Shown: piece after piece, positions 1 to 64,000 of the stretch
How the letters are laid out: every line of letters begins with the position of its first letter
How positions within the stretch are numbered: position 1 is the first letter of the stretch
DNA from: Lysobacter sp. MMG2
Lineage (GTDB): Bacteria > Pseudomonadota > Gammaproteobacteria > Xanthomonadales > Xanthomonadaceae
Length of the DNA: 64,000 nt
Direction of reading: 5' to 3'
Assembly (NCBI RefSeq): GCF_016735495.2
Contig: NZ_JAERQY020000006.1
Location: 62,001-126,000, forward strand
Position numbers and translations under genes: made by a program
Notes under the pieces: model-generated
The model's input: only the letters and a program-made list of their open reading frames with translations
Told to the model about the DNA's origin: nothing
Database searches by the model: none

Positions 1-1885
1 GTCGGGCGAAGCGGACCAGCTCCATCCCCGGCGTGTGGTGCTTTTGGAAGAAGCACGCCTGGCCCGTGCCGCCGGGGCAGCGGATCACCGACAGCGGACG
101 GCCGGCGATCTCGGGCAGCAGGTGGTCCATCACCGCCGCGTAGTAGTTCGCGACGTCGAGCTTGGTGTAGCCGTCGTCGGGGTAGATCACCTTGGTCGGG
201 CTGGTGAGTTTTGGGGCAGTGCGTGAAGTGCTGCCCGCGCTCTTCTTCGCCGTCTTCTTCGCGCGCGCGGAGGTCGGTTTCGTCTGCGCGCGATCGCTGT
301 CGCCCAGATCGTCGACCGACTTGTCGTCGCGGATCGCCTTCAGCGACGGCTGGCGCAGCAGGCCTTGCCCGCCGACGCCGCGGTAGTTCACTTCCACCAC
401 GAAGCGCGGTTCGAACCACTTCGCCGAACGCAGGTCGGTGTCGTTCTCGGGCACGAAGACGGTGGGCTCCTTCGTGCCATCGCGACCGAGCCGCTTGCTG
501 ATGTCCTTGATCATCGCGTCGGAAAAGCCGCTGCCCACGCGGCCGACGTAGGCCCAGCCGTGGCGTTCATCGGGGGTGGCGAGCAGCAGCGAGCCGAAAC
601 CGCTGCGACTGCCCTTCGGCGCCGTCCAGCCGACCACGGCGTATTCGTCGCTGTGCAGTGACTTGGTCTTGCGCCAGTCGTCGCCGCGACCCGGGTGATA
701 GGGGCGATCGACGCGTTTGGACACGATGCCTTCGAAGTGCTGCTCGCCCGCCAGTTCGAATGCCTGCACGCCATCGCCCATCGCGTGCGAGCTGTACGAC
801 AGGTGGCGCGTGCCCTTGCCGAGCAGTTGCTCCAGCAAGGCCTTGCGTTCGATCAGCGGCGCATCGGCGATGTCCACGCCGTCGATGTGCAGTAGGTCGA
901 ACATCGCATACGACAGCGTTCCCTGGCGTTCGCCGGAGAGCGTTCCCTGCAGCAGGTTGAAATCCTCGCGTGTGCCGCGACCGGCGATCAGCTCGCCGTC
1001 CAGTGCAGCGGATTTCAGCCCCAGCGCTTCGATCGCGCCGGTGATCTCGGGCACCTTGCCGGTCCAGTCCAGCGCGTTGCGCGACCACAGGCGCGCCTTG
1101 CCTTTGGCGATCGTGGTGACGATGCGATAACCGTCCCACTTGATTTCGTGCAGCCACTGGTCGCCGGGCGGTGGCGCCTCGCCGAGTCGCGCCAGTTGCG
1201 GTGCGAAGAACTCCGTCGGCGCGGCGGCCTTTCGCGCGCCGGTGAGTTTCATCGCCAGCTTCGCCCAGTCGCGACGTTTCGTCGCCGACTGCACGGGCAC
1301 GTCGCTGCGGCGCTGGCGAACGGCCTTGCCGCGGCCGGCGCGTTTGGCGTCGTCTTCGGGAGGTGGCGTGACGTCGGCGAGCAGGTCGTCGGCTTCCAGC
1401 GTGCCGGCATACTCGTCCTTCTCCTTGATGAGCAACCACTGCGGTTGCCGCGCGGGCTTGCTCGAACGCACCAGATGCCAGCCGCCCTTGAGCTTGTCGC
1501 CGAACAGTTCGAAGCGCAGATGGCCCTTGGCGAGCTGGGCTTCGGGGTCGTACTTCGTCGCCCACACGCCGTGGTCGAACTGCGCGACGTGGCCGCCGCC
1601 GTAGTGGCCTTTCGGAATGTCGCCTTCGAACGTCGCGTAGTCGACGGGATGGTCCTCCACCTCCACCGCCATGCGCTTCACGTCCGGATCGTAGCTGGGG
1701 CCCTTGGGCACGGCCCAGCTCTTGAGCGCATCGCCTATCTGCAGACGGAAGTCGTAATGGCGTCGGCTGGCGTGGTGCAGCTGCACGACGAAGATCGCGC
1801 GCTTGCCCTGCGGCACGCGCTTGCCGGGTTCGGGCTCGCGGGTCCGGGTGAATTGCCGCTTGCGTCGGTATTCCGTCAGGGTCAT
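1..1885 (-). CDS. ligD: ATP-dependent DNA ligase LigD (3' end cut by window edge)
   Basis: Multifunctional end-joining ligase that, with Ku, repairs double-strand breaks. About 628 residues are visible. The order is an N-terminal 3'-phosphoesterase domain (about residues 15-150, with the metal-site sequence QLHHASRRHYDFRLQ), then the ligase domain with the nucleotidylation motif EIKWDGYR (Lys about 249) and a C-terminal OB part ending near 520. After a basic Lys/Ala/Ser linker the primase-polymerase domain begins near residue 560 (TKVIYPDDGYTKLDVANYY) and is cut by the edge. This phosphoesterase-ligase-polymerase order is the Pseudomonas-type one. The ATG at 1885 gives the natural start MTLTEYRRKRQF. 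A Ku gene is not in the window. The gene is divergent from the GST gene. A longer open frame in another phase over the same DNA is a shadow. Confidence 0.93.
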   Translation of the reverse strand, partial: MTLTEYRRKRQFTRTREPEPGKRVPQGKRAIFVVQLHHASRRHYDFRLQIGDALKSWAVPKGPSYDPDVKRMAVEVEDHPVDYATFEGDIPKGHYGGGHVAQFDHGVWATKYDPEAQLAKGHLRFELFGDKLKGGWHLVRSSKPARQPQWLLIKEKDEYAGTLEADDLLADVTPPPEDDAKRAGRGKAVRQRRSDVPVQSATKRRDWAKLAMKLTGARKAAAPTEFFAPQLARLGEAPPPGDQWLHEIKWDGYRIVTTIAKGKARLWSRNALDWTGKVPEITGAIEALGLKSAALDGELIAGRGTREDFNLLQGTLSGERQGTLSYAMFDLLHIDGVDIADAPLIERKALLEQLLGKGTRHLSYSSHAMGDGVQAFELAGEQHFEGIVSKRVDRPYHPGRGDDWRKTKSLHSDEYAVVGWTAPKGSRSGFGSLLLATPDERHGWAYVGRVGSGFSDAMIKDISKRLGRDGTKEPTVFVPENDTDLRSAKWFEPRFVVEVNYRGVGGQGLLRQPSLKAIRDDKSVDDLGDSDRAQTKPTSARAKKTAKKSAGSTSRTAPKLTSPTKVIYPDDGYTKLDVANYYAAVMDHLLPEIAGRPLSVIRCPGGTGQACFFQKHHTPGMELVRFAR

Positions 1886-1938
1886 CGCAGTGCGTGTATG
1901 GGCGGAGCGTCAACCTTCCGACGCGGGCGGTGGACGCG

Positions 1939-1953
1939 GCGCGAAATTCGCGC
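1939..1953. promoter_or_regulatory. 15-bp perfect palindrome between ligD and GST
   Basis: GCGCGAA-A-TTCGCGC is a perfect inverted repeat with a single central base, in the 161-bp divergent gap, 54 bp upstream of the ligD start and 94 bp upstream of the GST start. The position and symmetry fit an operator, but no regulator is known and no clear promoter hexamers were seen. Confidence 0.3.
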
Positions 1954-2046
1954 ATTGGCGACGGCGGTAACACTCTGCGCATGCGCGGGGGCTTGGCGGC
2001 GCGCGCACGCGTGCGATCATGGCGCCTCGTTCCGGGGGAATGACGT

Positions 2047-2676
2047 ATGTACAGCCTTTACTACTCGCCGGGGGCGGCGAGTCTGGTCGTCCATTGGTTG
2101 TTGATCGAGTTGGACGTGCCGCACGAGTTGCGCCTGGTGGACACCCAGGCCGGCCAGCAGAAGAGCGCGGAGTACCTCGCGCTCAATCCCAACGGCGTGG
2201 TGCCCACGCTGGTGGTCGATGGCCAGCCGCTGTACGAGGCCGCCGCGCTGGTGCTGCACCTTGCCGATCGCCATCCGCAGGCGCAGCTGGCGCCGACACT
2301 GGACGACCCGCAGCGCGGCGCGTACCTGCAGTGGATGCTCAACGTGGCCAACACGCTGCAATCGCCGCTGCGGTTGTGGTGGTACCCGCAGGACATCGAC
2401 GGCGAACGTGCCGACATGGTGCGCGACGGCGCGCGGCGTCGCATCGAGGCGACGTGGGACCGGCTGGACGCGCACCTCGCGGCGAACGGGCCGTACCTGC
2501 TCGGCGAGCGCCTGAGCGCGGCCGACTTCTACCTGACCATGCTGATGCGCTGGACGCGCAGCATGCCGCGGCCGGCCCACGAGTGGCCGCATCTGGCCGC
2601 GCTGGCGCAGCGCATGAAGGCGCGGCCGTCGTTCCGCACGCTTTACGAACGCGAGGGGTTGACCGAATGGGCCTGA
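2047..2676 (+). CDS. Glutathione S-transferase family protein
   Basis: A 209-residue cytosolic GST. The N-terminal thioredoxin-fold half begins MYSLYYSPGAAS, with a serine after the first strand as the likely thiol-activating residue. It has the cis-Pro motif NGVVPTLVV (residues about 50-58) and the glutathione gamma-Glu contact YEAAALVLHLAD. The C-terminal helical half carries the N-capping motif of helix 6, LSAADFYLTML. Length is normal for the family. Substrate cannot be told. Its stop overlaps the start of the following lipoprotein gene, so the two are probably co-transcribed. An unrelated GST lies at 55511. Confidence 0.9.
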   Translation: MYSLYYSPGAASLVVHWLLIELDVPHELRLVDTQAGQQKSAEYLALNPNGVVPTLVVDGQPLYEAAALVLHLADRHPQAQLAPTLDDPQRGAYLQWMLNVANTLQSPLRLWWYPQDIDGERADMVRDGARRRIEATWDRLDAHLAANGPYLLGERLSAADFYLTMLMRWTRSMPRPAHEWPHLAALAQRMKARPSFRTLYEREGLTEWA

Positions 2677-3497
2677 ATCTTCGTTCCGTGATGGCTGCGG
2701 CGTGCGTCGTCGCGGCACTGTCGGCCAGCGGCTGCAAGGAAGTGCAGGACATCCGCGAGGAGCTGGGCTGGGCCAAGCAGCCCGATGCCCCGCCGCCCGC
2801 GCCCGTGGTGAGCCTGGACGACCGCTGGGTACCGGCCGAAACCGGCGTGGCCGATCTGAATCAGACGCAGTGGGTGCAGCGCTGGTGGCAGTGGGCCGGT
2901 CTTTTCGACCACTCCGCGCCGTACCAGGACAGGGACGGCAGCCGCTGCGCACTGCACCAGGACGGACCGGTGTGGTTCCTCGCCGGCACCGACGGCCGCT
3001 TCGACGCGGTGCGCAGTTGTTCGATTCCGGCCGACAAGCACGTGTTCTTCCCGCTGATCAACTGGATCGTCGCCTCCGACGACAGCGAGGTGAACGACAC
3101 GGAAGCGCCGCCGACCTCGTGCACGCAGAAGCAGGCCAGCGCGGCGCGCCTGGCCGATCACGTCTTCACCGGACTGGTGCTGCTGGACGGCCGGCCCATC
3201 GGCGAGCTCAAACGCATGCGCGTGGCGGGCACGACGTGCTTCGCGGTCTCGGCCGATACGCCGGCCGCCGCAACCGACGGCTACTGGCTGATGCTCAAGC
3301 CGCTGCCGCCCGGACAGCACACGCTCGCCGTGGCCGCGGGCTATCGCGAAGGGCCGCGGCAGTCGATGCAGAACTTCCAGTACACGCTGGAGGTGCAGGG
3401 CGCGGCGGACGCGGACGGCGCGGCCGTCGATGAGACGGCGGTGGCGGAGGGCGAGGGCGGGGGTTCGCTGGACGACGCGGCGGATATTGCAGAGTAA
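2667..3497 (+). CDS. Putative exported lipoprotein of unknown function
   Basis: 276 residues, not recognised. It starts with a short positive segment and a hydrophobic stretch ending in a Cys at residue 23 (SASGC), so it is probably exported. The lipobox is weak because Ala sits at the -3 position. The mature part has a Trp-rich motif near residue 70 (WVQRWWQWAGLFDHS) and four further Cys residues, suggesting a disulphide-containing periplasmic domain. The tail is acidic and low-complexity. The ATG at 2667 overlaps the GST stop by 10 bp, giving translational coupling. A longer open frame from 2019 would run through the GST gene and is not credible. Confidence 0.72.
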   Translation: MGLNLRSVMAAACVVAALSASGCKEVQDIREELGWAKQPDAPPPAPVVSLDDRWVPAETGVADLNQTQWVQRWWQWAGLFDHSAPYQDRDGSRCALHQDGPVWFLAGTDGRFDAVRSCSIPADKHVFFPLINWIVASDDSEVNDTEAPPTSCTQKQASAARLADHVFTGLVLLDGRPIGELKRMRVAGTTCFAVSADTPAAATDGYWLMLKPLPPGQHTLAVAAGYREGPRQSMQNFQYTLEVQGAADADGAAVDETAVAEGEGGGSLDDAADIAE

Positions 3498-3854
3498 GGC
3501 GTTTCAGGCCGTCGTCCTTCGACGGTGACACTCCGCCGGCCCTCACCCCAAGCCCCCTCCCGCCAGCGGGAGAGGGGCTATGGATGGCTGAGGCTCCGGA
3601 GTAGCCCTTCTCCCGCGCGCGGGAGAAGGTGCCGGCAGGCGGATGAGGGCAGGCGGCCGAGCACCGCGAAGGTGCGGTCCCCGCCGGTCCCGGCCCCGAA
3701 TGCAAGTCTTCGCTTGCCGGCGCCCCCTTGGTACTCTCCGGGCACGGCGGAGCCTGACTCCGCCTGTTTTTTGTCCGCCGCCCGTGAATCGCGCGGGGCG
3801 GGCTCCCCGCCGTGCGAAGGGACTCGCGGCGACCACGAGCACAGGCACAACCGG
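3498..3854. repeat. Intergenic region with two palindromic CTCCC repeats
   Basis: 357 bp without a gene between the lipoprotein and the POT transporter. It contains an inverted pair around 3556-3577 (CCCTCCCG...CGGGAGAGG) and a stronger one at 3606-3629 (CCTTCTCCCG-CGCG-CGGGAGAAGG). Flanking CCCTCACCCC (about 3540) and GGATGAGGG (about 3641) make the whole block roughly symmetrical. It belongs to the dispersed palindromic repeat family also seen near 16.5, 17.3, 23.0, 36.4 and 44.95 kb. The remaining 200 bp before 3855 hold nothing I can name. Confidence 0.6.
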
Positions 3855-5480
3855 ATGACGATTCCCGCGACCGCAGCCCCGGCCGAAAGCAGCGCCAAGC
3901 TTCCGCGCCAGATTCCCTACATCATCGGCAACGAAGGCTGCGAGCGCTTCAGCTTCTACGGGATGCGCAACATCCTGGTGCAGTTCCTGGCCTCCAGCGT
4001 ACTGCTGGCCTACCTGCCCGAAGCCGAGCGCGGCGGCATGGCGAAGGAGGTCTTCCACACCTTCGTCATCGGCGTGTACTTCTTCCCGCTGCTGGGCGGC
4101 TGGCTGGCCGACCGCTTCTTCGGCAAATACCGCACGGTGCTGTGGTTCTCGCTGATCTACTGCGCCGGCCACGCGTGCCTGGCGCTGTTCGAGAACCACC
4201 GCAACGGCTTCTACACCGGCCTGTTCCTGATCGCGCTCGGCTCGGGCGGCATCAAACCGCTGGTGGTGTCCTTCGTCGGCGACCAGTTCGACCAGACCAA
4301 CAAGCACCTCGCGCGCAAGGTGTTCGACGGCTTCTACTGGATCATCAACTTCGGCAGCTTCTTCGCCTCGCTGCTGATGCCGATCTTCCTGCGCGAATAC
4401 GGGCCGGCCGTGGCGTTCGGCATCCCGGGCGCGCTGATGTTCATCGCGACCTTCATCTTCTGGCTCGGCCGAAAGCAGTACATCAACGTGCCGCCGGCCT
4501 CGTCGGATCCGGACTCCTTCCTGCACGTCGCGCGCACCGCGCTGCTCGCGCCGGGGCAGGGACGGGCGGGCTTCATCGTCGCGATGGCCGGCTTCGCCCT
4601 GGCCGTCGGCCTGCTGCTGGGCTGGGCGCTGCATGCGACGGTGGGACTGTCTTGGTGGCCGGAGTCGTTCGGTTTCGTCATTTCCGCGTGCCTTGCGCTG
4701 GGCGCGGTCATCGCCTTCGGCGGCATCGGCACCTCGATGCAGCTCGATCGCGCCCGCGGCACGCATCCGGATGCCGCCGTGGACGGCGTGCGCGCCGTGC
4801 TGCGCATCCTGATCGTGTTCGCGCTGACCACGCCGTTCTGGTCGTTGTTCGACCAGAAGGCGTCGACGTGGGTGCTGCAGGGCAACCAGATGGCGATGCC
4901 GCACGATGCGTGGTGGTGGCCGAGCTGGCTGGTGCGCGACGCCGCGCAGATGCAGGCGCTGAACCCGGCGCTGGTGATGCTGCTGATCCCGTTCAACAAC
5001 CTGGTGCTGTATCCGGCCCTCAAGCGCATGGGTTTCGAGCCCACCGCGCTGCGCCGCATGGGCGCGGGCATCGCGTTCTCCGGCGTGGCGTGGGTGATCG
5101 CCGGCGCGTTGCAGCTCTACATCGACGGGGGCGATCCGGTCTCGCTGGCGTGGCAGATCCTGCCGTACGCGCTGCTGACCTTCGGCGAAGTGCTGGTGTC
5201 GGCGACTGCGCTGGAATTCGCCTACAGCCAGGCGCCGCAGGCGATGAAGGGCGTGATCATGGCCTTCTGGTACCTGTCCAGCACCTTCGGCAGCCTGTGG
5301 GTGCTGCTCACCAACGCCGGCGTGCGCAACGAAGCGGTGATGTCGCACATCGGCAGCACCGGCCTGAGCGAGAACGCCTTCCTGATGTTCTTCTTCGCCC
5401 TATTCGCCTTCCTCGCGGCGGCGGCGTTCGCGCTCTACGCGCGGCGCTATCCGATGCAGGACAACTACCGCGCCGCCTGA
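3855..5480 (+). CDS. POT/PTR family proton-coupled peptide transporter
   Basis: 541-residue inner-membrane di-/tripeptide symporter of the DtpA/DtpT type. The POT signature lies in the first transmembrane helix, EGCERFSFYG (Glu27, Glu30 and Arg31 form the proton-coupling ExxER motif). The second family signature is FDGFYWIINFGSFFA near residue 155. About twelve to fourteen hydrophobic helices follow. The start at 3855 (MTIPATAAPAESS) is chosen because upstream codons in the same frame translate the intergenic repeat. The rhomboid gene follows after 27 bp and may share the transcript. Specific substrate is not evident. Confidence 0.92.
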   Translation: MTIPATAAPAESSAKLPRQIPYIIGNEGCERFSFYGMRNILVQFLASSVLLAYLPEAERGGMAKEVFHTFVIGVYFFPLLGGWLADRFFGKYRTVLWFSLIYCAGHACLALFENHRNGFYTGLFLIALGSGGIKPLVVSFVGDQFDQTNKHLARKVFDGFYWIINFGSFFASLLMPIFLREYGPAVAFGIPGALMFIATFIFWLGRKQYINVPPASSDPDSFLHVARTALLAPGQGRAGFIVAMAGFALAVGLLLGWALHATVGLSWWPESFGFVISACLALGAVIAFGGIGTSMQLDRARGTHPDAAVDGVRAVLRILIVFALTTPFWSLFDQKASTWVLQGNQMAMPHDAWWWPSWLVRDAAQMQALNPALVMLLIPFNNLVLYPALKRMGFEPTALRRMGAGIAFSGVAWVIAGALQLYIDGGDPVSLAWQILPYALLTFGEVLVSATALEFAYSQAPQAMKGVIMAFWYLSSTFGSLWVLLTNAGVRNEAVMSHIGSTGLSENAFLMFFFALFAFLAAAAFALYARRYPMQDNYRAA

Positions 5481-5507
5481 TCCGCCGACACTCCGGAACC
5501 GTAGCCG

Positions 5508-6116
5508 ATGCTGACCTTCATCCTGATCGCCGTGACCGTGCTGGTGTCCTGGCTCGCATTCGAACGGCCCGCGTTGCTGGATCGCCTGATCCTGTGGCCG
5601 CCGGCGATCCAGCGAAAGAAGCAGTTCGACCGCCTGCTGACCCACGGCTTCATCCACGCCGACTGGTCGCACCTGCTGTTCAACATGATCACGCTGTACT
5701 TTTTCGGCCGCGTGATCGAAGCGGTGATGAGCCAGCTGATCGGGCCGATCGGCTTCGTGCTGTTCTACCTGTCGGCGATCGTGATCGCGATCCTGCCCAC
5801 ATACCTGCGTCACCGGCACGATCCGACCTACCGCAGCCTGGGCGCGTCGGGTGCGGTGTCGGCGGTGCTGTTCGCCTACATCCTGCTGCAGCCGTGGGCG
5901 CGGATCATCGTGTTCGTCCTGCCGATGCCGGCCATCCTGTACGCGGTGATGTACGTGGGCTACTCGTTCTGGATGGACAAGCGCGGCGGCGACAACATCA
6001 ATCACAGCGCGCACCTGTCGGGCGCGATCTACGGCGTGCTGTTCATGCTGCTGATGGAGCCGCGCGTGGGCGCGATCTTCATCGAGCGGCTGATGAATCC
6101 GTCGTTCGGCAACTGA
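5508..6116 (+). CDS. Rhomboid family intramembrane serine protease
   Basis: 202-residue polytopic membrane protease. The catalytic Ser is in LGASGAVSAV (Ser114) and the catalytic His in NHSAHLSGA (His169). The first part carries the usual His-rich turn and Asn (THGFIHADWSHLLFNM, residues 45-60), which forms the oxyanion-side contacts. Roughly six transmembrane helices can be drawn. It cleaves membrane-embedded substrates, and its target here is unknown. Length fits the compact bacterial six-helix class. It lies 27 bp after the peptide transporter and converges on the small gene at 6165. Confidence 0.9.
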   Translation: MLTFILIAVTVLVSWLAFERPALLDRLILWPPAIQRKKQFDRLLTHGFIHADWSHLLFNMITLYFFGRVIEAVMSQLIGPIGFVLFYLSAIVIAILPTYLRHRHDPTYRSLGASGAVSAVLFAYILLQPWARIIVFVLPMPAILYAVMYVGYSFWMDKRGGDNINHSAHLSGAIYGVLFMLLMEPRVGAIFIERLMNPSFGN

Positions 6117-6141
6117 GCCGGGCGCGGTGCGCGAAGTCTTG

Positions 6142-6160
6142 GCCGGGCGTGACGCCCGGC
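6142..6160. terminator. GC-rich hairpin between convergent genes
   Basis: GCCGGGCG-TGA-CGCCCGGC is a perfect 8-bp stem in the 48-bp gap between the rhomboid gene and the convergent small gene. It lacks a T tract, so it is at best a weak or Rho-assisted terminator. Confidence 0.4.
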
Positions 6161-6164
6161 GAGG

Positions 6165-6347
6165 TCACGCGGCGACGCGGGCGGTATCGGGTGCGGCTTC
6201 GCCGTAGGTCTGCATCAGGCGGGCGTAGACCTCCGCGTCGATCTGCGCGGTCTCCACGGTCTGGCGGCCGGCGCGGGCCAGCTCGTACAGGCGGGTCATC
6301 AGGGCGTCGTCACTGACGTGGTCGAGCGTGAGGTGGTGCACGTTCAT
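6165..6347 (-). CDS. Small conserved-looking protein, function unknown
   Basis: 60 residues, MNVHHLTLDHVSDD..., mostly helical and soluble, with no Cys and no membrane segment. A strong Shine-Dalgarno (CCGGAGGACC, reading on the minus strand) sits about 5 nt before the ATG at 6347, which is the main argument that it is real. A longer open frame running to 7307 is antisense to the Lys/Ala repeat gene and not credible. It converges with the rhomboid gene and diverges from the histone-like gene. I do not recognise a family. Confidence 0.6.
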   Translation of the reverse strand: MNVHHLTLDHVSDDALMTRLYELARAGRQTVETAQIDAEVYARLMQTYGEAAPDTARVAA

Positions 6348-6567
6348 GGCGGTCCTCCGGAGCGCGATTTCCGGTAATTGGTCACGCAGATTCCGTGCCA
6401 CACGTCTATGAGTGGATTTTCGTGCCGGGACGTGACGCGCTCCGTCAGATCCCGTCGCGACGGGTTCGAACGGACTGACGCGTCGGGTCGGAATGGCCCC
6501 AGCGCTCACCCGGCATGAATGCCGCCCGTGGTATGCCCGAATTCCCGACAGTGCCAGGAGCCCAGGC

Positions 6568-7323
6568 ATGGCGATGAGGAAGGCCGGCAAGAAGACGAGC
6601 GCCCGCAAGGCGGCCAGCAAGACCACGAAGAAGACCGCCCGGAAGGTCGCCAAGAAGGCCACCCGGAAGAGCGCGGCCAAGAAGGTCGCGAAGAAGACCA
6701 CCCGCAAGACTGCCGCGAAGAAGGTCGCGAAGAAGGCCGTTCGCAAGGCCGCCGCGAAGAAGGTCGCCAAGAAGGCCGTTCGCAAGGCCGCCGCGAAGAA
6801 GGTCGCCAAGAAGGCCGTTCGCAAGGCCGAGGCCAAGAAGGTCGCGAAGAAGGCCGTCCGCAAGGCCGCAGCCAAGAAGGTCGCGAAGAAGGCTGTCCGC
6901 AAGGCCGCAGCCAAGAAGGTTGGCAAGAAGGTCGTCCGCAAGACCGCAACGACGAAGGCACCCGCGAAGAAAGTCCCGCGCAGGACCGCGACGCCGCGCC
7001 CGGTCGCGGGCAAGGCCGCGACGGCCGCCAAGCCGCCCGTCGTCCGCAAGGCGAGGGCGCCGCGTCGGCCGAAGATCACGCCCGAGCAGGCGCTGGCCAA
7101 CACCCAGGAGCTGCTGGCCCTCAAGCACGAGCGCGACCACCAGCCGCAGCCGTGGCAGCAGCTCGATCCTGGCCATGCGCACGTGCCCAAGCCGGGCTTC
7201 CAGTCCGAGAGCGCGGCCGCCAAGGCCAACGAACTGCATGCCGCCGAATCCCGTCTGCAGGCGATCCAGGGCCAGATGGGCTCGCTGGATCGCAAGAACC
7301 AGGGCAAACGCGATGCGCGTTGA
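6568..7323 (+). CDS. Histone H1-like Lys/Ala repeat protein
   Basis: 251 residues. From about residue 15 to 130 it is built of degenerate 12-residue units of the type KKVAKKAVRKAA, repeated about nine times, giving a highly basic Lys/Ala/Arg/Val tail like the C-terminus of histone H1 or AlgP-type proteins. From about 165 on it is a normal-composition domain (ITPEQALANTQELLALKHER) with Trp/Pro/His and a helical end. It presumably binds DNA or nucleoid polyanions. AGGAG at 6556-6560 supports the ATG at 6568 rather than an upstream in-frame ATG at 6493. The DNA repeat makes copy-number change by slippage likely. Confidence 0.85.
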   Translation: MAMRKAGKKTSARKAASKTTKKTARKVAKKATRKSAAKKVAKKTTRKTAAKKVAKKAVRKAAAKKVAKKAVRKAAAKKVAKKAVRKAEAKKVAKKAVRKAAAKKVAKKAVRKAAAKKVGKKVVRKTATTKAPAKKVPRRTATPRPVAGKAATAAKPPVVRKARAPRRPKITPEQALANTQELLALKHERDHQPQPWQQLDPGHAHVPKPGFQSESAAAKANELHAAESRLQAIQGQMGSLDRKNQGKRDAR

Positions 7324-7368
7324 GCCGCTTGCGCGGATGATCCCGTTTCCTTCCCTCACGACGATGCC

Positions 7369-7647
7369 ATGACCACGCACGAGATCGAGCACGACCCCGC
7401 CTCCGGCGTCTTCTCCGTCACGGTGGACGGCGAAATGGCGGTGCTGGAGTACCGCCGCGAGGGCGACCAGATGATCATCGCCCACACCGGCGTGCCCGAT
7501 GCCATCGGCGGGCGCGGCATCGCTGGCGAGCTGGTGCGTGCGGCGTTCGAGTACGCCAAGGCGCAGGGCTGGCACGTCCATCCCCGCTGCGCCTATGCGG
7601 CGGCGTGGGTGGAGCGGCATCCGGAGTACAACCAGCTGCTTGTGTGA
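7369..7647 (+). CDS. Small GNAT-fold N-acetyltransferase (YjdJ-like)
   Basis: 92-residue single-domain GCN5-related protein of the short COG2388/YjdJ class. It has beta strands of the ligand side (FSVTVDGEMAVLEYRR), then an acetyl-CoA pyrophosphate-loop sequence GGRGIAGELVRAAFEYAKAQ (residues about 45-65) and the family end motif HPRCAYAAAWVERHPEY. Acceptor unknown. It follows the histone-like gene by 45 bp; acetylation of that Lys-rich neighbour is conceivable but purely speculative. Confidence 0.85.
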   Translation: MTTHEIEHDPASGVFSVTVDGEMAVLEYRREGDQMIIAHTGVPDAIGGRGIAGELVRAAFEYAKAQGWHVHPRCAYAAAWVERHPEYNQLLV

Positions 7648-7764
7648 CGGCCCGGAGTGGCGGTTTCCTGTGGCGGCGGGCGCCGGTACGACACCCGCCC
7701 AGGACGCCGCTTCCTCCGGCCCGTTTACCGCCTTCCCATCGACGCGGGTGCGTGGACAACGAGC

Positions 7765-7793
7765 GTAGCCCGGGTAAGCGAAGCGCACCCGGG
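7765..7793. repeat. 29-bp hairpin repeat, copy 1
   Basis: Begins GTAGCCCGGGTAAGCGAAGC and ends GCACCCGGG. The arms CCCGGGT/ACCCGGG form a 7-bp stem around an 11-nt loop. An identical 29-bp copy lies at 13268-13296. Both copies follow the 3' end of a plus-strand gene. Typical of dispersed REP-like elements. Confidence 0.75.
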
Positions 7794-7814
7794 GCTTAGA
7801 GCGTTGTAAGCGCC

Positions 7815-8075
7815 GCCGAGCAAAAAGGCCGGCACGCCGAGTTCGGAGCTCGGATCGCCGAGCAAAAAGCTCCGCACGCCGAGTTCGGAGCTCGGACCGC
7901 CGAGCAAAAAGCCCCGCGCGCCGAGCTCGGAGCTCGGACCGCCGAGCAAAAAGCTCCGCACGCCGAGCTCGGACCGCCGAGCAAAAAGCCCCGCGCGCCT
8001 AGTTCGGAGCTCGGACCGCCGAGCAAAAAGCCCCGCACGCCGAGCTCAAAGCTCGGGCCGCCGAGCAAAAGCCGG
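7815..8075. repeat. 42-bp tandem repeat array, about six units
   Basis: The unit starts GCCGAGCAAAAAGC and contains a CCGAGTTCGGAGCTCGGACC-type part built from overlapping CCGAGC/GCTCGG palindromes. Unit starts are at 7815, 7857, 7899, 7941, 7976, 8018 and 8060. Spacing is 42 bp throughout except one unit of 35 bp that lost a 7-bp GGAGCTC-type segment. Units differ at a few positions (C/T and A/G). The final unit is cut short. Each unit could fold, and the A5 runs lie between stems. Confidence 0.85.
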
Positions 8076-8236
8076 AACGCCCCGCAGAAGAAATGGCGCT
8101 CGCTACGCTGGAAGCCCGATGCGAAGGAGTGTCAACGCCGCGTAGGCGTAACCCGGCGCAGGCGGTAGGTCGCTCCTGCAACACAGCTCTGTCCAGCGTC
8201 TCGAAAGGGCTGGGCCCCGCGCCTGGCATCGATTGT

Positions 8237-9253
8237 TCACGCCGTGAACGATCCGACGCGGTCGATCACCCAGTACATGGCGACCGTTCCGATGGCGTAA
8301 GGAATCGCGTACTCGGCCCAGCGCGGCATCGACAGCGAAACGCGCCGCGCCAGCGCGATGATCATCAGCACCGCGCCGACGAACATCAGCTGGCCGATTT
8401 CCACGCCGACGTTGAACATCAGCAGCGCCACCGGGATCGCCTTCTGCGGCAAGCCCACTTCGGCCAGCGCACCGGCGAAACCGAAACCGTGCAGCAGGCC
8501 GAAAGTGAAGGCCACCACCCACGGTGCCCGCGCGGTCAAACCGGGGTTGCCCCGCAGACCGTGCACCACTTCAGCCGCCACGAACACGATGCTGAGCGCG
8601 ATGATCGCCTCCACCGGCGGGCCGGGCACGTGCAACCAACCCAGCGTCGCGGCGACAAGCGTGATGCTGTGCGCGACCGTGAACGCTGTGATCGTCACGA
8701 CGATGCGTTTGCCGCCACGCACGATCAGCAGCAGCGCCAGCACGAACAACAGATGGTCGATGCCCCCGAGGATGTGCTCGATGCCCAGCAACAAGTACGA
8801 CCAGGCGATCTCGCCCGTTCCCGCGGGCGCTTCGACGGTGAAGACCGGATGCTCCGCGGCGAGGCGCTCGACCTGGCTGGTGCCGTCCTTGCGCTCGATT
8901 CGCACGATCACATCGGTGACGCCCACCGCCTTGCCTTCCAGGCGGATGGTCTGTCCCACCAGTCCGCCGGTGCGGTGGATCGTCCAGCGCTCGACGACGG
9001 CGTTCCCGGTGAAGGCGCTGCGGCGTGCGTTCACTTCTTGCGTGCCTTCTGGGAATTCAACCTGCAGCGACAGGCGCATGACATCGCTTTGTGCGGGCAC
9101 TTTCCACAGGACTTCATAGCGGTCGTGCCCGGCTTCGCGCAGTTCCAGGTAGGCGGGGCGGAATACATCCGCATGGACCAGGCCGGAAAGCGCGCACAGC
9201 AGCAGGAGCCACCACCCTGAAACCGCTGGCATGCGGCACGAATGCGCCGTCAT
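8237..9253 (-). CDS. HupE/UreJ-like membrane protein
   Basis: 338 residues. A signal-anchor near residues 12-28 is followed by a periplasmic beta-rich domain (about 30-150) and then a six- to seven-helix C-terminal membrane domain with the family features GIEHILGGIDHLLFVLALL (His pair and Asp in the first helix), FTVAHSITL, AAEVVHG, FGLLHGFGFA and FNVGVEIGQ. These His/Asp/Glu residues resemble those of HupE/UreJ nickel or metal permeases, so metal transport is likely, but the metal is unknown. The start overlaps the stop of the PpiC-like gene by ATGA, indicating one operon. Confidence 0.85.
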   Translation of the reverse strand: MTAHSCRMPAVSGWWLLLLCALSGLVHADVFRPAYLELREAGHDRYEVLWKVPAQSDVMRLSLQVEFPEGTQEVNARRSAFTGNAVVERWTIHRTGGLVGQTIRLEGKAVGVTDVIVRIERKDGTSQVERLAAEHPVFTVEAPAGTGEIAWSYLLLGIEHILGGIDHLLFVLALLLIVRGGKRIVVTITAFTVAHSITLVAATLGWLHVPGPPVEAIIALSIVFVAAEVVHGLRGNPGLTARAPWVVAFTFGLLHGFGFAGALAEVGLPQKAIPVALLMFNVGVEIGQLMFVGAVLMIIALARRVSLSMPRWAEYAIPYAIGTVAMYWVIDRVGSFTA

Positions 9254-10131
9254 CGCGCGCCCGCCGATGGGACCGTGGGCGCCGGCGTCGCCTTGACGGC
9301 TCCTGCGCGGTCCAGATCCGCTTCCATCTTCACGGTGTAGCGTTTGCGCAGCGAGTCGTAGTACGCCTCGGCGGCCTGCCGCGAACGCGCGTGCAGCAGG
9401 TCGCGTTCGACGGCCTCTTGAACTTCGGCCAGGGCCGGAACGCGGCCCGGTGTACGCGCCTGGATACGTACCAGGTGCAGGCCAAACCCGGAGGGCACCG
9501 GGCCCGCCCAGCGACCCTCGGGCAAGGGCGCCAGTGCGTTCGCGAAGTCAGTGCCGAACGTTCGCGCCACTTCGCCGGTATCGGCCTGGGTCATGGCGGC
9601 GGGCAACAGGGTGGGATCTCCGACCGGCGCGTTCGGATCGCGCCGCAGCGCCGCCGCCGCCGATTCGATCACGGACACCAAGGCGTCGCCGTGTCGCGCA
9701 GGGTCGAAATAGATCTGTTGAAAGGTGTAGGACGCAGCCACGCGGTAGTCGTCCCGATGATCGCGCAGCCATGCCTGCAAGTCGGTCTGGCTGGGAACGT
9801 CGGCCGCCATGCCGTCGGTCAGCGAGGTCACCTTCTGCACCACGCGCCGGCGCACGATCTCGTCGTTGCGGTCGAGGCCTTCGGCGAGGCCCTCGCGGTA
9901 GAGGATCTCGTTGCGCACCCAGTCGTCGACGAGTCCCTGCAATTCCTCCCGCGTCGGCGGCCGCTGCCATGTGCGCTCGAACTGGGTCACCAGCAGTTGC
10001 ACGCGCGACTGGTCGACCCGTACTTCATCGCGCGTCAGTGAAAGACCGCGATTGAGCCAGCCGTAGATCGCGAACAGCAAGGCGCCCAGAATGAGGAAGT
10101 GGAGCAGGGGTTCGCGCAGAAGGCGTCGCAT
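9250..10131 (-). CDS. PpiC/SurA-like peptidyl-prolyl isomerase, membrane-anchored
   Basis: 293 residues. A single N-terminal transmembrane segment (about 10-26, HFLILGALLFAIYGWL) anchors it to the inner membrane. A helical chaperone region follows (about 40-125), then a parvulin-like domain (about 125-245: FQQIYFDP, GLHLVRIQARTPG) and a helical tail. It would help fold exported proteins in the periplasm. The parvulin core is divergent, so isomerase activity is uncertain. The ATG at 10131 follows the terminator behind the DUF3604 gene; an in-frame upstream start would translate the hairpin. It overlaps the HupE-like gene by ATGA. Confidence 0.85.
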   Translation of the reverse strand: MRRLLREPLLHFLILGALLFAIYGWLNRGLSLTRDEVRVDQSRVQLLVTQFERTWQRPPTREELQGLVDDWVRNEILYREGLAEGLDRNDEIVRRRVVQKVTSLTDGMAADVPSQTDLQAWLRDHRDDYRVAASYTFQQIYFDPARHGDALVSVIESAAAALRRDPNAPVGDPTLLPAAMTQADTGEVARTFGTDFANALAPLPEGRWAGPVPSGFGLHLVRIQARTPGRVPALAEVQEAVERDLLHARSRQAAEAYYDSLRKRYTVKMEADLDRAGAVKATPAPTVPSAGAR

Positions 10132-10156
10132 GCGATGTCCGTCGAGGCCGTCAACG

Positions 10157-10183
10157 AAAAAGGAGCGGCGGACCGCTCCTTTT
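10157..10183 (-). terminator. Intrinsic terminator after the DUF3604 gene
   Basis: AAAAGGAGCGG-CGGA-CCGCTCCTTTT is an 11-bp stem. Read on the minus strand the stem is followed by a run of five T. It sits 8 bp past the stop of the DUF3604 gene and before the PpiC-like start. Confidence 0.8.
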
Positions 10184-10190
10184 CCTGATG

Positions 10191-12122
10191 TCATCTGCTG
10201 GCTACCTGCGTGGCCGGTGTGTACCAGATAGGCGATGTGTAGGCGCGCTCCTGAGTGATCATCTTCACCTCTTTGGGCATCGTCACGTTGAAGCGGACGG
10301 CGTCGTACGCCGTCCAGCGCGGCGTCGGAATCTCGATCACGCGCACGTAGTACACCGCGCGCAGTTGCGGATCGAACTGCGGGTCCTTCCACGCCGCGGA
10401 AAGTTGCGGCGCACCGATGCTGTTGCTGTAGGTGGCGGTCTTGAGATCGACGGTGTTGCCCACCGCAGGCAGCTTGCCGTCCGCGCCCGGCTTGCGGTCG
10501 CCGGACCACGCCACGTCGTAAACCTTCTCTTGGCGAGCGCCTGTCGCATCGATCCAGCCCTTCACGATCTGGACGCGGTCGAGGTTGCCGCCCTCGGGGT
10601 CCTTCATCGCAGCCACCAGGAACGTGGGCGATTGCCCGGCCTGCATGGCCTTCAGATCGCCGCCCATGGGCACGCCGCGTTCGTAGCCTGCCTTGACCAG
10701 ATCGGCCTTGACGTCGGTGTCGGCGAAATCCCAGCCGCCGAAGAAGCGCACGGTCATGCGTGGCCCGGTGGTGGCGTAGGTTTCCTTGCGCTTCATCGCG
10801 TCCCAAAGCGCGGTGCGGGTGTTCTCCGTCGCCCAGACCGCGGCGTAGCCGGAGGCGGTCTGCTCCCAACCCGGAATCGTCGCGACCGCGGTCTTCATGA
10901 AGGGATGCTCGAACCGTTTCGGCGCCGGTTCGCTGGGCGTGGTCTTGCCCCAGAAGTTGTTGTCGTCGGCGGTGCTGAGCGAGGTGTGCGAGTCGGTCGA
11001 TCCGATCAGCCCGAACTTGTACGGGTTCACTCCCAGCTTCTGTTCCAGTTGCAAGCCGGTCTGCAGCGCCGTGCGTACATACTCGCCCTGCAGCATCGCG
11101 GGCTTCTTCGCCTCGCTCAGGTTGAGGTTGCCCTTGTCCCAGATCTCGAAGCCCGACATCTCGTCGTTGGTCGACAGCGCGGGGTGCGATTCACCGTCGC
11201 CTTTCATCTGCGTGGCTTCGTACAGCGGCTCCCAACGGATGCGGGTCTGTGCGTACTCTTTGGTCAATGGCTGTTTGCTCGCCGGGTTGACGTCCCACGG
11301 GAACATCATGCCGTTGGACAGGTTGCCGTTATGGGCGATCGCCAACACCTGCCCACCGGTCTTGTCCTGATAGGCCTGCAGCACCTTCCACAGGTCTTCC
11401 GGCGTGGTGCTGCCGGCAGGCGGATACGTCGTGAAGGGTTCCACCTGTCCTGCCTTGTCGCCGTTGTCGCGGAAGATGACGACACGGTGCAGGTTGTTGC
11501 CCGGCGGCACCTGCGAGGTCCATTCGTAGCCGATGAAGGCGGTGAACTTTCCCGGCTCGTTGTATTTCTCGGCGCCGTCGATCGTGGCCTTCCACGCGGC
11601 GCCATAAGCGGGCGTGCCGGGGGAATACATCAGCGCCTCGGGAAACGTCCCGCGCGAGAACTGGTCGATGATGTCCAATGCCGCCGCGTTGCCCTGGCCG
11701 CCCTTGATCATGTCGTACCACTTCTTGCCGGTCGGGTCGGCCAGCAGTTCCGGCTTTCCGGCGTACAGATCGGGGAAGAAGCCCATGCCGTCGGAATGAT
11801 CGGCCACCACGAGGAAATCGAGCGGCCGCGACAGCTTGGCCTTGTGTCCGCTGGAGGCCATCACCTCTTCGCCGCGGGCGAAGCGGTACGCATCCTCGAT
11901 GCCCAGACGATTGCCGAATGCCCCGGCATCCATCGACATCGCGGTATGCAGATGCGTGTCCCCGAAGTACACACGGGTCGGGTAGCCCTGGGCAGGCGCT
12001 TGTTCCGCGACCGCAGGGGGCGACGCCGCAGTGGTGGCCGTTTCGCGTTCGCCCTCGCCTTGGCTGCAGGCCGCAAGCGTCAGTGCCAGCGCCGAAACGC
12101 GCAGACCGTTCAAGCAGGCCAT
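10191..12122 (-). CDS. DUF3604 lipoprotein, PHP-like metallohydrolase
   Basis: 643 residues. A signal peptide ends in the lipobox LAAC (Cys19), so it is exported and lipid-anchored. The mature protein is a DUF3604 domain. Metal-ligand-like motifs of a PHP/TIM-barrel phosphoesterase are present: YFGDTHLHTAMSMDAG (about residue 52), VVADHSDGMG (about 105), IAHNG and GLIGSTDSHTSLS. The substrate is unknown. The start at 12122 is preferred over an in-frame ATG 60 bp upstream because GGGAG precedes it and the signal peptide begins there. It is separated from the PpiC/HupE pair by a terminator but points the same way. Confidence 0.88.
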   Translation of the reverse strand: MACLNGLRVSALALTLAACSQGEGERETATTAASPPAVAEQAPAQGYPTRVYFGDTHLHTAMSMDAGAFGNRLGIEDAYRFARGEEVMASSGHKAKLSRPLDFLVVADHSDGMGFFPDLYAGKPELLADPTGKKWYDMIKGGQGNAAALDIIDQFSRGTFPEALMYSPGTPAYGAAWKATIDGAEKYNEPGKFTAFIGYEWTSQVPPGNNLHRVVIFRDNGDKAGQVEPFTTYPPAGSTTPEDLWKVLQAYQDKTGGQVLAIAHNGNLSNGMMFPWDVNPASKQPLTKEYAQTRIRWEPLYEATQMKGDGESHPALSTNDEMSGFEIWDKGNLNLSEAKKPAMLQGEYVRTALQTGLQLEQKLGVNPYKFGLIGSTDSHTSLSTADDNNFWGKTTPSEPAPKRFEHPFMKTAVATIPGWEQTASGYAAVWATENTRTALWDAMKRKETYATTGPRMTVRFFGGWDFADTDVKADLVKAGYERGVPMGGDLKAMQAGQSPTFLVAAMKDPEGGNLDRVQIVKGWIDATGARQEKVYDVAWSGDRKPGADGKLPAVGNTVDLKTATYSNSIGAPQLSAAWKDPQFDPQLRAVYYVRVIEIPTPRWTAYDAVRFNVTMPKEVKMITQERAYTSPIWYTPATQVASR

Positions 12123-12461
12123 GAGTTGGCTCCCAAGCGACGCTGTGGAGAGGTCGTACCCGGAGCGATTCGGCGCCCGCAATGGTTAAAAGCAAATGAA
12201 GACCGATCGCGACCCATGACCGCCATTGGCCGATGGCGGACAGGGCGAGGGTAGGGGCCGGTCGGTGGCAACGCTCATGTCGGGCACAGCCGACATGCGG
12301 TTCGGTCCAGGCCCAGCACCGTGATTGAGTTCGCCGGCCATCGCCACATTCCCGGTTCCGTCGGCCCATTCCCCGATTCGTCGCATGACGGTTGCCAGCC
12401 GGTACCGGACGCTCGCAGCCTGACCTGCGCCGGATGTCCGGCATCGCCCTGCGAGTCGAAC
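12123..12461. other. 339-bp divergent intergenic region
   Basis: Separates the minus-strand DUF3604 gene from the plus-strand small membrane protein. Apart from the palindrome at 12276-12297 and the GGGAG preceding the DUF3604 start I see no recognisable element, and no reliable promoter hexamers. Confidence 0.5.
12276..12297. promoter_or_regulatory. Perfect 8-bp inverted repeat, possible operator
   Basis: CATGTCGG-GCACAG-CCGACATG has perfect arms with a 6-bp spacer, in the divergent gap between the DUF3604 gene and the small membrane protein gene. It is typical in size for a dimeric repressor site. There is no T tract, so it is unlikely to be a terminator. Confidence 0.35.
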
Positions 12462-12680
12462 GTGAAGACCTTCATCGCCCTGCTGGCCTGGTGCCTGTTG
12501 CTGGTGCTGTGCTGGCCCCTCGCGCTGCTGGCCTTGGTGCTGTGGCCGCTGGTGTGGCTGGTTTGCCTGCCTTTTCGGCTGCTCGGCATCACGTTCTCCG
12601 CGATGTTCGCCTTGTTGCATGCGCTGCTGACGCTGCCGGCCCGTGTTCTGGGCTGGCGCCCGCGGCCGGTCCCCGCGTAA
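12462..12680 (+). CDS. Small membrane protein (72 aa), function unknown
   Basis: A GTG start at 12462 gives V/MKTFIALLAWCLLLVLCW..., almost entirely hydrophobic, with two to three Leu/Trp-rich transmembrane helices (about 3-20, 22-40 and 42-60) and a basic end (GWRPRPVPA). The start codon is inferred from the Lys-then-hydrophobic pattern. A longer in-frame ATG at 12321 would add a Cys/Pro-rich stretch unlike a protein N-terminus. The gene is 70 bp before the NTF2-like gene. No function can be assigned. Confidence 0.6.
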   Translation: MKTFIALLAWCLLLVLCWPLALLALVLWPLVWLVCLPFRLLGITFSAMFALLHALLTLPARVLGWRPRPVPA

Positions 12681-12750
12681 GCCCGGGCCCACTGCGCGCA
12701 TTCCAGGGTTGGACACCACCAAGATCGATCGAATACAGGGATACGTAAGC

Positions 12751-13254
12751 ATGAAGACGTTCATGTCAGTGATCGCCGCCGCACTGGTGGCCGTGGCCAT
12801 GACGAGTGCGGCCGCGGCGGGAAGCAGTGACGATCAAGCTGCCACGCAACCGGGCGGTTCCTTGGAAGACACCGTGGCCGCACTCGACGCCGCGGTCTTC
12901 GACGCGTTCAACACCTGCAGCAACCCCGCGCAGCTGGACCGGCATGCCGGCTACTTCGCGTCGGACGCCGAGTTCTATCACGACACCGGCGGCGTCACCC
13001 GGTCGCGGACGGAAATGCTCCAGAACACCGCAAAGCATGTGTGCGGGAAGTTCCGCCGCGAACTCGTGCCGGGAACCTTGAAGGTGATCCCGATCAAGGA
13101 TTACGGCGCCATCGAACAGGGGTCACATCGCTTCTGCCACTTCGACAGCGGCAAGTGCGAAGGGATGGCCGAATTCGTCATCGTCTGGCAGTACCGGAAT
13201 GGACTGTGGAAGATCACTCGCGTGTTGAGCTTTGGGCATCGGCCGAACGAGTAG
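12751..13254 (+). CDS. Exported NTF2-like / DUF4440 domain protein
   Basis: 167 residues with a clear cleavable signal peptide (MKTFMSVIAAALVAVAM, cleavage after about residue 22). The mature part has the cone-shaped NTF2-like pattern: helix with DAAVFDAFNTCSNPAQLDRHAGYFA, then DAEFYHDTGG, and strands ending in IVWQYRNGLWKITRVLSFGH. Proteins of this fold are small-ligand binders or isomerase-like. No catalytic set is evident. Two or more Cys residues may form a disulphide. It may be co-transcribed with the small membrane protein 70 bp upstream. Confidence 0.85.
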   Translation: MKTFMSVIAAALVAVAMTSAAAAGSSDDQAATQPGGSLEDTVAALDAAVFDAFNTCSNPAQLDRHAGYFASDAEFYHDTGGVTRSRTEMLQNTAKHVCGKFRRELVPGTLKVIPIKDYGAIEQGSHRFCHFDSGKCEGMAEFVIVWQYRNGLWKITRVLSFGHRPNE

Positions 13255-13267
13255 CCGGCACGCATGC

Positions 13268-13296
13268 GTAGCCCGGGTAAGCGAAGCGCACCCGGG
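13268..13296. repeat. 29-bp hairpin repeat, copy 2
   Basis: Identical over 29 bp to 7765-7793 and also downstream of a plus-strand gene. The CCCGGGT/ACCCGGG arms can form a hairpin. Confidence 0.75.
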
Positions 13297-13493
13297 AGCC
13301 TGCAACGTCGAAGCGCGATGCCGGGTGCGGCCTATACTCCAAACCGCCTTCCAAAAGGCGCGGAACTCGTCGCCGAGTTCGCCGCCAAGCTGGAGCGATA
13401 GCGTGTCCGCCCCGGCCGTTAGGCGCTGGGTCGTAGCGGGGCCGAAGCCCGGCGGTATGGGGGCGCTCCCGGCCCGCAAGGCGCCGACGGACG

Positions 13494-13499
13494 TACAAT
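13494..13499 (+). promoter_or_regulatory. Probable -10 element for rluF
   Basis: TACAAT followed by G, 60 bp before the rluF start. There is no convincing -35. The same TANAATG pattern recurs upstream of iscA, the fumarase gene, tcdA and gcdH. Confidence 0.4.
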
Positions 13500-13559
13500 G
13501 CCGACCCCTGTCCCCCCGCACGCACGGCCGGGCCGCATGAGGCGGCGAAGGCGCGTGCC

Positions 13560-14312
13560 ATGTATCTGATTCCAATGGAAACCCCTTCCTCCGGCAGCCG
13601 CAGGCTGAACAAGCACATCAGCGACACCGGCTTCTGCTCGCGTCGCGAGGCCGACGGCCTGATCGCCGAAGGCCGGGTCACGGTCAACGGCCTGCGGGCC
13701 CGCGTCGGCGCGGAAGTGGGCGAGGGCGACGAGGTGCTGGTCGACGGCCAGCCGCTCAAGGTCCGCACCGTCGCCAAGGGCAAGCGCCAGCACGTCTACA
13801 TCGCGCTCAACAAACCGGTCGGCATCACCTGCACGACCGAGTCCACGGTGAAGGGCAACATCGTCGACTTCGTCGGCCACGACCGCCGCATCTTCCCGAT
13901 CGGGCGGCTGGACAAGGATTCGGAAGGACTGATCCTGCTCACCAGCAACGGCGACATCGTCAACGAGATCCTGCGCGCCGAGAACAAGCTGGAAAAGGAA
14001 TACCTGGTGGCGGTGAACCATGCCGTCACCGATGAATTCCTGCGCGGCATGGCGCGCGGCGTGCCGGTGCACGGCCAGACCACGCTGCCGTGCAAGACCG
14101 GACGGCTCAACAAGTTCGGCTTCCGCATCGTCCTGGTGCAGGGCTTGAATCGGCAGATCCGCCTGATGGCGGCGCACTTCGGCATGCGCGTGAAGCAGCT
14201 GATGCGCGTGCGCATCGGCAACGTCAAGCTGGGCCACCTCAAGCCCGGCCAGTGGCGCAACCTCACCGACGCCGAACTCAAGGGCCTGATGCCGCACCGC
14301 GACGCCTGGTGA
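13560..14312 (+). CDS. rluF: 23S rRNA pseudouridine synthase, RluF/RsuA family
   Basis: 250 residues. An N-terminal S4 RNA-binding domain (about 14-70, RLNKHISDTGFCSRREADGL) is followed by the RsuA-type pseudouridine synthase domain with the catalytic Asp in GRLDKDSEGL (Asp118). The KEYLVAV and RLNKFGFRIVLVQGLNRQIR segments match the RluF subgroup, which modifies U2604 of 23S rRNA in E. coli. The start at 13560 has GAAGG 7 nt upstream; an ATG five codons later is an alternative. Without comparison I cannot fully exclude RluB/RluE-type specificity. Confidence 0.85.
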   Translation: MYLIPMETPSSGSRRLNKHISDTGFCSRREADGLIAEGRVTVNGLRARVGAEVGEGDEVLVDGQPLKVRTVAKGKRQHVYIALNKPVGITCTTESTVKGNIVDFVGHDRRIFPIGRLDKDSEGLILLTSNGDIVNEILRAENKLEKEYLVAVNHAVTDEFLRGMARGVPVHGQTTLPCKTGRLNKFGFRIVLVQGLNRQIRLMAAHFGMRVKQLMRVRIGNVKLGHLKPGQWRNLTDAELKGLMPHRDAW

Positions 14313-14394
14313 CGGGCACGGCGATCGTTAGCGCAACGTGATTCGGGCATCACGCCATCGCCGCTAACCTGCCGCTCATGCCAAGGGACTGACC

Positions 14395-15273
14395 ATGAAG
14401 CGATTGCTCCTGCTGTTTGCACTGGCCGCGGCGCTGTCCGCGTGCAAGCGAGACCCCGAACCCGCCGCCCCCATCGCCACCGCGCCCGGTACCGCGCCCG
14501 CGGTTCCCGGCGAGCCGGCCGGCGCCGCGCCCGGCGTGACGCTGCAGGACGTTTCCGAAACCACGTCGGACTACATCATCGGCATCAGCTACCAGGTGCC
14601 GGCCGAGCAGTACCCGGGCCTGGCGGTGGAACTGAAGAAGTACGCCGATGCCGCGCGCGAGGATCTGATCGAAGCGGCCAAGGCGCGTGCCCAGCCCGGC
14701 GGCGCGACCAGCGCGCCCTATGACCTGTCGCTGAGCTTCACCGAGCTGATGCACACGCCCGAGGTGGTCGCCATCGCCGCCGACGGCAGCAGCTACACCG
14801 GCGGTGCGCACGGCGCGCCGCTGATCGCGCGCTTCGTCTGGCTGCCCAAGCAGAACCGCATGCTGGGCGCGCAGCAGCTGATCCCCACGCCCGCCGGCTG
14901 GAGCGCCATCTCCGACTACGTCCGCGAGCAGCTGCACGCCGCGCTCTCCCAGCGCGTGGACGCCGACGACCTGCCGCCGGAGGAGCGGGCGGAGGTGGTG
15001 AAGAACGCCTCGCGGATGATCGACGACGGCACCCAGCCGGACCCGGCGGACTTCGCCCTGTTCGAGCCGATGGCCTCGCCGGACGGGCGCCTGGGCGGGC
15101 TGCGTTTCGTCTTCGCTCCGTACCAGGTGGGGCCGTATTCGGACGGCACGCAGACCGTCGAAGTGCCGGTGGAGATCCTCCTGCCGCACATCGCCCCGGA
15201 GTACCGGGCCCTGTTCGCCGCCCCGGTGCCGGCGCCCGCCGACCCCGCTGGCGCCCCGGCCACTCCGCGCTAG
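14395..15273 (+). CDS. DUF3298/DUF4163 (RsiV-like) lipoprotein
   Basis: 292 residues. The signal peptide has the lipobox LSAC (Cys17), then a Pro/Ala linker (18-50). A DUF4163-type N-terminal part follows (IIGISYQVPAEQYPGL...) and then a DUF3298 domain with the family signature SYTGGAHGA (about 130) and the later FVFAPYQVGPYSDG motif. Related domains occur in RsiV, an extracytoplasmic lysozyme-sensing anti-sigma factor, but there is no sigma gene or cytoplasmic anti-sigma part here. It is therefore better seen as a periplasmic lipoprotein of unknown binding function. Confidence 0.88.
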   Translation: MKRLLLLFALAAALSACKRDPEPAAPIATAPGTAPAVPGEPAGAAPGVTLQDVSETTSDYIIGISYQVPAEQYPGLAVELKKYADAAREDLIEAAKARAQPGGATSAPYDLSLSFTELMHTPEVVAIAADGSSYTGGAHGAPLIARFVWLPKQNRMLGAQQLIPTPAGWSAISDYVREQLHAALSQRVDADDLPPEERAEVVKNASRMIDDGTQPDPADFALFEPMASPDGRLGGLRFVFAPYQVGPYSDGTQTVEVPVEILLPHIAPEYRALFAAPVPAPADPAGAPATPR

Positions 15274-15349
15274 GATTCTGTCTGTCCGCCCCGCGCGGAC
15301 CCCGGCCCAGCCGGCCGGGACCATTGACGTCCATGCCGCCGGAGCCGCC

Positions 15350-16477
15350 ATGTACGCATTGCGCAGTCGAGTAGAGCAGTTGCTGTCGTTGGCCGATATC
15401 CGCCTGGGCGGCGATCGGCCCTGGGACCTGCAGGTCGAGGACGAGCGGCTGTACGCGCGGCTGCTCGCCAAGGGCTCGCTCGGGCTGGGCGAGTCCTACA
15501 TGGACGGCTGGTGGCGCGCGCTGTCGCTGGACGGCTTGCTGTACCGACTGCTGGCCGCTGACCTGGACCAGAAGGTGCGCGGCCTGGGCGTCGTCGTCGA
15601 CGCCGTGCGCGCGCGCCTGACCAACCTGCAGAGCCGGCGGCGCAGCTTCGAGGTCGGCGAGCGCCATTACGACCTGGGCAACGATCTCTACCGCGCCATG
15701 CTCGGCCAGCGCATGGTCTACAGCTGCGCCTACTGGCGCGGCCGCGACGGCGCGCCGCTGCACGACCTGGATGCCGCGCAGGAGGCCAAGCTCGACCTGG
15801 TCTGCCGCAAGCTCGGCCTGCAGCCGGGCATGCGCGTGCTCGACATCGGCTGCGGCTGGGGCGAAGCGCTGAAGTTCGCGGCCGAGCGCTACGGCGTCAG
15901 CGGCGTCGGCGTGACGGTGTCGCGCGAGCAGGCGGCGTTCGCGCGCGAGTTGTGCGCGGGCTTGCCGATCGAGATCCGCCTGCAGGATTACCGTGAACTG
16001 GACGAGCGTTTCGATCGCGCGTTCTCGCTGGGCATGTTCGAACACGTCGGCGTGAAGAACTACCGGCGGTACTTCGAGGTGGCCCAACGCTGCCTGGGCG
16101 ACGAAGACCTGTTCCTGCTGCACACCATTGGCAACAATCGCTCGGTGACGCACACCGATCCGTGGATCGGCAAGTACATTTTCCCCAACTCGATGCTGCC
16201 TTCGGCGGCGCAGATCGCGCAGGCCTGCGAAGGGTGGTTCGTGCTGGAGGACTGGCACAACTTCGGCGCCGACTACGACAAGACGCTGCAGGCGTGGCGC
16301 GCCAACGTGGAGCGCGCGTGGCCGCAGCTGGACGCGCGCTACGACGAGCGCTTCCGCCGCATGTGGCGGTTCTATCTGTCGGCGTCGATGGCGACGTTCC
16401 GCAGCCGGCATTCGCAGCTGTGGCAGCTGGTGCTGTCGCCGAAGGGTGTGCGGGGCGGGTATGTGGCGCCGCGGTGA
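15350..16477 (+). CDS. cfa: Cyclopropane-fatty-acyl-phospholipid synthase
   Basis: 375 residues. It adds a methylene from SAM across cis double bonds of membrane phospholipid acyl chains. An N-terminal lipid-binding region (1-100) precedes the methyltransferase domain with the SAM loop VLDIGCGWGEAL (the usual second Gly after GWG is Glu). Family active-site residues are present: YSCAYW Cys, FEHVG Glu, and LLHTIG His for the bicarbonate site. The FPNSMLPS motif resembles the FPxGxLPS family motif. Length is typical. It ends just before the repeat at 16481. Confidence 0.93.
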   Translation: MYALRSRVEQLLSLADIRLGGDRPWDLQVEDERLYARLLAKGSLGLGESYMDGWWRALSLDGLLYRLLAADLDQKVRGLGVVVDAVRARLTNLQSRRRSFEVGERHYDLGNDLYRAMLGQRMVYSCAYWRGRDGAPLHDLDAAQEAKLDLVCRKLGLQPGMRVLDIGCGWGEALKFAAERYGVSGVGVTVSREQAAFARELCAGLPIEIRLQDYRELDERFDRAFSLGMFEHVGVKNYRRYFEVAQRCLGDEDLFLLHTIGNNRSVTHTDPWIGKYIFPNSMLPSAAQIAQACEGWFVLEDWHNFGADYDKTLQAWRANVERAWPQLDARYDERFRRMWRFYLSASMATFRSRHSQLWQLVLSPKGVRGGYVAPR

Positions 16478-16480
16478 TAT

Positions 16481-16580
16481 CTCCTCCCCCTGCTTGCAGG
16501 GGGAGGTTGGGAGGGGGTAGTGAGGCGCGTCAGCGCCGAGCTCGCCGCGATGCGGCTTCGCGCCCCCTGCACGCAGGGGA
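16481..16580. repeat. Dispersed ~85-bp repeat, left copy
   Basis: Starts CTCCTCCCCCTGCTTGCAGG, a hairpin with GGGGGAGG, and continues as GAGGCGCG(T/C)CAGCGCCGAG... to a CTGC-ACGC-AGGGG end. A close copy in the same orientation is at 17298-17416, so the DUF2461 gene is bracketed by direct repeats. The hairpin may also serve as a terminator for cfa and the DUF2461 gene. Confidence 0.8.
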
Positions 16581-16585
16581 GCCGT

Positions 16586-17272
16586 TCAAAACTCCAGATC
16601 CAACGCCGCGCACAGGTAATCGACGAACCGCGCCATTCCGCCCAGATCCGTCTCCAGTGTCTTGAGCAAGCGCGGGCCCGTCATCGTCGCATCCTCGATC
16701 ACCCGATAGGCCACGAAGTTCTTGCGCTTGAGATCGTCGGCGAACTGGAAATCGTCCGGGAACCCGCGCGGCATGCGCGTGAGCACTTCGCTGTCGTCCA
16801 GATCGAAACGGCGGCGGAACTTCGCATCGTGCGCGGCGGCCTTCCAGCTGCCGGGGTTGTCGAGGATGAACTGGCGCACGCGTCGCAGCGTCGCGGGCTC
16901 CGGATGCCACAGCCCCGCACCGACGAAGCAGTTGCCCGGCTGGATCTGCACGTAGAACGAAGGTGCTTCCACCTGACGCCCGCGCTCGTGGAACAGACGC
17001 GCGCCCTGCCAGGTCTTGTACGGCGTCTTGTCGTTGGCGAAGCGCGTGTCGCGCTGGATGCGGAACAACGAACCGCCCACGCCCTTGGGCTCGGAGCGGT
17101 AATGCGGGGCCACGCCGGCCAGCACGGGCTGCAGGTCGGTCAGCAGCCGCTGGAACGGTTCGCGCAGGTGCGCGTCGTAGTCGGCCTTGTGCGCCTGGAA
17201 CCAGGTGCGGTCGTTGTGGCGGGCGATGCCGCGCAGGAACTTGAAACTTGCGTCGGTGAAGTAGGTGGCCAT
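16586..17272 (-). CDS. DUF2461 family protein
   Basis: 228 residues, soluble. Recognised by the DUF2461 pattern: N-terminal FTDASFKFLRGIARHNDRTW, central FRIQRDTRFANDKTPYKTWQGA (about 68-90), and FYVQIQPGNCFVGAGLWHPEP (about 105-125). The molecular function of the family is not established. The ATG at 17272 has AGGAGA about 10 nt upstream on the minus strand. Longer frames extend through the flanking repeat and are rejected. The gene lies alone between two direct copies of a dispersed repeat, downstream of sbcB and convergent with cfa. Confidence 0.88.
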   Translation of the reverse strand: MATYFTDASFKFLRGIARHNDRTWFQAHKADYDAHLREPFQRLLTDLQPVLAGVAPHYRSEPKGVGGSLFRIQRDTRFANDKTPYKTWQGARLFHERGRQVEAPSFYVQIQPGNCFVGAGLWHPEPATLRRVRQFILDNPGSWKAAAHDAKFRRRFDLDDSEVLTRMPRGFPDDFQFADDLKRKNFVAYRVIEDATMTGPRLLKTLETDLGGMARFVDYLCAALDLEF

Positions 17273-17297
17273 GTTTGTCTCAATTCTCCTGTTTCTG

Positions 17298-17416
17298 CTC
17301 CTCCCCCTGCTTGCAGGGGGAGGTTGGGAGGGGGTGTGAGGCGCGCCAGCGCCGAGCTCGCCGCGCCGCGGCTTCGCAACCCCTCCCCAACCCTCCTCTG
17401 CCAAGCAGGGGAGGGG
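17298..17416. repeat. Dispersed ~85-bp repeat, right copy
   Basis: Same first ~80 bp as 16481-16563, then a different end, AACCCCTCCCCAACCC...GCAGGGGAGGGG, so its two outer arms pair (CTCCCCCTGCTTGC with GCAAGCAGGGGAGG-like). It lies directly after the sbcB stop and before the DUF2461 start. Confidence 0.8.
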
Positions 17417-17424
17417 TATCACCG

Positions 17425-18867
17425 TCACTCCAGACTTGCCGCGATCTCACCGCCCCACGCCTCAAGCCGGTCGAGCAATACCTGCTTGCCCGTATCCTCC
17501 GCGTGCACGACGCGCAGCGCGGCGATCTCCTGCGCATAGCGCGCGAAGCTGTACTCCGAGGCGCCCGATTCCTCGCACAGCCGCCAGCGGCGGTAGTCGT
17601 TCCAGCGCGTCCATTCCTCGGACGTCAGCGTTTCGGGCCAGTTGCGCGCGCGATACCGGAACAGCAATTCGGGCAGGCGCGCATCGCGGAACGGAAACTC
17701 CGCCAGCCCCAACGCTTCCGGCGGCGTCGTGCGCACCTGCGGAAACAGGCGCTTGTCGCCGTCGCCGATGAAACCGTCGTAAAGCGAGGCGTCGACATCG
17801 GACACCGTGCGCTCGCGTTCGACCGCGAACACCTGCCGCACCTTCTCCACCAGCGCAGGGCCCGCCTCGCGGATCTGCGCGGCGCGCGCCTCGATCACCG
17901 CCGGGTCGATGCACAGGCGCTCGAACTCGGGCGCGCGCAGGTGATCCCACGACACCAGCGCGGGACAGCGGTTGGTGTGCACTTCCTTCAGGGCGACGCG
18001 CGATTCGCCCTCGGGCAGATCGACGGCCCGCACGTACAGGCGCTCGGCGATCCCTTCGGCACCCAGTTCCAGCAGCGCCGATGGATCCTGCTCCAGATCG
18101 AACACGATCACGCGACTGTCGATGCGCGGATGCCGCGCGATCGGCAGCACCGGCGCCGCGCACAGCCGGTTCGCCGGGAAACGCTGCGACACATGCAGCA
18201 CCGGCTTCATCGCGACCACGTCCAGCAGGCTCGCGGCATAGCGCTTGTCGCGCAGGCGCAGTGCGTAGTCCCACAGTTTCGGTTGCGCGGTCTTGAGCTT
18301 GCGCGCCAGGCCGATCAGGGCGCGCACGTCGGAGAGCGCTTCGTGTGCGTCACCGATGCGCACCTCGTTGGCTTCGGCCAGGTGCTCCAGCTTGAACGAC
18401 GTCGCACCGTCCTCGCGCTTGGGCCACCAGATGCCGTCGGGACGGATCGCGTGCGCCAGTCGCAGCACGTCGAGCAGGTCCCAGCGCGAGTTTCCGCCGC
18501 GCCACTCGCGCTCGTAGGCGTCGAAGAAGTTGCGGAACAGACCGTGACGTACGAACTCGTCGTCGAACCGCAGCGAGTTGTAGCCCAGCGAGCAGGTTTC
18601 CGGCCGCGCCATCTCCTCGAAGATCAGCGCGAACGCCGCCGCCTCGCTCATGCCTTCGCGCTGCGCGTGCTGCGGCGAAATGCCCGTCACCATCGTCGCG
18701 CCGGGCGAGGGCAGCAGATCGTCGGCCGGGCGCACGAAAACGCTGATGGGCTCTTCGATCTGGTTCAACTCCGCGTCCGTCCGGATCGCGGCGAACTGCG
18801 CGATCCGTGTCGTGCGCGGATCGGAGCCGAAGGTTTCCAGGTCGTAGAAGAGGAAGCTGGCCGCCAC
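17425..18867 (-). CDS. sbcB: Exodeoxyribonuclease I
   Basis: 480 residues, the usual length of ExoI, a 3'-5' single-strand DNA exonuclease in recombination and mismatch repair. The DEDD nuclease domain opens FYDLETFGSDP (Asp9, Glu11) and includes GYNSLRFDDEFVRHGLF and DAHEALSDVRAL for the later acidic/His ligands. The SH3-like and helical C-terminal domains follow (NRCPALVSWDHLR..., LFRYRARNWPETL). It begins 1 bp after the kmo stop, so it sits at the end of the kynurenine transcript even though it is a repair gene. Confidence 0.95.
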   Translation of the reverse strand: MAASFLFYDLETFGSDPRTTRIAQFAAIRTDAELNQIEEPISVFVRPADDLLPSPGATMVTGISPQHAQREGMSEAAAFALIFEEMARPETCSLGYNSLRFDDEFVRHGLFRNFFDAYEREWRGGNSRWDLLDVLRLAHAIRPDGIWWPKREDGATSFKLEHLAEANEVRIGDAHEALSDVRALIGLARKLKTAQPKLWDYALRLRDKRYAASLLDVVAMKPVLHVSQRFPANRLCAAPVLPIARHPRIDSRVIVFDLEQDPSALLELGAEGIAERLYVRAVDLPEGESRVALKEVHTNRCPALVSWDHLRAPEFERLCIDPAVIEARAAQIREAGPALVEKVRQVFAVERERTVSDVDASLYDGFIGDGDKRLFPQVRTTPPEALGLAEFPFRDARLPELLFRYRARNWPETLTSEEWTRWNDYRRWRLCEESGASEYSFARYAQEIAALRVVHAEDTGKQVLLDRLEAWGGEIAASLE

Positions 18868-18868
18868 G

Positions 18869-20233
18869 TCAGGCGTCCGCAGGCAACGGCGATAGGCGCA
18901 CGCGCACGGTCTCGTCGACGGCGGCCCAGTCGAGCGTGTCGAGCGAGTGGTGACCGCGTGTCAGCTCGACCAGCAACTCGCGCTGCTGGCGACCGCGTTC
19001 GAACGCCGTCGCGTACGGCAGGCGCTGGAACGTCACCATCGAATAGCGCGGCACGAAGCGATCGGGATGACGTTCGGCCAGCTTGCGTTCGAGCGCGCGC
19101 TGAAGGAGATAGTCGTCGTCGTCCACGCGGTCGCGCAACTCCAGGTAGTTCTCCAGCGCCATCTGCTGGATCGCACGCGCGTTGGGCAGGCGTTCGGCCT
19201 GGAACGCAGCGAACGCGGCGGCGCGGTCCGGCTGCGCATCGAGGTGTTCGGCCAGGGCGACGCAGTCCTCGAATGCGCAATTCATGCCTTGTCCGTGGAA
19301 CGGCACCATCGCGTGCGCGGCGTCGCCGACGAGCACGGCGCGATCGTCCAGGTGCCAGTGGTCGAGGTAAAGCGTGGCGAGCAGGCCGGCGGGATTGCGT
19401 TCGAAATCCTGCTCCAGCCGCGGAATCAGCGGCAGCGCGTCGGCGAAAACGCGTTCGAACAGGGCACGCGCGTCGTTGCCGTCGCGCACGGTGGCGAAGC
19501 TCGGATCGCCCTCGTTCGGAAGGAACAGGGTGACGGTGAACGTGCGCTCGTCGTTGGGCAGTGCGATGCACATGTAGCGCCCGCGCGGCCAGATGTGCAG
19601 CGCGTTGGGCTCGATGCTGAAGCTGCCGTCGGGCGCGGGCGGGATCTCCAGTTCCTTGTAGGAATGGCCGAGGAACTCCGTGCGTTCGCCCAGTTCCATC
19701 CCGTCCTTCATCGCCGCACGCAGCGACGATCCCGCGCCGTCGGCACCGACCAGCGATTCGAAGGCGACCTGGTGCGCGCTGCCGTCGCGCGGGTCTGTGA
19801 AGGTGGCGATGCGCGCGTCGAAATCGACGCCGCTCAGGCCGCGGTCGAAGTGCAGGCGCGCACCGGCGCGTTCGGCGATGTCGAGCAGCACGACGTTGAG
19901 TTCGCCGCGATGCACCGACCAGATCACCTCGCTGTCGTCGCGGCCGTAACGTTGCAGATCGGTGCGCCCGTCGAGGAAGTGCACCATGCGCCCACGCATC
20001 ATCACCGCGTGCTTCATGACCGCCTCGTCGGCGCCGGCCAGGCGCAGCGCATGACGTCCGCGCTCGGCGAGCGCCAGGTTGATCGAGCGCCCGCCGCCAT
20101 AGCCCTGCACGCGCGGATCGCCGCGCTTCTCGTACACGTCCACGCGCCAGCCCCGCTGCGCCAGCAGCGTCGCGAGCACCGCGCCGGCCAGGCCGGCGCC
20201 GATGAGGGTGATGTGGCGGTCCTGTTGGGTCAT
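18869..20233 (-). CDS. kmo: Kynurenine 3-monooxygenase
   Basis: 454-residue FAD-dependent aromatic hydroxylase converting L-kynurenine to 3-hydroxykynurenine with NADPH and O2. The FAD-binding beta-alpha-beta at the N-terminus is LIGAGLAGAVLATLLAQRG. The substrate-region sequence GYGGGRSINLALAERGRHAL (about 48-67) is diagnostic of KMO. The second FAD motif is AVLVGDAAHAMVPFHGQGMN (about 300-320). A hydrophobic C-terminal anchor like that of eukaryotic KMO is absent. It is 18 bp after kynU and 1 bp before sbcB, in one operon. Confidence 0.95.
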   Translation of the reverse strand: MTQQDRHITLIGAGLAGAVLATLLAQRGWRVDVYEKRGDPRVQGYGGGRSINLALAERGRHALRLAGADEAVMKHAVMMRGRMVHFLDGRTDLQRYGRDDSEVIWSVHRGELNVVLLDIAERAGARLHFDRGLSGVDFDARIATFTDPRDGSAHQVAFESLVGADGAGSSLRAAMKDGMELGERTEFLGHSYKELEIPPAPDGSFSIEPNALHIWPRGRYMCIALPNDERTFTVTLFLPNEGDPSFATVRDGNDARALFERVFADALPLIPRLEQDFERNPAGLLATLYLDHWHLDDRAVLVGDAAHAMVPFHGQGMNCAFEDCVALAEHLDAQPDRAAAFAAFQAERLPNARAIQQMALENYLELRDRVDDDDYLLQRALERKLAERHPDRFVPRYSMVTFQRLPYATAFERGRQQRELLVELTRGHHSLDTLDWAAVDETVRVRLSPLPADA

Positions 20234-20251
20234 CGGTTCGATCCTGTGGAA

Positions 20252-21541
20252 TCAGATGGCATCGCGCCAGGCTTCGACCGCACGCACGAAGCGCAGCACA
20301 TCGGCATGCGTGTTGTAGAGCGGCGCCGGCGAGATACGGATCACGTCCGGTTCGCGCCAGTCGCCCAGCACGCCGCGTGTGGCCAGGTCGTCGAAGAGTG
20401 CGCGCCCCGCGTCGCGGCCGGTAAGACCGCGGCCGCCGATCACGCGCAGCGACAGCTGGCAGCCACGCTGGGCCGGGTCGGGCGGCGTGACGATCTGCAA
20501 CGCGCCGTCCAGGCGCTGGCGGATCAACGCTTCGAGGTAGCCGGTGAGCTTGAGCGACTTCGCGCGCAGCGCCGGCATGCCGGCGGCGTCGAACAGCTCC
20601 AGCGAGGCGCGCAGCGGTGCCATGCCGAGGATCGGCGGATTGCTCAGCTGCCAGCCGTCCGCGCCGGGCGTGGGTACGAAATGCGGGCCCATGCGGAAAC
20701 GCGTGCCCTGTTCATGCCCCCACCAACCGGCGAAGCGCGGGCGGTCGCTGTGCGCATGGCGTTCGTGCACGAAGCAACCCGCGACCGCGCCCGGGCCGCT
20801 GTTGAGGTATTTGTAGTGGCACCACACGGCGAAGTCGACGCCGCTGTCGTGCAACGCGAGTTGGAGATTGCCCACGCCGTGCGCGAGATCGAAGCCGCAG
20901 ATCGCGCCCTGGTCGTGCGCCAGCTTTGCGATGCGCGCCAGGTCGAAGGCCTGCCCGGTGCGGTACTGCACGCCCGGCCACAACACGAGCGCCAGGCGAG
21001 ATCCGTGCTGCGCGATCGCGCGTTCCAGCGCCGCCATCGACGTCGTGCCCTCCGCGCCGTCGGGCTGCACTTCGATCAGGTCGGTCGCCGGATCGAAACC
21101 GTGGAACGCGATCTGCGATTCCACCGCATAGCGGTCCGACGGGAACGCGCCGGCTTCGATGAGGATGGCGGGGCGTTCGCGCGTCGGGCGGTAGAAGCTG
21201 ACCATCATCAGGTGCAGGTTCACCGTGAGCGTGTTCATCGCCACGACTTCCAGCGGCTTGGCGCCGACGAGGCGCGCCAGCGATTCGCGAACGAGCTGGT
21301 GGTAGTCCAGCCACTGCGCCTGCCCGGTGAAATGGCCTTCCACCGCTTCGGCGGCCCACTTGTCCAGCACCTCGTGCACATGCGCGCGCGCGCCGCGCGG
21401 CTGCAGACCCAGCGAGTTGCCGACGAAGTACGCCTGGTCGGCGCCGTCGTGCTGCGGAATCAGGAACTGCGAGCGCAGGTCGCGCAACGGGTCGGCGGCG
21501 TCCTGGGCGAGTGCGTAATCGTCGGAATACAGGTCGGTCAT
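20252..21541 (-). CDS. kynU: Kynureninase
   Basis: 429-residue PLP enzyme cleaving (3-hydroxy)kynurenine to (3-hydroxy)anthranilate and alanine. Recognisable parts are FLIPQHDGADQAYFVGNSLGLQ at the start (contacts PLP), DLAHGVGNLQLALHD (the Asp that binds the pyridine N), and WCHYKYLNSGPGAVAGCFVHE, whose Lys is the Schiff-base residue. Length is normal. It follows the tautomerase gene after 3 bp and precedes kmo by 18 bp. Confidence 0.96.
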   Translation of the reverse strand: MTDLYSDDYALAQDAADPLRDLRSQFLIPQHDGADQAYFVGNSLGLQPRGARAHVHEVLDKWAAEAVEGHFTGQAQWLDYHQLVRESLARLVGAKPLEVVAMNTLTVNLHLMMVSFYRPTRERPAILIEAGAFPSDRYAVESQIAFHGFDPATDLIEVQPDGAEGTTSMAALERAIAQHGSRLALVLWPGVQYRTGQAFDLARIAKLAHDQGAICGFDLAHGVGNLQLALHDSGVDFAVWCHYKYLNSGPGAVAGCFVHERHAHSDRPRFAGWWGHEQGTRFRMGPHFVPTPGADGWQLSNPPILGMAPLRASLELFDAAGMPALRAKSLKLTGYLEALIRQRLDGALQIVTPPDPAQRGCQLSLRVIGGRGLTGRDAGRALFDDLATRGVLGDWREPDVIRISPAPLYNTHADVLRFVRAVEAWRDAI

Positions 21542-21544
21542 GGT

Positions 21545-21913
21545 TCAGTCGGATTGCGCGTCGAACACGCGTTTGGAATAGCTGCGCGCGTCCATCTCGT
21601 CGACTTCGACGCAGAGTTGGGTGTGGGGATGGCGGTATGGGAGCGTCGCCTGCAGCGCATCGAGGACGAGCGCAGACAGCGCCGCGCGCGTGTCCGCATC
21701 GCGACCGGGCAGGATCCGCAGCTGCGCATGCACGAAGCCGCGTGCGTCCTCGGCGATGCCGACGCGGTAATGGTCCAGGCGCAACGCGCGGCTCTTGATC
21801 GCGGCTTCGTCGAAATGCCCGCTGTCCGCGAGGCGGTGGTTGATCTCGCGCAGCGCCGCATCGGGATCGAAGCCATCGACGTTCGCGGTGTAGTGCAGGG
21901 TCAGGTGCGGCAT
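21545..21913 (-). CDS. 5-carboxymethyl-2-hydroxymuconate isomerase (HpaF/CHMI-like) tautomerase
   Basis: 122 residues of the tautomerase superfamily. The N-terminus is MPHLTLHYTANV, so after Met removal Pro1 is the catalytic base as in CHMI and 4-oxalocrotonate tautomerase. Further family segments are FDEAAIKSRALRLDHYRVG and FVHAQLRILPGRD. CHMI normally acts in homoprotocatechuate degradation, but no other hpa gene is here. It is packed with 3-bp gaps between the ACMS decarboxylase and kynureninase genes, so a role in isomerising the 2-oxo-dienoic acid made from 2-aminomuconate is plausible (inference). Confidence 0.85.
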   Translation of the reverse strand: MPHLTLHYTANVDGFDPDAALREINHRLADSGHFDEAAIKSRALRLDHYRVGIAEDARGFVHAQLRILPGRDADTRAALSALVLDALQATLPYRHPHTQLCVEVDEMDARSYSKRVFDAQSD

Positions 21914-21916
21914 GGC

Positions 21917-22927
21917 TCAGGCGAAGCGCGACATCGACAGGCCCAGCCATTCCAGCGCGGTGCCGTGGTACAGGCGCGCCTGCTCGGCTTCGCTCAACTG
22001 CAACGCCGCGATGCCGGCGCCCGGTTCCTGTTCGCCCAGCGGGAACGGATAGTCGGTGCCGAGCATGACGCGGTCCACGCCGCAGGTGTCGAGCAGATAA
22101 CGCAACGCGCGCGGGTCGGCGACCCACGAGTCGAAGAACAGCTGGTTGAGGTACTCGCGCGGATTGCGCGGGTTGTCGGTGGCGACCAGGTCCGGCCGCA
22201 TGTTGAAGCCGTGTTCGATGCGGCCGATGGTGTACGGGAAGCTGCCGCCGCCGTGCGCCATGCAGACCTTCAGGTCGGGCACGCGCTCCAGCACGCCGCC
22301 GAAGATGAGGCAGCACGCCGCGCGCGATTGTTCGGCCGGCATGCCCACGAGCCACGGCAGCCAGTACTTGGGCATCGTCGCCGCGCCCATCATGTCCCAC
22401 GGATGCACGAGGATCGCCGCGCCCAGTTCGCCGGCGGCCTGGAAGAAATCGAACAGCTCCGGCGCGTCGAGGTTCCAGTCGTTGATGTGGCTGCCGATCT
22501 GCACGCCCTGCAGACCGAGCTGGTCCATGCAGCGTTCCAGCTCCTGGATCGCAAGGCGCGGCGACTGCATCGGCACCGTGCCGATGCCGGCGTAATGACG
22601 CGGATACTCGCGGCAGGCCTCGGCCATATGTTCGTTGAGCGCCTGGTGGAGTTCCAGCGCGTGGTGCGGCTTGGCCCAGTAGCTGAACATCACCGGCACG
22701 GTGCTGATCACCTGCACCTGCACGCCGAAGCGCGCGTAATCGTCGATGCGTTCCTGCGGGTCCCAGGTCTTGGACCAGATCTCGCGGAAGAACTTGCCGT
22801 CCTTGTAGATCCGATGGCGCCCGTCGTCGGTGTGGTGGATCACCGGGAAGCGGTCGTCCCCGTACTTGCGCGCCAGGTTGGGCCAGTCGCGCGGCATGTA
22901 GTGGGCGTGGGTGTCGATCTTCAGCAT
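21917..22927 (-). CDS. 2-amino-3-carboxymuconate-6-semialdehyde decarboxylase (ACMSD)
   Basis: 336-residue amidohydrolase-fold, Zn-dependent non-oxidative decarboxylase. It takes the dioxygenase product ACMS to 2-aminomuconate semialdehyde, diverting it from quinolinate. Metal ligands: DTHAHY (His7, His9), the VHPWDMMG His, and the late Asp in MLGTDYPFPLGE. GIGTVPMQSP and VCMAHGGGSFPYTIGRIEHG are typical for ACMSD. It is the first gene of the kmo-side block, 161 bp from the PLD gene of the stress module. Older annotation would call it simply an amidohydrolase. Confidence 0.93.
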   Translation of the reverse strand: MLKIDTHAHYMPRDWPNLARKYGDDRFPVIHHTDDGRHRIYKDGKFFREIWSKTWDPQERIDDYARFGVQVQVISTVPVMFSYWAKPHHALELHQALNEHMAEACREYPRHYAGIGTVPMQSPRLAIQELERCMDQLGLQGVQIGSHINDWNLDAPELFDFFQAAGELGAAILVHPWDMMGAATMPKYWLPWLVGMPAEQSRAACCLIFGGVLERVPDLKVCMAHGGGSFPYTIGRIEHGFNMRPDLVATDNPRNPREYLNQLFFDSWVADPRALRYLLDTCGVDRVMLGTDYPFPLGEQEPGAGIAALQLSEAEQARLYHGTALEWLGLSMSRFA

Positions 22928-23088
22928 GAACGTCCGAGGGCGTGTCGGGCCCGGCGCCGGCCGGGCGGTACGGCCATACGATACCCGACTCGCCGTGGGC
23001 GTATGGTGCTGCGAATTCCCTCTCCGCCGGGAGAGGGGGCTCGCGCGCGCCGGCCCTGGGGCGGAAACGACGAGCCCGGACCTCGGGA
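22928..23088. other. Left junction of the membrane-stress module
   Basis: 161 bp between ACMSD and the PLD-like gene. It contains a 7-bp inverted repeat (CCATACG at 22974-22980, CGTATGG at 23000-23006) that could be an operator for the ACMSD-kynU-kmo block, and a palindromic repeat CCCTCTCC-GCCG-GGAGAGGG at 23018-23037 that may end the stress-module transcript. Confidence 0.5.
23018..23037. repeat. Dispersed CCCTCTCC palindrome
   Basis: CCCTCTCCGCCGGGAGAGGG, a near-perfect hairpin of the same family as 3606-3629, 36384-36407 and 44955-44978. It is placed behind the last gene of the stress module. Confidence 0.65.
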
Positions 23089-23784
23089 TTACGGCGCCAG
23101 GGCCGGAAACCGCTCCCACATCTGCTCGAACTGCCCGTCGAAGCAGCGCACCAGGTACGGATCGCGGCTGACCACGAGGTTCTCGTGGTTGGAGCTGCTG
23201 GCGCTGCGCGTCCAGTTGAAGCTGCCGTTGGCGATCAGCGCGCCATCGAACACCGCGAACTTGTGGTGCATGTGGAACGGCGTGTCGTCGAGCCGCACCC
23301 CGATGCCGTCCGCGGCGAGCCGGGCGATGTCGCTGCCGTCGTCGTGGCGCTTGTCGTTGTCGCTGACGATGCGCACGCGCACGCCACGCGCGTGCGCCGC
23401 GGCGAGCTCGTCGGACAGGCGATCGTCGGCGATGGTGAACACGCACACGTCGATCGACGTGCGGCTGTTCCGGCACAGCTCGCGCAGCTTGTGCAGGCAG
23501 CTGTCGCCCGGCGTGAAGAAGGCGGTGGTGTCGGCCGCGGCCGGGAGCGCCGAGAGATCCAGCGTCTTGACCACCTGTTCGAGCCAGCGCAGCACGGCGA
23601 GTGCATCCACGGTGCCGGCGGCCAGCAGCTCGCGCGCCATGTCGAAGGCGCGGTTGCGCAGGTAGCGGATGCGGTCGGCGTCGATGCGTGCGCCGAGCTC
23701 GCGCAGTTCGAAACGCTCGCGATTGTCGAGGTTGAGGTCGGTGGCGCCGTCGCGCAGCGCCTGGTCGAGGCTTGTGAAATCCAT
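23089..23784 (-). CDS. Phospholipase D-like domain protein
   Basis: 231 residues. A helical N-terminal third (1-85) precedes one PLD/nuclease-like half-domain with a single HKD motif, HMHHKFAVFDGALIANGSFN (about 172-191: HxKx4D then GSxN), followed by WTRSASSSNHENLVV. With one motif it would need to dimerise, like Nuc-type endonucleases and MitoPLD, so it could cut phosphodiesters in DNA or lipid. No signal peptide. Six bp after telA, it is the last gene of the stress module. Substrate not known. Confidence 0.85.
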   Translation of the reverse strand: MDFTSLDQALRDGATDLNLDNRERFELRELGARIDADRIRYLRNRAFDMARELLAAGTVDALAVLRWLEQVVKTLDLSALPAAADTTAFFTPGDSCLHKLRELCRNSRTSIDVCVFTIADDRLSDELAAAHARGVRVRIVSDNDKRHDDGSDIARLAADGIGVRLDDTPFHMHHKFAVFDGALIANGSFNWTRSASSSNHENLVVSRDPYLVRCFDGQFEQMWERFPALAP

Positions 23785-23790
23785 GCCGCT

Positions 23791-24897
23791 TCAGCCGGCC
23801 GTTTCGATGGTCGGCGCCGACAGGCGCTTCTGCACGTCCTCGCGCATCTTCGCCAGTTCGGTCTCGGCCTGGCGGCGCTTCTCGATGCCTTCGCGATGGA
23901 TCGCCCGCACATCCTCGACGGTCTGGATGAGCTGGTCGTGCACGTACTGCAACGTTTCCATGTCGATCACGCCGCGCTGGTTGGCCTTGGCCGTGGCCAC
24001 CGAGTTCTCGTGCAGCAGGCGCGCGTTGTTGCGCATCATCTCGTTGGTCGCATCGTCGATGGCGGTGGCGAGTTCGACGGCGTTCTTCTGCTCTTCCAGC
24101 GAGAGCTGGATGGCGAAGCTGCGCTTCCACGCCGGGATGGTGATGTCGCGCACCGCGCCGAATTTCTCGATCAGCAGGATCGCGTTGGCCTGGATGATGC
24201 GGATGGTCGGCAGCGACTGGTCGGCCGCGTGCTGCAGCAGGGCGAGGTCGCCGACGCGCTTGTCCAGCAGGCGCATCGCGTTGTCCAGCTCGGAACGGCG
24301 CGTGCGCGACTGCGGATCTTCCAGTCCGTCGAGCGTGCGGCGCTCGCGATCGAGCTCGCCCATGCGCAGGCGACCCGCGCCGACGTGGATGCCGAGTTCG
24401 CGACGCTCCTCCAGCACGATCTCGTGCATGCGGTCGAAATCCTTGACGCGCTTGCGCAGGTCGTCCTGCTGGCGTGAGACGTCGCGCATCAGGTGCTCGA
24501 TCTGCGAATTGGTACTGCTGAACTTCTGCACCAGTTCGCCCTTGGACGCGCGCATGCGGTCGATCAGCGGGCCGACCACGGGCAGGCGCGAGCGTGCGCC
24601 GAGCTTCTGCAGGTTCAGCGTGCGGGCGATGCGCACGACTTCGCCGAGCGTCGCGCCGGTGGCGTCGAGGTCGCGGTTGCGCACCTGGTCGAGCAACTGG
24701 CTGGAGAATTCGGTGGTCTTGTTCGCCGCGTCCTTGCCGAAGCCCATCAGCTGCGCGGGCGCGATGTCCTGCGCGGCGCGGGCGACTTCGTGGATGCGCG
24801 CCGTGTCCGCCGTCGACAGGCCGAGCGCGGTGAGCGCGGCCTCGTCCAGCACGGTCTCCACGGGCAGGGCGGCGGCGTTCTGCGTGATCTGGTTCAT
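23791..24897 (-). CDS. telA: TelA family toxic-anion resistance protein
   Basis: 368 residues, largely alpha-helical. TelA core segments include GFGKDAANKTTEFSSQLLDQ, LPVVGPLIDRMRASKGELVQ, DFDRMHEIVLEERRELGIHV and ANAILLIEKFGAVRDITIPAWK, then a long coiled-coil end. TelA is named from plasmid tellurite resistance. Its biochemical role is unknown and the family is common in Ter-type and membrane-stress clusters. The start at 24897 overlaps the stop of the upstream gene (ATGA). The six-bp gap to the PLD gene supports joint transcription. Confidence 0.92.
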   Translation of the reverse strand: MNQITQNAAALPVETVLDEAALTALGLSTADTARIHEVARAAQDIAPAQLMGFGKDAANKTTEFSSQLLDQVRNRDLDATGATLGEVVRIARTLNLQKLGARSRLPVVGPLIDRMRASKGELVQKFSSTNSQIEHLMRDVSRQQDDLRKRVKDFDRMHEIVLEERRELGIHVGAGRLRMGELDRERRTLDGLEDPQSRTRRSELDNAMRLLDKRVGDLALLQHAADQSLPTIRIIQANAILLIEKFGAVRDITIPAWKRSFAIQLSLEEQKNAVELATAIDDATNEMMRNNARLLHENSVATAKANQRGVIDMETLQYVHDQLIQTVEDVRAIHREGIEKRRQAETELAKMREDVQKRLSAPTIETAG

Positions 24898-25667
24898 GGC
24901 GAAGGCTCCTGGGTGGCGCGTCCGGCGTCGGTGCCGGCGGTCGTGGTGTCGGGTGGAACGGATGCGGGGGGCGTGCCGGCGAGCGACAGGCGCATCGCGG
25001 CGAGCTGGGCATGCAGCGCGTGTTGCAGACGTGTCGTGGCCTCGTCGTCGCGACGCTGCGCGGACGCCGTGAGTGAGGCCTGCTGGCGCCATGCGGGAAC
25101 GAGCAGGTCGCGCACCTGTGCATGCCGTTCGAGCAGGTGACGCGCATGCGAATGCGCCTGCTCGGCGTGGGCGGCGGCGTTCTCCCACGTCGTGGCGATG
25201 GCTTCCAGGTGAAGACGGCGGCGCACGCGCGCATCCTCGTCGCCGGCCTGCGGTGATGCGGGCGCACTGGATTCGCGCAGGCGCTGCGCCAGTTCGCGCA
25301 CGCGCATGGCGAGTGCGGTGAGTTCGGCCGACTGTGCGCTCAAGGCGTCGGCGAGGTTTCCCGCCGATACCAGGTGAAGGCGCACGCGGGTTTCGGCCGG
25401 ATCGGGCTGGGCCTGCGCGACCAGATCGCGGCCGAGCAGGCGACCGAGGAATCCGGCGCGACGACGGCGTCGCGCAGGGTCGCTCGTTTCGATGGCGGCC
25501 ACGATGCCTTGCAGCTCGGCCAACAGCGCCGTGGTGGGCAATGCGTGAAGCCGCGCGTCGAGCGCTTCCAGCTCGGCAAGCGCCGACACGCCGGCGTCCG
25601 TCGACACGCCATCGCGCGCGAGGCGCGAGGCGGATTCGTCGGCGACCGGACGCTGCGGCTGGGTCAT
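24894..25667 (-). CDS. Helical protein of the TelA cluster, function unknown
   Basis: 257 residues, not recognised as a named family. It is soluble and helix-rich with Arg/Ala/Glu-rich heptads (about 95-220: SAQSAELTALAMRVRELAQR), a short basic RRRRRAGFLGRLLGRDL motif near residue 70 that could be amphipathic, and a Pro/Thr-rich tail. It overlaps the giant ATPase gene upstream and telA downstream, each by ATGA, so its product is probably a partner of both. The basic GFLGRLLG segment before coiled coils also appears in TelA-associated 5-bromo-4-chloroindolyl-hydrolysis-like proteins, but I cannot confirm homology. Confidence 0.8.
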   Translation of the reverse strand: MTQPQRPVADESASRLARDGVSTDAGVSALAELEALDARLHALPTTALLAELQGIVAAIETSDPARRRRRAGFLGRLLGRDLVAQAQPDPAETRVRLHLVSAGNLADALSAQSAELTALAMRVRELAQRLRESSAPASPQAGDEDARVRRRLHLEAIATTWENAAAHAEQAHSHARHLLERHAQVRDLLVPAWRQQASLTASAQRRDDEATTRLQHALHAQLAAMRLSLAGTPPASVPPDTTTAGTDAGRATQEPSP

Positions 25668-28600
25668 GCGTCGGTCGGCTTGCTGCTGATCTCGGCGAGC
25701 GTGCTGCCGCCGAACTGTTGCAGCGCCACGTCGAGCGGCCGTTCTGTCACCGTCGGCTGGTGCTGGCGGCGGCCCGGCTTGCCCGGCTTGGCGGGAGCGG
25801 TGGCCACGCCATCGCGCATCGCGTTCGCCAGTTGCAGCAGTGCGTCGCGCGTGCGCTCTTGTTCCTCGTGCTGCCCGCGCAGCGCATCCAGCAGCGGCGC
25901 GACGGTGGCATGCAGCGATTCGGGCAGCGCCTTCATCCACGTCGAATCCGCGACGGGCGCCGGCGCATTGCGCTGCTCGGCGAAGCGTTCGAGCAGGGCC
26001 AGCATCGCATCCCACGGCGGGGACGGCGGCGCAGGCGGTGGCTCGACCGGCGTCTGCGTGGCCGTGCCGATGGCCTGCAATCCGCCGGCGATGTCCGCCA
26101 GCTGCGCGACCACACGTCCGCCGACATCGTCCTCGTCGGCGCCCATCGCCTTGTTGCGCAGGAAGTCGCGCTTGATCTGCGCCCAGCGCGCCGTCTCCTC
26201 GTCCGCCATCGCACCGCGCAGCTCGGCCAGCTTGAGCAGGTTTTCCTCGGCGCCGGTGGTGAGCAGCTGAGCTTCTCCCATGTAGTGGTCGCCGATGAGC
26301 CGTTGCAGCTCCGCTTCGTTGAGCACCGGCGAGATCTTCTCCGCCAGCTTGTTCATGTTGCGATAGCTGCCCTGCAGCTTGAACGGCGGCTCGGTGCGGT
26401 ACTTGTCGGCCTGTGCGGCGCTGGCGATGTACTGCTGGTTGACGCGGTAGACCACGTCGCGCACCTGCATCAACCGTTGCAGCGTGCCGAGGATCTCGGT
26501 GCTCTCGGCCGCGCTGTAGGCATGGCTCAGGCCGTTGAGCGAGACCTCCTTGCCGCGCGCCTTGTCCGCCAGCAGGTAAAGATCGGCCAGTTCGCGCGTG
26601 GCCAGCGGGGCCAGCACCGGGTTGGACGTGAGGCAGTTCTCGATGTAGCTCAGCGTGAAGGCGTCTTCCTTGCCACCCAGCACGTCGCCGAGGTTGTAGA
26701 TGTCGGCACGGTTGGCGAGCATGTCCGGAATCTTGAACACCTCGCCGGATTCCGTGTACGGGTTGCCGGCCATGACCACGCAGAACTTCTTGCCGCGCAG
26801 GTCGTAGGTTTTCGTGCGCCCCTTCCACACGCCTTCGATGCGGCGCGTGCCGTCGCACAGCGAGATGAACTTCTGCAGGAACTCCGGGTGCGTATGCTGG
26901 ATGTCGTCGACATACAGCATCACGTTGTTGCCCATCTCCAGCGCGAGGTTGAGCTTCTCCAGCTCCTGGCGAGAGGTGGCGTCCGGCGCCTGCGCGGGAT
27001 CGATCGAACGCACTTCATGGCCCAGCGCCGGGCCGTTGATCTTCATGAAGATCAGGCCGAGCCGGTTGGCGACGTATTCCATCAGCGTCGTCTTGCCGTA
27101 GCCGGGCGGGGAGATCAGCATCAGCAGGCCCATCAGGTCGCTGCGCTTGTTCTCGCCGACGGTGCCCATCTGCTTGGCGAGGTTGTCGCCGATGATGGGC
27201 AGGTAGACGTCGTTGATCAGGCGGTTGCGCACGAACGAGGTGAGCGGGCGTGCCTGGAACTCCGACAGCCGCAGCGACTCCCGCTGGCGTGCCATGGTGT
27301 CCTGTCGCACCGACTGGTACTGCCGGTAGCCCGGCAGGAAGCGCTCGCGGTGATGGCGCAGGCGCGCCAGCAGTTCATCCGCGGCCAGCGGCATGCGGCC
27401 GGCGGCGATGCGCGGATGCTCGCCGAGCAGGCCTTCGACGATCGTCTGCAGCGTGGTGTCGTTGTTGCGTCGACGCAGCGTATCGCCGATGAGCAGCACA
27501 GCCGCGGCTTCCGGCGCATACGATGAGGAGGCCGCGAACGCGGGCTGCGTGCACAGGCCTTCGAGCCAGTGCAGGGCGTGCGTCCAGCGTGCGGGCAGGG
27601 GCAGGGTCGCCAGGGTGCGCGCGAAGGTCTCGCGCATGCCCGCCGCTTCCAGGCGCTGGCGCAGCCCGTCGGCGAGTTCGCGCGCGTAACGCGAGAGCAC
27701 CAGCGAGACCTCGGCTTCGGCCAGCTCTTCCAGCAGATAGTCGGCGGCGGCCGCCGTCAACGCGGCGTCGAACGGGAGCGGGTTCGCGTCGAGCCACGCG
27801 GCGATGGCGGCGTCGACTTCCGCGCGCAGCGCGTCGAGCCCCGCGCGCGTGCCGAACAGCTGCTGCATGGTGCGCGCGCCGGCCAGTCGTTGCGCCCAGG
27901 CGCGCGCCTCGTCGTCGTGCTGATGGTCAGCCCAGTACAGCGCCGCCAGCGCACGCGCCTGCGGTGCATGCAGCAGCGCGCCGGCAATGGCGCGCTGGGC
28001 CAGCAGCGCACGCAGGATCAGCGTCGCGTCGTAGTCGTGGATGCCGCGCTCGTAGCCGTCGCGATAACGCGGCGCGGCATAGTCGCGGACAATGCGCGCC
28101 AGTTCGTTCGCATCGTTCGCGCTTCGCTGCAACAGATCCAGGCTCAGGCCGTCACGGCCGGTGTCCGCCGCTTCCAGGACCTGGCCCGCGAGGTATTCGC
28201 CGCGATAGAGCGTGGGCGATTCGGACTCCAGCGATGCCGGCCAGAACTCGCGCAGCGCCGTCAGTTTCTCGTCGTGGATCGGCTCCATGAAGTCGGTGCC
28301 GGTGAGGTGCAGGGCGAGTTCGTCGCCGCGTGGCAGCAGCGTCAGGTCCAACGGCTGCGTGTTGACGCTGAAACGGTGGCGGCCCAGCTTGATGACGTTG
28401 CCGCCGTCCTCGAACAGATCGCTGCGATCGCGCAACACGCGCACCGCCTGGTCGCGCGCGCCCTTCAGGCGCGCTTCGACGTCGTCGGCCTTGACGCTGT
28501 CCTTGAGCTCGCGCAGGCGTCCGGCCAGTTCGCGGATCTTGAGGATCAGAGGGTCGCCGGCGAAGAAAGCGTTGAGCTCGTCGATGCCGGCCAGCTTCAC

Positions 28601-30994
28601 CGTGCGTCGGGAGAGTCCTTCCAGGATGCGATTGGCCGCGTCCAGCACGGTCTGCGCCTTGCGCTGGCGGTCGTCGAGCAGCGCCTGCTTGTGCGCATCG
28701 AACGCCTCCAGCAGCTCTTCGCGCTTGGTGACGATGTCGCCGAGGAACTGTTCGTGTTCGCCGAACTGGCTTTCCAGTTCTTCCAGCTGGACCATCAACC
28801 GCGACAGTTGTTCGTCGGCGCGTTCCGGATCGGTCGCCAGCCCCAGTGCATTGGTGATGGCCTGGCCGAACAGGGCGAACTGCGCGCCGAACTGGGCCAC
28901 GGCCTCGCTGGAACCCAGCGTCTTGCGGCGTTGTTCCGCACGCGCCTTGGCCTGGTTGAGGCGGGCGTAGATGACCGAGATCGCCTCCACCACGCGCGTG
29001 CGCTGCGTGGCGTCGTCGACCTTCAGCGAGGCGACCAGTTCCGAGAGCATGTCCAGGTCGGCCGAGCGTGCCTGCAATGCGGCGACATGTTCGGCCAGCT
29101 GGCGCGCGGTCTTGGCCTGCTGCGCGGCGGCGTCGAGTTCATCCACCTGGCGGGCGAACGGCGCCAACGCCTTGTCCTGCCCGAGGAAGGCGCCGGTGGC
29201 CTGGCCGATGCGTTCGTGGGCCGATTGCAGTTCGGCGCCCATCGCGTCGATCGCGACGGTGTCGATGTAGCGGTAGTCGCGGATCGTCAGCAGCTGCCCG
29301 CGCAGCCGGCCGATCGCGCCCAGCGCTTCGACGAATTCGTCCACCTGGTTCCAGTTGTCCGGCAGCAGGCGGCCCATCAGCGCCTTGTGTTCGGCGCGCG
29401 CCTTCGTCATGGCCGCGTCGGACTGGCGGCGGATGTCCTGGACCTTCTCGAATTCGTCCAGCACCGATTCGCCGGTCGCGCAGATCTCGCGCAGCAGCGT
29501 GGCCGCGCCTTCGCAGTTGCCGTCGTCGATCCAGTGGTGCGCGTCGAACAGGCGTCGCGCGTTCTGGGTCAGCAGCTGGTAGCGCTGCACCGTGACCTCG
29601 GGGTCGTCGATCTCGCGCGCCAGCCCGTAGAGGTTGGAGATGCCGCGCACCAGTTCGGCATTGCCGATGCGGCCCATGAAGCTGGTGCCCGGCGGGCGGC
29701 TGGCGGCGAACTCGTCACTGGTGAACGGCGTCTGCCACACCTGCATCGGATGCACGCGCGTGGCGCCGTCGCCTTCGGCGTGGAACAGCACCATGCGACC
29801 GTCCGGCAGTTCCGCATGACCGTGCCCGAACAGCGGGTTTTGCAGGCGGCGCTGGATCATGTTGTAGACGAACAGCGCGCTGCGGCCCTGGTCGGGCTCG
29901 TAGAACGCGTACATCACGTCCTCGCCGTTGGGCGAGCGCGTGGCGCGCTGGAACTGCATGCCGGCCATGCTGGCGTCGAAGGCCTTGTGCTCGCCGTTCT
30001 GCAGGTAATAGCCGCCGGGGAAGAGGATGCCGTGGTCTTCCGGCAGCTGCACGCAGGCCTGGGTGATGGCGTCGTTGCGCGTGACCTTGCCGGTGATCGT
30101 GTTGTAGACCAGGCCGCGCCACACCGTCTCGCGGTATGGCAGCACCTTCAGCAGGATCAGCGAGCCCACGCGCGCGAAGTCGATGTGCGCGTCGTCCAGC
30201 GACTGGGTCTTGTCCTCGACCGGCTCGCTGTAGATGCCCTGGCCGAGCTCGGTGTTGTTCTCGACCTTGATGGTCAGGTCGCCGTGGGTGGTTTCGACGA
30301 AGACCGTGTCGAGGATGTTCAGGTGCGGGAAGCGGCCGTTGACCATCAGCTCGCGCGTGGCCCGCGTCCATTCGAAGTCGAACGGCGGTGGCAGCACGAG
30401 GTCGCGCTCGCCGCGCGTATCGATGTAGGTGAGCGCGCCCTGGTTGGAGATCGCCCAGCGGAACACGCGCACGTCGGTGGTTCGCTCGCCGATCTGGAAC
30501 GCCGTCAGCAGCTTGCCGGCGGCCACGTCCAGCTGCAGCAGGCGCGCGTTCTTGTAGTACGCGTACAGCTCGTTGAAGTCGCGCACGAACGCCGCGTCGC
30601 CCAGGAAACTGGTCGCCAGCTCGACCGGCGCGACATCGAAACCTTCGGCGCTTTCGGTGAGGCGGTACAGGCCGAAGACGTCCTCCACGCGCGTGGTGGT
30701 CTTCAGCCCGAGGAATACGTTGTAGCCGAACAGCAGCAGATCGCCGACCGGCACGATATCGCGGCCGATGCAGTTGTTCTCGGTGCGGATGCGCAACCGG
30801 CCGATGACCTCCAGGCGGCTGTCGCCGAACTCCTGCAGGCGCCGCTGGTTGAGCGCGCCGGCGAGGTTCTGCAGGCGCTCGCCCTGTTCGTCGAGGCGGC
30901 GACGCAGCACTTCGTAGGCGCCGCCCTGGGCGACGGCCCGGTCGATCTGTTCGGTGGCCGCGACTTGCTCGGCGGCGCTGGCGGTTTGCGACAT
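25664..30994 (-). CDS. Giant AAA-type ATPase (1776 aa), often annotated 'DNA repair ATPase'
   Basis: 1776 residues. An N-terminal half (about 60-450) looks like a beta-propeller-type domain (FLGLKTTTRVEDVFGLY, ELPDGRMVLFHAEG). A long helical/coiled-coil region (about 480-900) and another helical stretch follow, then a C-terminal AAA module with Walker A SPPGYGKTTLMEYV (Lys about 1301) and Walker B VMLYVDDIQH (Asp-Asp about 1362), plus a sensor-like VVMAGNPYTESG. This resembles MoxR/dynein-type AAA in its lid. The DNA-repair label is unproven. It has no signal peptide. GAGGT precedes the ATG at 30994. Its stop overlaps the next gene by ATGA. Confidence 0.88.
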   Translation of the reverse strand: MSQTASAAEQVAATEQIDRAVAQGGAYEVLRRRLDEQGERLQNLAGALNQRRLQEFGDSRLEVIGRLRIRTENNCIGRDIVPVGDLLLFGYNVFLGLKTTTRVEDVFGLYRLTESAEGFDVAPVELATSFLGDAAFVRDFNELYAYYKNARLLQLDVAAGKLLTAFQIGERTTDVRVFRWAISNQGALTYIDTRGERDLVLPPPFDFEWTRATRELMVNGRFPHLNILDTVFVETTHGDLTIKVENNTELGQGIYSEPVEDKTQSLDDAHIDFARVGSLILLKVLPYRETVWRGLVYNTITGKVTRNDAITQACVQLPEDHGILFPGGYYLQNGEHKAFDASMAGMQFQRATRSPNGEDVMYAFYEPDQGRSALFVYNMIQRRLQNPLFGHGHAELPDGRMVLFHAEGDGATRVHPMQVWQTPFTSDEFAASRPPGTSFMGRIGNAELVRGISNLYGLAREIDDPEVTVQRYQLLTQNARRLFDAHHWIDDGNCEGAATLLREICATGESVLDEFEKVQDIRRQSDAAMTKARAEHKALMGRLLPDNWNQVDEFVEALGAIGRLRGQLLTIRDYRYIDTVAIDAMGAELQSAHERIGQATGAFLGQDKALAPFARQVDELDAAAQQAKTARQLAEHVAALQARSADLDMLSELVASLKVDDATQRTRVVEAISVIYARLNQAKARAEQRRKTLGSSEAVAQFGAQFALFGQAITNALGLATDPERADEQLSRLMVQLEELESQFGEHEQFLGDIVTKREELLEAFDAHKQALLDDRQRKAQTVLDAANRILEGLSRRTVKLAGIDELNAFFAGDPLILKIRELAGRLRELKDSVKADDVEARLKGARDQAVRVLRDRSDLFEDGGNVIKLGRHRFSVNTQPLDLTLLPRGDELALHLTGTDFMEPIHDEKLTALREFWPASLESESPTLYRGEYLAGQVLEAADTGRDGLSLDLLQRSANDANELARIVRDYAAPRYRDGYERGIHDYDATLILRALLAQRAIAGALLHAPQARALAALYWADHQHDDEARAWAQRLAGARTMQQLFGTRAGLDALRAEVDAAIAAWLDANPLPFDAALTAAAADYLLEELAEAEVSLVLSRYARELADGLRQRLEAAGMRETFARTLATLPLPARWTHALHWLEGLCTQPAFAASSSYAPEAAAVLLIGDTLRRRNNDTTLQTIVEGLLGEHPRIAAGRMPLAADELLARLRHHRERFLPGYRQYQSVRQDTMARQRESLRLSEFQARPLTSFVRNRLINDVYLPIIGDNLAKQMGTVGENKRSDLMGLLMLISPPGYGKTTLMEYVANRLGLIFMKINGPALGHEVRSIDPAQAPDATSRQELEKLNLALEMGNNVMLYVDDIQHTHPEFLQKFISLCDGTRRIEGVWKGRTKTYDLRGKKFCVVMAGNPYTESGEVFKIPDMLANRADIYNLGDVLGGKEDAFTLSYIENCLTSNPVLAPLATRELADLYLLADKARGKEVSLNGLSHAYSAAESTEILGTLQRLMQVRDVVYRVNQQYIASAAQADKYRTEPPFKLQGSYRNMNKLAEKISPVLNEAELQRLIGDHYMGEAQLLTTGAEENLLKLAELRGAMADEETARWAQIKRDFLRNKAMGADEDDVGGRVVAQLADIAGGLQAIGTATQTPVEPPPAPPSPPWDAMLALLERFAEQRNAPAPVADSTWMKALPESLHATVAPLLDALRGQHEEQERTRDALLQLANAMRDGVATAPAKPGKPGRRQHQPTVTERPLDVALQQFGGSTLAEISSKPTDA

Positions 30995-31105
30995 CGTGGT
31001 ACCTCGCCCATCCGGGGCGGTTGGAAAGCGACAGCGGGAACGTCAGCCGGTTGCCAGCGAACTGCGGCCGGCGTCGTGCGGAGGCAGACGCCGGCCGGCC
31101 TGGCG

Positions 31106-31372
31106 TCAGGCCGAGGTCGTCTCGGTCGCCTGGATGCCGTACTTCTTCGCGATGCCGTCCAGCTGCGCCTTCATCGCCGCGTCGATCTCGTCCGGGCGGA
31201 TGCGGGCGATGATGTTGCCCAGCACGCGACGTTCGTTGTCGTCGGTGACGCCGTCGCGTTCGGCGATGGCGATGATCTTCGCCAGTTCGGTCGCATCCAG
31301 TCGGCCGTCGTTGCCGAAGCACTGCACGGATTGGAAGGCCATTTCCAGGAAGTCGCGGTTCTCTTTGCTCAT
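31106..31372 (-). CDS. Small acidic TerB-like protein
   Basis: 88 residues, MSKENRDFLEMAFQSVQC..., helical and acidic, with conserved-looking acidic pairs in FGNDGRLDATELAKII and DGVTDDNERRVLGNII that recall the metal-binding acidic residues of TerB-like all-helical domains. The TerB assignment is tentative. AAGGGAA before the ATG at 31372 supports that start over one seven codons earlier. It sits between the flotillin gene (102-bp gap) and the giant ATPase gene (111-bp gap), all on the minus strand. Confidence 0.78.
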   Translation of the reverse strand: MSKENRDFLEMAFQSVQCFGNDGRLDATELAKIIAIAERDGVTDDNERRVLGNIIARIRPDEIDAAMKAQLDGIAKKYGIQATETTSA

Positions 31373-31474
31373 GTCAGTTCCCTTGTCAGTCAAAGCATTG
31401 CGTGATGTGTACGGTGCGCCGTCCGCGCGGATGGGGTGTCATCCGCGCGACGGGCATGCGTCGGGGCAGGGCGC

Positions 31475-33499
31475 TCAGGCGCCGACGGGTTCCTGACGGC
31501 TCTTGTCGGCCGCGTTGATCGGCACGACCGAGGCGGTGGCGTCGATTACCGGTTCGCGTCCCGTGGGCTTGACGCCCAGGTAGCGCTCCAGCAGGTCGGC
31601 CACGATCGGGCTCTTGCCGGCGAAGCCTTCGATCGACTTGCCCAGCGAGAGCGCCTTGGAGAAGCTCTCGAACAGGCCGCCGTCGCCGCCGACCAGGTCG
31701 ATGTTGGCGTTGCGCAGCGCCGAGGCGATGACTTCGGCGTTCTCCTTCGACACTTCGCGACCGGCGTCGATGGCGGCCATGGCCTGCTCGAGGTGGGTTT
31801 CCAGCGTCATGCGGAACTCCTCGTGGCTGCGCGCGGAGTCGCTGAGCGAGTCGATCGCCTCGAACTTCGCGGTCAGGCCCTCGGCCTCGGCGGTGAGTTT
31901 CTTGACGGTGACGTTGGCTTCGGCGATGCCCACCGATTCCACGGCGGTGGCCTTGGCGCGGCCCATCTTCTCTTCGCCTTCGGCCTGTGCGGCGAGGTTT
32001 TCCGCCAGCACGCGCGCGTCGTTGCTGCCCTGCTTGTAGGTGGCGTCCGCCTTGGCCTCGATCACGCGCGCTTCGGCGATGCCGACCTTCTCGATCGCAT
32101 TGGCTTCGGCTTCGCGCACCTGCGCTTCGGCCAGACCGGGTGCGGCGGTTTCGGCACGCATGGCTTCGGCCAGCAGCTTCTTGGCGTCGGCGGACTTGGC
32201 GGCGGAATCCAGTTCGGCCTGGGCCAGCGTGGTGATCTCCACCGAGCGGAACTTGGCCGCGGCCTCGGCGGCCTCGGCTTCCTTCACGGTGCGCACCAGC
32301 GCTTCCTGCGCATCGGCCTCGGCGGCGATGACCTTGGCCTGGCGCTCGCGCTCGGCCTCGGACACCACGCGCACTTCCTTGATGCGCTCTTCTTCCTGCG
32401 CCACGGTCTTGTCGATGGCGATGCGCTCGCGGGTGATGTTGGCCACGTCCATCTTGCCGGTCTCGACCACCTTGTCGCGCTCCACGCCTTGCAGCTGCAC
32501 TTCGCGGTCGGTGGTGACCTTCTCCAGCTGGCGCGCGCGCTCGACGCGCTCGGCCTCGATGGCGACGGCGCGCTGGCGGTTCTGCTCGGCCACTTCGACT
32601 TCGCGCTGGCGGTTCTGGTCGCGGATCTGGATCTGCTCCTCGGCGGCGAGACGGGCCTGTTCGGCCAGCAGGCGCTGCTCTTCCTTCACGCGCGCGGTCT
32701 CGGCTTCCTCGCGGGCCTGGATGCTCTCGACCTCGCGCTTCTGGCGTGCTTCGGCCTCGGCCTGCTGGCGTTCCAGCGCCAGCGTCGCCTCGCGCGCTTC
32801 GACGTTCTTCTTGGTGATCGCCAGGCGCTCGTTCTGCTCCAGTTCGTTGGTGATGACGTTCTGGGTGGCGGTGAGCTCGGTGATCTTGCGGATGCCCTCG
32901 GCGTCCAGGATGTTGTTGTTGTCGAGCAGGTTCTTCGGCGTCTGCTCCAGGTAGTCGATGGCGACGTCTTCCAGCACGTAGCCGTTGAGGTCGTTGCCGA
33001 TGATCTTGATGATCTCGTCGCGGAACTCCTGGCGCTTTTCGAACAGCTCGGTGAAGTCGAACTTCTTGCCGACGGTCTTCAGCGCCTCGGAGAACTTGGC
33101 GTTGAACAGCTCGTCGACGGCGTTCTTGTCGGAGGCGCGGTCGGCGCCGATGGCCTTGGCCACGCGCAGTACGTCGGCCTGCGTTTCGTTGACGCGCAGG
33201 TAGAAGGCGACGGTGATGTCGGCGCGCATGTTGTCGCGGCAGATCAGGCCTTCCTTGCCGCGGCGGTCCACCTGCAGCGTGATCAGGCTGATGCGCATGT
33301 GCTCGGCGCGGTAGAGCACCGGGATGATGAGGCCGCCGGTGAAGCGCACCTTCGGCATCGAACTCATGTCGTTGACGATCAGCGCGGTGCCCTGGTCGAC
33401 CTTGACGTAGAAGGCCTTGAACAGGCCGAACAGGCCCAGCATGACGACGAGCAGGACGCCCGCCCCGATCAGGAACGGGAGGATCAGGGACACGCTCAT
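31475..33499 (-). CDS. yqiK: Flotillin/SPFH-domain membrane protein YqiK
   Basis: 674 residues. An N-terminal transmembrane segment (about 5-28) is followed by a PHB/SPFH domain (about 30-210: QGTALIVNDMSSMPKVRFTG, YVLEDVAIDYLEQTPKNLLD) and a very long Glu/Ala/Arg-rich coiled coil (about 215-590), then a C-terminal flotillin-type oligomerisation end (VGGDGGLFESFSKALSLGKS, GKSPIVADLLERYLG). Such proteins build membrane microdomain scaffolds. YqiK and YqiJ are neighbours in E. coli too. It is 63 bp downstream of the YqiJ-like gene. Part of the stress module. Confidence 0.93.
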   Translation of the reverse strand: MSVSLILPFLIGAGVLLVVMLGLFGLFKAFYVKVDQGTALIVNDMSSMPKVRFTGGLIIPVLYRAEHMRISLITLQVDRRGKEGLICRDNMRADITVAFYLRVNETQADVLRVAKAIGADRASDKNAVDELFNAKFSEALKTVGKKFDFTELFEKRQEFRDEIIKIIGNDLNGYVLEDVAIDYLEQTPKNLLDNNNILDAEGIRKITELTATQNVITNELEQNERLAITKKNVEAREATLALERQQAEAEARQKREVESIQAREEAETARVKEEQRLLAEQARLAAEEQIQIRDQNRQREVEVAEQNRQRAVAIEAERVERARQLEKVTTDREVQLQGVERDKVVETGKMDVANITRERIAIDKTVAQEEERIKEVRVVSEAERERQAKVIAAEADAQEALVRTVKEAEAAEAAAKFRSVEITTLAQAELDSAAKSADAKKLLAEAMRAETAAPGLAEAQVREAEANAIEKVGIAEARVIEAKADATYKQGSNDARVLAENLAAQAEGEEKMGRAKATAVESVGIAEANVTVKKLTAEAEGLTAKFEAIDSLSDSARSHEEFRMTLETHLEQAMAAIDAGREVSKENAEVIASALRNANIDLVGGDGGLFESFSKALSLGKSIEGFAGKSPIVADLLERYLGVKPTGREPVIDATASVVPINAADKSRQEPVGA

Positions 33500-33562
33500 T
33501 GCAACTTCTCCTTGTTGGAACGGTACTGCGGTCTTGGAAGGTATGTGTTCGGTGGTGCGGTG

Positions 33563-34204
33563 CTACAGGTTCTTGAACTGTTCCTCGGACACCACGCGGT
33601 AGGCGTGCTGCCCGTTGAGGTATTCGATCAACACGACGCGATCGCCGCGCTTGAAGCGGTCCGCCTGTTCGTGACGGATCTGCAGGACCAGGCCGGCGCC
33701 GCCGTCGTCGAACGTGGCCTGGCCGTAACCGGCATCCACCGACGGCGTGCTGACCACGCCGACGCGGCCGAGGATGGACGGATCCGCCGGTGGGCGCAGG
33801 CGCAGCAGCACGCGGCTCAGCGGGCGCAGCAGCAGCGAGGTGGCCAGCACGCCGGGCACCAGCATGGCGACCGCCGCGACGGCGCCGAGCAGCACGCGCA
33901 GCGTCGCCGGCAGGTGCTGCAACACCAGCAGCTGCACGAAGTAGGTGCCGACCCAGCCGACGAACGCCAGCACCGTCAGCACGATCATCACCGGCACGCC
34001 GCTGATGCCGAGCTTGGACAGCATCGCCGCCAGGCCGCTGGCGTCGCCGTCGTGGGCGTCGCCATCGCCGCCCAACAGCCCGTCCGGCGCGTCGGCGTCA
34101 ACCATGCCGGTCGCCGCCAGCAGCCAGTACACGACGCAGACCGCCAGCACGATGCTGTAGAGCAGGGTGGGGAAGGTCAGGGCGGTGGTCAGGAATTCGG
34201 TCAT
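33563..34204 (-). CDS. yqiJ: YqiJ-like membrane protein with OB-fold (NfeD-like) end
   Basis: 213 residues. Transmembrane helices at about 8-30, 68-92 and 100-130 precede a C-terminal beta-barrel like the NfeD OB-fold (PSILGRVGVVSTPSVDAGYG ... FKRGDRVVLIEYLNGQHAYRVV). NfeD/YqiJ proteins partner flotillins, and the gene directly precedes yqiK here, in agreement. The start overlaps the PspA-like gene stop by ATGA. Probably the membrane adaptor of the flotillin scaffold. Assignment rests on topology and context. Confidence 0.88.
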   Translation of the reverse strand: MTEFLTTALTFPTLLYSIVLAVCVVYWLLAATGMVDADAPDGLLGGDGDAHDGDASGLAAMLSKLGISGVPVMIVLTVLAFVGWVGTYFVQLLVLQHLPATLRVLLGAVAAVAMLVPGVLATSLLLRPLSRVLLRLRPPADPSILGRVGVVSTPSVDAGYGQATFDDGGAGLVLQIRHEQADRFKRGDRVVLIEYLNGQHAYRVVSEEQFKNL

Positions 34205-34950
34205 CGCGGTTTCTTCCCTGGGGTGCGTGTCCGGGTGGCGCGCCCGCCCGTGGGCGGAGCCGACGCCGCGGCCGCATCGGCCAGACGTTGGGCCAGGCGC
34301 GCCAGCACGAGCTGCGCACGCGTGTTGCGTTCGTCGATGCCTTCGGCAAGCAGACGCGCGTCCAGATCGGAATCGCCCATCGGCTCGCCGGCGTCGTCCG
34401 CCTCGGCGCGCGGCGCATTACGCCTGCGCGAGCGCAGCAGCGACTCGATCGCGTTCTGCGGCAACGGCGTGCCGGGCTGTCGGTGGGCGACGGTCTCCTG
34501 CGCACGCTGCACCGTCTCGGCAGCGCGCAGCGCATCGAGCTGCAACTGCAGCCGGCGCAGGCCGTTCTCGCCTTCCTCGATGAGGTAGCGCATCTGCGTC
34601 ACGCGCAGGTCGAGCTGCGCCAGCAGGGCGTGCTCGTCGTCGCGCGCCTGTTCCAGCTGGGCGATCGCCGCGGCGACTTCCTCGGCCAGCGCCAGCTTGC
34701 CGGCCTGGAGGCTGGCGAGCGCCTGCGCTTCGCGTTGTTCGATGGCCGCCGCGGTGGTGTCGGTGCGCTCCTGCGCCGTCATGCGCCGGGCCAGCAGTTC
34801 GGCGAGGCTGGCGCGCCATTCGCGCACGCGGGCGTCGCTGGCGCGGATCTCCTCGTCGAGGTCGCGCTGCGCCGCGTTCGGCACGATGGAATCGCCGAGT
34901 TCGGCGAGCTGCTCGCGCACGCGGCCGAAGATGCGGGACAGCGCGCTCAT
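34201..34950 (-). CDS. PspA/IM30-like coiled-coil protein
   Basis: 249 residues, nearly all helical. It starts MSALSRIFGRVREQLAELGD, an amphipathic first helix as in PspA/IM30 that would bind stressed membrane. A long coiled coil (about 25-160) and a charged Arg/Ala-rich end with a basic TRTRTPGKKPR tail follow. PspA-family proteins form ESCRT-III-like membrane-remodelling assemblies. In E. coli the equivalent is YjfJ, encoded after YjfI, the same order as here. It overlaps both neighbours by ATGA. No pspF, pspB or pspC is nearby, so control differs from the classical Psp system. Confidence 0.85.
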   Translation of the reverse strand: MSALSRIFGRVREQLAELGDSIVPNAAQRDLDEEIRASDARVREWRASLAELLARRMTAQERTDTTAAAIEQREAQALASLQAGKLALAEEVAAAIAQLEQARDDEHALLAQLDLRVTQMRYLIEEGENGLRRLQLQLDALRAAETVQRAQETVAHRQPGTPLPQNAIESLLRSRRRNAPRAEADDAGEPMGDSDLDARLLAEGIDERNTRAQLVLARLAQRLADAAAASAPPTGGRATRTRTPGKKPR

Positions 34951-35594
34951 GCCGCGCCCTCCACGAGGATGCCGTCGCCCAGGACGTCGTCGCGGAGAAA
35001 CGGCGCATAGGCCTCGGCGGCGTTGAGCACGTTCTCGGCCAGCGTCTCGATCTCGAACACGATGTTGGCCAGGCTGGAGCGCGTGTCCAGCGAGCCGAAC
35101 ATGATGTAGCAGGCCACGCCGCCGATGACCTCGATGGCCATGTTCGACAGCGGCAGCACCTTGTGCGTGCGCAGCACGTGCGCGTTGAACGCCGCTGTGT
35201 CGCGGACGTCCGACAGCGGCCACATCAGCGACTCGACGACGATCTGCTCGCCGCTGACCGCGATGAACACCGGCAGGTCGCCGTGTTCGCGCATGGCCAG
35301 GTGCAGGCTGGGCTCGACGCCTTCCAGCAGCTCCAGCGCGATGTGGCCGGAGAGGACTGGACGTGTCTCGGACAACGCGGCGTGCAGCGAACGGACGGTC
35401 CAGGCGACGGCGCGTCCGTCGTCGGCGCGCGCCTGTGCGCCGCCGGGCTGGCGCAACTGGCGCTCGATCGCCGCCAGCTCCTGCGCGTGCTCGGGCAGGA
35501 TCCACACGTCCTTCTTGACGAAGCCCTCGCGCCGCATCCGTTCGCGGAACTCGCGAACGTACTCGGTCGACGACTTGGGTCGAGGTCCTTTCAT
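34947..35594 (-). CDS. YjfI-like DUF2170 protein with N-terminal DNA-binding-like extension
   Basis: 215 residues. The C-terminal ~130 residues are DUF2170/YjfI (SGHIALELLEGVEPSLHLAM, VVESLMWPLSDVRDTAAFN, NIVFEIETLAENVLNA). The first ~60 residues (KSSTEYVREFRERMRREGFV, then KKDVWILPEHAQELAAIERQ) look like the ribbon-helix-helix segment of small phage/plasmid repressors, where basic residues precede a strand and helix. First gene of the stress module; the stop overlaps the PspA-like gene. The start at 35594 lies about where transcription should begin from the promoter at 35602-35631, so translation may be leaderless. An ATG at 35612 would overlap that promoter. Confidence 0.82.
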   Translation of the reverse strand: MKGPRPKSSTEYVREFRERMRREGFVKKDVWILPEHAQELAAIERQLRQPGGAQARADDGRAVAWTVRSLHAALSETRPVLSGHIALELLEGVEPSLHLAMREHGDLPVFIAVSGEQIVVESLMWPLSDVRDTAAFNAHVLRTHKVLPLSNMAIEVIGGVACYIMFGSLDTRSSLANIVFEIETLAENVLNAAEAYAPFLRDDVLGDGILVEGAA

Positions 35595-35601
35595 GAAAGT
35601 T

Positions 35602-35631
35602 ACAGTAGGCATTACCTGAAATGCCTGTCAA
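35602..35631 (-). promoter_or_regulatory. Promoter of the stress module
   Basis: Read on the minus strand: TTGACA (-35, consensus; 35626-35631), an 18-bp spacer, then TACTGT (-10; 35602-35607). The expected transcription start is at about 35595, next to the ATG at 35594. It is the best sigma-70-type promoter I see in the window. Confidence 0.6.
35608..35625. promoter_or_regulatory. Perfect inverted repeat filling the promoter spacer
   Basis: GGCATT-ACCTGA-AATGCC has 6-bp perfect arms and exactly occupies the 18-bp spacer between -35 and -10. A bound protein would block RNA polymerase (repression) or, as in MerR-type spacers, distort it. The first gene product carries a repressor-like N-terminus, so autoregulation is plausible. 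Confidence 0.5.
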
Positions 35632-35692
35632 TGAGAAAACGACGGACGGCAAGGGGGCTGGGCCGGGACTTTGGACGGGTAGCGGTCGGCAC

Positions 35693-35725
35693 AAAAAAAC
35701 AGCCCGGCGAGGCCGGGCTGTTTTT
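35693..35725 (-). terminator. Strong intrinsic terminator after nbaC
   Basis: CAGCCCGGC-GAG-GCCGGGCTG is a 9-bp stem with seven T after it on the minus strand and five T on the plus strand. It lies 41 bp past the nbaC stop and just upstream of the stress-module promoter, so it separates the two transcription units. Confidence 0.9.
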
Positions 35726-35766
35726 CGAAACAAGGACTTGGCGGGGTCGGTCGAAGCCCGGGCGCC

Positions 35767-36297
35767 TCAGGTGTCGGGCATCACGTACTTGGCGGGCGCG
35801 GGGTTGAGATGGCCGCACTGCTTGCACGTGCGGTGGTCGCGCGAAGCGTAGAAACGCTCGAACACCGGCGGGAAGTCGGTCTCGATGTTCTTCAGCTTGA
35901 AGAACTCCTCAAAGAGCTTGTGGTTGCACCGCTCGCAGAACCAGAGCAGGCCGTCGAGCTCGTCGGACAGGCGGCGGCGTTCGATCACCAGGCCGATCGA
36001 GTCGGGCATGCGCTGCGGCGAGTGCGGGACGCGCGGCGGCAGCAGGAAGATCTCGCCGGCCTTGATGGGGATGTCGCGTACTTTCCCGTCTTCCTGGATG
36101 CGCAGCACCATCTCGCCTTCGAGCTGGTAGAACCACTCCGCGCCTTCGTCCCAGTGGTAATCGGTGCGCTGGTTCGGGCCACCGACCACCATCACGATGA
36201 AGTCGCCGACGTAGATCACCTTGTTGCCGACCGGCGGCTTGAGCAGGTGGCGGTGCTCTTCGATCCAGGCTTGCAGGTTGAGCGGGCTGGGCAGCAT
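35767..36297 (-). CDS. nbaC: 3-hydroxyanthranilate 3,4-dioxygenase
   Basis: 176-residue cupin that opens 3-hydroxyanthranilate to 2-amino-3-carboxymuconate semialdehyde. Fe(II) ligands: His48 and Glu54 (HWDEGAEWF) and His92 (RVPHSPQR). A rubredoxin-like second metal site is present (Cys121/Cys124 in CERC, Cys158/Cys161 in CKQC), as in bacterial enzymes of this family. Length is typical. It is the last gene of the second kynurenine block, closed by the terminator at 35693-35725. The decarboxylase that takes its product is 13 kb away beyond the stress module. Confidence 0.96.
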
Positions 36298-36309
36298 TGC
36301 GGATTCTCT

Positions 36310-36410
36310 TTCTCTCCCGCTTGCAGGAGAGCGATGGGGTGAGGGCAGGTTGGCGGCGTGCGGCTAGTCCGCCCTCAACCTAACCCTCTCCCGTGCGCGG
36401 GAGAGGGGAC
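36310..36410. repeat. Dispersed palindromic repeat overlapping the ridA 3' end
   Basis: The outer part CTCTCCCGCTTGCAGGAGAG with GGGGTGAGGG, and the inner CCCTCTCCCG-TGCG-CGGGAGAGGG hairpin at 36384-36407, belong to the family seen at 3606, 23018 and 44955. The 3' codons of the ridA-like gene and its TAG stop lie inside it. Confidence 0.7.
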
Positions 36411-36829
36411 TTTATCGTGGCGATGCATTTGAGTTCGATCGCGATCGGCGTCGGCAACGCGGTGATGCCGAGCGTGGTGCGGCACGGCGCGGTGTCGATG
36501 TCGGGGAAGTATTCGGCCCACACGGCGTTGTACGCCTTGAAATCGTGCGCCATGTCGGTGAGGTAGACGGTGACGTCGACCAGGTCTTCCCAGCGCGCGC
36601 CGCTGGCTTCCAGCACCGTGCGCACGTTGGCGAAGACGGCGCGCGTCTGCGCGTCGATGTCGTAGCTGATGAGATGGCCGGCCGCGTCATGCACGTTGCC
36701 GACGATGGCGTTGCTGGCCGGATCGCGCGGGCCGATGCCCGACAGGAACAGCAGCTCGCCCACGCGGCGCGCATGCGGGTACTGGCCGACGGGCTTCGGC
36801 GCGGCGCTGGCGCGGATGGCGTCGCTCAT
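36380..36829 (-). CDS. RidA-family 2-aminomuconate deaminase
   Basis: 149 residues of the YjgF/RidA family. The core is LFLSGIGPRDPASNAIVGNV, then FANVRTVLEASGARWEDLVD, VTVYLTDMAHDFKAYNAVWA and the end CRTTLGITALPTPIAIELKC. In this operon it is expected to deaminate 2-aminomuconate to 4-oxalocrotonate plus ammonia, as known for RidA-type deaminases in nitrobenzoate/kynurenine pathways. The last residues (about SPLPRTGEG) are encoded by a dispersed repeat, so the natural C-terminus has been replaced or extended. The start overlaps the carbonic anhydrase stop (ATGA). Confidence 0.9.
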   Translation of the reverse strand: MSDAIRASAAPKPVGQYPHARRVGELLFLSGIGPRDPASNAIVGNVHDAAGHLISYDIDAQTRAVFANVRTVLEASGARWEDLVDVTVYLTDMAHDFKAYNAVWAEYFPDIDTAPCRTTLGITALPTPIAIELKCIATIKSPLPRTGEG

Positions 36830-37497
36830 CGCGGCGAATCCCCACGGAAGGCGTTCACGCGCGCGACCGCCGCCTTGTAGAGCCCATCGAGCTGGTCCTG
36901 CGAGCTGACGTCGATGCCCATGTCCTGCACCAGGCCGTTGCGCAGGCTGTAGACCCAGCCGTGCACGGTCAGCTCCTGCCCGCGCGTCCAGGCGTCGCGG
37001 ACGATGGTGGTGAGGCAGACGTTCTGCACCTGTTCGATCACGTTGAGTTCGCACAGGCGATCGTGGCGTTCGTCGGTGTGCGCGTGCTGCATGCACAGCT
37101 CGTGCTTTTCGGCCACGTCGGATACATGGCGCAGCCAGTTGTCGGCCAGGCCCACGCGCGTGCCGTGCAGCGCCGCGTGCACGCCGCCGCAGCCGTAGTG
37201 GCCGACGACGAGGATGTGCTTGACCTTCAGCACGTCCACGGCGAACTGGATCACCGACAGGCAGTTGAGGTCGGTGTGCACGACGACATTGGCGATGTTG
37301 CGGTGGACGAAGACTTCGCCCGGCGCCATGTCGATGACCTGGTTGGCCGGCACGCGCGAATCCGAGCAGCCGATCCACAGGTATTCGGGCGCCTGCTGCT
37401 TGGACAGGCGCTGGAAGAACTCCGGGTCTTCGCGGCTGATGCGTTCGGACCAGTCGCGGTTGTTCTTGAGCAGGTCGGTGAGGGGACCGGTGGTCAT
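36826..37497 (-). CDS. can: Beta-class carbonic anhydrase
   Basis: 223 residues. Zn ligands Cys44, His100 and Cys103 (WIGCSDSRVP, VVGHYGCGGV) and the Asp46-Arg48 dyad are all present. FVHRNIANVVVHTDLNCLSV is diagnostic. It interconverts CO2 and bicarbonate in the cytosol. It sits inside the kynurenine block (4 bp after the semialdehyde dehydrogenase gene, ATGA overlap with the deaminase gene). The pathway releases CO2 at the ACMSD step, which may explain the linkage. Otherwise an ordinary housekeeping enzyme. Confidence 0.95.
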   Translation of the reverse strand: MTTGPLTDLLKNNRDWSERISREDPEFFQRLSKQQAPEYLWIGCSDSRVPANQVIDMAPGEVFVHRNIANVVVHTDLNCLSVIQFAVDVLKVKHILVVGHYGCGGVHAALHGTRVGLADNWLRHVSDVAEKHELCMQHAHTDERHDRLCELNVIEQVQNVCLTTIVRDAWTRGQELTVHGWVYSLRNGLVQDMGIDVSSQDQLDGLYKAAVARVNAFRGDSPR

Positions 37498-37501
37498 TGC
37501 T

Positions 37502-38926
37502 TCATCCCAAATGCAGACCGACGTTCTTGGCGTCGGTGAAAAAACGCATCGCCTCGAAACCGCCTTCGCGGCCGAGACCGGACGCGCCCATGCCGCCGAA
37601 CGGCGTGCGCAGGTCGCGTTGCAGCCAGGTGTTGATCCACACCATGCCGGCGCGCAGTTGCGCGGCGAAACGGTGTGCGCGGCGCAGGTCGCGCGTCCAG
37701 ACGGAGGCGGCCAGGCCGTATTCGCCGGCGTTGGCCAGCGCGAGCGCCTGTTCGTCGGTGTCGAAAGGTTGCAGCGTGACGACCGGGCCGAAGATCTCGT
37801 CGCGGTTGCTCGCGCAGTCCGGCCCGAGCCCTTCGATCACCGTCGGCGTCACGAACCAGCCGGGCCGGTCGAGCGCCGTGCCGCCGCACAGGACCTTGCC
37901 GCCTTCGTCGCGGGCGCGCTGCAGGGCGTTCATCACCTTGTCGAAATGGGGGCGCGACACGAGTGGGCCAAGCTGGTTGTCCTCGTCGATCGGATCGCCC
38001 ACGCGCAGCTGCTGTGCGCGTTGCACCAGCGCGTCGCGGAACTCGGTGTAGATGCCGCGTTCCACCAGCACGCGCGAGCCGCACAGGCAGATCTGGCCGG
38101 AGTTCTGGAAGGCCGAACGCACCAGCGTGTCGAAGTGGTCGCGCCAGTCGCTGTCGGCGAAGACGAGCGTGGGGTTCTTGCCGCCCAGTTCCAGCGAGAC
38201 CTTCTTCAGCAGCGGCCCGGCGATGCCGGCGATGCGGCGGCCGACCGCGGTGCTGCCGGTGAACGACACCGCCTTCACGCGCGGATCGGCGACCAGCGGT
38301 TCGCCGACGTCCGGGCCCAGACCATGGACGATATTGAGCACGCCGTCGGGAAAGCCGATCTTCGCGGCGAGTTCGCCCAGCATGGTCGCCGTCACGGGCG
38401 TGACTTCCGATGGCTTGGCGACGACGGTGTTGCCGGCCGCCAATGCAGGGGCGATCTTCCAGGTGAACAGGTACAGCGGCAGGTTCCACGGCGAGATCGT
38501 GCCGACCACGCCCAGCGGCTGGCGCAGCGTGTAGTTCAGGCCGGCCTGGCCGTGGTGCGATTCGCTGGCGAACTGCGTGGCCGCGTGCGCGAAGAAACGC
38601 AGGTTGCTGATCGCGCGCGGGATCTCCACTTCGCGGGCCAGCTTGATCGGCTTGCCGCCGTCGCGCGACTCGGCATGGGCGAAGTCGTCGAGCTTTGCTT
38701 CCAGCGCATCGGCGAGCTTTTCCAGCCAGCGCGCGCGCTCGCTGTGGGGCAGGGCGGACCAGGCGGGGAAGGCGGCTTCGGCGGCGGCGATGGCGGCGTC
38801 CACATCGGCCGCGTCGCCGAGGGCGACTTCGGCGAAGGGCTTGCCGTTGGCCGGATCGAAGACGTCTGCCCAGCGACCGGAGGCCGGATCGCGTGGTTCA
38901 CCGGCGATGAGGTGGCGAAGGCGCAT
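37502..38926 (-). CDS. 2-aminomuconate/2-hydroxymuconate semialdehyde dehydrogenase
   Basis: 474-residue NAD-dependent aldehyde dehydrogenase. Oxyanion Asn in TISPWNLPLYLFTWK, NAD-site Lys in VAKPSEVTP, catalytic Glu in SLELGGKNP and catalytic Cys in FQNSGQICLCGSRV are all visible. By context it oxidises 2-aminomuconate 6-semialdehyde to 2-aminomuconate, between ACMSD and the RidA deaminase. The SGQICLCGSR active-site surround is that of the hydroxymuconic-semialdehyde dehydrogenase group. 302 bp of repeats separate it from the SDR gene upstream. Confidence 0.92.
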   Translation of the reverse strand: MRLRHLIAGEPRDPASGRWADVFDPANGKPFAEVALGDAADVDAAIAAAEAAFPAWSALPHSERARWLEKLADALEAKLDDFAHAESRDGGKPIKLAREVEIPRAISNLRFFAHAATQFASESHHGQAGLNYTLRQPLGVVGTISPWNLPLYLFTWKIAPALAAGNTVVAKPSEVTPVTATMLGELAAKIGFPDGVLNIVHGLGPDVGEPLVADPRVKAVSFTGSTAVGRRIAGIAGPLLKKVSLELGGKNPTLVFADSDWRDHFDTLVRSAFQNSGQICLCGSRVLVERGIYTEFRDALVQRAQQLRVGDPIDEDNQLGPLVSRPHFDKVMNALQRARDEGGKVLCGGTALDRPGWFVTPTVIEGLGPDCASNRDEIFGPVVTLQPFDTDEQALALANAGEYGLAASVWTRDLRRAHRFAAQLRAGMVWINTWLQRDLRTPFGGMGASGLGREGGFEAMRFFTDAKNVGLHLG

Positions 38927-39017
38927 CGGGTTAGCTTAGCAGTGAGGGTGCGACGTTCCGATGCGTACGGTGGGCCTGCGCGCTGGGCTGCCAGGGCCGT
39001 GACGCGCCACGCACGCG

Positions 39018-39117
39018 GTCATCCCCGCGAAGGCGGGGATCCAGTGGTCCGGAGTGTCACGCCCTCCGGAGTGGTTGCAGCGTCTGACGATTGGATTCCC
39101 GCCTTCGCGGGAATGAC
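39018..39117. repeat. Facing palindromic repeat pair (GTCATCCCCGC type)
   Basis: The left arm GTCATCCCCGCGAAGGCGGG, continuing GATCCA (39018-39043), is the inverted partner of TGGATTCCCGCCTTCGCGGG, continuing AATGAC (39092-39117). Each arm is itself a hairpin (CCCGCGAAGGCGGG). A nested TCCGGAG/CTCCGGA pair lies between them (39048-39070). This REP-doublet is common in Xanthomonadaceae and other proteobacteria (known pattern). Confidence 0.85.
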
Positions 39118-39123
39118 ATCCTC

Positions 39124-39228
39124 TCCCGAATCCCGAATCCCGAATCCCGAATCCCGAATCCCGAATCCCGATTCCCGAATCCCGATTCCCGATTCCCGAT
39201 TCCCGATTCCCGATTCCCGATTCCCGAT
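39124..39228. repeat. Heptamer tandem repeat, 15 copies of TCCCGAW
   Basis: Exactly 105 bp: six TCCCGAA, one TCCCGAT, one TCCCGAA, then seven TCCCGAT. It directly abuts the stop codon (39229-39231) of the SDR gene. Clean 7-bp units of this type change number by slippage. Confidence 0.95.
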
Positions 39229-40017
39229 CTAGAGCGACCGCGTGCGCCCGCCATCCACCGGCAGGTTCACGCCGGTGATGTACGACGCCGCAGGCGAGCA
39301 CAGGAACGCGATCGCGGCCGCCGTTTCCTCGGGCCGTGCGAAGCGGCGCATCGGGATTTCCGAGACCATCTTCTGGAACACCTCATCGCGGCTCTTGCCC
39401 GTCTTCGTCGAGGTGTTGTCGATGATCTGCTCGATGCGCGGCGTCTCGGTCGATCCCGGCAGCACGTTGTTGACGGTGATGCCCTTGGGGGCCAGTTCCG
39501 TCGCCAGCGTCTTGGCCCAGCTCGCCACCGCCCAGCGCGTGGTGTTCGATACGCCCAACCCCTGCAGCGGTTCCTTCACCGAGGTGGAGATGACGTTGAC
39601 GATGCGGCCGTAGCCGTCGCGTTCCATGCCCGGGATGACCGTCTCGGCGAGGACGTGGTTGGCGATGACGTGCTGGCGGTATGCGGCTTCGAACGCGGCG
39701 ATCTCCGCGCCGTGCACGGGGCCCGGCGGCGGACCGCCGCTGTTGTTCACCAGGATGTGCACGGGGCGCGCGTTGACCAGCGCCTGCACCTTGGCGCGCA
39801 GCGTGTCGGTGTCGGTGCCGTCGGCGGCGATCCAGCCGTGCGCCTGGCCTTCGCGCGGGGTCGGCATTGAGGCGGCCAGTTCGCGCAGGCGTTCCTCGCG
39901 GCGGGCGAGCAGGGTGACGTCGGCGCCGAGATCCGCCAGCGCGCGCGCCGTCGCCAGGCCAATGCCCTGGCTGGCGCCGCAGACGAGCGCATGCTTGCCG
40001 GTGAGGTCGAGGTCCAC
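39229..40017 (-). CDS. SDR-family oxidoreductase with altered catalytic motif
   Basis: 262 residues with a Rossmann fold: the cofactor motif is CGASQGIGLATARALADLG (TGxxxGxG type) and the structural motif is LVNNSGGPPPGP (NNAG type). The strand-6 Ser region VNVISTSVKEPLQGL is present, but where the catalytic YxxxK should be the sequence is VSNTTRWAVASWAKTLATEL, so Tyr and Lys are replaced (Ser and Arg in my alignment). The end ITGVNLPVDGG is normal. It may be an inactive or differently working SDR. Gene neighbourhood suggests a role in the aminomuconate pathway, unproven. 1-bp gap to the PaiB-like gene. Confidence 0.85.
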   Translation of the reverse strand: MDLDLTGKHALVCGASQGIGLATARALADLGADVTLLARREERLRELAASMPTPREGQAHGWIAADGTDTDTLRAKVQALVNARPVHILVNNSGGPPPGPVHGAEIAAFEAAYRQHVIANHVLAETVIPGMERDGYGRIVNVISTSVKEPLQGLGVSNTTRWAVASWAKTLATELAPKGITVNNVLPGSTETPRIEQIIDNTSTKTGKSRDEVFQKMVSEIPMRRFARPEETAAAIAFLCSPAASYITGVNLPVDGGRTRSL

Positions 40018-40018
40018 G

Positions 40019-40651
40019 TCAGTCTCCTTGTCGTTCGTTCATGCGTTCGCGCATCAGCGCGGCGGTGTCGCGGCTGGCGTCGCGCGATTGCGATTCGAGC
40101 CGGGTGGCCACGGCTTCGCAGTTGGCCATCGGATGGTTCTGGCTGAGCTTGAACTTCAGCGTGATCGAGTCGGCGACGAACCGGAATCCGACGATGCCGC
40201 GCAACTGGCGGCGCAGGTCGTCGCGTTCGAATTCGAAACGCCAGTCGCCGCCCACCGTGGCTTCGTGATCCACGCTCAATCCGTCGACGACCGCCGCCAG
40301 CGAGGCTTCGTCCTCGAACGTCGACATCGTGCCGCGCAGGTGGGCGACCGCGTAGTTCCAGGTCGGCACGCGCGCGGCTTCTTCCTTGTCGGGATACCAG
40401 CCGGGCGAGACGTACGCGTGCGGGCCGTGGAAGATCGCCAGCGCGGGGCCGGCGTGTTTCGCCTGCGGATTGGGTCGGGCCCAGTGGCCGATCAGTTCGA
40501 CGTGTTCGCCGTTGCGGCGATAGAGCACGGGCAGGTGGCTGACGGTCGGTTCGCCGTCACGCACGGTGACCAGCGTGATGAAGCGGTCGCGTTGCGCCAA
40601 CCGGTCCAGCGCTTCGAGATCGTGTTCGGCGAAGGCGCGGGGCAGGTACAT
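40019..40651 (-). CDS. PaiB-like FMN-binding split-barrel protein
   Basis: 210 residues of the PaiB/'FMN-binding negative transcriptional regulator' family. It starts MYLPRAFAEHDLEALDRLAQ and carries THLP-like SHLPVLYRR, IGHWARPNPQAK, FHGPHAYVSPGWYPDK and VPTWNYAVAHLRG, all diagnostic. In Bacillus PaiB was linked to repression of sporulation genes, but the fold is an FMN/heme-type split barrel and the true function is open. It is 1 bp upstream of the SDR gene and 8 bp after the small unknown gene, so in the same transcript. Confidence 0.92.
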   Translation of the reverse strand: MYLPRAFAEHDLEALDRLAQRDRFITLVTVRDGEPTVSHLPVLYRRNGEHVELIGHWARPNPQAKHAGPALAIFHGPHAYVSPGWYPDKEEAARVPTWNYAVAHLRGTMSTFEDEASLAAVVDGLSVDHEATVGGDWRFEFERDDLRRQLRGIVGFRFVADSITLKFKLSQNHPMANCEAVATRLESQSRDASRDTAALMRERMNERQGD

Positions 40652-40659
40652 GGCGATGG

Positions 40660-40968
40660 TCAGTGCCGCGAGGGAAGCTGCTGGACCATCTGCGGGCGCA
40701 GCACGTCGAGGCCTTCGCCGCTGGGCGGGACGAGTTCGTCCAGCGTGAAGCCGCGATTGCGCGCGTCGTCGTCGTCGAGGCCGTCGAGTGCGACGAACTC
40801 CGCGTCCATCAGCGCAGCGCGTGCGCTGTCCTCGCTGTCGTACGGCTGGAGGACGCCGTCGCTGTCGAGCACTTCGGCGGTGCCGGCGTCGAGCATGCGC
40901 AGGCGTGCCCAGATCAGCGTGCGGCCGATCGTGGCGAGCCACCACTGGTCGTTGACGTTGTCGTTCAT
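40660..40968 (-). CDS. Small acidic protein of unknown function
   Basis: 102 residues, MNDNVNDQWWLATIGRTLIW..., soluble and acidic, with an Asp cluster DGLDDDDARNRGFTLDELVP near residue 65-85. No family recognised. The start overlaps the stop of the upstream membrane-protein gene (ATGA), and the PaiB-like gene follows after 8 bp, so it is translated within this operon. Similar Asp-rich short proteins occur beside membrane proteins in this group, but I cannot name them. Confidence 0.72.
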   Translation of the reverse strand: MNDNVNDQWWLATIGRTLIWARLRMLDAGTAEVLDSDGVLQPYDSEDSARAALMDAEFVALDGLDDDDARNRGFTLDELVPPSGEGLDVLRPQMVQQLPSRH

Positions 40969-41270
40969 CCGATCACCACGGCAAGAAGCCAGAGCAGGGC
41001 GGCGCATACGAGGCCGCCGATGATGGTCAACAGCGAGATCCTGGCGGGGCTCGCAAGACCGTTGAGGTTGCCGTCGTGCACCGACAGGTAGCCACGACGC
41101 AGCAGCCAGCCCCACGCCGACGGCCGCGCGAACGCGCCTTCGCCCAACTGCGCCTGCAACTGCGGATGGCGGTCGCGGATGTGCACCAGCGACAACGGCC
41201 AGAAGATCACGAACGCGCAGAAGCCGGCGATGGCGATGGCGACGAAGAGCAGGGAGAAGAACAGGATCAC
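40965..41270 (-). CDS. Small two-helix membrane protein, function unknown
   Basis: 101 residues. Hydrophobic helices lie at about 2-28 (LFFSLLFVAIAIAGFCAFVI) and 78-99 (ISLLTIIGGLVCAALLWLLA) with a cytosolic or periplasmic middle (RDRHPQLQAQLGEGAFARPS) containing several Arg. No family recognised. Probable first gene of the paiB-SDR-dehydrogenase-nbaC transcript, because the region upstream (41271-41397) is a repeat-containing gap behind asnS. ATGA overlap with the next gene. Confidence 0.72.
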   Translation of the reverse strand: MILFFSLLFVAIAIAGFCAFVIFWPLSLVHIRDRHPQLQAQLGEGAFARPSAWGWLLRRGYLSVHDGNLNGLASPARISLLTIIGGLVCAALLWLLAVVIG

Positions 41271-41276
41271 AGGCGT

Positions 41277-41388
41277 GGGATTCGGGATTGGGGATTGGGG
41301 ATTCGCAAAAGCGACGCGACGTGTTGGGCAACATCAGAACGGCGGGACGCGCGTTTTACCAATCTCGAATCCCGAATCTCCAATCCCG
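41277..41388. repeat. Inverted clusters of the GGGATTC/GAATCCC heptamer family
   Basis: The left cluster GGGATTCGGGATTGGGGATT (41277-41306 with flanks) faces a right cluster AATCTCGAATCCCGAATCTC (41361-41388). They are degenerate copies of the 7-bp unit found as a pure array at 39124-39228 and can pair with each other, forming a long imperfect stem downstream of asnS. Confidence 0.65.
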
Positions 41389-41397
41389 TAGATCGCA

Positions 41398-42798
<1,401 letters not shown>

Positions 42799-42871
42799 GC
42801 CTTGAATCCTTGCCGCTTCGGGCCAATTAGGGGAAAGGCCGGAGTTTACCGAACGCCCGGCATCACGTCGC

Positions 42872-42877
42872 TATAAT
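42872..42877 (+). promoter_or_regulatory. -10 element upstream of iscA
   Basis: Perfect TATAAT, 53 bp before the iscA start in the asnS/iscA divergent gap. The -35 region is poor. Confidence 0.5.
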
Positions 42878-42930
42878 CCCCATGCGGTAATCCCGCGCAG
42901 TAACTCATTGATGTCAGCCGGAGTCCTTTA

Positions 42931-43269
42931 ATGGCCGTCACCCTCGCTCCCGCCGCTCTCGCCCGCGTCCAGCGCTATCTCGTCGAAGATCCCGGCGCGA
43001 TCGGCCTGCGCTTCGGCGTGACCCGCACGGGCTGTTCGGGCTGGCAGTACAAGGCCGACCTGACCCGCGAGCAGGGCGCTGACGACACGGTGTTCGAGCA
43101 GGAGGGCGTGCGCGTTTACGTCGACGCGCTGAGCCTGCCGCTGGTGGACGGCACGGAAATCGACCTGGTCAAGCAGCGGCTGGGCGAGCAGTTCCTGTTC
43201 CGCAACCCGAACGTCACGGCCGAATGCGGCTGCGGCGAGAGCTTCACGACCAAGGCCGACGCGGCCTGA
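42931..43269 (+). CDS. iscA: IscA/SufA-type iron-sulfur cluster assembly protein
   Basis: 112-residue A-type carrier. The three cluster-binding Cys are Cys35 (RTGCSGWQYK) and Cys99/Cys101 (AECGCGESF). The segments FGVTRTGCSG, VYVDALSLPLVDGTEIDLVK and NPNVTAECGCG match IscA more closely than ErpA. It delivers Fe-S clusters to apoproteins. The next gene, class I fumarase, and the later sdh operon are Fe-S clients. No isc or suf cluster surrounds it, so it is a stand-alone carrier; naming it erpA is the alternative. Confidence 0.9.
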   Translation: MAVTLAPAALARVQRYLVEDPGAIGLRFGVTRTGCSGWQYKADLTREQGADDTVFEQEGVRVYVDALSLPLVDGTEIDLVKQRLGEQFLFRNPNVTAECGCGESFTTKADAA

Positions 43270-43337
43270 TACCCGATTCCCGGCCGCCTGCGGCGGCCTG
43301 CCCATCCCGCGCGAGGGGTGGGGCTCGGCCGACGGGC

Positions 43338-43343
43338 TAGAAT
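43338..43343 (+). promoter_or_regulatory. -10 element upstream of fumarase
   Basis: TAGAAT followed by G, 32 bp before the GTG start of the fumarase gene. Confidence 0.35.
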
Positions 43344-43375
43344 GGCGGTTCCGCCGCCAGCCCTGAAAGCCCGCC

Positions 43376-44926
43376 GTGAGCAAGACCGCACCTCAGCCGT
43401 CCAGCCAGCCCGTGTCCATCCGTCAGGAAGACCTGATCCAGTCCGTCGCGGACGCGCTGCAGTACATCAGCTACTACCACCCGGTCGACTACATCCAGAA
43501 CCTCGCCGCCGCCTATGAGCGCGAGGAGTCGCCGGCGGCGAAGGACGCCATCGCCCAGATCCTGATCAACTCGCGCATGTGCGCCGAGGGCCACCGCCCG
43601 ATCTGCCAGGACACCGGCATCGTCACCGTGTTCCTCGAGATCGGCATGAACGTGCGCTGGGACGACGCGACGATGGGCGTGGAGGACATGGTCCACGAAG
43701 GCGTGCGCCGCGCCTACAACCACCCGGACAACAAGCTGCGCGCCTCGGTGCTGGCCGACCCCGCCGGCAAGCGCACCAACACGAAGGACAACACGCCCGG
43801 CGTGGTCAACGTGAAGGTCGTGCCGGGCAATACGGTGGACGTGATCGTCGCCGCGAAGGGCGGCGGTTCGGAGGCGAAGTCGAAGTTCGCGATGCTCAAC
43901 CCGTCCGACTCCATCGTCGACTGGGTGCTCAAGACCGTGCCGACGATGGGCGCCGGCTGGTGCCCGCCGGGCATGCTCGGCATCGGCATCGGCGGTACCG
44001 CCGAGAAGGCGATGCTGCTGGCCAAGGAAGCGCTGATGGAGCCGATCGACATCACCGATCTGCAGGCCCGCGGCGCATCCAACCGCGCCGAGGAACTGCG
44101 CCTGGAGCTGTACGAGAAGGTCAACGCGCTGGGCATCGGCGCGCAGGGCCTGGGCGGTCTGACCACGGTGCTCGACATCAAGGTCAAGGATTACCCGACG
44201 CACGCGGCGAACCTGCCGGTCGCGCTGATTCCGAACTGCGCCGCCACGCGCCACGCGCATTTCACGCTGGACGGCAGCGGTCCGGTGATGCTCGATCCGC
44301 CGTCGCTGGCTGACTGGCCGGAGCTGACCTACGACGCCTCCAAGGGCCGTCGCGTCAACCTCGACACGCTGACCAAGGAAGACGTCGCCAGCTGGAAGCC
44401 GGGCGAGGTGCTGCTGCTCAACGGCAAGCTGCTGACCGGCCGCGACGCCGCGCACAAGCGCATGGTCGACATGCTCAACAAGGGCGAAGCGCTGCCGGTG
44501 GACCTGCGCGGCCGCTTCATCTACTACGTCGGCCCGGTCGATCCGGTGCGCGATGAAGTCGTCGGCCCCGCGGGCCCGACCACCGCCACGCGCATGGACA
44601 AGTTCACCGAGCAGGTGCTGGCGCAGACCGGCCTGCTGGGCATGGTCGGCAAGGCCGAACGCGGCCCGACGGCGATCGAGGCGATCCGCAAGCACCAGTC
44701 GGCCTACCTGATGGCGGTCGGCGGCGCGGCGTACCTGGTGTCGAAGGCGATCAAAGCGGCGAAGGTCGTCGGTTTCGCCGATCTGGGCATGGAAGCGATC
44801 TACGAGTTCGAAGTGCAGGACATGCCGGTCACCGTCGCCGTGGATTCCACCGGCGAGTCCGTGCACAACACCGGCCCGCGCGAATGGCAGGCGAAGATCG
44901 GCAAGATTCCGGTCGTGGTGGCGTAA
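43376..44926 (+). CDS. fum: Class I (4Fe-4S) fumarate hydratase
   Basis: 516 residues. An oxygen-sensitive TCA enzyme of the FumA/FumB type, fumarate to L-malate. The alpha part (to about residue 300) has the cluster Cys in CAEGHRPICQDTGI, GWCPPGMLGIGIGG and LIPNCAATRHAHF. The beta part (about 330-516) has GEVLLLNGKLLTGRDAAHKR and YYVGPVDPVRDEVVGPAGPT. Both subunit types are fused, as normal for FumA. The start is GTG at 43376. It follows iscA, a plausible cluster donor, and precedes a convergent gene with a hairpin repeat between them. Confidence 0.96.
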   Translation: MSKTAPQPSSQPVSIRQEDLIQSVADALQYISYYHPVDYIQNLAAAYEREESPAAKDAIAQILINSRMCAEGHRPICQDTGIVTVFLEIGMNVRWDDATMGVEDMVHEGVRRAYNHPDNKLRASVLADPAGKRTNTKDNTPGVVNVKVVPGNTVDVIVAAKGGGSEAKSKFAMLNPSDSIVDWVLKTVPTMGAGWCPPGMLGIGIGGTAEKAMLLAKEALMEPIDITDLQARGASNRAEELRLELYEKVNALGIGAQGLGGLTTVLDIKVKDYPTHAANLPVALIPNCAATRHAHFTLDGSGPVMLDPPSLADWPELTYDASKGRRVNLDTLTKEDVASWKPGEVLLLNGKLLTGRDAAHKRMVDMLNKGEALPVDLRGRFIYYVGPVDPVRDEVVGPAGPTTATRMDKFTEQVLAQTGLLGMVGKAERGPTAIEAIRKHQSAYLMAVGGAAYLVSKAIKAAKVVGFADLGMEAIYEFEVQDMPVTVAVDSTGESVHNTGPREWQAKIGKIPVVVA

Positions 44927-44954
44927 GTCCTACGCCTCGCTCCGCCGGATGGCG

Positions 44955-44978
44955 CCCTCTCCCGTTCGCGGGAGAGGG
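44955..44978. repeat. Dispersed palindromic repeat between convergent genes
   Basis: CCCTCTCCCG-TTCG-CGGGAGAGGG is a perfect 10-bp stem with a stable TTCG tetraloop. It lies 28 bp after the fumarase stop and 10 bp before the end of the convergent desaturase-like gene, so it may act as a bidirectional transcript end. Same family as 3606, 23018 and 36384. Confidence 0.8.
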
Positions 44979-44987
44979 TGGGCTCGA

Positions 44988-46109
44988 TCAGGCGACGTGG
45001 TCGTCGTAGGTCTTGCGCGAGCGGAACGGCATCAGGTGCTGGCGCACGATTCCGCGCGGCACCGTCTCCAGTTTCATCACCCCGTACTCCGCGGGCCACG
45101 TCTGGTCACGGGGCAGCTTGAACGTGCCCATGAGCATGTCCACCAGCGGCAGGTGGATGGCGTAGTTGACGTCGATGTAGTCGCGGTGCCGCGCATGGTG
45201 CCAGTGGTGGTAGCGCGGCAGCACGAGGATGTATTCCAGCCATCCGAAGCGGACGCCCAGGTTGGCGTGGGCCAGCACTGCCTGCAGGCCGACGAGGATC
45301 ACGTAGGCGTTGATCGCCGAAGCCGAGAATCCCAGCACCAGCAGCGGCAGCATGACCGCGCTGCGCGTCAGCACGATTTCCACCAGATGGATGCGCGAAC
45401 CCGCCAGCCAGTCCATTTCGCGGCTGGAGTGGTGCACGGCGTGGAAGCGCCAGAGCCACGGGATGTTGTGGTACGCACGGTGCAGCAATGCCTGGGCCAT
45501 GTCGGCCATGAAGACCGCAAGCAGGAACTGGAGCCACACCGGCATCGACTGGATTAGGGATTTCAGCGACGGGAACGCGGCCAGTCCGGCGACCGTGGAG
45601 GTGGAGGCCGTCACCAGGATCAGGATGAACTGCACCAGCACATGGCTCATGAAGAAGTACGCCAGGTCGGTGCGCCAGCCCGGGCGCAGTGGCGAGAGGG
45701 TTCGTTGGCCGAGGTAGCGCTCCAGCGGCACGAAGACCAGCGCGGAAAAGAACAGCGAGATCACAAACCAGTCCAGACCGAGCGAGTACGGCGTCTTCCC
45801 GATCGCATCGAACGTCACGTTGGTGCCGCCCAGCAGCACCGCCGCCGTCGCGCATCCCACGCCCACCAGGGCCGCGCGCCGATTGCGGCCGCGCAGGATC
45901 GCAAACGTCCCCATGCAGAACGCCGCCACCAGGCCGGCCAGCAGAAGATGGCGCGCGAACGCCTCGGTGTACGCGGTGCGGAACTCCTTGCTCGTCAGCA
46001 GTTCCGGGAAGTGGAAGCACAGCACCGCCAGCAGGCTCAGCACGCCGAGCAGGGCCGAGGAGTAGGCGAGGAAGGAGCGTCGGAAACGCCGGGCGACGGG
46101 TGGACTCAT
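44988..46109 (-). CDS. Sterol desaturase / fatty-acid hydroxylase family protein
   Basis: 373-residue integral membrane di-iron oxygenase. Four to six transmembrane helices lie in the first half, then the His clusters: HRAYHNIP, FHAVHHSSREMDW and YHHWHHARHRDYID, which supply the metal ligands. Such enzymes hydroxylate or desaturate lipids, for example carotenoids or ornithine lipids; the substrate here is unknown. The start at 46109 (MSPPVARR) has AGGA 5 nt upstream; a start at 46115 is also possible. Its neighbours on the minus strand are a patatin and an outer-membrane phospholipase, so lipid modification is a common theme. Confidence 0.88.
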   Translation of the reverse strand: MSPPVARRFRRSFLAYSSALLGVLSLLAVLCFHFPELLTSKEFRTAYTEAFARHLLLAGLVAAFCMGTFAILRGRNRRAALVGVGCATAAVLLGGTNVTFDAIGKTPYSLGLDWFVISLFFSALVFVPLERYLGQRTLSPLRPGWRTDLAYFFMSHVLVQFILILVTASTSTVAGLAAFPSLKSLIQSMPVWLQFLLAVFMADMAQALLHRAYHNIPWLWRFHAVHHSSREMDWLAGSRIHLVEIVLTRSAVMLPLLVLGFSASAINAYVILVGLQAVLAHANLGVRFGWLEYILVLPRYHHWHHARHRDYIDVNYAIHLPLVDMLMGTFKLPRDQTWPAEYGVMKLETVPRGIVRQHLMPFRSRKTYDDHVA

Positions 46110-46218
46110 GGACATCCTGTCACGGTGGATTGCGCGCAGGATGCCCGTTCCATCCGCGCCGCTCAATCAGCGAAATGCCCGTGCCGGAGCGGGCCGGAGG
46201 ACGGGCGGCGGGCCGTGA

Positions 46219-47175
46219 CTACAGCCGCGTCACCAGCGTCGCCAGCTTGTTCTGCGTTTCCTCGCGCTGGAGGTAGTTCTGCGCCATCGCCTCCAGTGCG
46301 GCGATGTTGGTCGCGGTCACGTCGTCCAGATCGTCCAGGCCGGTCATCAGCTCGGCCTGCAGGCGGAAGTACCCGTCGCCGACGAGGTGCTGCGCGATGT
46401 AGTCCACCGCGTCGGTGTTGCCGTCGAACAGCACGTCGATGATGGGAATCGCCCACTCGATCGCGCCCCATTCGCGGGCCGATTTCAGGTCGATCGGACG
46501 GCTGCGTTCGCCCGTGCCGACCGAGAGCACCACCAGGTCCTGCGCGCTGTCCACGCGCACATCCTTGCGCATGGCTTCGGCGATCGCGCAGGCCGTCGGG
46601 TTGTTGGCGACCACGCCGCCGTCGATCATCGCGCGTGCCCGGCCTTCGACCGTCATCGGGTGTGCAGGGAAGTAGACGGGCGCGGCCGTCGAGGCGCGGC
46701 AGACCTCCCACATCGGCAGGTCCGCGTGCTCGGGCTTGAAGCTCTTGAAGACGACGGGCTTGCGGGAAATCGTGTCGTAACTGGTGATCAGCAGCGGGAT
46801 CTTCGACTGCCCCAGCCGGGTGTCGCCGAAGACCTTGCGCAGCACTTCCTCCAGCCCCGTCCCGTCGTAGCGCGGGGCCGACAGCCCCTGGGTGAACATG
46901 CGTCCGGCACGCGACCACAGGCGCTGCGCCATGCCGGGAAAGATGAGGTGGCGATGCTGGCGATAGAGCCGCGCCAGTTCCATCGGCGCCAGTCCGATGG
47001 CCAGTCCGCAGCCGACGATGGCCCCGGTGGAACTGCCGGCGAGCAGGTCGAAGGACTTCAGCAGTCCCGGCTTGCCGGCGCGGGCGAGGGCGTCCTCGAC
47101 GCCCGCCAGCCAGTGGCAGCTCACCAGCCCGCGGATGCCGCCGCCGTCGAGCGAAAGGATGCGTCGCATGTCCAT
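46219..47175 (-). CDS. Patatin-like phospholipase
   Basis: 318 residues. The patatin Ser-Asp dyad is complete: oxyanion loop LSLDGGGIRGLVS (about 6-18), nucleophile elbow LLAGSSTGAIVG (GxSxG), and the DGG Asp in AMIDGGVVANNPT. A cytosolic acyl hydrolase acting on phospholipids or acylglycerols. There is no signal peptide. The ATG at 47175 is preferred, with GGAG 8 nt upstream; a GTG six codons earlier at 47193 is possible. It resembles the CapV-like patatin group in size, but no cyclic-nucleotide synthase is near, so an anti-phage role is not suggested. Confidence 0.92.
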   Translation of the reverse strand: MDMRRILSLDGGGIRGLVSCHWLAGVEDALARAGKPGLLKSFDLLAGSSTGAIVGCGLAIGLAPMELARLYRQHRHLIFPGMAQRLWSRAGRMFTQGLSAPRYDGTGLEEVLRKVFGDTRLGQSKIPLLITSYDTISRKPVVFKSFKPEHADLPMWEVCRASTAAPVYFPAHPMTVEGRARAMIDGGVVANNPTACAIAEAMRKDVRVDSAQDLVVLSVGTGERSRPIDLKSAREWGAIEWAIPIIDVLFDGNTDAVDYIAQHLVGDGYFRLQAELMTGLDDLDDVTATNIAALEAMAQNYLQREETQNKLATLVTRL

Positions 47176-47289
47176 CGTGGCGTCTCCGTGCACGCGATCT
47201 CCGCAGGATCGTCATGATCGGACAACCGGGTCGCGCAGGTTGCGAACCGGCTCACGTCACGATGGATCGGGCCGCGGCGCAGCGTCCGT

Positions 47290-48459
47290 TCAGTACCACT
47301 CGAACAGGGAAACGCCCAGGCCGATGTAGGTCGCCTTGTGGTTGTAGTCGATGAGGCTCTCGCCGTAGCCGTCGAACACCTGCAGGTGGCCGCGCAGGTT
47401 GTTGGAAATCGGGAAACCCCAGTCGAACTGCAGCGCGCCGTGCGAACGGTCGCCGCCGCGCAGCGAGTGGCGGCCCATCAGCGAGAACTGGTGCCCGCCG
47501 CGCACGTAGACCAGCGTGGCGTCGCCACGGCCGACGTAGTCCTCGATGTCGCGGTTGTTGTCCTCGTTCGCGCTTTCCTTGACGCGCCACCACGGGCGCA
47601 CCGTCAGCGCCCAGTTCTCGCGGTCCAGGCCGATCAGCCCGATCACGCGGTTCCAGCTGCGTGAGAGCGGGTCGGCGCGGCCGTTGGACTGGTGGTTCAC
47701 GCCGATGCCGAGCAGTCGGCCGTTCCATCCACCCAGGTGGTAGTTGTTGCGGAAGGTCAGCATGACCTCCGGTTCGTAGTTGGTCTCGCGGAACGGGCGC
47801 GATTCCTCCGCGTTGTAGACCTGCCAGTGGGACGACTGGGTATAGGCCATCCACAGATCGCCGTTGTCGCCGAAGATGTTCTCCCAGGCCTTGGTCTTGA
47901 AGCTGAGCTGGAACTTGGCTTCCAGTGAATCCAGGCCGAGCGGCGTGTTGACCGTGTTGTTCGGGTTGGGCGAGGAGGGCGTCTCGTTCGGATCGCTGCT
48001 CCAGAACGCGGGCAGCAGGTACACCGGCTTGTAGGCGCGGAAGTTCCAGGTGCCCAGCTTGGAGTCCTTGGCCAGCTCCCAGCGGCTGTCGAGCAGTGAG
48101 CCCTTGCCGGCGTTGGCGATGGCCCGGTCGAGCGTGTCTTCCATCGGGTACAGATCGCTGCCCGTCGGCGCCGGCGTCTGTTCTTCGGGCACCACTTCCT
48201 CTGCCAGTTCCAGGTTCTTCTGGATAGCCTTGGCTTCCTTCGCGGCGATGTCGGCACCGCGGGTGTCACGCGCGCTGCGCCCGAGTGCGGCGTCGTAGCA
48301 GGCCAGGCGATCGGCGTCGACGACGATCGAGACGCAGGCTTCCGGCGTGATGGGGTGGGCCGGTGTCTGTGCCAGCGCCGGCAACGGCGTGGCGACAAGC
48401 AGGCTGAAGGCGGTCAGGGAAAGTCGGTTGCGTGGGGCATCGTGCCTGGGGGACGGCAT
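47290..48459 (-). CDS. pldA: Outer membrane phospholipase A (OMPLA)
   Basis: 389 residues. The signal peptide ends ATPLPALA-Q (about residue 30). A ~100-residue helical extension with a Cys pair (EACVSIV...LACYD) precedes the barrel, longer than in E. coli PldA. The 12-strand barrel carries the active-site sequence GIGVNHQSNGRADPLSRSWN (His and Ser of the catalytic triad) and YVRGGHQFSL. It ends in aromatic FEWY, the outer-membrane insertion signal. It hydrolyses misplaced outer-leaflet phospholipids as a dimer, with Ca2+. Same direction as the patatin gene, 114-bp gap. Confidence 0.94.
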   Translation of the reverse strand: MPSPRHDAPRNRLSLTAFSLLVATPLPALAQTPAHPITPEACVSIVVDADRLACYDAALGRSARDTRGADIAAKEAKAIQKNLELAEEVVPEEQTPAPTGSDLYPMEDTLDRAIANAGKGSLLDSRWELAKDSKLGTWNFRAYKPVYLLPAFWSSDPNETPSSPNPNNTVNTPLGLDSLEAKFQLSFKTKAWENIFGDNGDLWMAYTQSSHWQVYNAEESRPFRETNYEPEVMLTFRNNYHLGGWNGRLLGIGVNHQSNGRADPLSRSWNRVIGLIGLDRENWALTVRPWWRVKESANEDNNRDIEDYVGRGDATLVYVRGGHQFSLMGRHSLRGGDRSHGALQFDWGFPISNNLRGHLQVFDGYGESLIDYNHKATYIGLGVSLFEWY

Positions 48460-48536
48460 GGGTCACTCGCAAAGGGGGGACGGGCGTCGCAAGCCAGTGT
48501 CGCATCGCAACACGGGCCGGCCGTGAACGAGGAAGG

Positions 48537-49022
48537 CTAGAAGAACCAGGCCGCCGCGAACAGCCCCAGCATCGCGAAGGCGAGGCCGAGTTTGAGCACG
48601 ACTCCAAACACGATGCCCAGCCAGGTACCGAAACCGACCTTGGTGGCCCGGCGGACTTCGCGGCCGTGGATGAGCTCGCCGCCGAGCGCGCCGACGAAGG
48701 GCCCGGCGAACAGACCGATCGGGCCGAAGAACAGCCCGGCAAACGTTCCGATCATGGCCCCGGCCACGGCGAGTTTGCTCGCCCCCACGCGCTTGGCGCC
48801 GAGAGCGGTGGCAAGGAAATCGATGCCGATGGAAAGGACGGTCAGCAGGCCCAGGATCACCAGCACGACCCAGCCCACCTCGCGGAAATCCCCGGCCCAG
48901 GCGGCCAGCAACATTCCGGCGAATACCAGGGGCAGGCCGGGCAGGGCGGGCAGCACCGTACCGGCGATGCCGACGAGGATCAGAAGCCCGGCCAGAACGT
49001 AATAAAGTGCCTGTAAATCCAT
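48537..49022 (-). CDS. DUF456 family membrane protein
   Basis: 161 residues, four to five hydrophobic helices with Gly-rich turns: LAGLLILVGIAGTVLPALPG at the N-terminus (DUF456 signature, PGLPL follows), IDFLATALGAKRVGASKLAV in the middle, and FFGPIGLFAGPFVGALGGEL. Function of the family is unknown. The start at 49022 (MDLQALYY) is where the first helix begins; upstream in-frame ATGs add a polar leader. It stands 77 bp upstream of pldA and may share its transcript. Confidence 0.88.
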   Translation of the reverse strand: MDLQALYYVLAGLLILVGIAGTVLPALPGLPLVFAGMLLAAWAGDFREVGWVVLVILGLLTVLSIGIDFLATALGAKRVGASKLAVAGAMIGTFAGLFFGPIGLFAGPFVGALGGELIHGREVRRATKVGFGTWLGIVFGVVLKLGLAFAMLGLFAAAWFF

Positions 49023-49188
49023 CCCGCTATACCCCATTCCTACGGGCACTTTGCCCGGATTGCATTTTCGCCCAGCGCGGGTTACGTTGCGGGCGCTGTG
49101 TTTGCCAGGGTCACCGTGAATCGTGGCCCGATGCGGTTGATCATCGATCCGCTACATCGTTGCACCTCGCTTCCTCCTTGCAACCAGC

Positions 49189-49204
49189 ACGTGGCTTGCC
49201 ACGT
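49189..49204 (+). promoter_or_regulatory. Hairpin in the cold-shock gene leader
   Basis: ACGTGG-CTTG-CCACGT is a perfect 6-bp stem 35 bp upstream of the csp ATG, between two CAACCAGCA repeats (49181-49188 and 49208-49216). Cold-shock mRNAs commonly have structured leaders that open at low temperature (known). Its role here is inferred. Confidence 0.4.
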
Positions 49205-49238
49205 TTTCAACCAGCAACGTTTCAAGGAGTGAGTGCCA

Positions 49239-49448
49239 ATGTCAGGTCGTGAAACCGGTACCGTCAAGTGGTTCAACGATGCCAAGGGCTTCGGCTTCAT
49301 CAGCCGGGAGAACGGTGAGGATGTGTTCGTGCACTTCCGCGCGATCCAGACTCAGGGCTTCAAGAGCCTGAAGGAAGGCCAAAAGGTTTCCTTCACCGTC
49401 GTGCAAGGCCAGAAGGGTCTGCAGGCCGACGCCGTACAGCCGCTCTGA
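49239..49448 (+). CDS. cspA: Cold-shock protein (CspA family)
   Basis: 69 residues, one OB-fold cold-shock domain. RNP1 KGFGFISRE and RNP2 VFVHFRAI are intact, with the start [15 protein letters not shown]. It binds single-stranded RNA/DNA and melts mRNA structure. AAGGAG at 49224-49229 selects the ATG at 49239. A structured leader precedes and a strong terminator follows, so the gene is monocistronic. Which csp paralogue it is, and whether it is cold-induced, cannot be told. Confidence 0.95.
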
Positions 49449-49488
49449 TCCGGAGCCGCTGCAGTCGCGTTCGTCGCGACAGGCAATG

Positions 49489-49520
49489 AAAAACCCGGCA
49501 ACCGCCGGGTTTTTCTTTTT
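49489..49520 (+). terminator. Intrinsic terminator of cspA
   Basis: AAAAACCCGGC-AACC-GCCGGGTTTTT, then CTTTTT. An 11-bp stem with a T run, 40 bp after the csp stop. Confidence 0.92.
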
Positions 49521-49630
49521 TCCGATCCCACTCGCGCAAACCCTCGCGAGTATGCAGGCGTGGGTCATCGATAATCCCGATGTCGAATCCGCATATCGCC
49601 GTGCAGTCTTTGCTGCCCTCGCCGCAAATG

Positions 49631-49661
49631 AAACGGCCCGCTTGCGCGGGCCGTTTTTTTT
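49631..49661 (+). terminator. Second plus-strand terminator with no open frame before it
   Basis: ACGGCCCGC-TTGC-GCGGGCCGT followed by eight T on the plus strand. On the minus strand the stem is followed only by TTT-CATTT, so orientation favours plus-strand transcription, although it also lies just behind the minus-strand glycine-zipper gene (stop at 49675). Between the csp terminator and this hairpin there are 110 bp without a gene: either a small RNA or a bidirectional terminator. Confidence 0.75.
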
Positions 49662-49674
49662 CCGTATGCGGGAG

Positions 49675-50163
49675 TTACTGCGCCCAGGCCTTGCCGTTGT
49701 AAACGCGCACGTAGGACCCTTCGCGGATGTTGCCCAGGTCCTTCTGCGTGACCACGGTGCTGCGGCCGTCGTTCATGCGCACATACACGTTGAACGAAGC
49801 GTTGTTGGTGTTCTTCTGGATCGCATTGCCGGCCAAAGCGCCGCCGACCGCGCCAGCGGCCGCGGAGACGTTCTGGTTGCCCTTGCTGCCGCCGGTGTGG
49901 GCCGAGATCTCATGGCCGGCCACGGCACCGACGATGCCGCCCAGGATCGCGCCCGTGGCGCTGGGCGCGCTGCTGCCGGCACTCACCTGCTCGATGCGCG
50001 TCACGGTGCCGCAGTCGTAGCAGTTGGCGGGCGTGGTGCTGTAACCGCCGCCGCCATAGCTCGGCGCCGGCGCGCTGCTGTAGCCGGGCGAGGTGGCGCA
50101 GCCGGCCAGCGCGATGGTGGCGGCAGCGGCGACACCGAGCAGACGGACGTTCTGGATATTCAT
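49675..50163 (-). CDS. Glycine-zipper 2TM lipoprotein (SlyB/OmpA-slot type)
   Basis: 162 residues. The lipoprotein signal ends LAGC (Cys22), followed by a Ser/Gly/Tyr-rich linker. A glycine-zipper 2TM segment follows (about 68-115: ATGAILGGIVGAVAGHEISA, GAVGGALAGNAIQKN), then a small SH3-like end (FNVYVRMNDGRSTVVTQKDL). Outer-membrane lipoproteins of the SlyB/Pcp type stabilise the envelope. A second, non-lipidated relative is at 52817. Monocistronic by position. Confidence 0.9.
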   Translation of the reverse strand: MNIQNVRLLGVAAAATIALAGCATSPGYSSAPAPSYGGGGYSTTPANCYDCGTVTRIEQVSAGSSAPSATGAILGGIVGAVAGHEISAHTGGSKGNQNVSAAAGAVGGALAGNAIQKNTNNASFNVYVRMNDGRSTVVTQKDLGNIREGSYVRVYNGKAWAQ

Positions 50164-50289
50164 GCGCGACTCCTTGTGGATGGCCGGGCCGAGTCGGCCC
50201 CGTCGCCATGGCGGTCACGCTAGACGCGGCGCAGTGAACTGCCGATCAATGTCAGGCCGTTCCCCGTTCGCGCTTTCCGGAACGTTCAG

Positions 50290-50724
50290 TCAGCGGAAGT
50301 CCTGATGACAACCCTTGCACGATTCGCCGATGCCTTGCGCGAGCGTGCCCACGCTGGCGCAGCTGAGCGGCGGGTTGGCCAGCGCGGCGTCCAGTCGCGC
50401 GCGCATCTTGCTTGCGTGTTCGGCGAAGCGCTTGTCGTCGGCGAGGTCCGGGAAGGCCGGCTCCAGATCGTCGGCCATGGTGCGCAGCGCCTTGAGGTTG
50501 GGCAGCACGTCGGTGGCGGCGCAACGATTCTGCTCGACCTTCTTCTTCAACTGCCCCAGGTGCCACTGCTGTACGTGCATCACGCCGTCGTGGAAATGGT
50601 CCTTGCGCGCGTCGATGGCCCGCATCGCCATCACCGTGGCGACGACGCCGATCACCAGGCCGATCAAGAACAGGAACAGATAACGCGAAGCGTTGCTGCG
50701 CGGCTTGCTGGGCTGGGTGCTCAT
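50290..50724 (-). CDS. Membrane-anchored cytochrome c'-like protein
   Basis: 144 residues. A short basic N-terminus and one transmembrane helix (about 15-35, YLFLFLIGLVIGVVATVMAM) are followed by a helical periplasmic domain (about 36-144) that ends in ESCKGCHQDFR. The CxxCH haem-binding motif a few residues from the C-terminus plus F-R is the cytochrome c' arrangement. The domain is somewhat short for a full four-helix c'. It may carry electrons or bind small gases. The ATG at 50724 places the basic residues before the anchor. Not in an operon with other haem proteins. Confidence 0.8.
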   Translation of the reverse strand: MSTQPSKPRSNASRYLFLFLIGLVIGVVATVMAMRAIDARKDHFHDGVMHVQQWHLGQLKKKVEQNRCAATDVLPNLKALRTMADDLEPAFPDLADDKRFAEHASKMRARLDAALANPPLSCASVGTLAQGIGESCKGCHQDFR

Positions 50725-50795
50725 GCCTGGCCTCGATCCGAGAATTCGCGGCACGATAGCACGCGCTCCGGAACGGCCCGTGCCCGCGCGGCGCT

Positions 50796-50801
50796 TACAA
50801 T
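50796..50801 (+). promoter_or_regulatory. -10 element immediately before tcdA
   Basis: TACAAT followed by G, only 6 bp before the tcdA ATG at 50808. The predicted transcription start would coincide with the ATG, so the mRNA may be leaderless. Confidence 0.4.
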
Positions 50802-50807
50802 GTCGCG

Positions 50808-51656
50808 ATGAGCACGTCCCCCATTCCCGCGCAGACCGTCCCCGAACACGCCCTCGACCCCGCCTGGCTAGAACGCTTCGCCGGCGTGGATCGCCTTTAC
50901 GGCACGGGGACCGTCGCGCATCTGGCCGGCTGCCGCGTTGCGGTGATCGGCATGGGCGGCGTGGGCTCTTGGGTGGCCGAGGCGCTGGCGCGTACCGGCG
51001 TGGGCCACCTGACCCTGATCGACGCCGACGACCTGTGCGTTTCCAACACCAACCGCCAGTTGCCGGCGCTCGCCGGCCAGTACGGTCGCGTGAAGGTGGA
51101 GGCGATGGCCGAACGCAGCCGCGCGATCAACCCGCAGATTACGGTGGAGGCCATCGCCAGCTTCGTCACGCCCTCGAACCTGGAGGAAATGCTGGACCGT
51201 GGCTTCGATCTGGTCATCGATGCCTGCGACAGCTTTCGGACCAAGGTCGTGATGGCCGCGTGGTGCCGGCGCCGCAAACTGCCGTTGATCGTGGTCGGCT
51301 CGGCCGGTGGTCGCACCGACGCGACCCTGGTGCGCGTGCGCGATCTTTCGCGCACCGAGCACGACGCCATGCTGGCGCTGGTGCGCAAGAAGCTGCGCAG
51401 CGAGTTCAATTTCCCGAAGAACGCCGACCGCTACTTCGGCATCTCCGCGATCTACTCGCTGGAGAACGTGAAGTACCCGCAGCCCGACGGGACGGTCTGC
51501 GGCACCCGCCCGCAGGTGTCCGGCGATGCGGCGCTGAAGCTGGACTGCGGTGCCGGCCTGGGCGCTGCGACGCACATCACCGGCACGTTCGCCTTCGCGG
51601 CGGTCGGGCGCGCGCTGGAGCTGCTGCTCAAGCGCAAGGGCGCCGCGCGCGCCTAG
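50808..51656 (+). CDS. tcdA: tRNA ct6A37 synthase TcdA (CsdL)
   Basis: 282-residue E1-like (ThiF/MoeB superfamily) ATP-dependent dehydratase that cyclises N6-threonylcarbamoyladenosine at tRNA position 37. The nucleotide-binding loop is VIGMGGVGSWVAEALARTGV, the Arg-finger region is DLCVSNTNRQLPALAGQYGR, and VIDACDSFRTKVVMAAWCRR is typical for the TcdA branch. A late Cys-containing NVKYPQPDGTVCGTRPQVSG part is present. Its stop overlaps that of the convergent tatD gene by 4 bp. No csdA/csdE is in the window. Confidence 0.93.
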   Translation: MSTSPIPAQTVPEHALDPAWLERFAGVDRLYGTGTVAHLAGCRVAVIGMGGVGSWVAEALARTGVGHLTLIDADDLCVSNTNRQLPALAGQYGRVKVEAMAERSRAINPQITVEAIASFVTPSNLEEMLDRGFDLVIDACDSFRTKVVMAAWCRRRKLPLIVVGSAGGRTDATLVRVRDLSRTEHDAMLALVRKKLRSEFNFPKNADRYFGISAIYSLENVKYPQPDGTVCGTRPQVSGDAALKLDCGAGLGAATHITGTFAFAAVGRALELLLKRKGAARA

Positions 51657-52426
51657 GTGCGGGGCAGGGCGAACAGGCGCTCGGCGTTCGCGCTGGTGGC
51701 GCGGGCGACGGCCTCGACGGACTCGCCGCGCAGCTCGGCGATGGTCGCCAACACCTGCGGCAGTCGCGAGGGCTCGTTGCGTTGGCCGCGGATGCACGCG
51801 TCCGGCTGATCGGGCGCATCGGTTTCCAGCAGCAGGTGTTCGATCGGCATGGTCGCGGCGAGTTTGCGCAGCCGGTTGGCGCGGTCGTAGGTGACCGGCC
51901 CGCCGAGCCCGAGCAGGAAGCCGTGCTTCCACAATTGGTTCGCCTGCTCCTGGCTGCCCGAGAAGCTGTGCACCACGCCGCGCAGCCCGCTGATGCGGCG
52001 GATCGTCGCGATCACCGCATCCACGGCGCGGCGCGCGTGCACGATGACGGGCAGGTCGAAGTCGCGCGCGATCTTAAGTTGCCCCTCGAAGAAATGCTGC
52101 TGGCGATCGGGATCGAGCCCTTCGATGAAGTAGTCCAGCCCGCATTCGCCCACGGCGACGGGGCGCTCGCGTTCGATCCATTCGCGCAGTTGCACGAGGT
52201 GCTCGTCGCGGTGGACGTCCAGCAGCATCGGGTGCAGGCCGTAGGCGGCGTGCAGGCGCTCGTCGGCCGCGCAGACCTCGCGCAGTTTCGGCCAACTCGC
52301 GGCGTCCACCGCGGGCACGATCTGCCGGTCCACGCCGGCCTCCCGTGCACGTGCGATCACCGCATCGCGGTCGCGGTCGAACTCGGCGTCATCCAGATGG
52401 CAGTGGGTGTCGACGAGCGCGGGCAT
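51653..52426 (-). CDS. tatD: TatD-family metal-dependent hydrolase
   Basis: 257 residues with a TIM-barrel DNase. Metal ligands: VDTHCHLDD (His-x-His at the start), GECGLDYFIEG Glu, PVIVHARRA His, GVVHSFSGS His and LLLETDAPDQ Asp. 3'-5' exonuclease or D-aminoacyl-type activity has been reported in the family. YjjV is the closest E. coli paralogue by feel. Probably co-transcribed with the DUF6116 gene 8 bp upstream. Overlaps the tcdA end convergently. Confidence 0.92.
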   Translation of the reverse strand: MPALVDTHCHLDDAEFDRDRDAVIARAREAGVDRQIVPAVDAASWPKLREVCAADERLHAAYGLHPMLLDVHRDEHLVQLREWIERERPVAVGECGLDYFIEGLDPDRQQHFFEGQLKIARDFDLPVIVHARRAVDAVIATIRRISGLRGVVHSFSGSQEQANQLWKHGFLLGLGGPVTYDRANRLRKLAATMPIEHLLLETDAPDQPDACIRGQRNEPSRLPQVLATIAELRGESVEAVARATSANAERLFALPRT

Positions 52427-52434
52427 GGGCGGAT

Positions 52435-52653
52435 TCAGCGCTGGACCGGCGGGGGCGGGAGTGGGGCGTCCTTGCGCTTTTTCCAGCTCGCCAGGAGCAG
52501 CGTGCCCAGGCCGAGCAGGAGTTCATCCGCCAGTGGAATGAAGTCGGGCACGACCAGATCCACCAGGAACAGGGCCGCCGCCACCAGGAACAGGCGCGGG
52601 AAGCTGAGCTTCGACAAATAGCCGAGCAGCGGGGCAGTGATTGGGGAGGCCAT
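52435..52653 (-). CDS. DUF6116 small membrane protein
   Basis: 72 residues: MASPITAPLLGYLSKLSFPR, a hydrophobic helix LFLVAAALFLVDLVVPDFIP (about 20-40), then ADELLLGLGTLLLASWKKRK and a Pro-rich end. This matches the pattern of DUF6116 proteins found in Xanthomonadaceae. Function unknown. The ATG at 52653 is preferred over one 20 codons upstream, which would add a Trp/His-rich leader. It precedes tatD by 8 bp. Confidence 0.82.
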   Translation of the reverse strand: MASPITAPLLGYLSKLSFPRLFLVAAALFLVDLVVPDFIPLADELLLGLGTLLLASWKKRKDAPLPPPPVQR

Positions 52654-52816
52654 GGCAGATCCAGTTTGACGGTGGTCCCAGAGACGCCAAGTAGCGTGCC
52701 TAAACCAGTTCACAGTTTCGACAGCTTGATGTTAAAAAATCGGCGGCCGTTCAGCTTGCCAGTGCTCGAATGGCGCCATCCACCAACCGCGGGCCCACCC
52801 GCCGCAGAGGCTAGAA

Positions 52817-53623
52817 ATGAACAAGAACATGCTCGCTGTCGCCCTGGCTTCGCTGCTCGTCGGCGGTGTCGCAGTGGCCGCATTCAACAGCTTCCGCAGC
52901 AACGACACGACCCCGGCCGCGGCGACCGGCGCCGAGGCCCTGCCTGGCCAGGAGGGCGATATCGGCGCCGACGGCGCGATCGATGCCAACAAGGTCGAAT
53001 ACGCCGACGTGACCAACGTCAAGGCGGTCTCGGAGAAGGAAAAGCTCTACGCGACGGTCATCGGCACCGACGCCATCCGTGAAACCAGCACCACCTCCAC
53101 CCCGCGCGAAGTCTGCGAGGACGTGGTCGTGCAGGAGCGCGCCCCGGAGCGTGACGGCAACGTCGGCGGCACCGTGGCCGGCGCGGTCATCGGCGGCCTG
53201 CTGGGCAACCAGGTGGGCGGCGGCAACGGCAAGAAGGCCGCGACCGTCGGCGGCGCGGTGGCCGGTGGCTTCATCGGCAACCAGATCGACAAGCGCCACG
53301 TCGGCGGCAAGGTCACCAGCCGTACCGAGCGCCAGTGCCACACCGTGTCCTCGACGTCCGAGTCCTCGCGCGTGACCGGCTACAACGTGACGTACCGCAA
53401 CCCGGACGGCACCACCGGCACCATGCGCACCGACAGCAAGCCGGGCAGCCGCATCCTGTTGGGCGAAGAAGACAAGGTCATCGGCTACGACGTGACCTAC
53501 CGCTACGAAGGCACCGAGCAGACCATCCGCATGGACGAGCGCCCGGTCGCGGGCCGTCTGCCGGTGATCGACGGCCAGGTCGTGACGCAGACCGCCGCCG
53601 CCGCGGGCACCACGCGCGGCTGA
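52817..53623 (+). CDS. Glycine-zipper 2TM envelope protein
   Basis: 268 residues. The N-terminal signal-anchor (about 5-25, MLAVALASLLVGGVAVAAF) has no lipobox Cys. An acidic linker (26-70), a region with Cys and Glu/Val (REVCEDVVVQERAPERDG) and a glycine-zipper 2TM (about 115-155: GGTVAGAVIGGLLGNQVGGG, GAVAGGFIGNQIDKRHVGG) follow, then two repeats of the type GYNVTYRNPDGTTGTMR and GYDVTYRYEGTEQTIRM, each a beta unit. The pairing of zipper plus beta repeats is common in Xanthomonadaceae 'UMP1-like/YMGG' proteins. Role in the envelope inferred. Confidence 0.9.
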   Translation: MNKNMLAVALASLLVGGVAVAAFNSFRSNDTTPAAATGAEALPGQEGDIGADGAIDANKVEYADVTNVKAVSEKEKLYATVIGTDAIRETSTTSTPREVCEDVVVQERAPERDGNVGGTVAGAVIGGLLGNQVGGGNGKKAATVGGAVAGGFIGNQIDKRHVGGKVTSRTERQCHTVSSTSESSRVTGYNVTYRNPDGTTGTMRTDSKPGSRILLGEEDKVIGYDVTYRYEGTEQTIRMDERPVAGRLPVIDGQVVTQTAAAAGTTRG

Positions 53624-53652
53624 TACCGCAGGACATTGCCGAAGTACCCCGA

Positions 53653-53684
53653 CGGGGCCGGAGCGATCCGGCCCCGTTTTCTTT
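53653..53684 (+). terminator. Intrinsic terminator of the glycine-zipper gene
   Basis: CGGGGCCGG-AGCGAT-CCGGCCCCG followed by TTTTCTTT. A 9-bp GC stem, 29 bp after the stop. Confidence 0.9.
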
Positions 53685-53749
53685 GGCGCTGCGGAAATCC
53701 CCGGTGCCGCAAGCGTTTACGCAGCCTTACCCCCGCCGCGGGGCCCCCG

Positions 53750-53755
53750 TACAAT
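53750..53755 (+). promoter_or_regulatory. -10 element upstream of gcdH
   Basis: TACAAT followed by GG, 28 bp before the ATG at 53784. An in-frame ATG at 53754 lies inside this hexamer, supporting the later start. Confidence 0.4.
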
Positions 53756-53783
53756 GGCGGTCTTTCCCCTAGTCGAGCGCGCC

Positions 53784-54947
53784 ATGGCCCTGCATCCGTA
53801 CGACCTCTTCGACGTCCGCTCCCTGCTCACCGAAGAGGAGCGCGCCGTACAGGACACGGTGGCCCGGTTCACCAACGAGCGCGTATTGCCGATCATCGGC
53901 GACGCGTTCGATCAGGGCCGTTTCCCGAAGGAACTGGTCGGCGAGATCGCCGAGCTGGGCCTGCTGGGCTCCTCGCTGCCCGAGAAGTACGGCTGCGCCG
54001 GCCTCAACGCCGTCAGCTACGGCCTGATCTGCCAGGAGCTGGAACGCGGCGACAGCGGCATCCGCAGCTTCGTCAGCGTGCAGTCCTCGCTGTGCATGTA
54101 CCCCATCTACGCCTACGGCAGCGAAGAACAGCGCGAGCGCTGGCTGCCCGACATGGCCGCCGGCAAGGTCATCGGCTGCTTCGGCCTGACCGAACCGCAC
54201 GGCGGTTCCGATCCGGCGAACATGAAGACCAACGCCCGGCGCGACGGCGGCGACTGGATCCTCAACGGTTCCAAGATGTGGATCACCAACGGCAACGTCG
54301 CCGACATCGCCATCGTCTGGGCGCAGACGGATGAAGGCATCCAGGGCTTCGTCGTCGAAAAGGGCATGCCCGGCTTCGCCGCGCAGGAAATCAAGCACAA
54401 GATGAGCCTGCGCGCCTCGGTGACCAGCTCGCTGTTCTTCGACAACGTGCGCGTGCCCGACGCCAACCGACTGCCCAACGTGAAGGGTCTGAAGGGTCCG
54501 CTGGGCTGCCTCACGCAGGCGCGCTACGGCATCACCTGGGGCCCGATCGGCGCCGCCATCGCGTGCCTGGATGAAGCGCTGAACTACACCAAGGAACGCA
54601 TCCTGTTCGACCGCCCCGTGGCGGCCACGCAGAGTGCGCAGATCAAGATGGCCGAGATGGCCCGTCGCATCACGCTCGCGCAGCTGCTGGTGCTGCAGCT
54701 GGGGCGCCTGAAGGACGCGGGCACCATGCAGCCGGCGCAGGTCTCGTTGGCGAAGTGGAACAACTGCCGCATGGCGATCGACATCGCGCGCGAATGCCGT
54801 GACCTGCTCGGCGGCGCCGGCATCACCACCGAACACGCCGCGATCCGCCACGCCCTGAACCTGGAATCGGTGATCACGTACGAAGGCACCGAGACCGTGC
54901 ACCAGCTCGTGATCGGGCGCGAACTCACCGGCATCAACGCGTTCTGA
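53784..54947 (+). CDS. gcdH: Glutaryl-CoA dehydrogenase
   Basis: 387-residue FAD acyl-CoA dehydrogenase that oxidises and decarboxylates glutaryl-CoA to crotonyl-CoA, in lysine/tryptophan-type degradation. Visible: FAD-side CFGLTEPHGGSDPANMKTNA and WITNGNVADIAIVWAQ, GCLTQARYGITWGPIGAAIA (the Arg of the GCDH substrate pocket), DLLGGAGITTEHAAIRHALN, and the catalytic Glu in ITYEGTETVHQLVIGRELTG. The start at 53784 is chosen from the -10 position. The product fits the catabolic theme of the kynurenine genes 13-30 kb away, although the ACMSD route can also end elsewhere. Confidence 0.94.
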   Translation: MALHPYDLFDVRSLLTEEERAVQDTVARFTNERVLPIIGDAFDQGRFPKELVGEIAELGLLGSSLPEKYGCAGLNAVSYGLICQELERGDSGIRSFVSVQSSLCMYPIYAYGSEEQRERWLPDMAAGKVIGCFGLTEPHGGSDPANMKTNARRDGGDWILNGSKMWITNGNVADIAIVWAQTDEGIQGFVVEKGMPGFAAQEIKHKMSLRASVTSSLFFDNVRVPDANRLPNVKGLKGPLGCLTQARYGITWGPIGAAIACLDEALNYTKERILFDRPVAATQSAQIKMAEMARRITLAQLLVLQLGRLKDAGTMQPAQVSLAKWNNCRMAIDIARECRDLLGGAGITTEHAAIRHALNLESVITYEGTETVHQLVIGRELTGINAF

Positions 54948-54959
54948 GTGGGGCCGGCG

Positions 54960-55514
54960 ATGCAGCTGGGTCCCACACTCGAAACGCAGCGACTGATCCT
55001 GCGCCCGCCGCAGGCCGAGGACTTCGAGGCCTGGGCGGCGTTCAAGTCGGACGAAGAGACCTGCCGCCACATCGGCGGCGTCGAGGCGCGTGCGCCCGCG
55101 TGGCGCAGCTTCGCGGCGATGATTGGCGTGTGGCACCTCAAGGGCTTCGCGATGTTCTCGGTGATCGAGAAGGCCAGCGGCGAGTGGGTCGGTCGCGTGG
55201 GCCCGTGGCAGCCGGAAGGCTGGCCGGGCACGGAAGTGGGCTGGAGCATCGTGCGCGATCGCTGGGGCCGTGGTTACGGGCCGGAAGCGGCGATCGCGAC
55301 GATCGACTGGTCGTTCGACGAACTGGGCTGGAGCGAGGTGATCCACACCATCGATCCGGAGAACACCAACTCGAAGTCCGTGGCCGCCAAACTCGGATCG
55401 ACCCTGCTGCGCATGGGCCGGCTGCCGGCGCCGTACGACACCAAGGACATCGAAATCTGGGGGCAGTCGCGCGAGCAATGGCTGGCGCGACGCGAACGCG
55501 AGGGCGCAAAGTGA
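54960..55514 (+). CDS. RimJ/RimL-type GNAT acetyltransferase
   Basis: 184 residues. TLETQRLILRPPQAEDFEAW is the typical Acetyltransf_3 start. The acetyl-CoA loop lies in DRWGRGYGPEAAIATIDWSF (about 103-122), and the end TIDPENTNSKSVAAKLGSTL matches the NxxSxxxxxKLG motif. It acetylates an N-terminus or small molecule, target unknown. The start at 54960 is the first ATG; a GTG at 54948, directly after the gcdH stop, is possible. It overlaps the GST gene by 4 bp and follows gcdH by 12 bp, so the three are one transcript. Confidence 0.88.
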   Translation: MQLGPTLETQRLILRPPQAEDFEAWAAFKSDEETCRHIGGVEARAPAWRSFAAMIGVWHLKGFAMFSVIEKASGEWVGRVGPWQPEGWPGTEVGWSIVRDRWGRGYGPEAAIATIDWSFDELGWSEVIHTIDPENTNSKSVAAKLGSTLLRMGRLPAPYDTKDIEIWGQSREQWLARREREGAK

Positions 55515-56152
55515 TCACCGTCTACGGATATTCCGCTTCCGGCAACTGCCACAAGCTGCGCCTGCTGCTCACGCAACTGGAACGCGAGTTCAAATGGGTG
55601 GACGTCGACAGTACCGCCGGCGCCACGCGCACGCCGGAGTACCTGGCGAAAAACCCCAACGGCAAGGTGCCGATGATCGAACTCGACGACGGTCGCATCC
55701 TGACCGAGTCGAACGCGATCCTGTGCTACCTCGCCGAAGGCACGCCGTTCTTCGTCGGCGACACCTACCAGCGCGCGCTCGTGCTGAGCTGGCTGTTCTT
55801 CGAGCAGTACAGCCACGAGCCGTACATTGCCGTGGCGCGTTTCATTCGCGGCTGGACCCCGCTGGATTCACCGCGGCGCGCTTCGCTGCCGCAATTGCGC
55901 GAGCGTGGAAACCAGGCGCTCGCGGTGATGGAGCAGCATCTGAAATCGAACGCGTGGTTCAGTGGCGAGGCCTACGGGATCGCCGACATCGCGCTGTTCG
56001 CCTACACCGGCGTGGCGGACGAGGGCGGGTTCGACCTGACCGCATACCCTGCCGTGCTGGCGTGGCTGGAGCGCGTGCGGCAGACGCCGCGTTTCGTCGC
56101 CATGCCCGCGCCGCCCGTCGAAGCCCTGTCGCGGCTCGCCCTGCCGGACTGA
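55511..56152 (+). CDS. Glutathione S-transferase family protein
   Basis: 213 residues. The thioredoxin half is MITVYGYSASGNCHKLRLLL (Ser-x-x-x-Cys in the active turn), with NPNGKVPMIELDDGRILTES (cis-Pro, then Glu-Ser glutathione contact). The helical half has EAYGIADIALFAYTGVADEG. The GTG start at 55511 overlaps the stop of the GNAT gene. Similar to the YfcG/GstB group of bacterial GSTs. Substrate unknown. Unlike the GST at 2047 it is embedded in the gcdH operon. Confidence 0.9.
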   Translation: MITVYGYSASGNCHKLRLLLTQLEREFKWVDVDSTAGATRTPEYLAKNPNGKVPMIELDDGRILTESNAILCYLAEGTPFFVGDTYQRALVLSWLFFEQYSHEPYIAVARFIRGWTPLDSPRRASLPQLRERGNQALAVMEQHLKSNAWFSGEAYGIADIALFAYTGVADEGGFDLTAYPAVLAWLERVRQTPRFVAMPAPPVEALSRLALPD

Positions 56153-56206
56153 ACCCCGAATCACGAACACGGCCGCGTCCGGCGACGCGCGCCTGCGGAA
56201 CCGACC

Positions 56207-58474
56207 ATGTCCTTGATCCCCAATCCCATCCCCGCGCGCATGAAAGGCCTCAACCGGGCCGAGATCTGCGACGTCAATTTCAGCGAGTTCGTGAAGGCGT
56301 GGAACGGTCGCGCCGATGCGCGCCCCGCGCCGGGCGATGCCATCCTGGAAGGCAGTGCGCTCGACGCGAAGGGCTTTCGCGAACTGTTCGAATCGCAACT
56401 CGTCAGTCGCCACCTCGATCTCATGGCGCGCGTGCTGCGCGTGCAGAACAAGGTCTTCTACACCATCGGCTCCAGCGGCCACGAAGGCAACGCGATGGTC
56501 GCGCGCCTGACGCGCCACACCGATCCGGCGTTCCTGCATTACCGCTCCGGCGGCTTCATGGCCGAGCGCTTCCGCAAGCTTCCCGGCATGGATCCGGTGA
56601 TGGATTCGGCGCTGAGCTTCGCCGCCAGCAAGGACGATCCCGCTTCCGGCGGCCGACACAAGGTGTGGGGTAGCAAGCCGTTGTGGGTGCTGCCGCAGAC
56701 CTCGACCATCGCCTCGCATCTTCCCAAGGCATTGGGCACGGCGGTGGCGATCGAAGCGGCCAAGCGACTCAACCACACGCTGCCGATTCCCGGCGACAGC
56801 ATCGCGATCTGCTCCTTCGGCGACGCCTCGGCCAACCACGCCACCGCGCAGACCGCGTTCAACGCCGCCGCCTGGACCGCCTACCAGAAGCTGCCGGCGC
56901 CGGTGCTGTTCGTGTGCGAGGACAATGGCATCGGCATCTCGGTGAAGACGCCGGGCGGCTGGATCGGCAACCGCTTCCGCAACATGGACGGACTGGACTA
57001 CTTCGCCGCCGACGGCCTCGACCTGGCGAACGGCTACGCCGACGTGCAACGCGCCGTCGAGCACTGTCGCACGACGCGCCGGCCGACGTTCCTGCATCTG
57101 AAGACCACCCGCATCATGGGCCACGCCGGCACTGACTTCGAGATCGAATGGCGTTCGATCGAGGAGCTGTGCGCGGTGGAAGCCACCGATCCGCTGCTGC
57201 GTTCGGCCGCGATCGCGCTGGAATCGGGCCTGATGTCGAAGGACGAGGTGCTCGAGCTGTACGAAGCGACGCGCAAGAAATGCTTCGCCGCCGCTGAGGA
57301 AGCCGACCGTCGCCCGAAGCTCGACAATCTCGACGAAGTGATCGCGCCGTTGGCGCCGTACACGCCGGCGAAGGTGCAGGCCGAAGCGCAGCGCGCCGAT
57401 TTCGCGCAGCGCCGGCTGGAGGTGTTCGGCGGCGAAGGCAAGCTGCCGGAGAACCAGCCGCCACGCCATCTCGCCATCCAGATCAACAACGCGCTCCACG
57501 ACCTGTTCGCCAAGTACCCCGAGACGCTGCTGTTCGGCGAGGACGTGGCGCAGAAGGGTGGCGTCTACACGGTGACGAAGGGCTTGCAGAAGGCCTTCGG
57601 GCCGCGACGCGTGTTCAACACGCTGCTGGACGAGACGATGATCCTGGGCATGGCGCAGGGCTTCGCCAACGTCGGCATGCTGCCGATTCCGGAGATCCAG
57701 TACCTCGCGTACTTCCACAACGCCTGCGACCAGATCCGCGGCGAAGCGGCGTCGCTGCAGTTCTTCAGCAACAACCAGTACGCCAACCCGATGGTCGTGC
57801 GCATCGCCGGCCTGGGTTACCAGCGCGGGTTTGGTGGGCACTTCCACAACGACAACTCGATCACCGCGCTGCGCGACATTCCGGGGCTCGTCGTCGGCTG
57901 CCCCTCGCGCGGCGACGACGCGGCGACGATGCTGCGCACGCTGACGGCACTGGCGAAGGTGGACGGCCGCGTCAGCGTGTTCCTGGAGCCGATCGCGCTG
58001 TACATGACCAAGGACTTGTACGAGCCCGGCGACGGGCAGTGGCTGACGACGTATCCGAAGCCGGACGAAGCCATGCCACTGGGCGAAGGTCGCGTCTACG
58101 GCAAAGGCAACGACGACCTGGTCATCTTCACCTACGGCAACGGCGTGCCGATGAGCCTGCGCGCCGCCCGTGCGATCGAAGGCAAGCATGGCTGGAAGGC
58201 GCGCGTCGTCGATCTGCGCTGGCTCGTGCCGCTCAACGAGGACTACATCCGCGCGCAGGCGAAGACCGCCAAGCGCATCCTCATTGTCGACGAAGGCCGT
58301 CACAGCGCCGGCGTGGGCGAGGGCGTGCTGACCGCGATCGCCGAAGGCGGCTTTGGTGCGCGTCCGTTCCAGCGCGTGGTCGGTGTGGATACCTACACGC
58401 CACTCGCCGGTGCCGCCTTCCTCGTGATTCCGTCCGACGACGACATCGTCGCGGCGGCCGATTGCCTGGCCTGA
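56207..58474 (+). CDS. Fused 2-oxoacid dehydrogenase E1 alpha/beta, TPP-dependent
   Basis: 755 residues. The N-terminal ~390 are E1-alpha: VFYTIGSSGHEGNAMVARLT, the TPP motif CSFGDASANHATAQTAFNAA, and ENGI-type FVCEDNGIGISVKTP. The C-terminal ~320 are E1-beta: LLFGEDVAQKGGVYTVTKGL, FNTLLDETMILGMAQGFANV, and RVVDLRWLVPLNEDYIRAQA. In branched-chain and acetoin dehydrogenases these are usually two genes, and here they are one polypeptide. No E2 or E3 gene is adjacent, so the acceptor complex is elsewhere or absent. Four bp before asnB. Substrate unknown; a branched-chain 2-oxoacid is a guess. Confidence 0.92.
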   Translation: MSLIPNPIPARMKGLNRAEICDVNFSEFVKAWNGRADARPAPGDAILEGSALDAKGFRELFESQLVSRHLDLMARVLRVQNKVFYTIGSSGHEGNAMVARLTRHTDPAFLHYRSGGFMAERFRKLPGMDPVMDSALSFAASKDDPASGGRHKVWGSKPLWVLPQTSTIASHLPKALGTAVAIEAAKRLNHTLPIPGDSIAICSFGDASANHATAQTAFNAAAWTAYQKLPAPVLFVCEDNGIGISVKTPGGWIGNRFRNMDGLDYFAADGLDLANGYADVQRAVEHCRTTRRPTFLHLKTTRIMGHAGTDFEIEWRSIEELCAVEATDPLLRSAAIALESGLMSKDEVLELYEATRKKCFAAAEEADRRPKLDNLDEVIAPLAPYTPAKVQAEAQRADFAQRRLEVFGGEGKLPENQPPRHLAIQINNALHDLFAKYPETLLFGEDVAQKGGVYTVTKGLQKAFGPRRVFNTLLDETMILGMAQGFANVGMLPIPEIQYLAYFHNACDQIRGEAASLQFFSNNQYANPMVVRIAGLGYQRGFGGHFHNDNSITALRDIPGLVVGCPSRGDDAATMLRTLTALAKVDGRVSVFLEPIALYMTKDLYEPGDGQWLTTYPKPDEAMPLGEGRVYGKGNDDLVIFTYGNGVPMSLRAARAIEGKHGWKARVVDLRWLVPLNEDYIRAQAKTAKRILIVDEGRHSAGVGEGVLTAIAEGGFGARPFQRVVGVDTYTPLAGAAFLVIPSDDDIVAAADCLA

Positions 58475-58478
58475 TCGC

Positions 58479-60422
58479 ATGTGCGGACTCGCCGGCCTGC
58501 TGCGCCCGACGCCGGACACCGACGCCGCGCGGCTGGACGCGCTCGCCGGCGCGATGGGCGATGCGCTGGCGCATCGCGGCCCGGACGATCGTGGCGTCTG
58601 GGTGGATGACACCGCCGGCATCGCGCTCGCACACCGGCGCCTGAGCATCCTCGACCTCTCGCCGCTCGGCCATCAGCCGATGGCGTCGGAGGATCGCCGC
58701 TACGTCGTCGTCTACAACGGCGAGATCTACAACTTCGCCGAACTGCGCGAAGTGCTGGTCGCGCGCGGCCACGTCTTCCGCGGGCACTCCGACACCGAGG
58801 TGCTGCTGGCCGCGGTGATGGAGTGGGGCGTCGAAGAGGCGATCTCGCGCTGCAACGGCATGTTCGCCATCGCCCTGTGGGACAAGCAGGAGCGCGCGCT
58901 GTGGCTGGCGCGCGACCGCGTGGGCAAGAAGCCGCTGTACTACGGCTGGGCCGGCGGAACGTTCGTCTTCGGCTCGGAACTGAAGGCGCTGTGGCGGCAT
59001 CCGGAGTTCGACAACGGCGTCGACCCGGACGCGCTCGCGCTGCTGCTTCGCCTGGATTACATCCCGGCGCCGCATGCGATCCATGTCGATACCTTCAAGC
59101 TGGTGCCCGGTTCGCTGCTGCGCATCGACGCCGCGACCGTCGCGCGCGGGTCGGTGGAACACGACCCGCAACGCGAACAACGCCGCTATTGGGAGCCGCG
59201 CGAGCGCATGAGCGCTGCGCTAGCCGATCCGTTCAAGGGCGACGTGCTCGAAGCGGAGAACCGTCTGGACGAGCTGCTGCGCGACGCCGTCGCGTTGCGC
59301 ATGGTCGCGGACGTGCCGGTGGGCGTGTTTCTTTCTGGCGGTACGGATTCCTCGATTGTCACCTCGCTGATGCAGGCGCAGAGCCGGCATCCGGTGCGCA
59401 GTTTCACCATCGGCTTCGAGCGCTCGCACCACGACGAGGCACACCTGGCGCGCGAAGTCGCCGAGCACCTGCACACGCAGCACACCGAGCTGTACGTGAG
59501 CGGCGCCGATGCGCTGGCGGTGGTGCCGACCTTGCCGGCGATGTTCGACGAACCCTTCGCCGATGCCTCGCAGGTGCCGACCGCGCTGGTCGCGCGATTG
59601 GCGCGCACTGAAGTGACCGTGGCGCTGTCGGGCGACGGCGGCGACGAGTTGTTCTACGGCTACAAGCGCTACGACCGCGCCCTGCGCAACTGGCGCTGGC
59701 AGCGTCGCGTGCCGGCGCCGATCCGCCGCGCGCTGGCGGGCAGCGCGAAGCAGCACGGCGAGGCCTCGCGCACCGGCGGATTCGCCGCCCTGGCGGCGGA
59801 AATGGGCGCGCGCGGCATCGGCGACGTGTACCGGCAGCGCGTCGCGCGCTGGCGCGATCCCGAAGCGGTCGTAACGGGTGCCGCGTTGCCGGCGACCTTC
59901 TACGACCAGCCCGATCCGCTGCACGGATCCGGCACGCCGGCCGACGCGATGATGCTCGCGGACTTCAGCGTGTATCTGCCCGAAGACCTCCTGTGCAAGG
60001 TCGATCGCACGAGCATGGCGGTGAGCCTGGAGGCGAGGGCGCCGCTGCTGGACTGGCGCGTGGCGGAGTTCGCCTGGTCCTTGCCACTGGATTTCAAGCG
60101 CCAGCCGTCCGGCAACAAGCATCTGCTCAAGCGCGTGCTGCGACGTTACCTGCCCGATTCGATGGTCGATCGCGGCAAGCGCGGCTTCGGTGCGCCGGTG
60201 AGTGCATGGCTCAAAGGCGACCTGCGTGAGTGGGCGTCGGCGTTGCTGGATCCCGCGCGGTTGCGCTCGGAAGGCCATTTCGATGCCGATGCGGTGCATG
60301 GCCTGTGGCGCGAGTTCCTCGGCGGCGAGCGCAAATGGCACACGCACCTGTGGAATGTGCTGATGTTCCAGGCGTGGCTCGAACACTGGCAGGCGCAGCG
60401 ACGCGACGTGCGCGCGCCCTGA
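58479..60422 (+). CDS. asnB: Glutamine-hydrolysing asparagine synthetase family amidotransferase
   Basis: 647 residues. The N-terminal class II glutaminase has the catalytic Cys2 (MCGLAGLLRP), Arg/Asn contacts HRRLSILDLSPLGHQPM and VVYNGEIYNFAELRE, and the Asp in RGHSDTEVLL. The synthetase domain has the PP-loop VFLSGGTDSSIVTSLM (about 286) and LSGDGGDELFYGYKRYDRAL. Such AsnB enzymes make asparagine or amidate cell-surface or peptide substrates. The link with the fused E1 gene four bp upstream suggests a special product rather than bulk asparagine (inference). Confidence 0.93.
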   Translation: MCGLAGLLRPTPDTDAARLDALAGAMGDALAHRGPDDRGVWVDDTAGIALAHRRLSILDLSPLGHQPMASEDRRYVVVYNGEIYNFAELREVLVARGHVFRGHSDTEVLLAAVMEWGVEEAISRCNGMFAIALWDKQERALWLARDRVGKKPLYYGWAGGTFVFGSELKALWRHPEFDNGVDPDALALLLRLDYIPAPHAIHVDTFKLVPGSLLRIDAATVARGSVEHDPQREQRRYWEPRERMSAALADPFKGDVLEAENRLDELLRDAVALRMVADVPVGVFLSGGTDSSIVTSLMQAQSRHPVRSFTIGFERSHHDEAHLAREVAEHLHTQHTELYVSGADALAVVPTLPAMFDEPFADASQVPTALVARLARTEVTVALSGDGGDELFYGYKRYDRALRNWRWQRRVPAPIRRALAGSAKQHGEASRTGGFAALAAEMGARGIGDVYRQRVARWRDPEAVVTGAALPATFYDQPDPLHGSGTPADAMMLADFSVYLPEDLLCKVDRTSMAVSLEARAPLLDWRVAEFAWSLPLDFKRQPSGNKHLLKRVLRRYLPDSMVDRGKRGFGAPVSAWLKGDLREWASALLDPARLRSEGHFDADAVHGLWREFLGGERKWHTHLWNVLMFQAWLEHWQAQRRDVRAP

Positions 60423-60431
60423 GCGGCTGCC

Positions 60432-61319
60432 TCAGCGCGCCAGTCCTTCGCGAAGCCCGGCTTCCTTCACTTCGACTCCGCCCACGTCCAGCGCGGTGGC
60501 TTCGCGTTCCAGCGGCAGCACGGCCAGGGCGAGGTGGCGCGCGCCGTCATGGCCGCTGGCGACGAGTTTGCCGAGCGTCGCCGTTCCCGCGCTCAGGTCG
60601 CGTCCGGCTTCCAGCGGCGCATCGCTTTCGACCAGCACCAGCCCGCGCTTGGCCTGACCGAGGAAGTGCGTGCGCGCAACGATCTCCTGGCCCGGGTAGC
60701 AACCCTTCTTCACGCTGAAACCACGCAGGCGATCCAGGGAGAGCTGCTGCGGCGTCCAGTGTTCGACCTGCGAGCCGGGCAGGCGGGGCAGGCCGTGTTC
60801 GAGGTCGAAGGCCTGCCAGCGGGCCGCCGAGGCCGCGTCGTGTGAGGCCGGGGCGCTGGCGATGCGCAGCGTGCGCGGACCGCCGGCGCCGCCCAGGTCG
60901 AGCTCCAGGCCGCTGGCCTCATCGCCGGCGAACGTCGCCCCGGACGCACCCGCCGGCGCCGCGAAACGGCCGGAGACGTGCAGGTCTTCACGCACCTGGA
61001 TCTTCACCTTGGCGCGGAACACGAAACGCTGCAGGGCCGTCGCCAAGGCCGCCGGATCGGCGTCCGGGAGCAGCAGCCACAGGGTCTCATCGGACAGTTT
61101 GAGCAAAGCGAACAGCGCGATCACGCGCCCTTTCGGCGTCAGCCAGCCACTCCATTGCCACTGCCCGGGCTCGAGCAGGGCGACGTCGTTCATGAACTGC
61201 GCCTGCGCGAAAGTCGCCGCATCGCGGCCGGAAAGCGAGATCAGGCGGTGGTCGGGCAGGGCGAAAACAGCGTCCGCCACAGCTTGCGGGTTGTCATGCA
61301 TGGGGGCGGGAATTAACAT
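60432..61319 (-). CDS. ygfZ: Folate-binding protein YgfZ (Fe-S enzyme maintenance)
   Basis: 295 residues, a GcvT-like tetrahydrofolate-binding protein needed for full activity of certain Fe-S enzymes. The YgfZ signature with the essential Cys, SVKKGCYPGQEIVARTHFLG, is at about 205-224. ISLSGRDAATFAQAQFMNDV and WSGWLTPKGRVIALFAL lie in the first domain. The start is ambiguous: ATG at 61319 or at 61301, neither with a clear Shine-Dalgarno. It is divergent (11 bp) from the DUF1674 gene and the sdh operon, whose SdhB is a known type of Fe-S client. Confidence 0.92.
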   Translation of the reverse strand: MLIPAPMHDNPQAVADAVFALPDHRLISLSGRDAATFAQAQFMNDVALLEPGQWQWSGWLTPKGRVIALFALLKLSDETLWLLLPDADPAALATALQRFVFRAKVKIQVREDLHVSGRFAAPAGASGATFAGDEASGLELDLGGAGGPRTLRIASAPASHDAASAARWQAFDLEHGLPRLPGSQVEHWTPQQLSLDRLRGFSVKKGCYPGQEIVARTHFLGQAKRGLVLVESDAPLEAGRDLSAGTATLGKLVASGHDGARHLALAVLPLEREATALDVGGVEVKEAGLREGLAR

Positions 61320-61330
61320 TTAGCGCTGCG

Positions 61331-61495
61331 ATGATAGGCCAAACCACCCCCGTCGAAGCGCCGCACGCGCCCGAAGCACCCGAGCAGACACCCGTCACGG
61401 GCGATGCGAAGGCCAAGGAAGTCGGAGGGCGTGAAGGCCCCGAGCCGACCCGCTACGGCGATTGGGAAAAGAACGGCCGCTGCATCGACTTCTGA
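61331..61495 (+). CDS. DUF1674 / SDHAF4-like succinate dehydrogenase assembly factor
   Basis: 54 residues, MIGQTTPVEAPHAPEAPEQT..., a Pro/Glu/Ala-rich disordered start and the diagnostic C-terminus EPTRYGDWEKNGRCIDF (about 38-54). In eukaryotes SDHAF4 binds FAD-loaded SDHA and protects it before assembly with SDHB. Bacterial DUF1674 proteins are thought to do likewise. It is the first gene of the sdh transcript, 67 bp before sdhC, and divergent from ygfZ. The frame is too short to stand out in ORF lists but is unmistakable by motif. Confidence 0.9.
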   Translation: MIGQTTPVEAPHAPEAPEQTPVTGDAKAKEVGGREGPEPTRYGDWEKNGRCIDF

Positions 61496-61562
61496 CGCGT
61501 CACCGCTCCACACGCCTTCCCGCCACGCGGCACCGCCGCCCAGCCGAGAGACCGCCACGCTC

Positions 61563-61958
61563 ATGGCGAATCGCGAACGTCCTTTGTCACCCCACCTGCA
61601 GATCTATGCCTGGCAGGTGCAGACGGTGACCTCCATCGTCCACCGCATTACCGGCATCATCCTGGTGGTCGGCAGCTTCATCGTCGCCTGGGGGCTGCTC
61701 GCGCTGGCCGCAGGTCCCGAATCGTGGGCGACCTTCACCCGCTTCAGCCGGTCGGCGTTCGGGTTCCTGATCCTGTTCGGCTGGAGCTGGGCGCTGTCCT
61801 TCCACCTGATCAACGGCATCCGCCATCTCGTGCAGGACGCCGGCTACGGCTACAAGATCGCGTCGTTCGTGCGCAGCAGCTGGATCTCGGTCTTCGGCAG
61901 CCTCGCGCTGACCGTGCTGATCTGGGTGCTGGCGATGATGCAGCGGGGTGGCGCATGA
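61563..61958 (+). CDS. sdhC: Succinate dehydrogenase cytochrome b556 subunit
   Basis: 131 residues, a three-helix membrane subunit. ERPLSPHLQIYAWQVQTVTS, then the quinone-site SIVHRITGI (Ser and Arg), the haem-ligand helix WSWALSFHLINGIRHLVQDA and a last helix near 105-125. It anchors the SDH complex and, with SdhD, binds ubiquinone and haem b. The ATG at 61563 is the natural start (MANRERPLSPHLQIY); longer frames run through the DUF1674 gene. Its stop overlaps the sdhD start. Confidence 0.95.
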   Translation: MANRERPLSPHLQIYAWQVQTVTSIVHRITGIILVVGSFIVAWGLLALAAGPESWATFTRFSRSAFGFLILFGWSWALSFHLINGIRHLVQDAGYGYKIASFVRSSWISVFGSLALTVLIWVLAMMQRGGA

Positions 61959-62350
61959 GCCTGCACAAGTCCCGCCTGCGCAACCCGCTCAAGAGCGCCC
62001 GCGGCCTGGGTTCGGCGAAGGACGGCACCAGCCACTTCATCGTCCAGCGCATCACGGCCATCGCCCTGGTTGCGTTGTCGCTCTACGTCCTGGGCCTGAT
62101 CCTGTGCCTGATCGGCGACGACTACGCGAGCGTGCGCGCCACGGTCGCCCATCCGTGCAATGCGATCCTGCTGATTGCTTTCAGCATCGCGATGTTCTGG
62201 CACGCCAAGCTCGGCATCCAGGTCATCGTCGAAGACTACGTGCACGCGCCGCTCCCGGCGGCAACGTTGCAGTTGCTCAACATTTTCCTGTGCGCACTCG
62301 CGGCCATCGCCAGCGTGCTCGCCATCGTCCGCATCGCGCTGGGAGCCTGA
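61955..62350 (+). CDS. sdhD: Succinate dehydrogenase membrane anchor subunit
   Basis: 131 residues, three transmembrane helices (about 30-55, 62-85, 98-125). The N-terminal [20 protein letters not shown] is typical of non-enterobacterial SdhD. The quinone/haem side is [20 protein letters not shown] and [17 protein letters not shown] (haem His and the Asp-Tyr pair). The ATG at 61955 overlaps the sdhC stop by 4 bp, and sdhA follows 4 bp after. Confidence 0.95.
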
Positions 62351-62354
62351 CGCC

Positions 62355-64000
62355 GTGCCCGCCTACAAGATCCACGAACATACTTTCGACATGGTGGTCG
62401 TCGGCGCCGGTGGCGCCGGCCTGCGCGCCACCTTCGGCCTGGCCCAGAAGGGCCTGAAGACGGCCTGCATCACCAAGGTCTTCCCGACGCGCTCGCACAC
62501 CGTGGCCGCGCAGGGCGGCGTCGCCGCCGCGCTGGCGAACATGGGCGAGGACGACTGGCGTTACCACTTCTTCGATACCGTCAAGGGTTCGGACTGGCTG
62601 GGCGACCAGGACGCGATCGAATACATGTGCCGCGAGGCCATCCCGGCGATCATCGAGCTGGAGCACTACGGCGTTCCGTTCTCGCGCACCGAGGACGGCA
62701 AGATCTACCAGCGTCCGTTCGGCGGCATGACCACGCGTTACGGCGAAGGTCCGCCGGCGCAGCGCACCTGCGCCGCAGCCGACCGCACCGGCCACGCGAT
62801 CCTGCATACGCTCTACCAGCAGTCGCTGGCGCACGACGCGCAGTTCTTCATCGAGTACTTCGCGCTCGACCTGATCATGGACGCCAACGGCGCCTGCCGT
62901 GGCGTGCTCGCGCTCGACATGGCCGAAGGCACGCTGCACCTGTTCAAGGCGCAGGGCACCGTGCTGGCCACCGGCGGCTACGGTCGCGCGTACTTCTCCG
63001 CGACCTCGGCCCATACCTGCACCGGCGACGGCGGCGGCATGGTGCTGCGCGCCGGTCTTGCGATGCAGGACATGGAGTTCGTGCAGTTCCACCCGACCGG
63101 CATCTACGGCGCGGGCTGCCTGATCACCGAAGGCGTGCGCGGCGAAGGCGGCATCCTGCGCAACAGCAACGGCGAGCGCTTCATGGAGCGCTACGCACCG
63201 AGCGTGAAGGACCTCGCTCCGCGCGACATGGTCAGTCGCGCGATGACGATGGAAATCCGCGAAGGCCGCGGCGTCGGCGAGCACAAGGATCACATCCTGC
63301 TCGACCTCACGCACCTGGGCCCGGAAGTGATCCACGAGAAGCTGCCGGGCATCGCCGAGTCGGCGCGCATCTTCGCCAACGTCGACGTCGAAAAGCAGCC
63401 GATCCCGGTGATCCCGACCGTTCACTACAACATGGGCGGCATCCCGACCAACTACCACGGCGAAGTGGTGCAGCTGAAGAACGGCAACCCGGACGAAGTG
63501 GTCCCGGGTCTGTACGCGATCGGCGAAGCCGCATGCGTGTCGGTGCACGGCGCCAACCGCCTGGGTTCGAACTCGCTGCTCGACCTGGTCGTGTTCGGTC
63601 GCGCCGTCGCCAACCGCGCGGCGGAAACCGTCAAGCGCGATGGCAAGCACGCCGCGCTGGCGGCCGACGCCTGCGATCCGGCGCTGGCGCGTCTGGACAA
63701 GCTGCGCAACGCCAATGGCGGCACGCCGACGGCGGTCATCCGCGACAAGATGCAGCGCACGATGCAGGCCGACGCGGCCGTGTTCCGCACCGGCGAGACG
63801 CTGTCCGACGGCGTGCGCAAGATGCGCGAGATCCACGCATCCTTCGCCGACGTGAAGGTGAGCGACCGTTCGCTGATCTGGAACTCGGATCTGATCGAGA
63901 CCTACGAGCTGTCGAACCTGCTCGACCAGGCGCTGGTGACGATCGTGTCCGCCGAGAACCGCACCGAATCGCGCGGCGCGCATGCCCGCGAGGACTTCCC
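62355..64000 (+). CDS. sdhA: Succinate dehydrogenase flavoprotein subunit (cut by right edge)
   Basis: 548 complete codons of about 595 are visible. The GTG start at 62355 gives [20 protein letters not shown], with the FAD dinucleotide-binding motif [11 protein letters not shown]. The covalent-FAD His is in [12 protein letters not shown]. Catalytic segments: [33 protein letters not shown] (substrate His and Arg), [15 protein letters not shown] and [20 protein letters not shown]. It oxidises succinate to fumarate in the TCA cycle. The remaining C-terminus and presumably sdhB lie beyond the window. Confidence 0.96.

Follow-up and report, generated by a model that had tools for sequence, protein, structure and literature searches.

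A lineage-specific enlarged form of the bac (PspA-flotillin-ATPase) membrane-stress cluster in Lysobacter, with a TelA pair and candidate operator sites at yjfI

The window analysed here, a 64-kb stretch of Lysobacter DNA, carries nine same-strand open reading frames running from 35594 down to 23089, where the initial annotation had placed a nine-gene membrane-remodelling system (Table 1). The four ATGA overlaps it had read are also present, at yjfI/pspA, pspA/yqiJ, ATPase/g7, and g7/telA (-4 bp each), while the remaining junctions measure 63 (yqiJ/yqiK), 102 (yqiK/TerB-like), 111 (TerB-like/ATPase), and 6 bp (telA/PLD). A terminator-like stem precedes yjfI, the terminator scan having found 2 such structures versus 0.8 in shuffled sequences.

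Table 1. Features of the cluster and its flanks, in window positions.
Feature	Position	Strand	Basis or remark
Presumed 3-hydroxyanthranilate dioxygenase gene	35767..36297	-	our naming
Intrinsic terminator-like stem with T run	35700..35715	-	between dioxygenase gene and yjfI
Possible promoter, TTGACA (35626-35631), 18 nt, TACTGT (35602-35607)	35602..35631	-	read from sequence
Degenerate second half-site TTTCAGGTAA, 23 bp upstream	35612..35621	-	
Candidate operator half-site TTTCATGAAA over yjfI start codon	35589..35598	-	pattern match
yjfI (bacA)	34947..35594	-	N-terminal ~60 aa weakly MazE-like, C-terminal DUF2170 (64-200)
pspA (bacB)	34201..34950	-	PspA_IM30 1.3e-18 (Pfam)
yqiJ (bacC)	33563..34204	-	about three TM-like segments; YqiJ_N 5e-4, under cut-off
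yqiK (bacD), flotillin/SPFH-like	31475..33499	-	one N-terminal TM-like segment
Small TerB/EF-hand-like protein	31106..31372	-	two DG-x-D-like loops
Giant AAA+ ATPase (bacE)	25664..30994	-	DUF3686 41-487, DUF7902 608-691, AAA module ~1250-1600
g7, distant TelA-like, predicted all-helical	24894..25667	-	profile and fold comparison
telA	23791..24897	-	Pfam TelA 2e-71
PLD-fold hydrolase (bacF), one HKD motif	23089..23784	-	PLDc_2 3e-27; nearest NCBIfam NucT
Presumed ACMSD-type amidohydrolase gene	21917..22927	-	our naming

YjfI matches Pfam DUF2170 (3e-48) and the NCBIfam BacA model (5.9e-80, under the model cut-off), and PspA is the sole PspA_IM30 match at E<=0.001 in its own genome. YqiK gave no Pfam match, band-7 included, and its FloT match (6.9e-6) falls under the cut-off. 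In four plasmid loci the protein encoded just ahead of the ATPase, annotated as SPFH or flotillin in two and as hypothetical in two, shares 41-71% identity with YqiK; the value is 49-50% for the SPFH/flotillin-annotated proteins beside the ATPase on pQBR103 and on a Streptomyces plasmid. The TerB-like gene of the initial annotation exists, but there is little to tie it to the TerB family: Pfam TerB did not match the window protein itself, and in the TerB-like alignment Pfam TerB was found in 5 of 11 members (best 0.004) and EF-hand_7 in 4 of 11 (best 2.5e-4). We tentatively retain the name 'TerB/EF-hand-like' only.

The giant ATPase combines DUF3686 (7e-193), DUF7902, and AAA by Pfam, AAA tying with AAA_5, and a GNPYxESG region is present in 100 of 105 ATPases. 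Comparison of folds suggests that the AAA module looks MoxR/NorQ-like, as the best ten of 50 VIA-align matches are NorQ/CbbQ (Z 12.3-14.2, rmsd 4.1-4.8, 224-254 aligned), followed by dynein with Z 11.3 at rmsd 12.2. It is the fold that carries this reading, because the sequence favours, weakly, NVL/VCP and RuvB (best PDB matches, E 0.006-0.1) and not MoxR; Foldseek also ranks RuvB first by E-value (1.9e-4), while RuvB is not among the 50 VIA-align matches listed. Although the module may share its fold with MoxR AAA+ proteins such as NorQ and CbbQ, AAA in the window is fused to DUF3686 and further sequence totalling more than 1200 residues, and Pfam detected no VWA protein among the nine genes. 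ESCRT-like remodelling has been proposed by Ravi et al. (PMC11237479); a Vps4/ESCRT-like reading of the ATPase was set aside, Vps4 not being among the sequence, Foldseek, or VIA-align matches listed, although a missing entry in such lists proves nothing. The ATPase had no match at E<=1e-5 in 50,697 phage records and was found in 12 plasmid records, some of them chromosome-sized.

The open reading frame g7, initially labelled unknown, is a distant relative of TelA. In a profile test 12 of 12 TelA ranked above all 335 decoys, the fold of g7 matches that of TelA, and the local g7-TelA profile alignment scored 47.5; the global profile alignment was meaningless (probability 0.0) and was discarded. 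As g7 has no match to Pfam TelA at E<=0.1, we name it a distant relative and not a TelA member. It gave no Foldseek match at E<=0.001 and only generic helical bundles in the PDB; for TelA, a sequence search found no related solved structure. TelA is the sole TelA-family match at E<=0.001 in its own genome, and in the family it is linked to DUF3686, 4.6-4.8 kb downstream, in 63 of the 106 genomes with DUF3686, leaving 43 without a linked TelA. While a TelA family member is common to this cluster and to the TelA (KlaA)/Ter systems, in the window it is instead linked to a DUF3686 ATPase and a distant second TelA. On a tree of 107 ATPases, TelA changed once, PLD 11 times (present in 40 rows), TerB-like 13 times, and YjfI 20 times; the TerB-like protein and PLD are most likely optional accessories. 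Through the pair, TelA becomes associated with one specific ATPase by what looks like one gain, providing it with a testable partner.

The neighbourhood is conserved: in 99 distinct loci mapped by BLAST, the co-occurrence expected by the initial annotation was confirmed, and the products therefore probably act together. YqiJ, YqiK, and the ATPase occur together in 91 of the 99 loci, 61 of which also have YjfI and PspA and 34 of which have PLD as well; short contigs are among the eight loci that lack YqiJ, and YqiK lies beside the ATPase in 94. TelA is present in 11 and the TerB-like gene in 23; by the labels used, the full nine-gene set is found in the window, its sister genome L136, L030, L134 (the same as L086), and L135. 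In L098 and L116, YjfI-PspA lies on the opposite strand.

The view that the cluster assembles components otherwise found apart is not supported, as YjfI, PspA, YqiJ, flotillin, a large ATPase, and PLD make up one published operon class, YjfI-PspA-YqiJ-YqiK-AAA(-PLD), described by Ravi et al. 2024 (PMC11237479). All six are common to that class and the window, which has the DUF2170/CesT-Tir protein adjoining PspA, a YqiJ/YuaF-type membrane protein judged by the YqiJ_N match, under its cut-off, and TM-like segments, and a flotillin judged by the 49-50% identity and N-terminal TM-like segment of YqiK. The class ATPase is described there as a beta-propeller AAA+; that of the window is AAA plus DUF3686 by Pfam, in the same gene order. 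The words TelA and TerB are absent from the main text of that paper, and the TerB-like gene, g7, TelA, the YjfI N-domain, and the palindromes described below are additions over the published class; the cluster is a lineage-specific enlarged form of the bac membrane-stress cluster. In the literature searched, mostly outside subscription journals, we found no report of the TelA link or of a YjfI operator.

The bacA-F genes of P. aeruginosa, six genes tied into one operon by RT-PCR (PMC10948618), are very probably the same six core genes. Genome G905 carries YjfI-PspA-YqiJ-YqiK-AAA-PLD in order, and its BacA is 99% identical to PDB 8q8o over 141 residues, from which we take the published BacA crystal to be 8q8o and G905 to be P. 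aeruginosa or a close neighbour of it; across its 18-kb stretch no TelA, g7, or TerB-like ORF exceeded 60 bits. A second class of Ravi et al., YjfI-PspA-DUF2491-DUF350-DUF1190-glutathionylspermidine synthase (PMC11237479), had this gene order in 7 of 7 stretches read, and in these 9-kb stretches none of flotillin, the ATPase, TelA, and PLD was matched; it shares with the first class the YjfI N-domain and upstream palindromes. PspA is also central to canonical Psp (pspABC/pspF), but that system is controlled via PspF, whereas we propose control by a repressor here; no PspF, PspB, or PspC was matched among the nine window genes (Pfam, NCBIfam), and PspC of the same genome lies on another contig.

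The N-terminal domain of YjfI spans ~60 residues and is missing from the solved DUF2170 structure, with 8q8o aligning to YjfI residues 62-201 only; a PDB search returned no relative of it. It is MazE-like in 11 of 15 relatives at E<=1 (best 0.0015, below the Pfam cut-off), in the window itself at E 0.028 and 14.8 bits versus a gathering cut-off of 22, and it matches UrfF at 0.004, also under the cut-off. These sequence comparisons point to a candidate, weakly MazE-like DNA-binding domain. The G905 BacA ORF, of 206 aa, possesses the N-domain and is accompanied by two half-sites 22 bp apart. The P. aeruginosa papers describe a sigma-54 site, a protein of ~16 kDa, and 139 crystallised residues (PMC2587700, PMC10948618), values that would fit a BacA start at an internal ATG before DUF2170; the published construct and gene model seem to leave out the putative regulatory domain.

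The half-site over the yjfI start codon is the sole match to the half-site pattern in the window, and relatives such as L031, L135, L141, and L142 have TTTCATGTAA or TTTCATGAAA at the position of the second half-site. The possible promoter was not called by the promoter scan, its -10 being weak; if used, it would leave the yjfI mRNA nearly leaderless. CATG-centred palindromes were found at the gene start in 54 of 55 loci with a long, N-domain-bearing YjfI, a tally that counts near-identical pairs (e.g. L035/L075, L051/L053) singly and includes loci from which the pattern was derived, versus none at the 14 starts of short YjfI genes and none at 346 starts of other cassette genes. They were likewise present in 16 of 16 new long-YjfI loci (19 YjfI-bearing stretches minus L157, L159, and L162, which equal L091, L059, and L061), several of which are close relatives of genomes already used, and upstream of yjfI in 12 of 16 members of the second YjfI-PspA class, whose single member without the N-domain, L175, has no palindrome. 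L058, L191, and L185-L187 have the N-domain and no pattern site, three of these N-domains being divergent and two normal. Among 28 loci in which only YjfI is missing from the operon, 27 have no half-site; the exception, L105, has three scattered half-site matches. Because the N-domain changed once on the ATPase tree, its match with the palindromes there represents one event, and long-YjfI presence or absence varied with the palindromes in the same direction in 4 independent pairs and in the opposite direction in 0 (p 0.125).

From these patterns we infer that YjfI may repress its own operon via the palindromes, as matching DNA sites at the start of its own gene, together with the N-domain, suggest that the cluster switches itself off. 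Such self-repression would explain why the co-regulated BacB-F rise 6-13.5-fold when BacA is lost (PMC10948618). A sigma-54 promoter as a shared feature was rejected, as a strict -24/-12 scan upstream of yjfI (invariant GG and GC plus 6 of the 7 remaining positions; 0.28 per set in shuffles; starts estimated) gave no site in any of 73 loci, and G905 likewise offered no good candidate. As a general feature, the sigma-54 site of the literature is therefore without support, a result that does not disprove it for P. aeruginosa.

We consider it likely that the cassette works as a self-contained operon for envelope stress, belongs to the bac class, and gained the pair of g7 and TelA in one Lysobacteraceae lineage. 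In this proposal, the flotillin YqiK and YqiJ would form a membrane scaffold, PspA would coat damaged inner membrane, and the giant ATPase, with its MoxR/NorQ-like AAA+ module carried on a long scaffold, would remodel the PspA/flotillin assembly, with the TelA/g7 helical pair as its putative fixed adaptor in the Lysobacteraceae lineage. The N-domain of YjfI would bind the CATG-centred palindromes at its own promoter and repress the operon, while its chaperone-like C-terminal domain probably binds PspA, so that recruitment of PspA to the membrane would relieve the repression.

More tentatively, and as a possibility we hold with some doubt, YjfI/BacA may be two-headed, joining a DNA-binding repressor to a CesT-like chaperone that holds PspA, with membrane-bound PspA lifting (or shifting) repression. 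This circuit of N-domain and TYACATGTRA palindromes would be common to the two YjfI-PspA classes and, in Lysobacteraceae, would drive the ATPase with its recruited TelA/TelA-like pair as fixed adaptor. If so, the operon would read membrane damage via its own structural protein, a mirror image of classical Psp, where PspA restrains the activator PspF. The bac system has so far been described by its genes and phenotypes rather than by a settled switch; if BacA carries a repressor head that recognises a defined DNA site, this would make the switch directly testable and would account for the rise of its partners upon BacA loss.

It is unlikely that the palindromes are instead the site of a regulator encoded elsewhere, with YjfI only a PspA chaperone. 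In favour of such a regulator, the N-domain is without a solved relative, its coincidence with the palindromes counts as a single event on the ATPase tree, and divergent as well as normal N-domains occur without a pattern match. It is harder to reconcile with the lack of half-sites in nearly all loci that have the other operon genes but no YjfI, with the recurrence of palindromes in the second class while N-domain-less L175 has none, and with the effect of BacA loss on BacB-F. An anti-phage defence island, a role the initial annotation had thought possible, would have flotillin and PspA sense phage membrane damage and the ATPase and PLD nuclease act as effector. Patchy presence (106 of 395 family genomes and 10 of 397 sampled across the phylum), the differing genomic locations in congeners, and the resemblance of PLD to NucT and, in PADLOC, to DISARM DrmC (1e-9) and MkoC/MkoB (~1e-7) speak for it; however, PADLOC matched the other eight proteins with nothing better than 0.001, PLD is optional, and published work on the P. 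aeruginosa relative reports phenotypes in biofilm, swarming, rhamnolipid, and the osmotic response (PMC2587700, PMC10948618), making a defence role improbable.

A Ter-type tellurite/xenobiotic resistance module, which we judge still less probable, would accommodate TelA, which a comparative study (PMC7824862) counts among the sub-membrane components of Ter systems, and the TerB-like protein. However, a TerD-family search that was positive in 2 of 14 control genomes gave 0 matches in the genome of the window, leaving the Ter-like link drawn initially without support; the TerB match is weak, and TelA is linked to DUF3686 in 63 of the 75 TelA genomes of the family. We give the least credence to a DNA repair ATPase, the function named in Pfam and in public records ('DNA repair ATPase', 'ATPase involved in DNA repair') and in keeping with the place of RuvB at the head of the Foldseek matches and among the weak sequence matches, since the gene immediately ahead of the ATPase is flotillin/YqiK-like in all four plasmid contexts read, YqiK adjoins the ATPase in nearly all mapped loci, and the cassette contains no DNA-processing gene, the NucT-like PLD possibly excepted.

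Insertion of the cassette by a mobile element was considered and rejected, no integrase, transposase, or target duplication being seen by eye at either end. In 8 of 10 congeners read, what we take to be the dioxygenase gene is followed directly by the presumed ACMSD gene, and in the species of the window the cassette splits this kynurenine cluster, with one half on either side.

The initial annotation placed nine genes in the cassette with ATGA overlaps at four junctions; reading of the ORFs, all on the minus strand, bore out both points, the remaining gaps being 6-111 bp. Of its family names, profiles backed YjfI (DUF2170), PspA, the ATPase (DUF3686, DUF7902 and AAA), TelA and the PLD protein; YqiJ and YqiK gave weak profile matches, but relatives back both labels, and the TerB-like label is weak by profile. 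The further view of the cassette as a composite of separate systems gives way to a largely known cluster, because an operon class, the P. aeruginosa bac operon (bacA-F) and the gene order of a relative's genome, G905, all correspond to it. The available text of Ravi et al. 2024 (PMC11237479) describes CesT/Tir(YjfI)-PspA accompanied by YqiJ, a TM/band-7/flotillin protein and an AAA+ ATPase that contains a coiled coil and a beta-propeller, joined in some Proteobacteria by a PLD-fold hydrolase. According to the accessible part of PMC10948618, the six bac genes form one operon by RT-PCR, and BacB to BacF rise 6.1- to 13.5-fold on BacA loss. In G905 the order is YjfI, PspA, YqiJ, YqiK, DUF3686 ATPase, PLD, and its BacA shares 99% identity over 141 residues with PDB 8q8o ('DUF2170 family protein'), taken to be the BacA crystal structure; therefore BacE is very probably the DUF3686 ATPase and BacF the PLD protein. 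A very long antisense open frame on the plus strand most likely reflects high GC content rather than a gene.

DUF3686 was present in 106 of the 395 Xanthomonadaceae/Lysobacteraceae genomes searched (the family) and in 10/397 drawn from the phylum; a scan of named genomes yielded at least 569 stretches that encode it, and the 80 best were retained. BLAST with the window proteins mapped 99 distinct loci, with YqiJ-YqiK-AAA in 91, YjfI and PspA in addition in 61 of those (34 of the 61 also with PLD), the TerB-like gene in 23/99 and TelA in 11/99. Flotillin and ATPase stand together on plasmids of Deinococcus, Streptomyces and Hymenobacter, preceded in the last by a Tir-type chaperone, PspA and a DUF1449 protein. 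Phage records searched for the ATPase gave no match. All of 105 near-complete ATPases carry Walker A (GYGKTT); 95 have a DD-type Walker B, and GNPYxESG occurs in 100. VIA-align with the predicted structure of the AAA module (residues 1200-1660, pLDDT 78) placed NorQ/CbbQ closest (Z 12.3-14.2; next 11.3), and we read the module as MoxR-like, with the reservation that Foldseek gave RuvB the best E-value and that weak sequence matches were to NVL/VCP and RuvB.

The seventh gene, g7, labelled unknown in the initial annotation, is TelA-like. Its profile scored 16.7-29.0 bits on 12/12 TelA proteins, versus 6.5 for the best of 335 reversed, shuffled or coiled-coil decoys, and the hhalign probability was 47.5% for TelA (E 1.9e-4), with none of three controls exceeding 0.2%; a TelA profile run on g7 performed less well (8/12 above the best decoy). 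Foldseek with the AlphaFold model of g7 (pLDDT 79) ranked phage TelA proteins first and third, with probabilities of 1.00 and 0.96 and TM values of 0.50 and 0.44, but E of only 0.04 and 0.16. TelA itself exceeded the cut-off in 75/395 genomes of the family. In 63 of these it shares the strand of DUF3686 and lies 4574-4832 bp downstream of it, far enough for g7 to fit between them. Linked TelA was absent from 43/106 DUF3686 genomes, ten of which have a TelA elsewhere that scores lower (158-180 bits) and is not linked to the ATPase. Six of the BLAST-mapped TelA loci (L042, L044, L045, L055, L056 and L093) lack YjfI-PspA despite kilobases of upstream DNA, so TelA follows the ATPase and not PspA; at L043 the contig ends upstream. 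On a quick tree of 107 ATPases, with gene presence called by BLAST so that weak homologues may be missed, TelA changed once, a change that we interpret as a gain (20 rows in a single nested clade with SH-aLRT 98), and TerB-like, PLD and YjfI changed 13, 11 and 20 times. Two genomes, G773 and G782, have TelA and no DUF3686; the top TelA score of the family search is in G773, where a weak second match adjoins it, another tandem TelA pair in a different context.

Both genomes of the window species, its own and G612, have the cassette between the dioxygenase and ACMSD genes of a kynurenine (tryptophan) catabolic cluster, and a terminator-like stem lies between the dioxygenase gene and yjfI. The sole PspA and sole TelA matches of the own genome are both inside the cassette. 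The dioxygenase and ACMSD genes are 7-16 bp apart in 8/10 congeners read, 519 bp in G570 and 4722 bp in G518, whose insert, judged by eye, holds a protease gene plus an adhesin-like ORF; eight congeners had no DUF3686. G469 and G495 carry the same nine genes at a different genomic place.

Locations of the cassette and associated features
Feature	Location	Content
Nine-gene cassette	window 35594-23089, minus strand	yjfI/bacA, pspA, yqiJ, yqiK, TerB-like, AAA ATPase, g7, telA, PLD
Kynurenine cluster halves split by cassette	window 21917-22927 and 35767-36297	break at dioxygenase/ACMSD junction
Antisense open frame	window 18947-23665, plus strand	1572 aa
Genomes with DUF3686 lacking adjoining TelA	G481, G527, G562, G641, G661, G671, G689, G697, G705, G490	unlinked TelA elsewhere
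Adjoining TelA matches	G773:C3:24127-25940	genome without DUF3686
Pseudomonadaceae second-class loci	L172-L187, L194-L200	N-domain + TCACATGTGA or TTACATGTAA sites
Plasmid pQBR103 (L165)	95-11229	DUF2491-DUF350-DUF1190-glutathionylspermidine synthase genes, then flotillin + ATPase

In most DUF3686 loci, DUF2170 of YjfI is preceded by about 60 strongly conserved residues (KSSAHYQRxxRxRLREQGLVKKEVWILPE), weakly MazE-like (11/15, best 0.0015) and UrfF-like (0.004); 8q8o aligns to window YjfI residues 62-201 only. CATG-centred palindromes are common to the regions upstream of yjfI. Counting the half-site pattern T-Y-W-CATG-W-R-A (background 0.045 per kb) within -100 to +25 of yjfI, and excluding duplicates L041, L086 and L136 as well as loci whose upstream sequence is shorter than 100 bp, we found at least one palindrome in 54/55 loci whose YjfI has the N-domain (long YjfI), versus 0/14 with short YjfI. 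In 36 of the long-YjfI loci there are two or more, usually spaced by 21-24 bp. Other cassette starts had none (YqiJ 0/99, YqiK 0/101, AAA 0/106, PLD 0/40). Of 20 further stretches, 19 have YjfI and all 19 a site, with none elsewhere in the stretch; three are genomes counted earlier, leaving 16/16 new loci, and the lone YjfI-less stretch has no site. The weight of these counts is limited because the loci are related, the N-domain having changed once on the ATPase tree. Comparing long YjfI with no YjfI (site in 53/54 versus 1/28 loci) gives seven changes, with four independent pairs agreeing and none opposing (p 0.125). We propose that YjfI would repress the operon through the palindromes as putative operators and that PspA would titrate YjfI. 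The proposal draws on the palindromes and the N-domain, on the published derepression when BacA is lost, and on an interaction of BacA with BacB cited as unpublished in the accessible part of PMC10948618.

Of four more bac-type loci, three had the site, and in G905 a pair of sites spaced 22 bp apart lies directly ahead of a 206-residue BacA ORF; the ~16-kDa BacA of the published P. aeruginosa work (PMC2587700, PMC10948618) could be explained by an internal ATG before DUF2170 as start. A second YjfI subfamily of Pseudomonadaceae, with a related N-domain, has the site in 12/16; L175, its only member without the N-domain, has none. Neighbours read in seven of the 16 were YjfI-PspA-DUF2491-DUF350-DUF1190-glutathionylspermidine synthase in every case, matching the other operon class in the available text of Ravi et al. 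(PMC11237479). L185-L187, with a divergent N-domain and no consensus site, may use another site. Plasmid pQBR103 has parts of both YjfI-PspA operon classes side by side. In the Gilliamella loci L088, L084 and L083, half-sites lie 13 bp apart, not 21-24, and farther upstream of yjfI.
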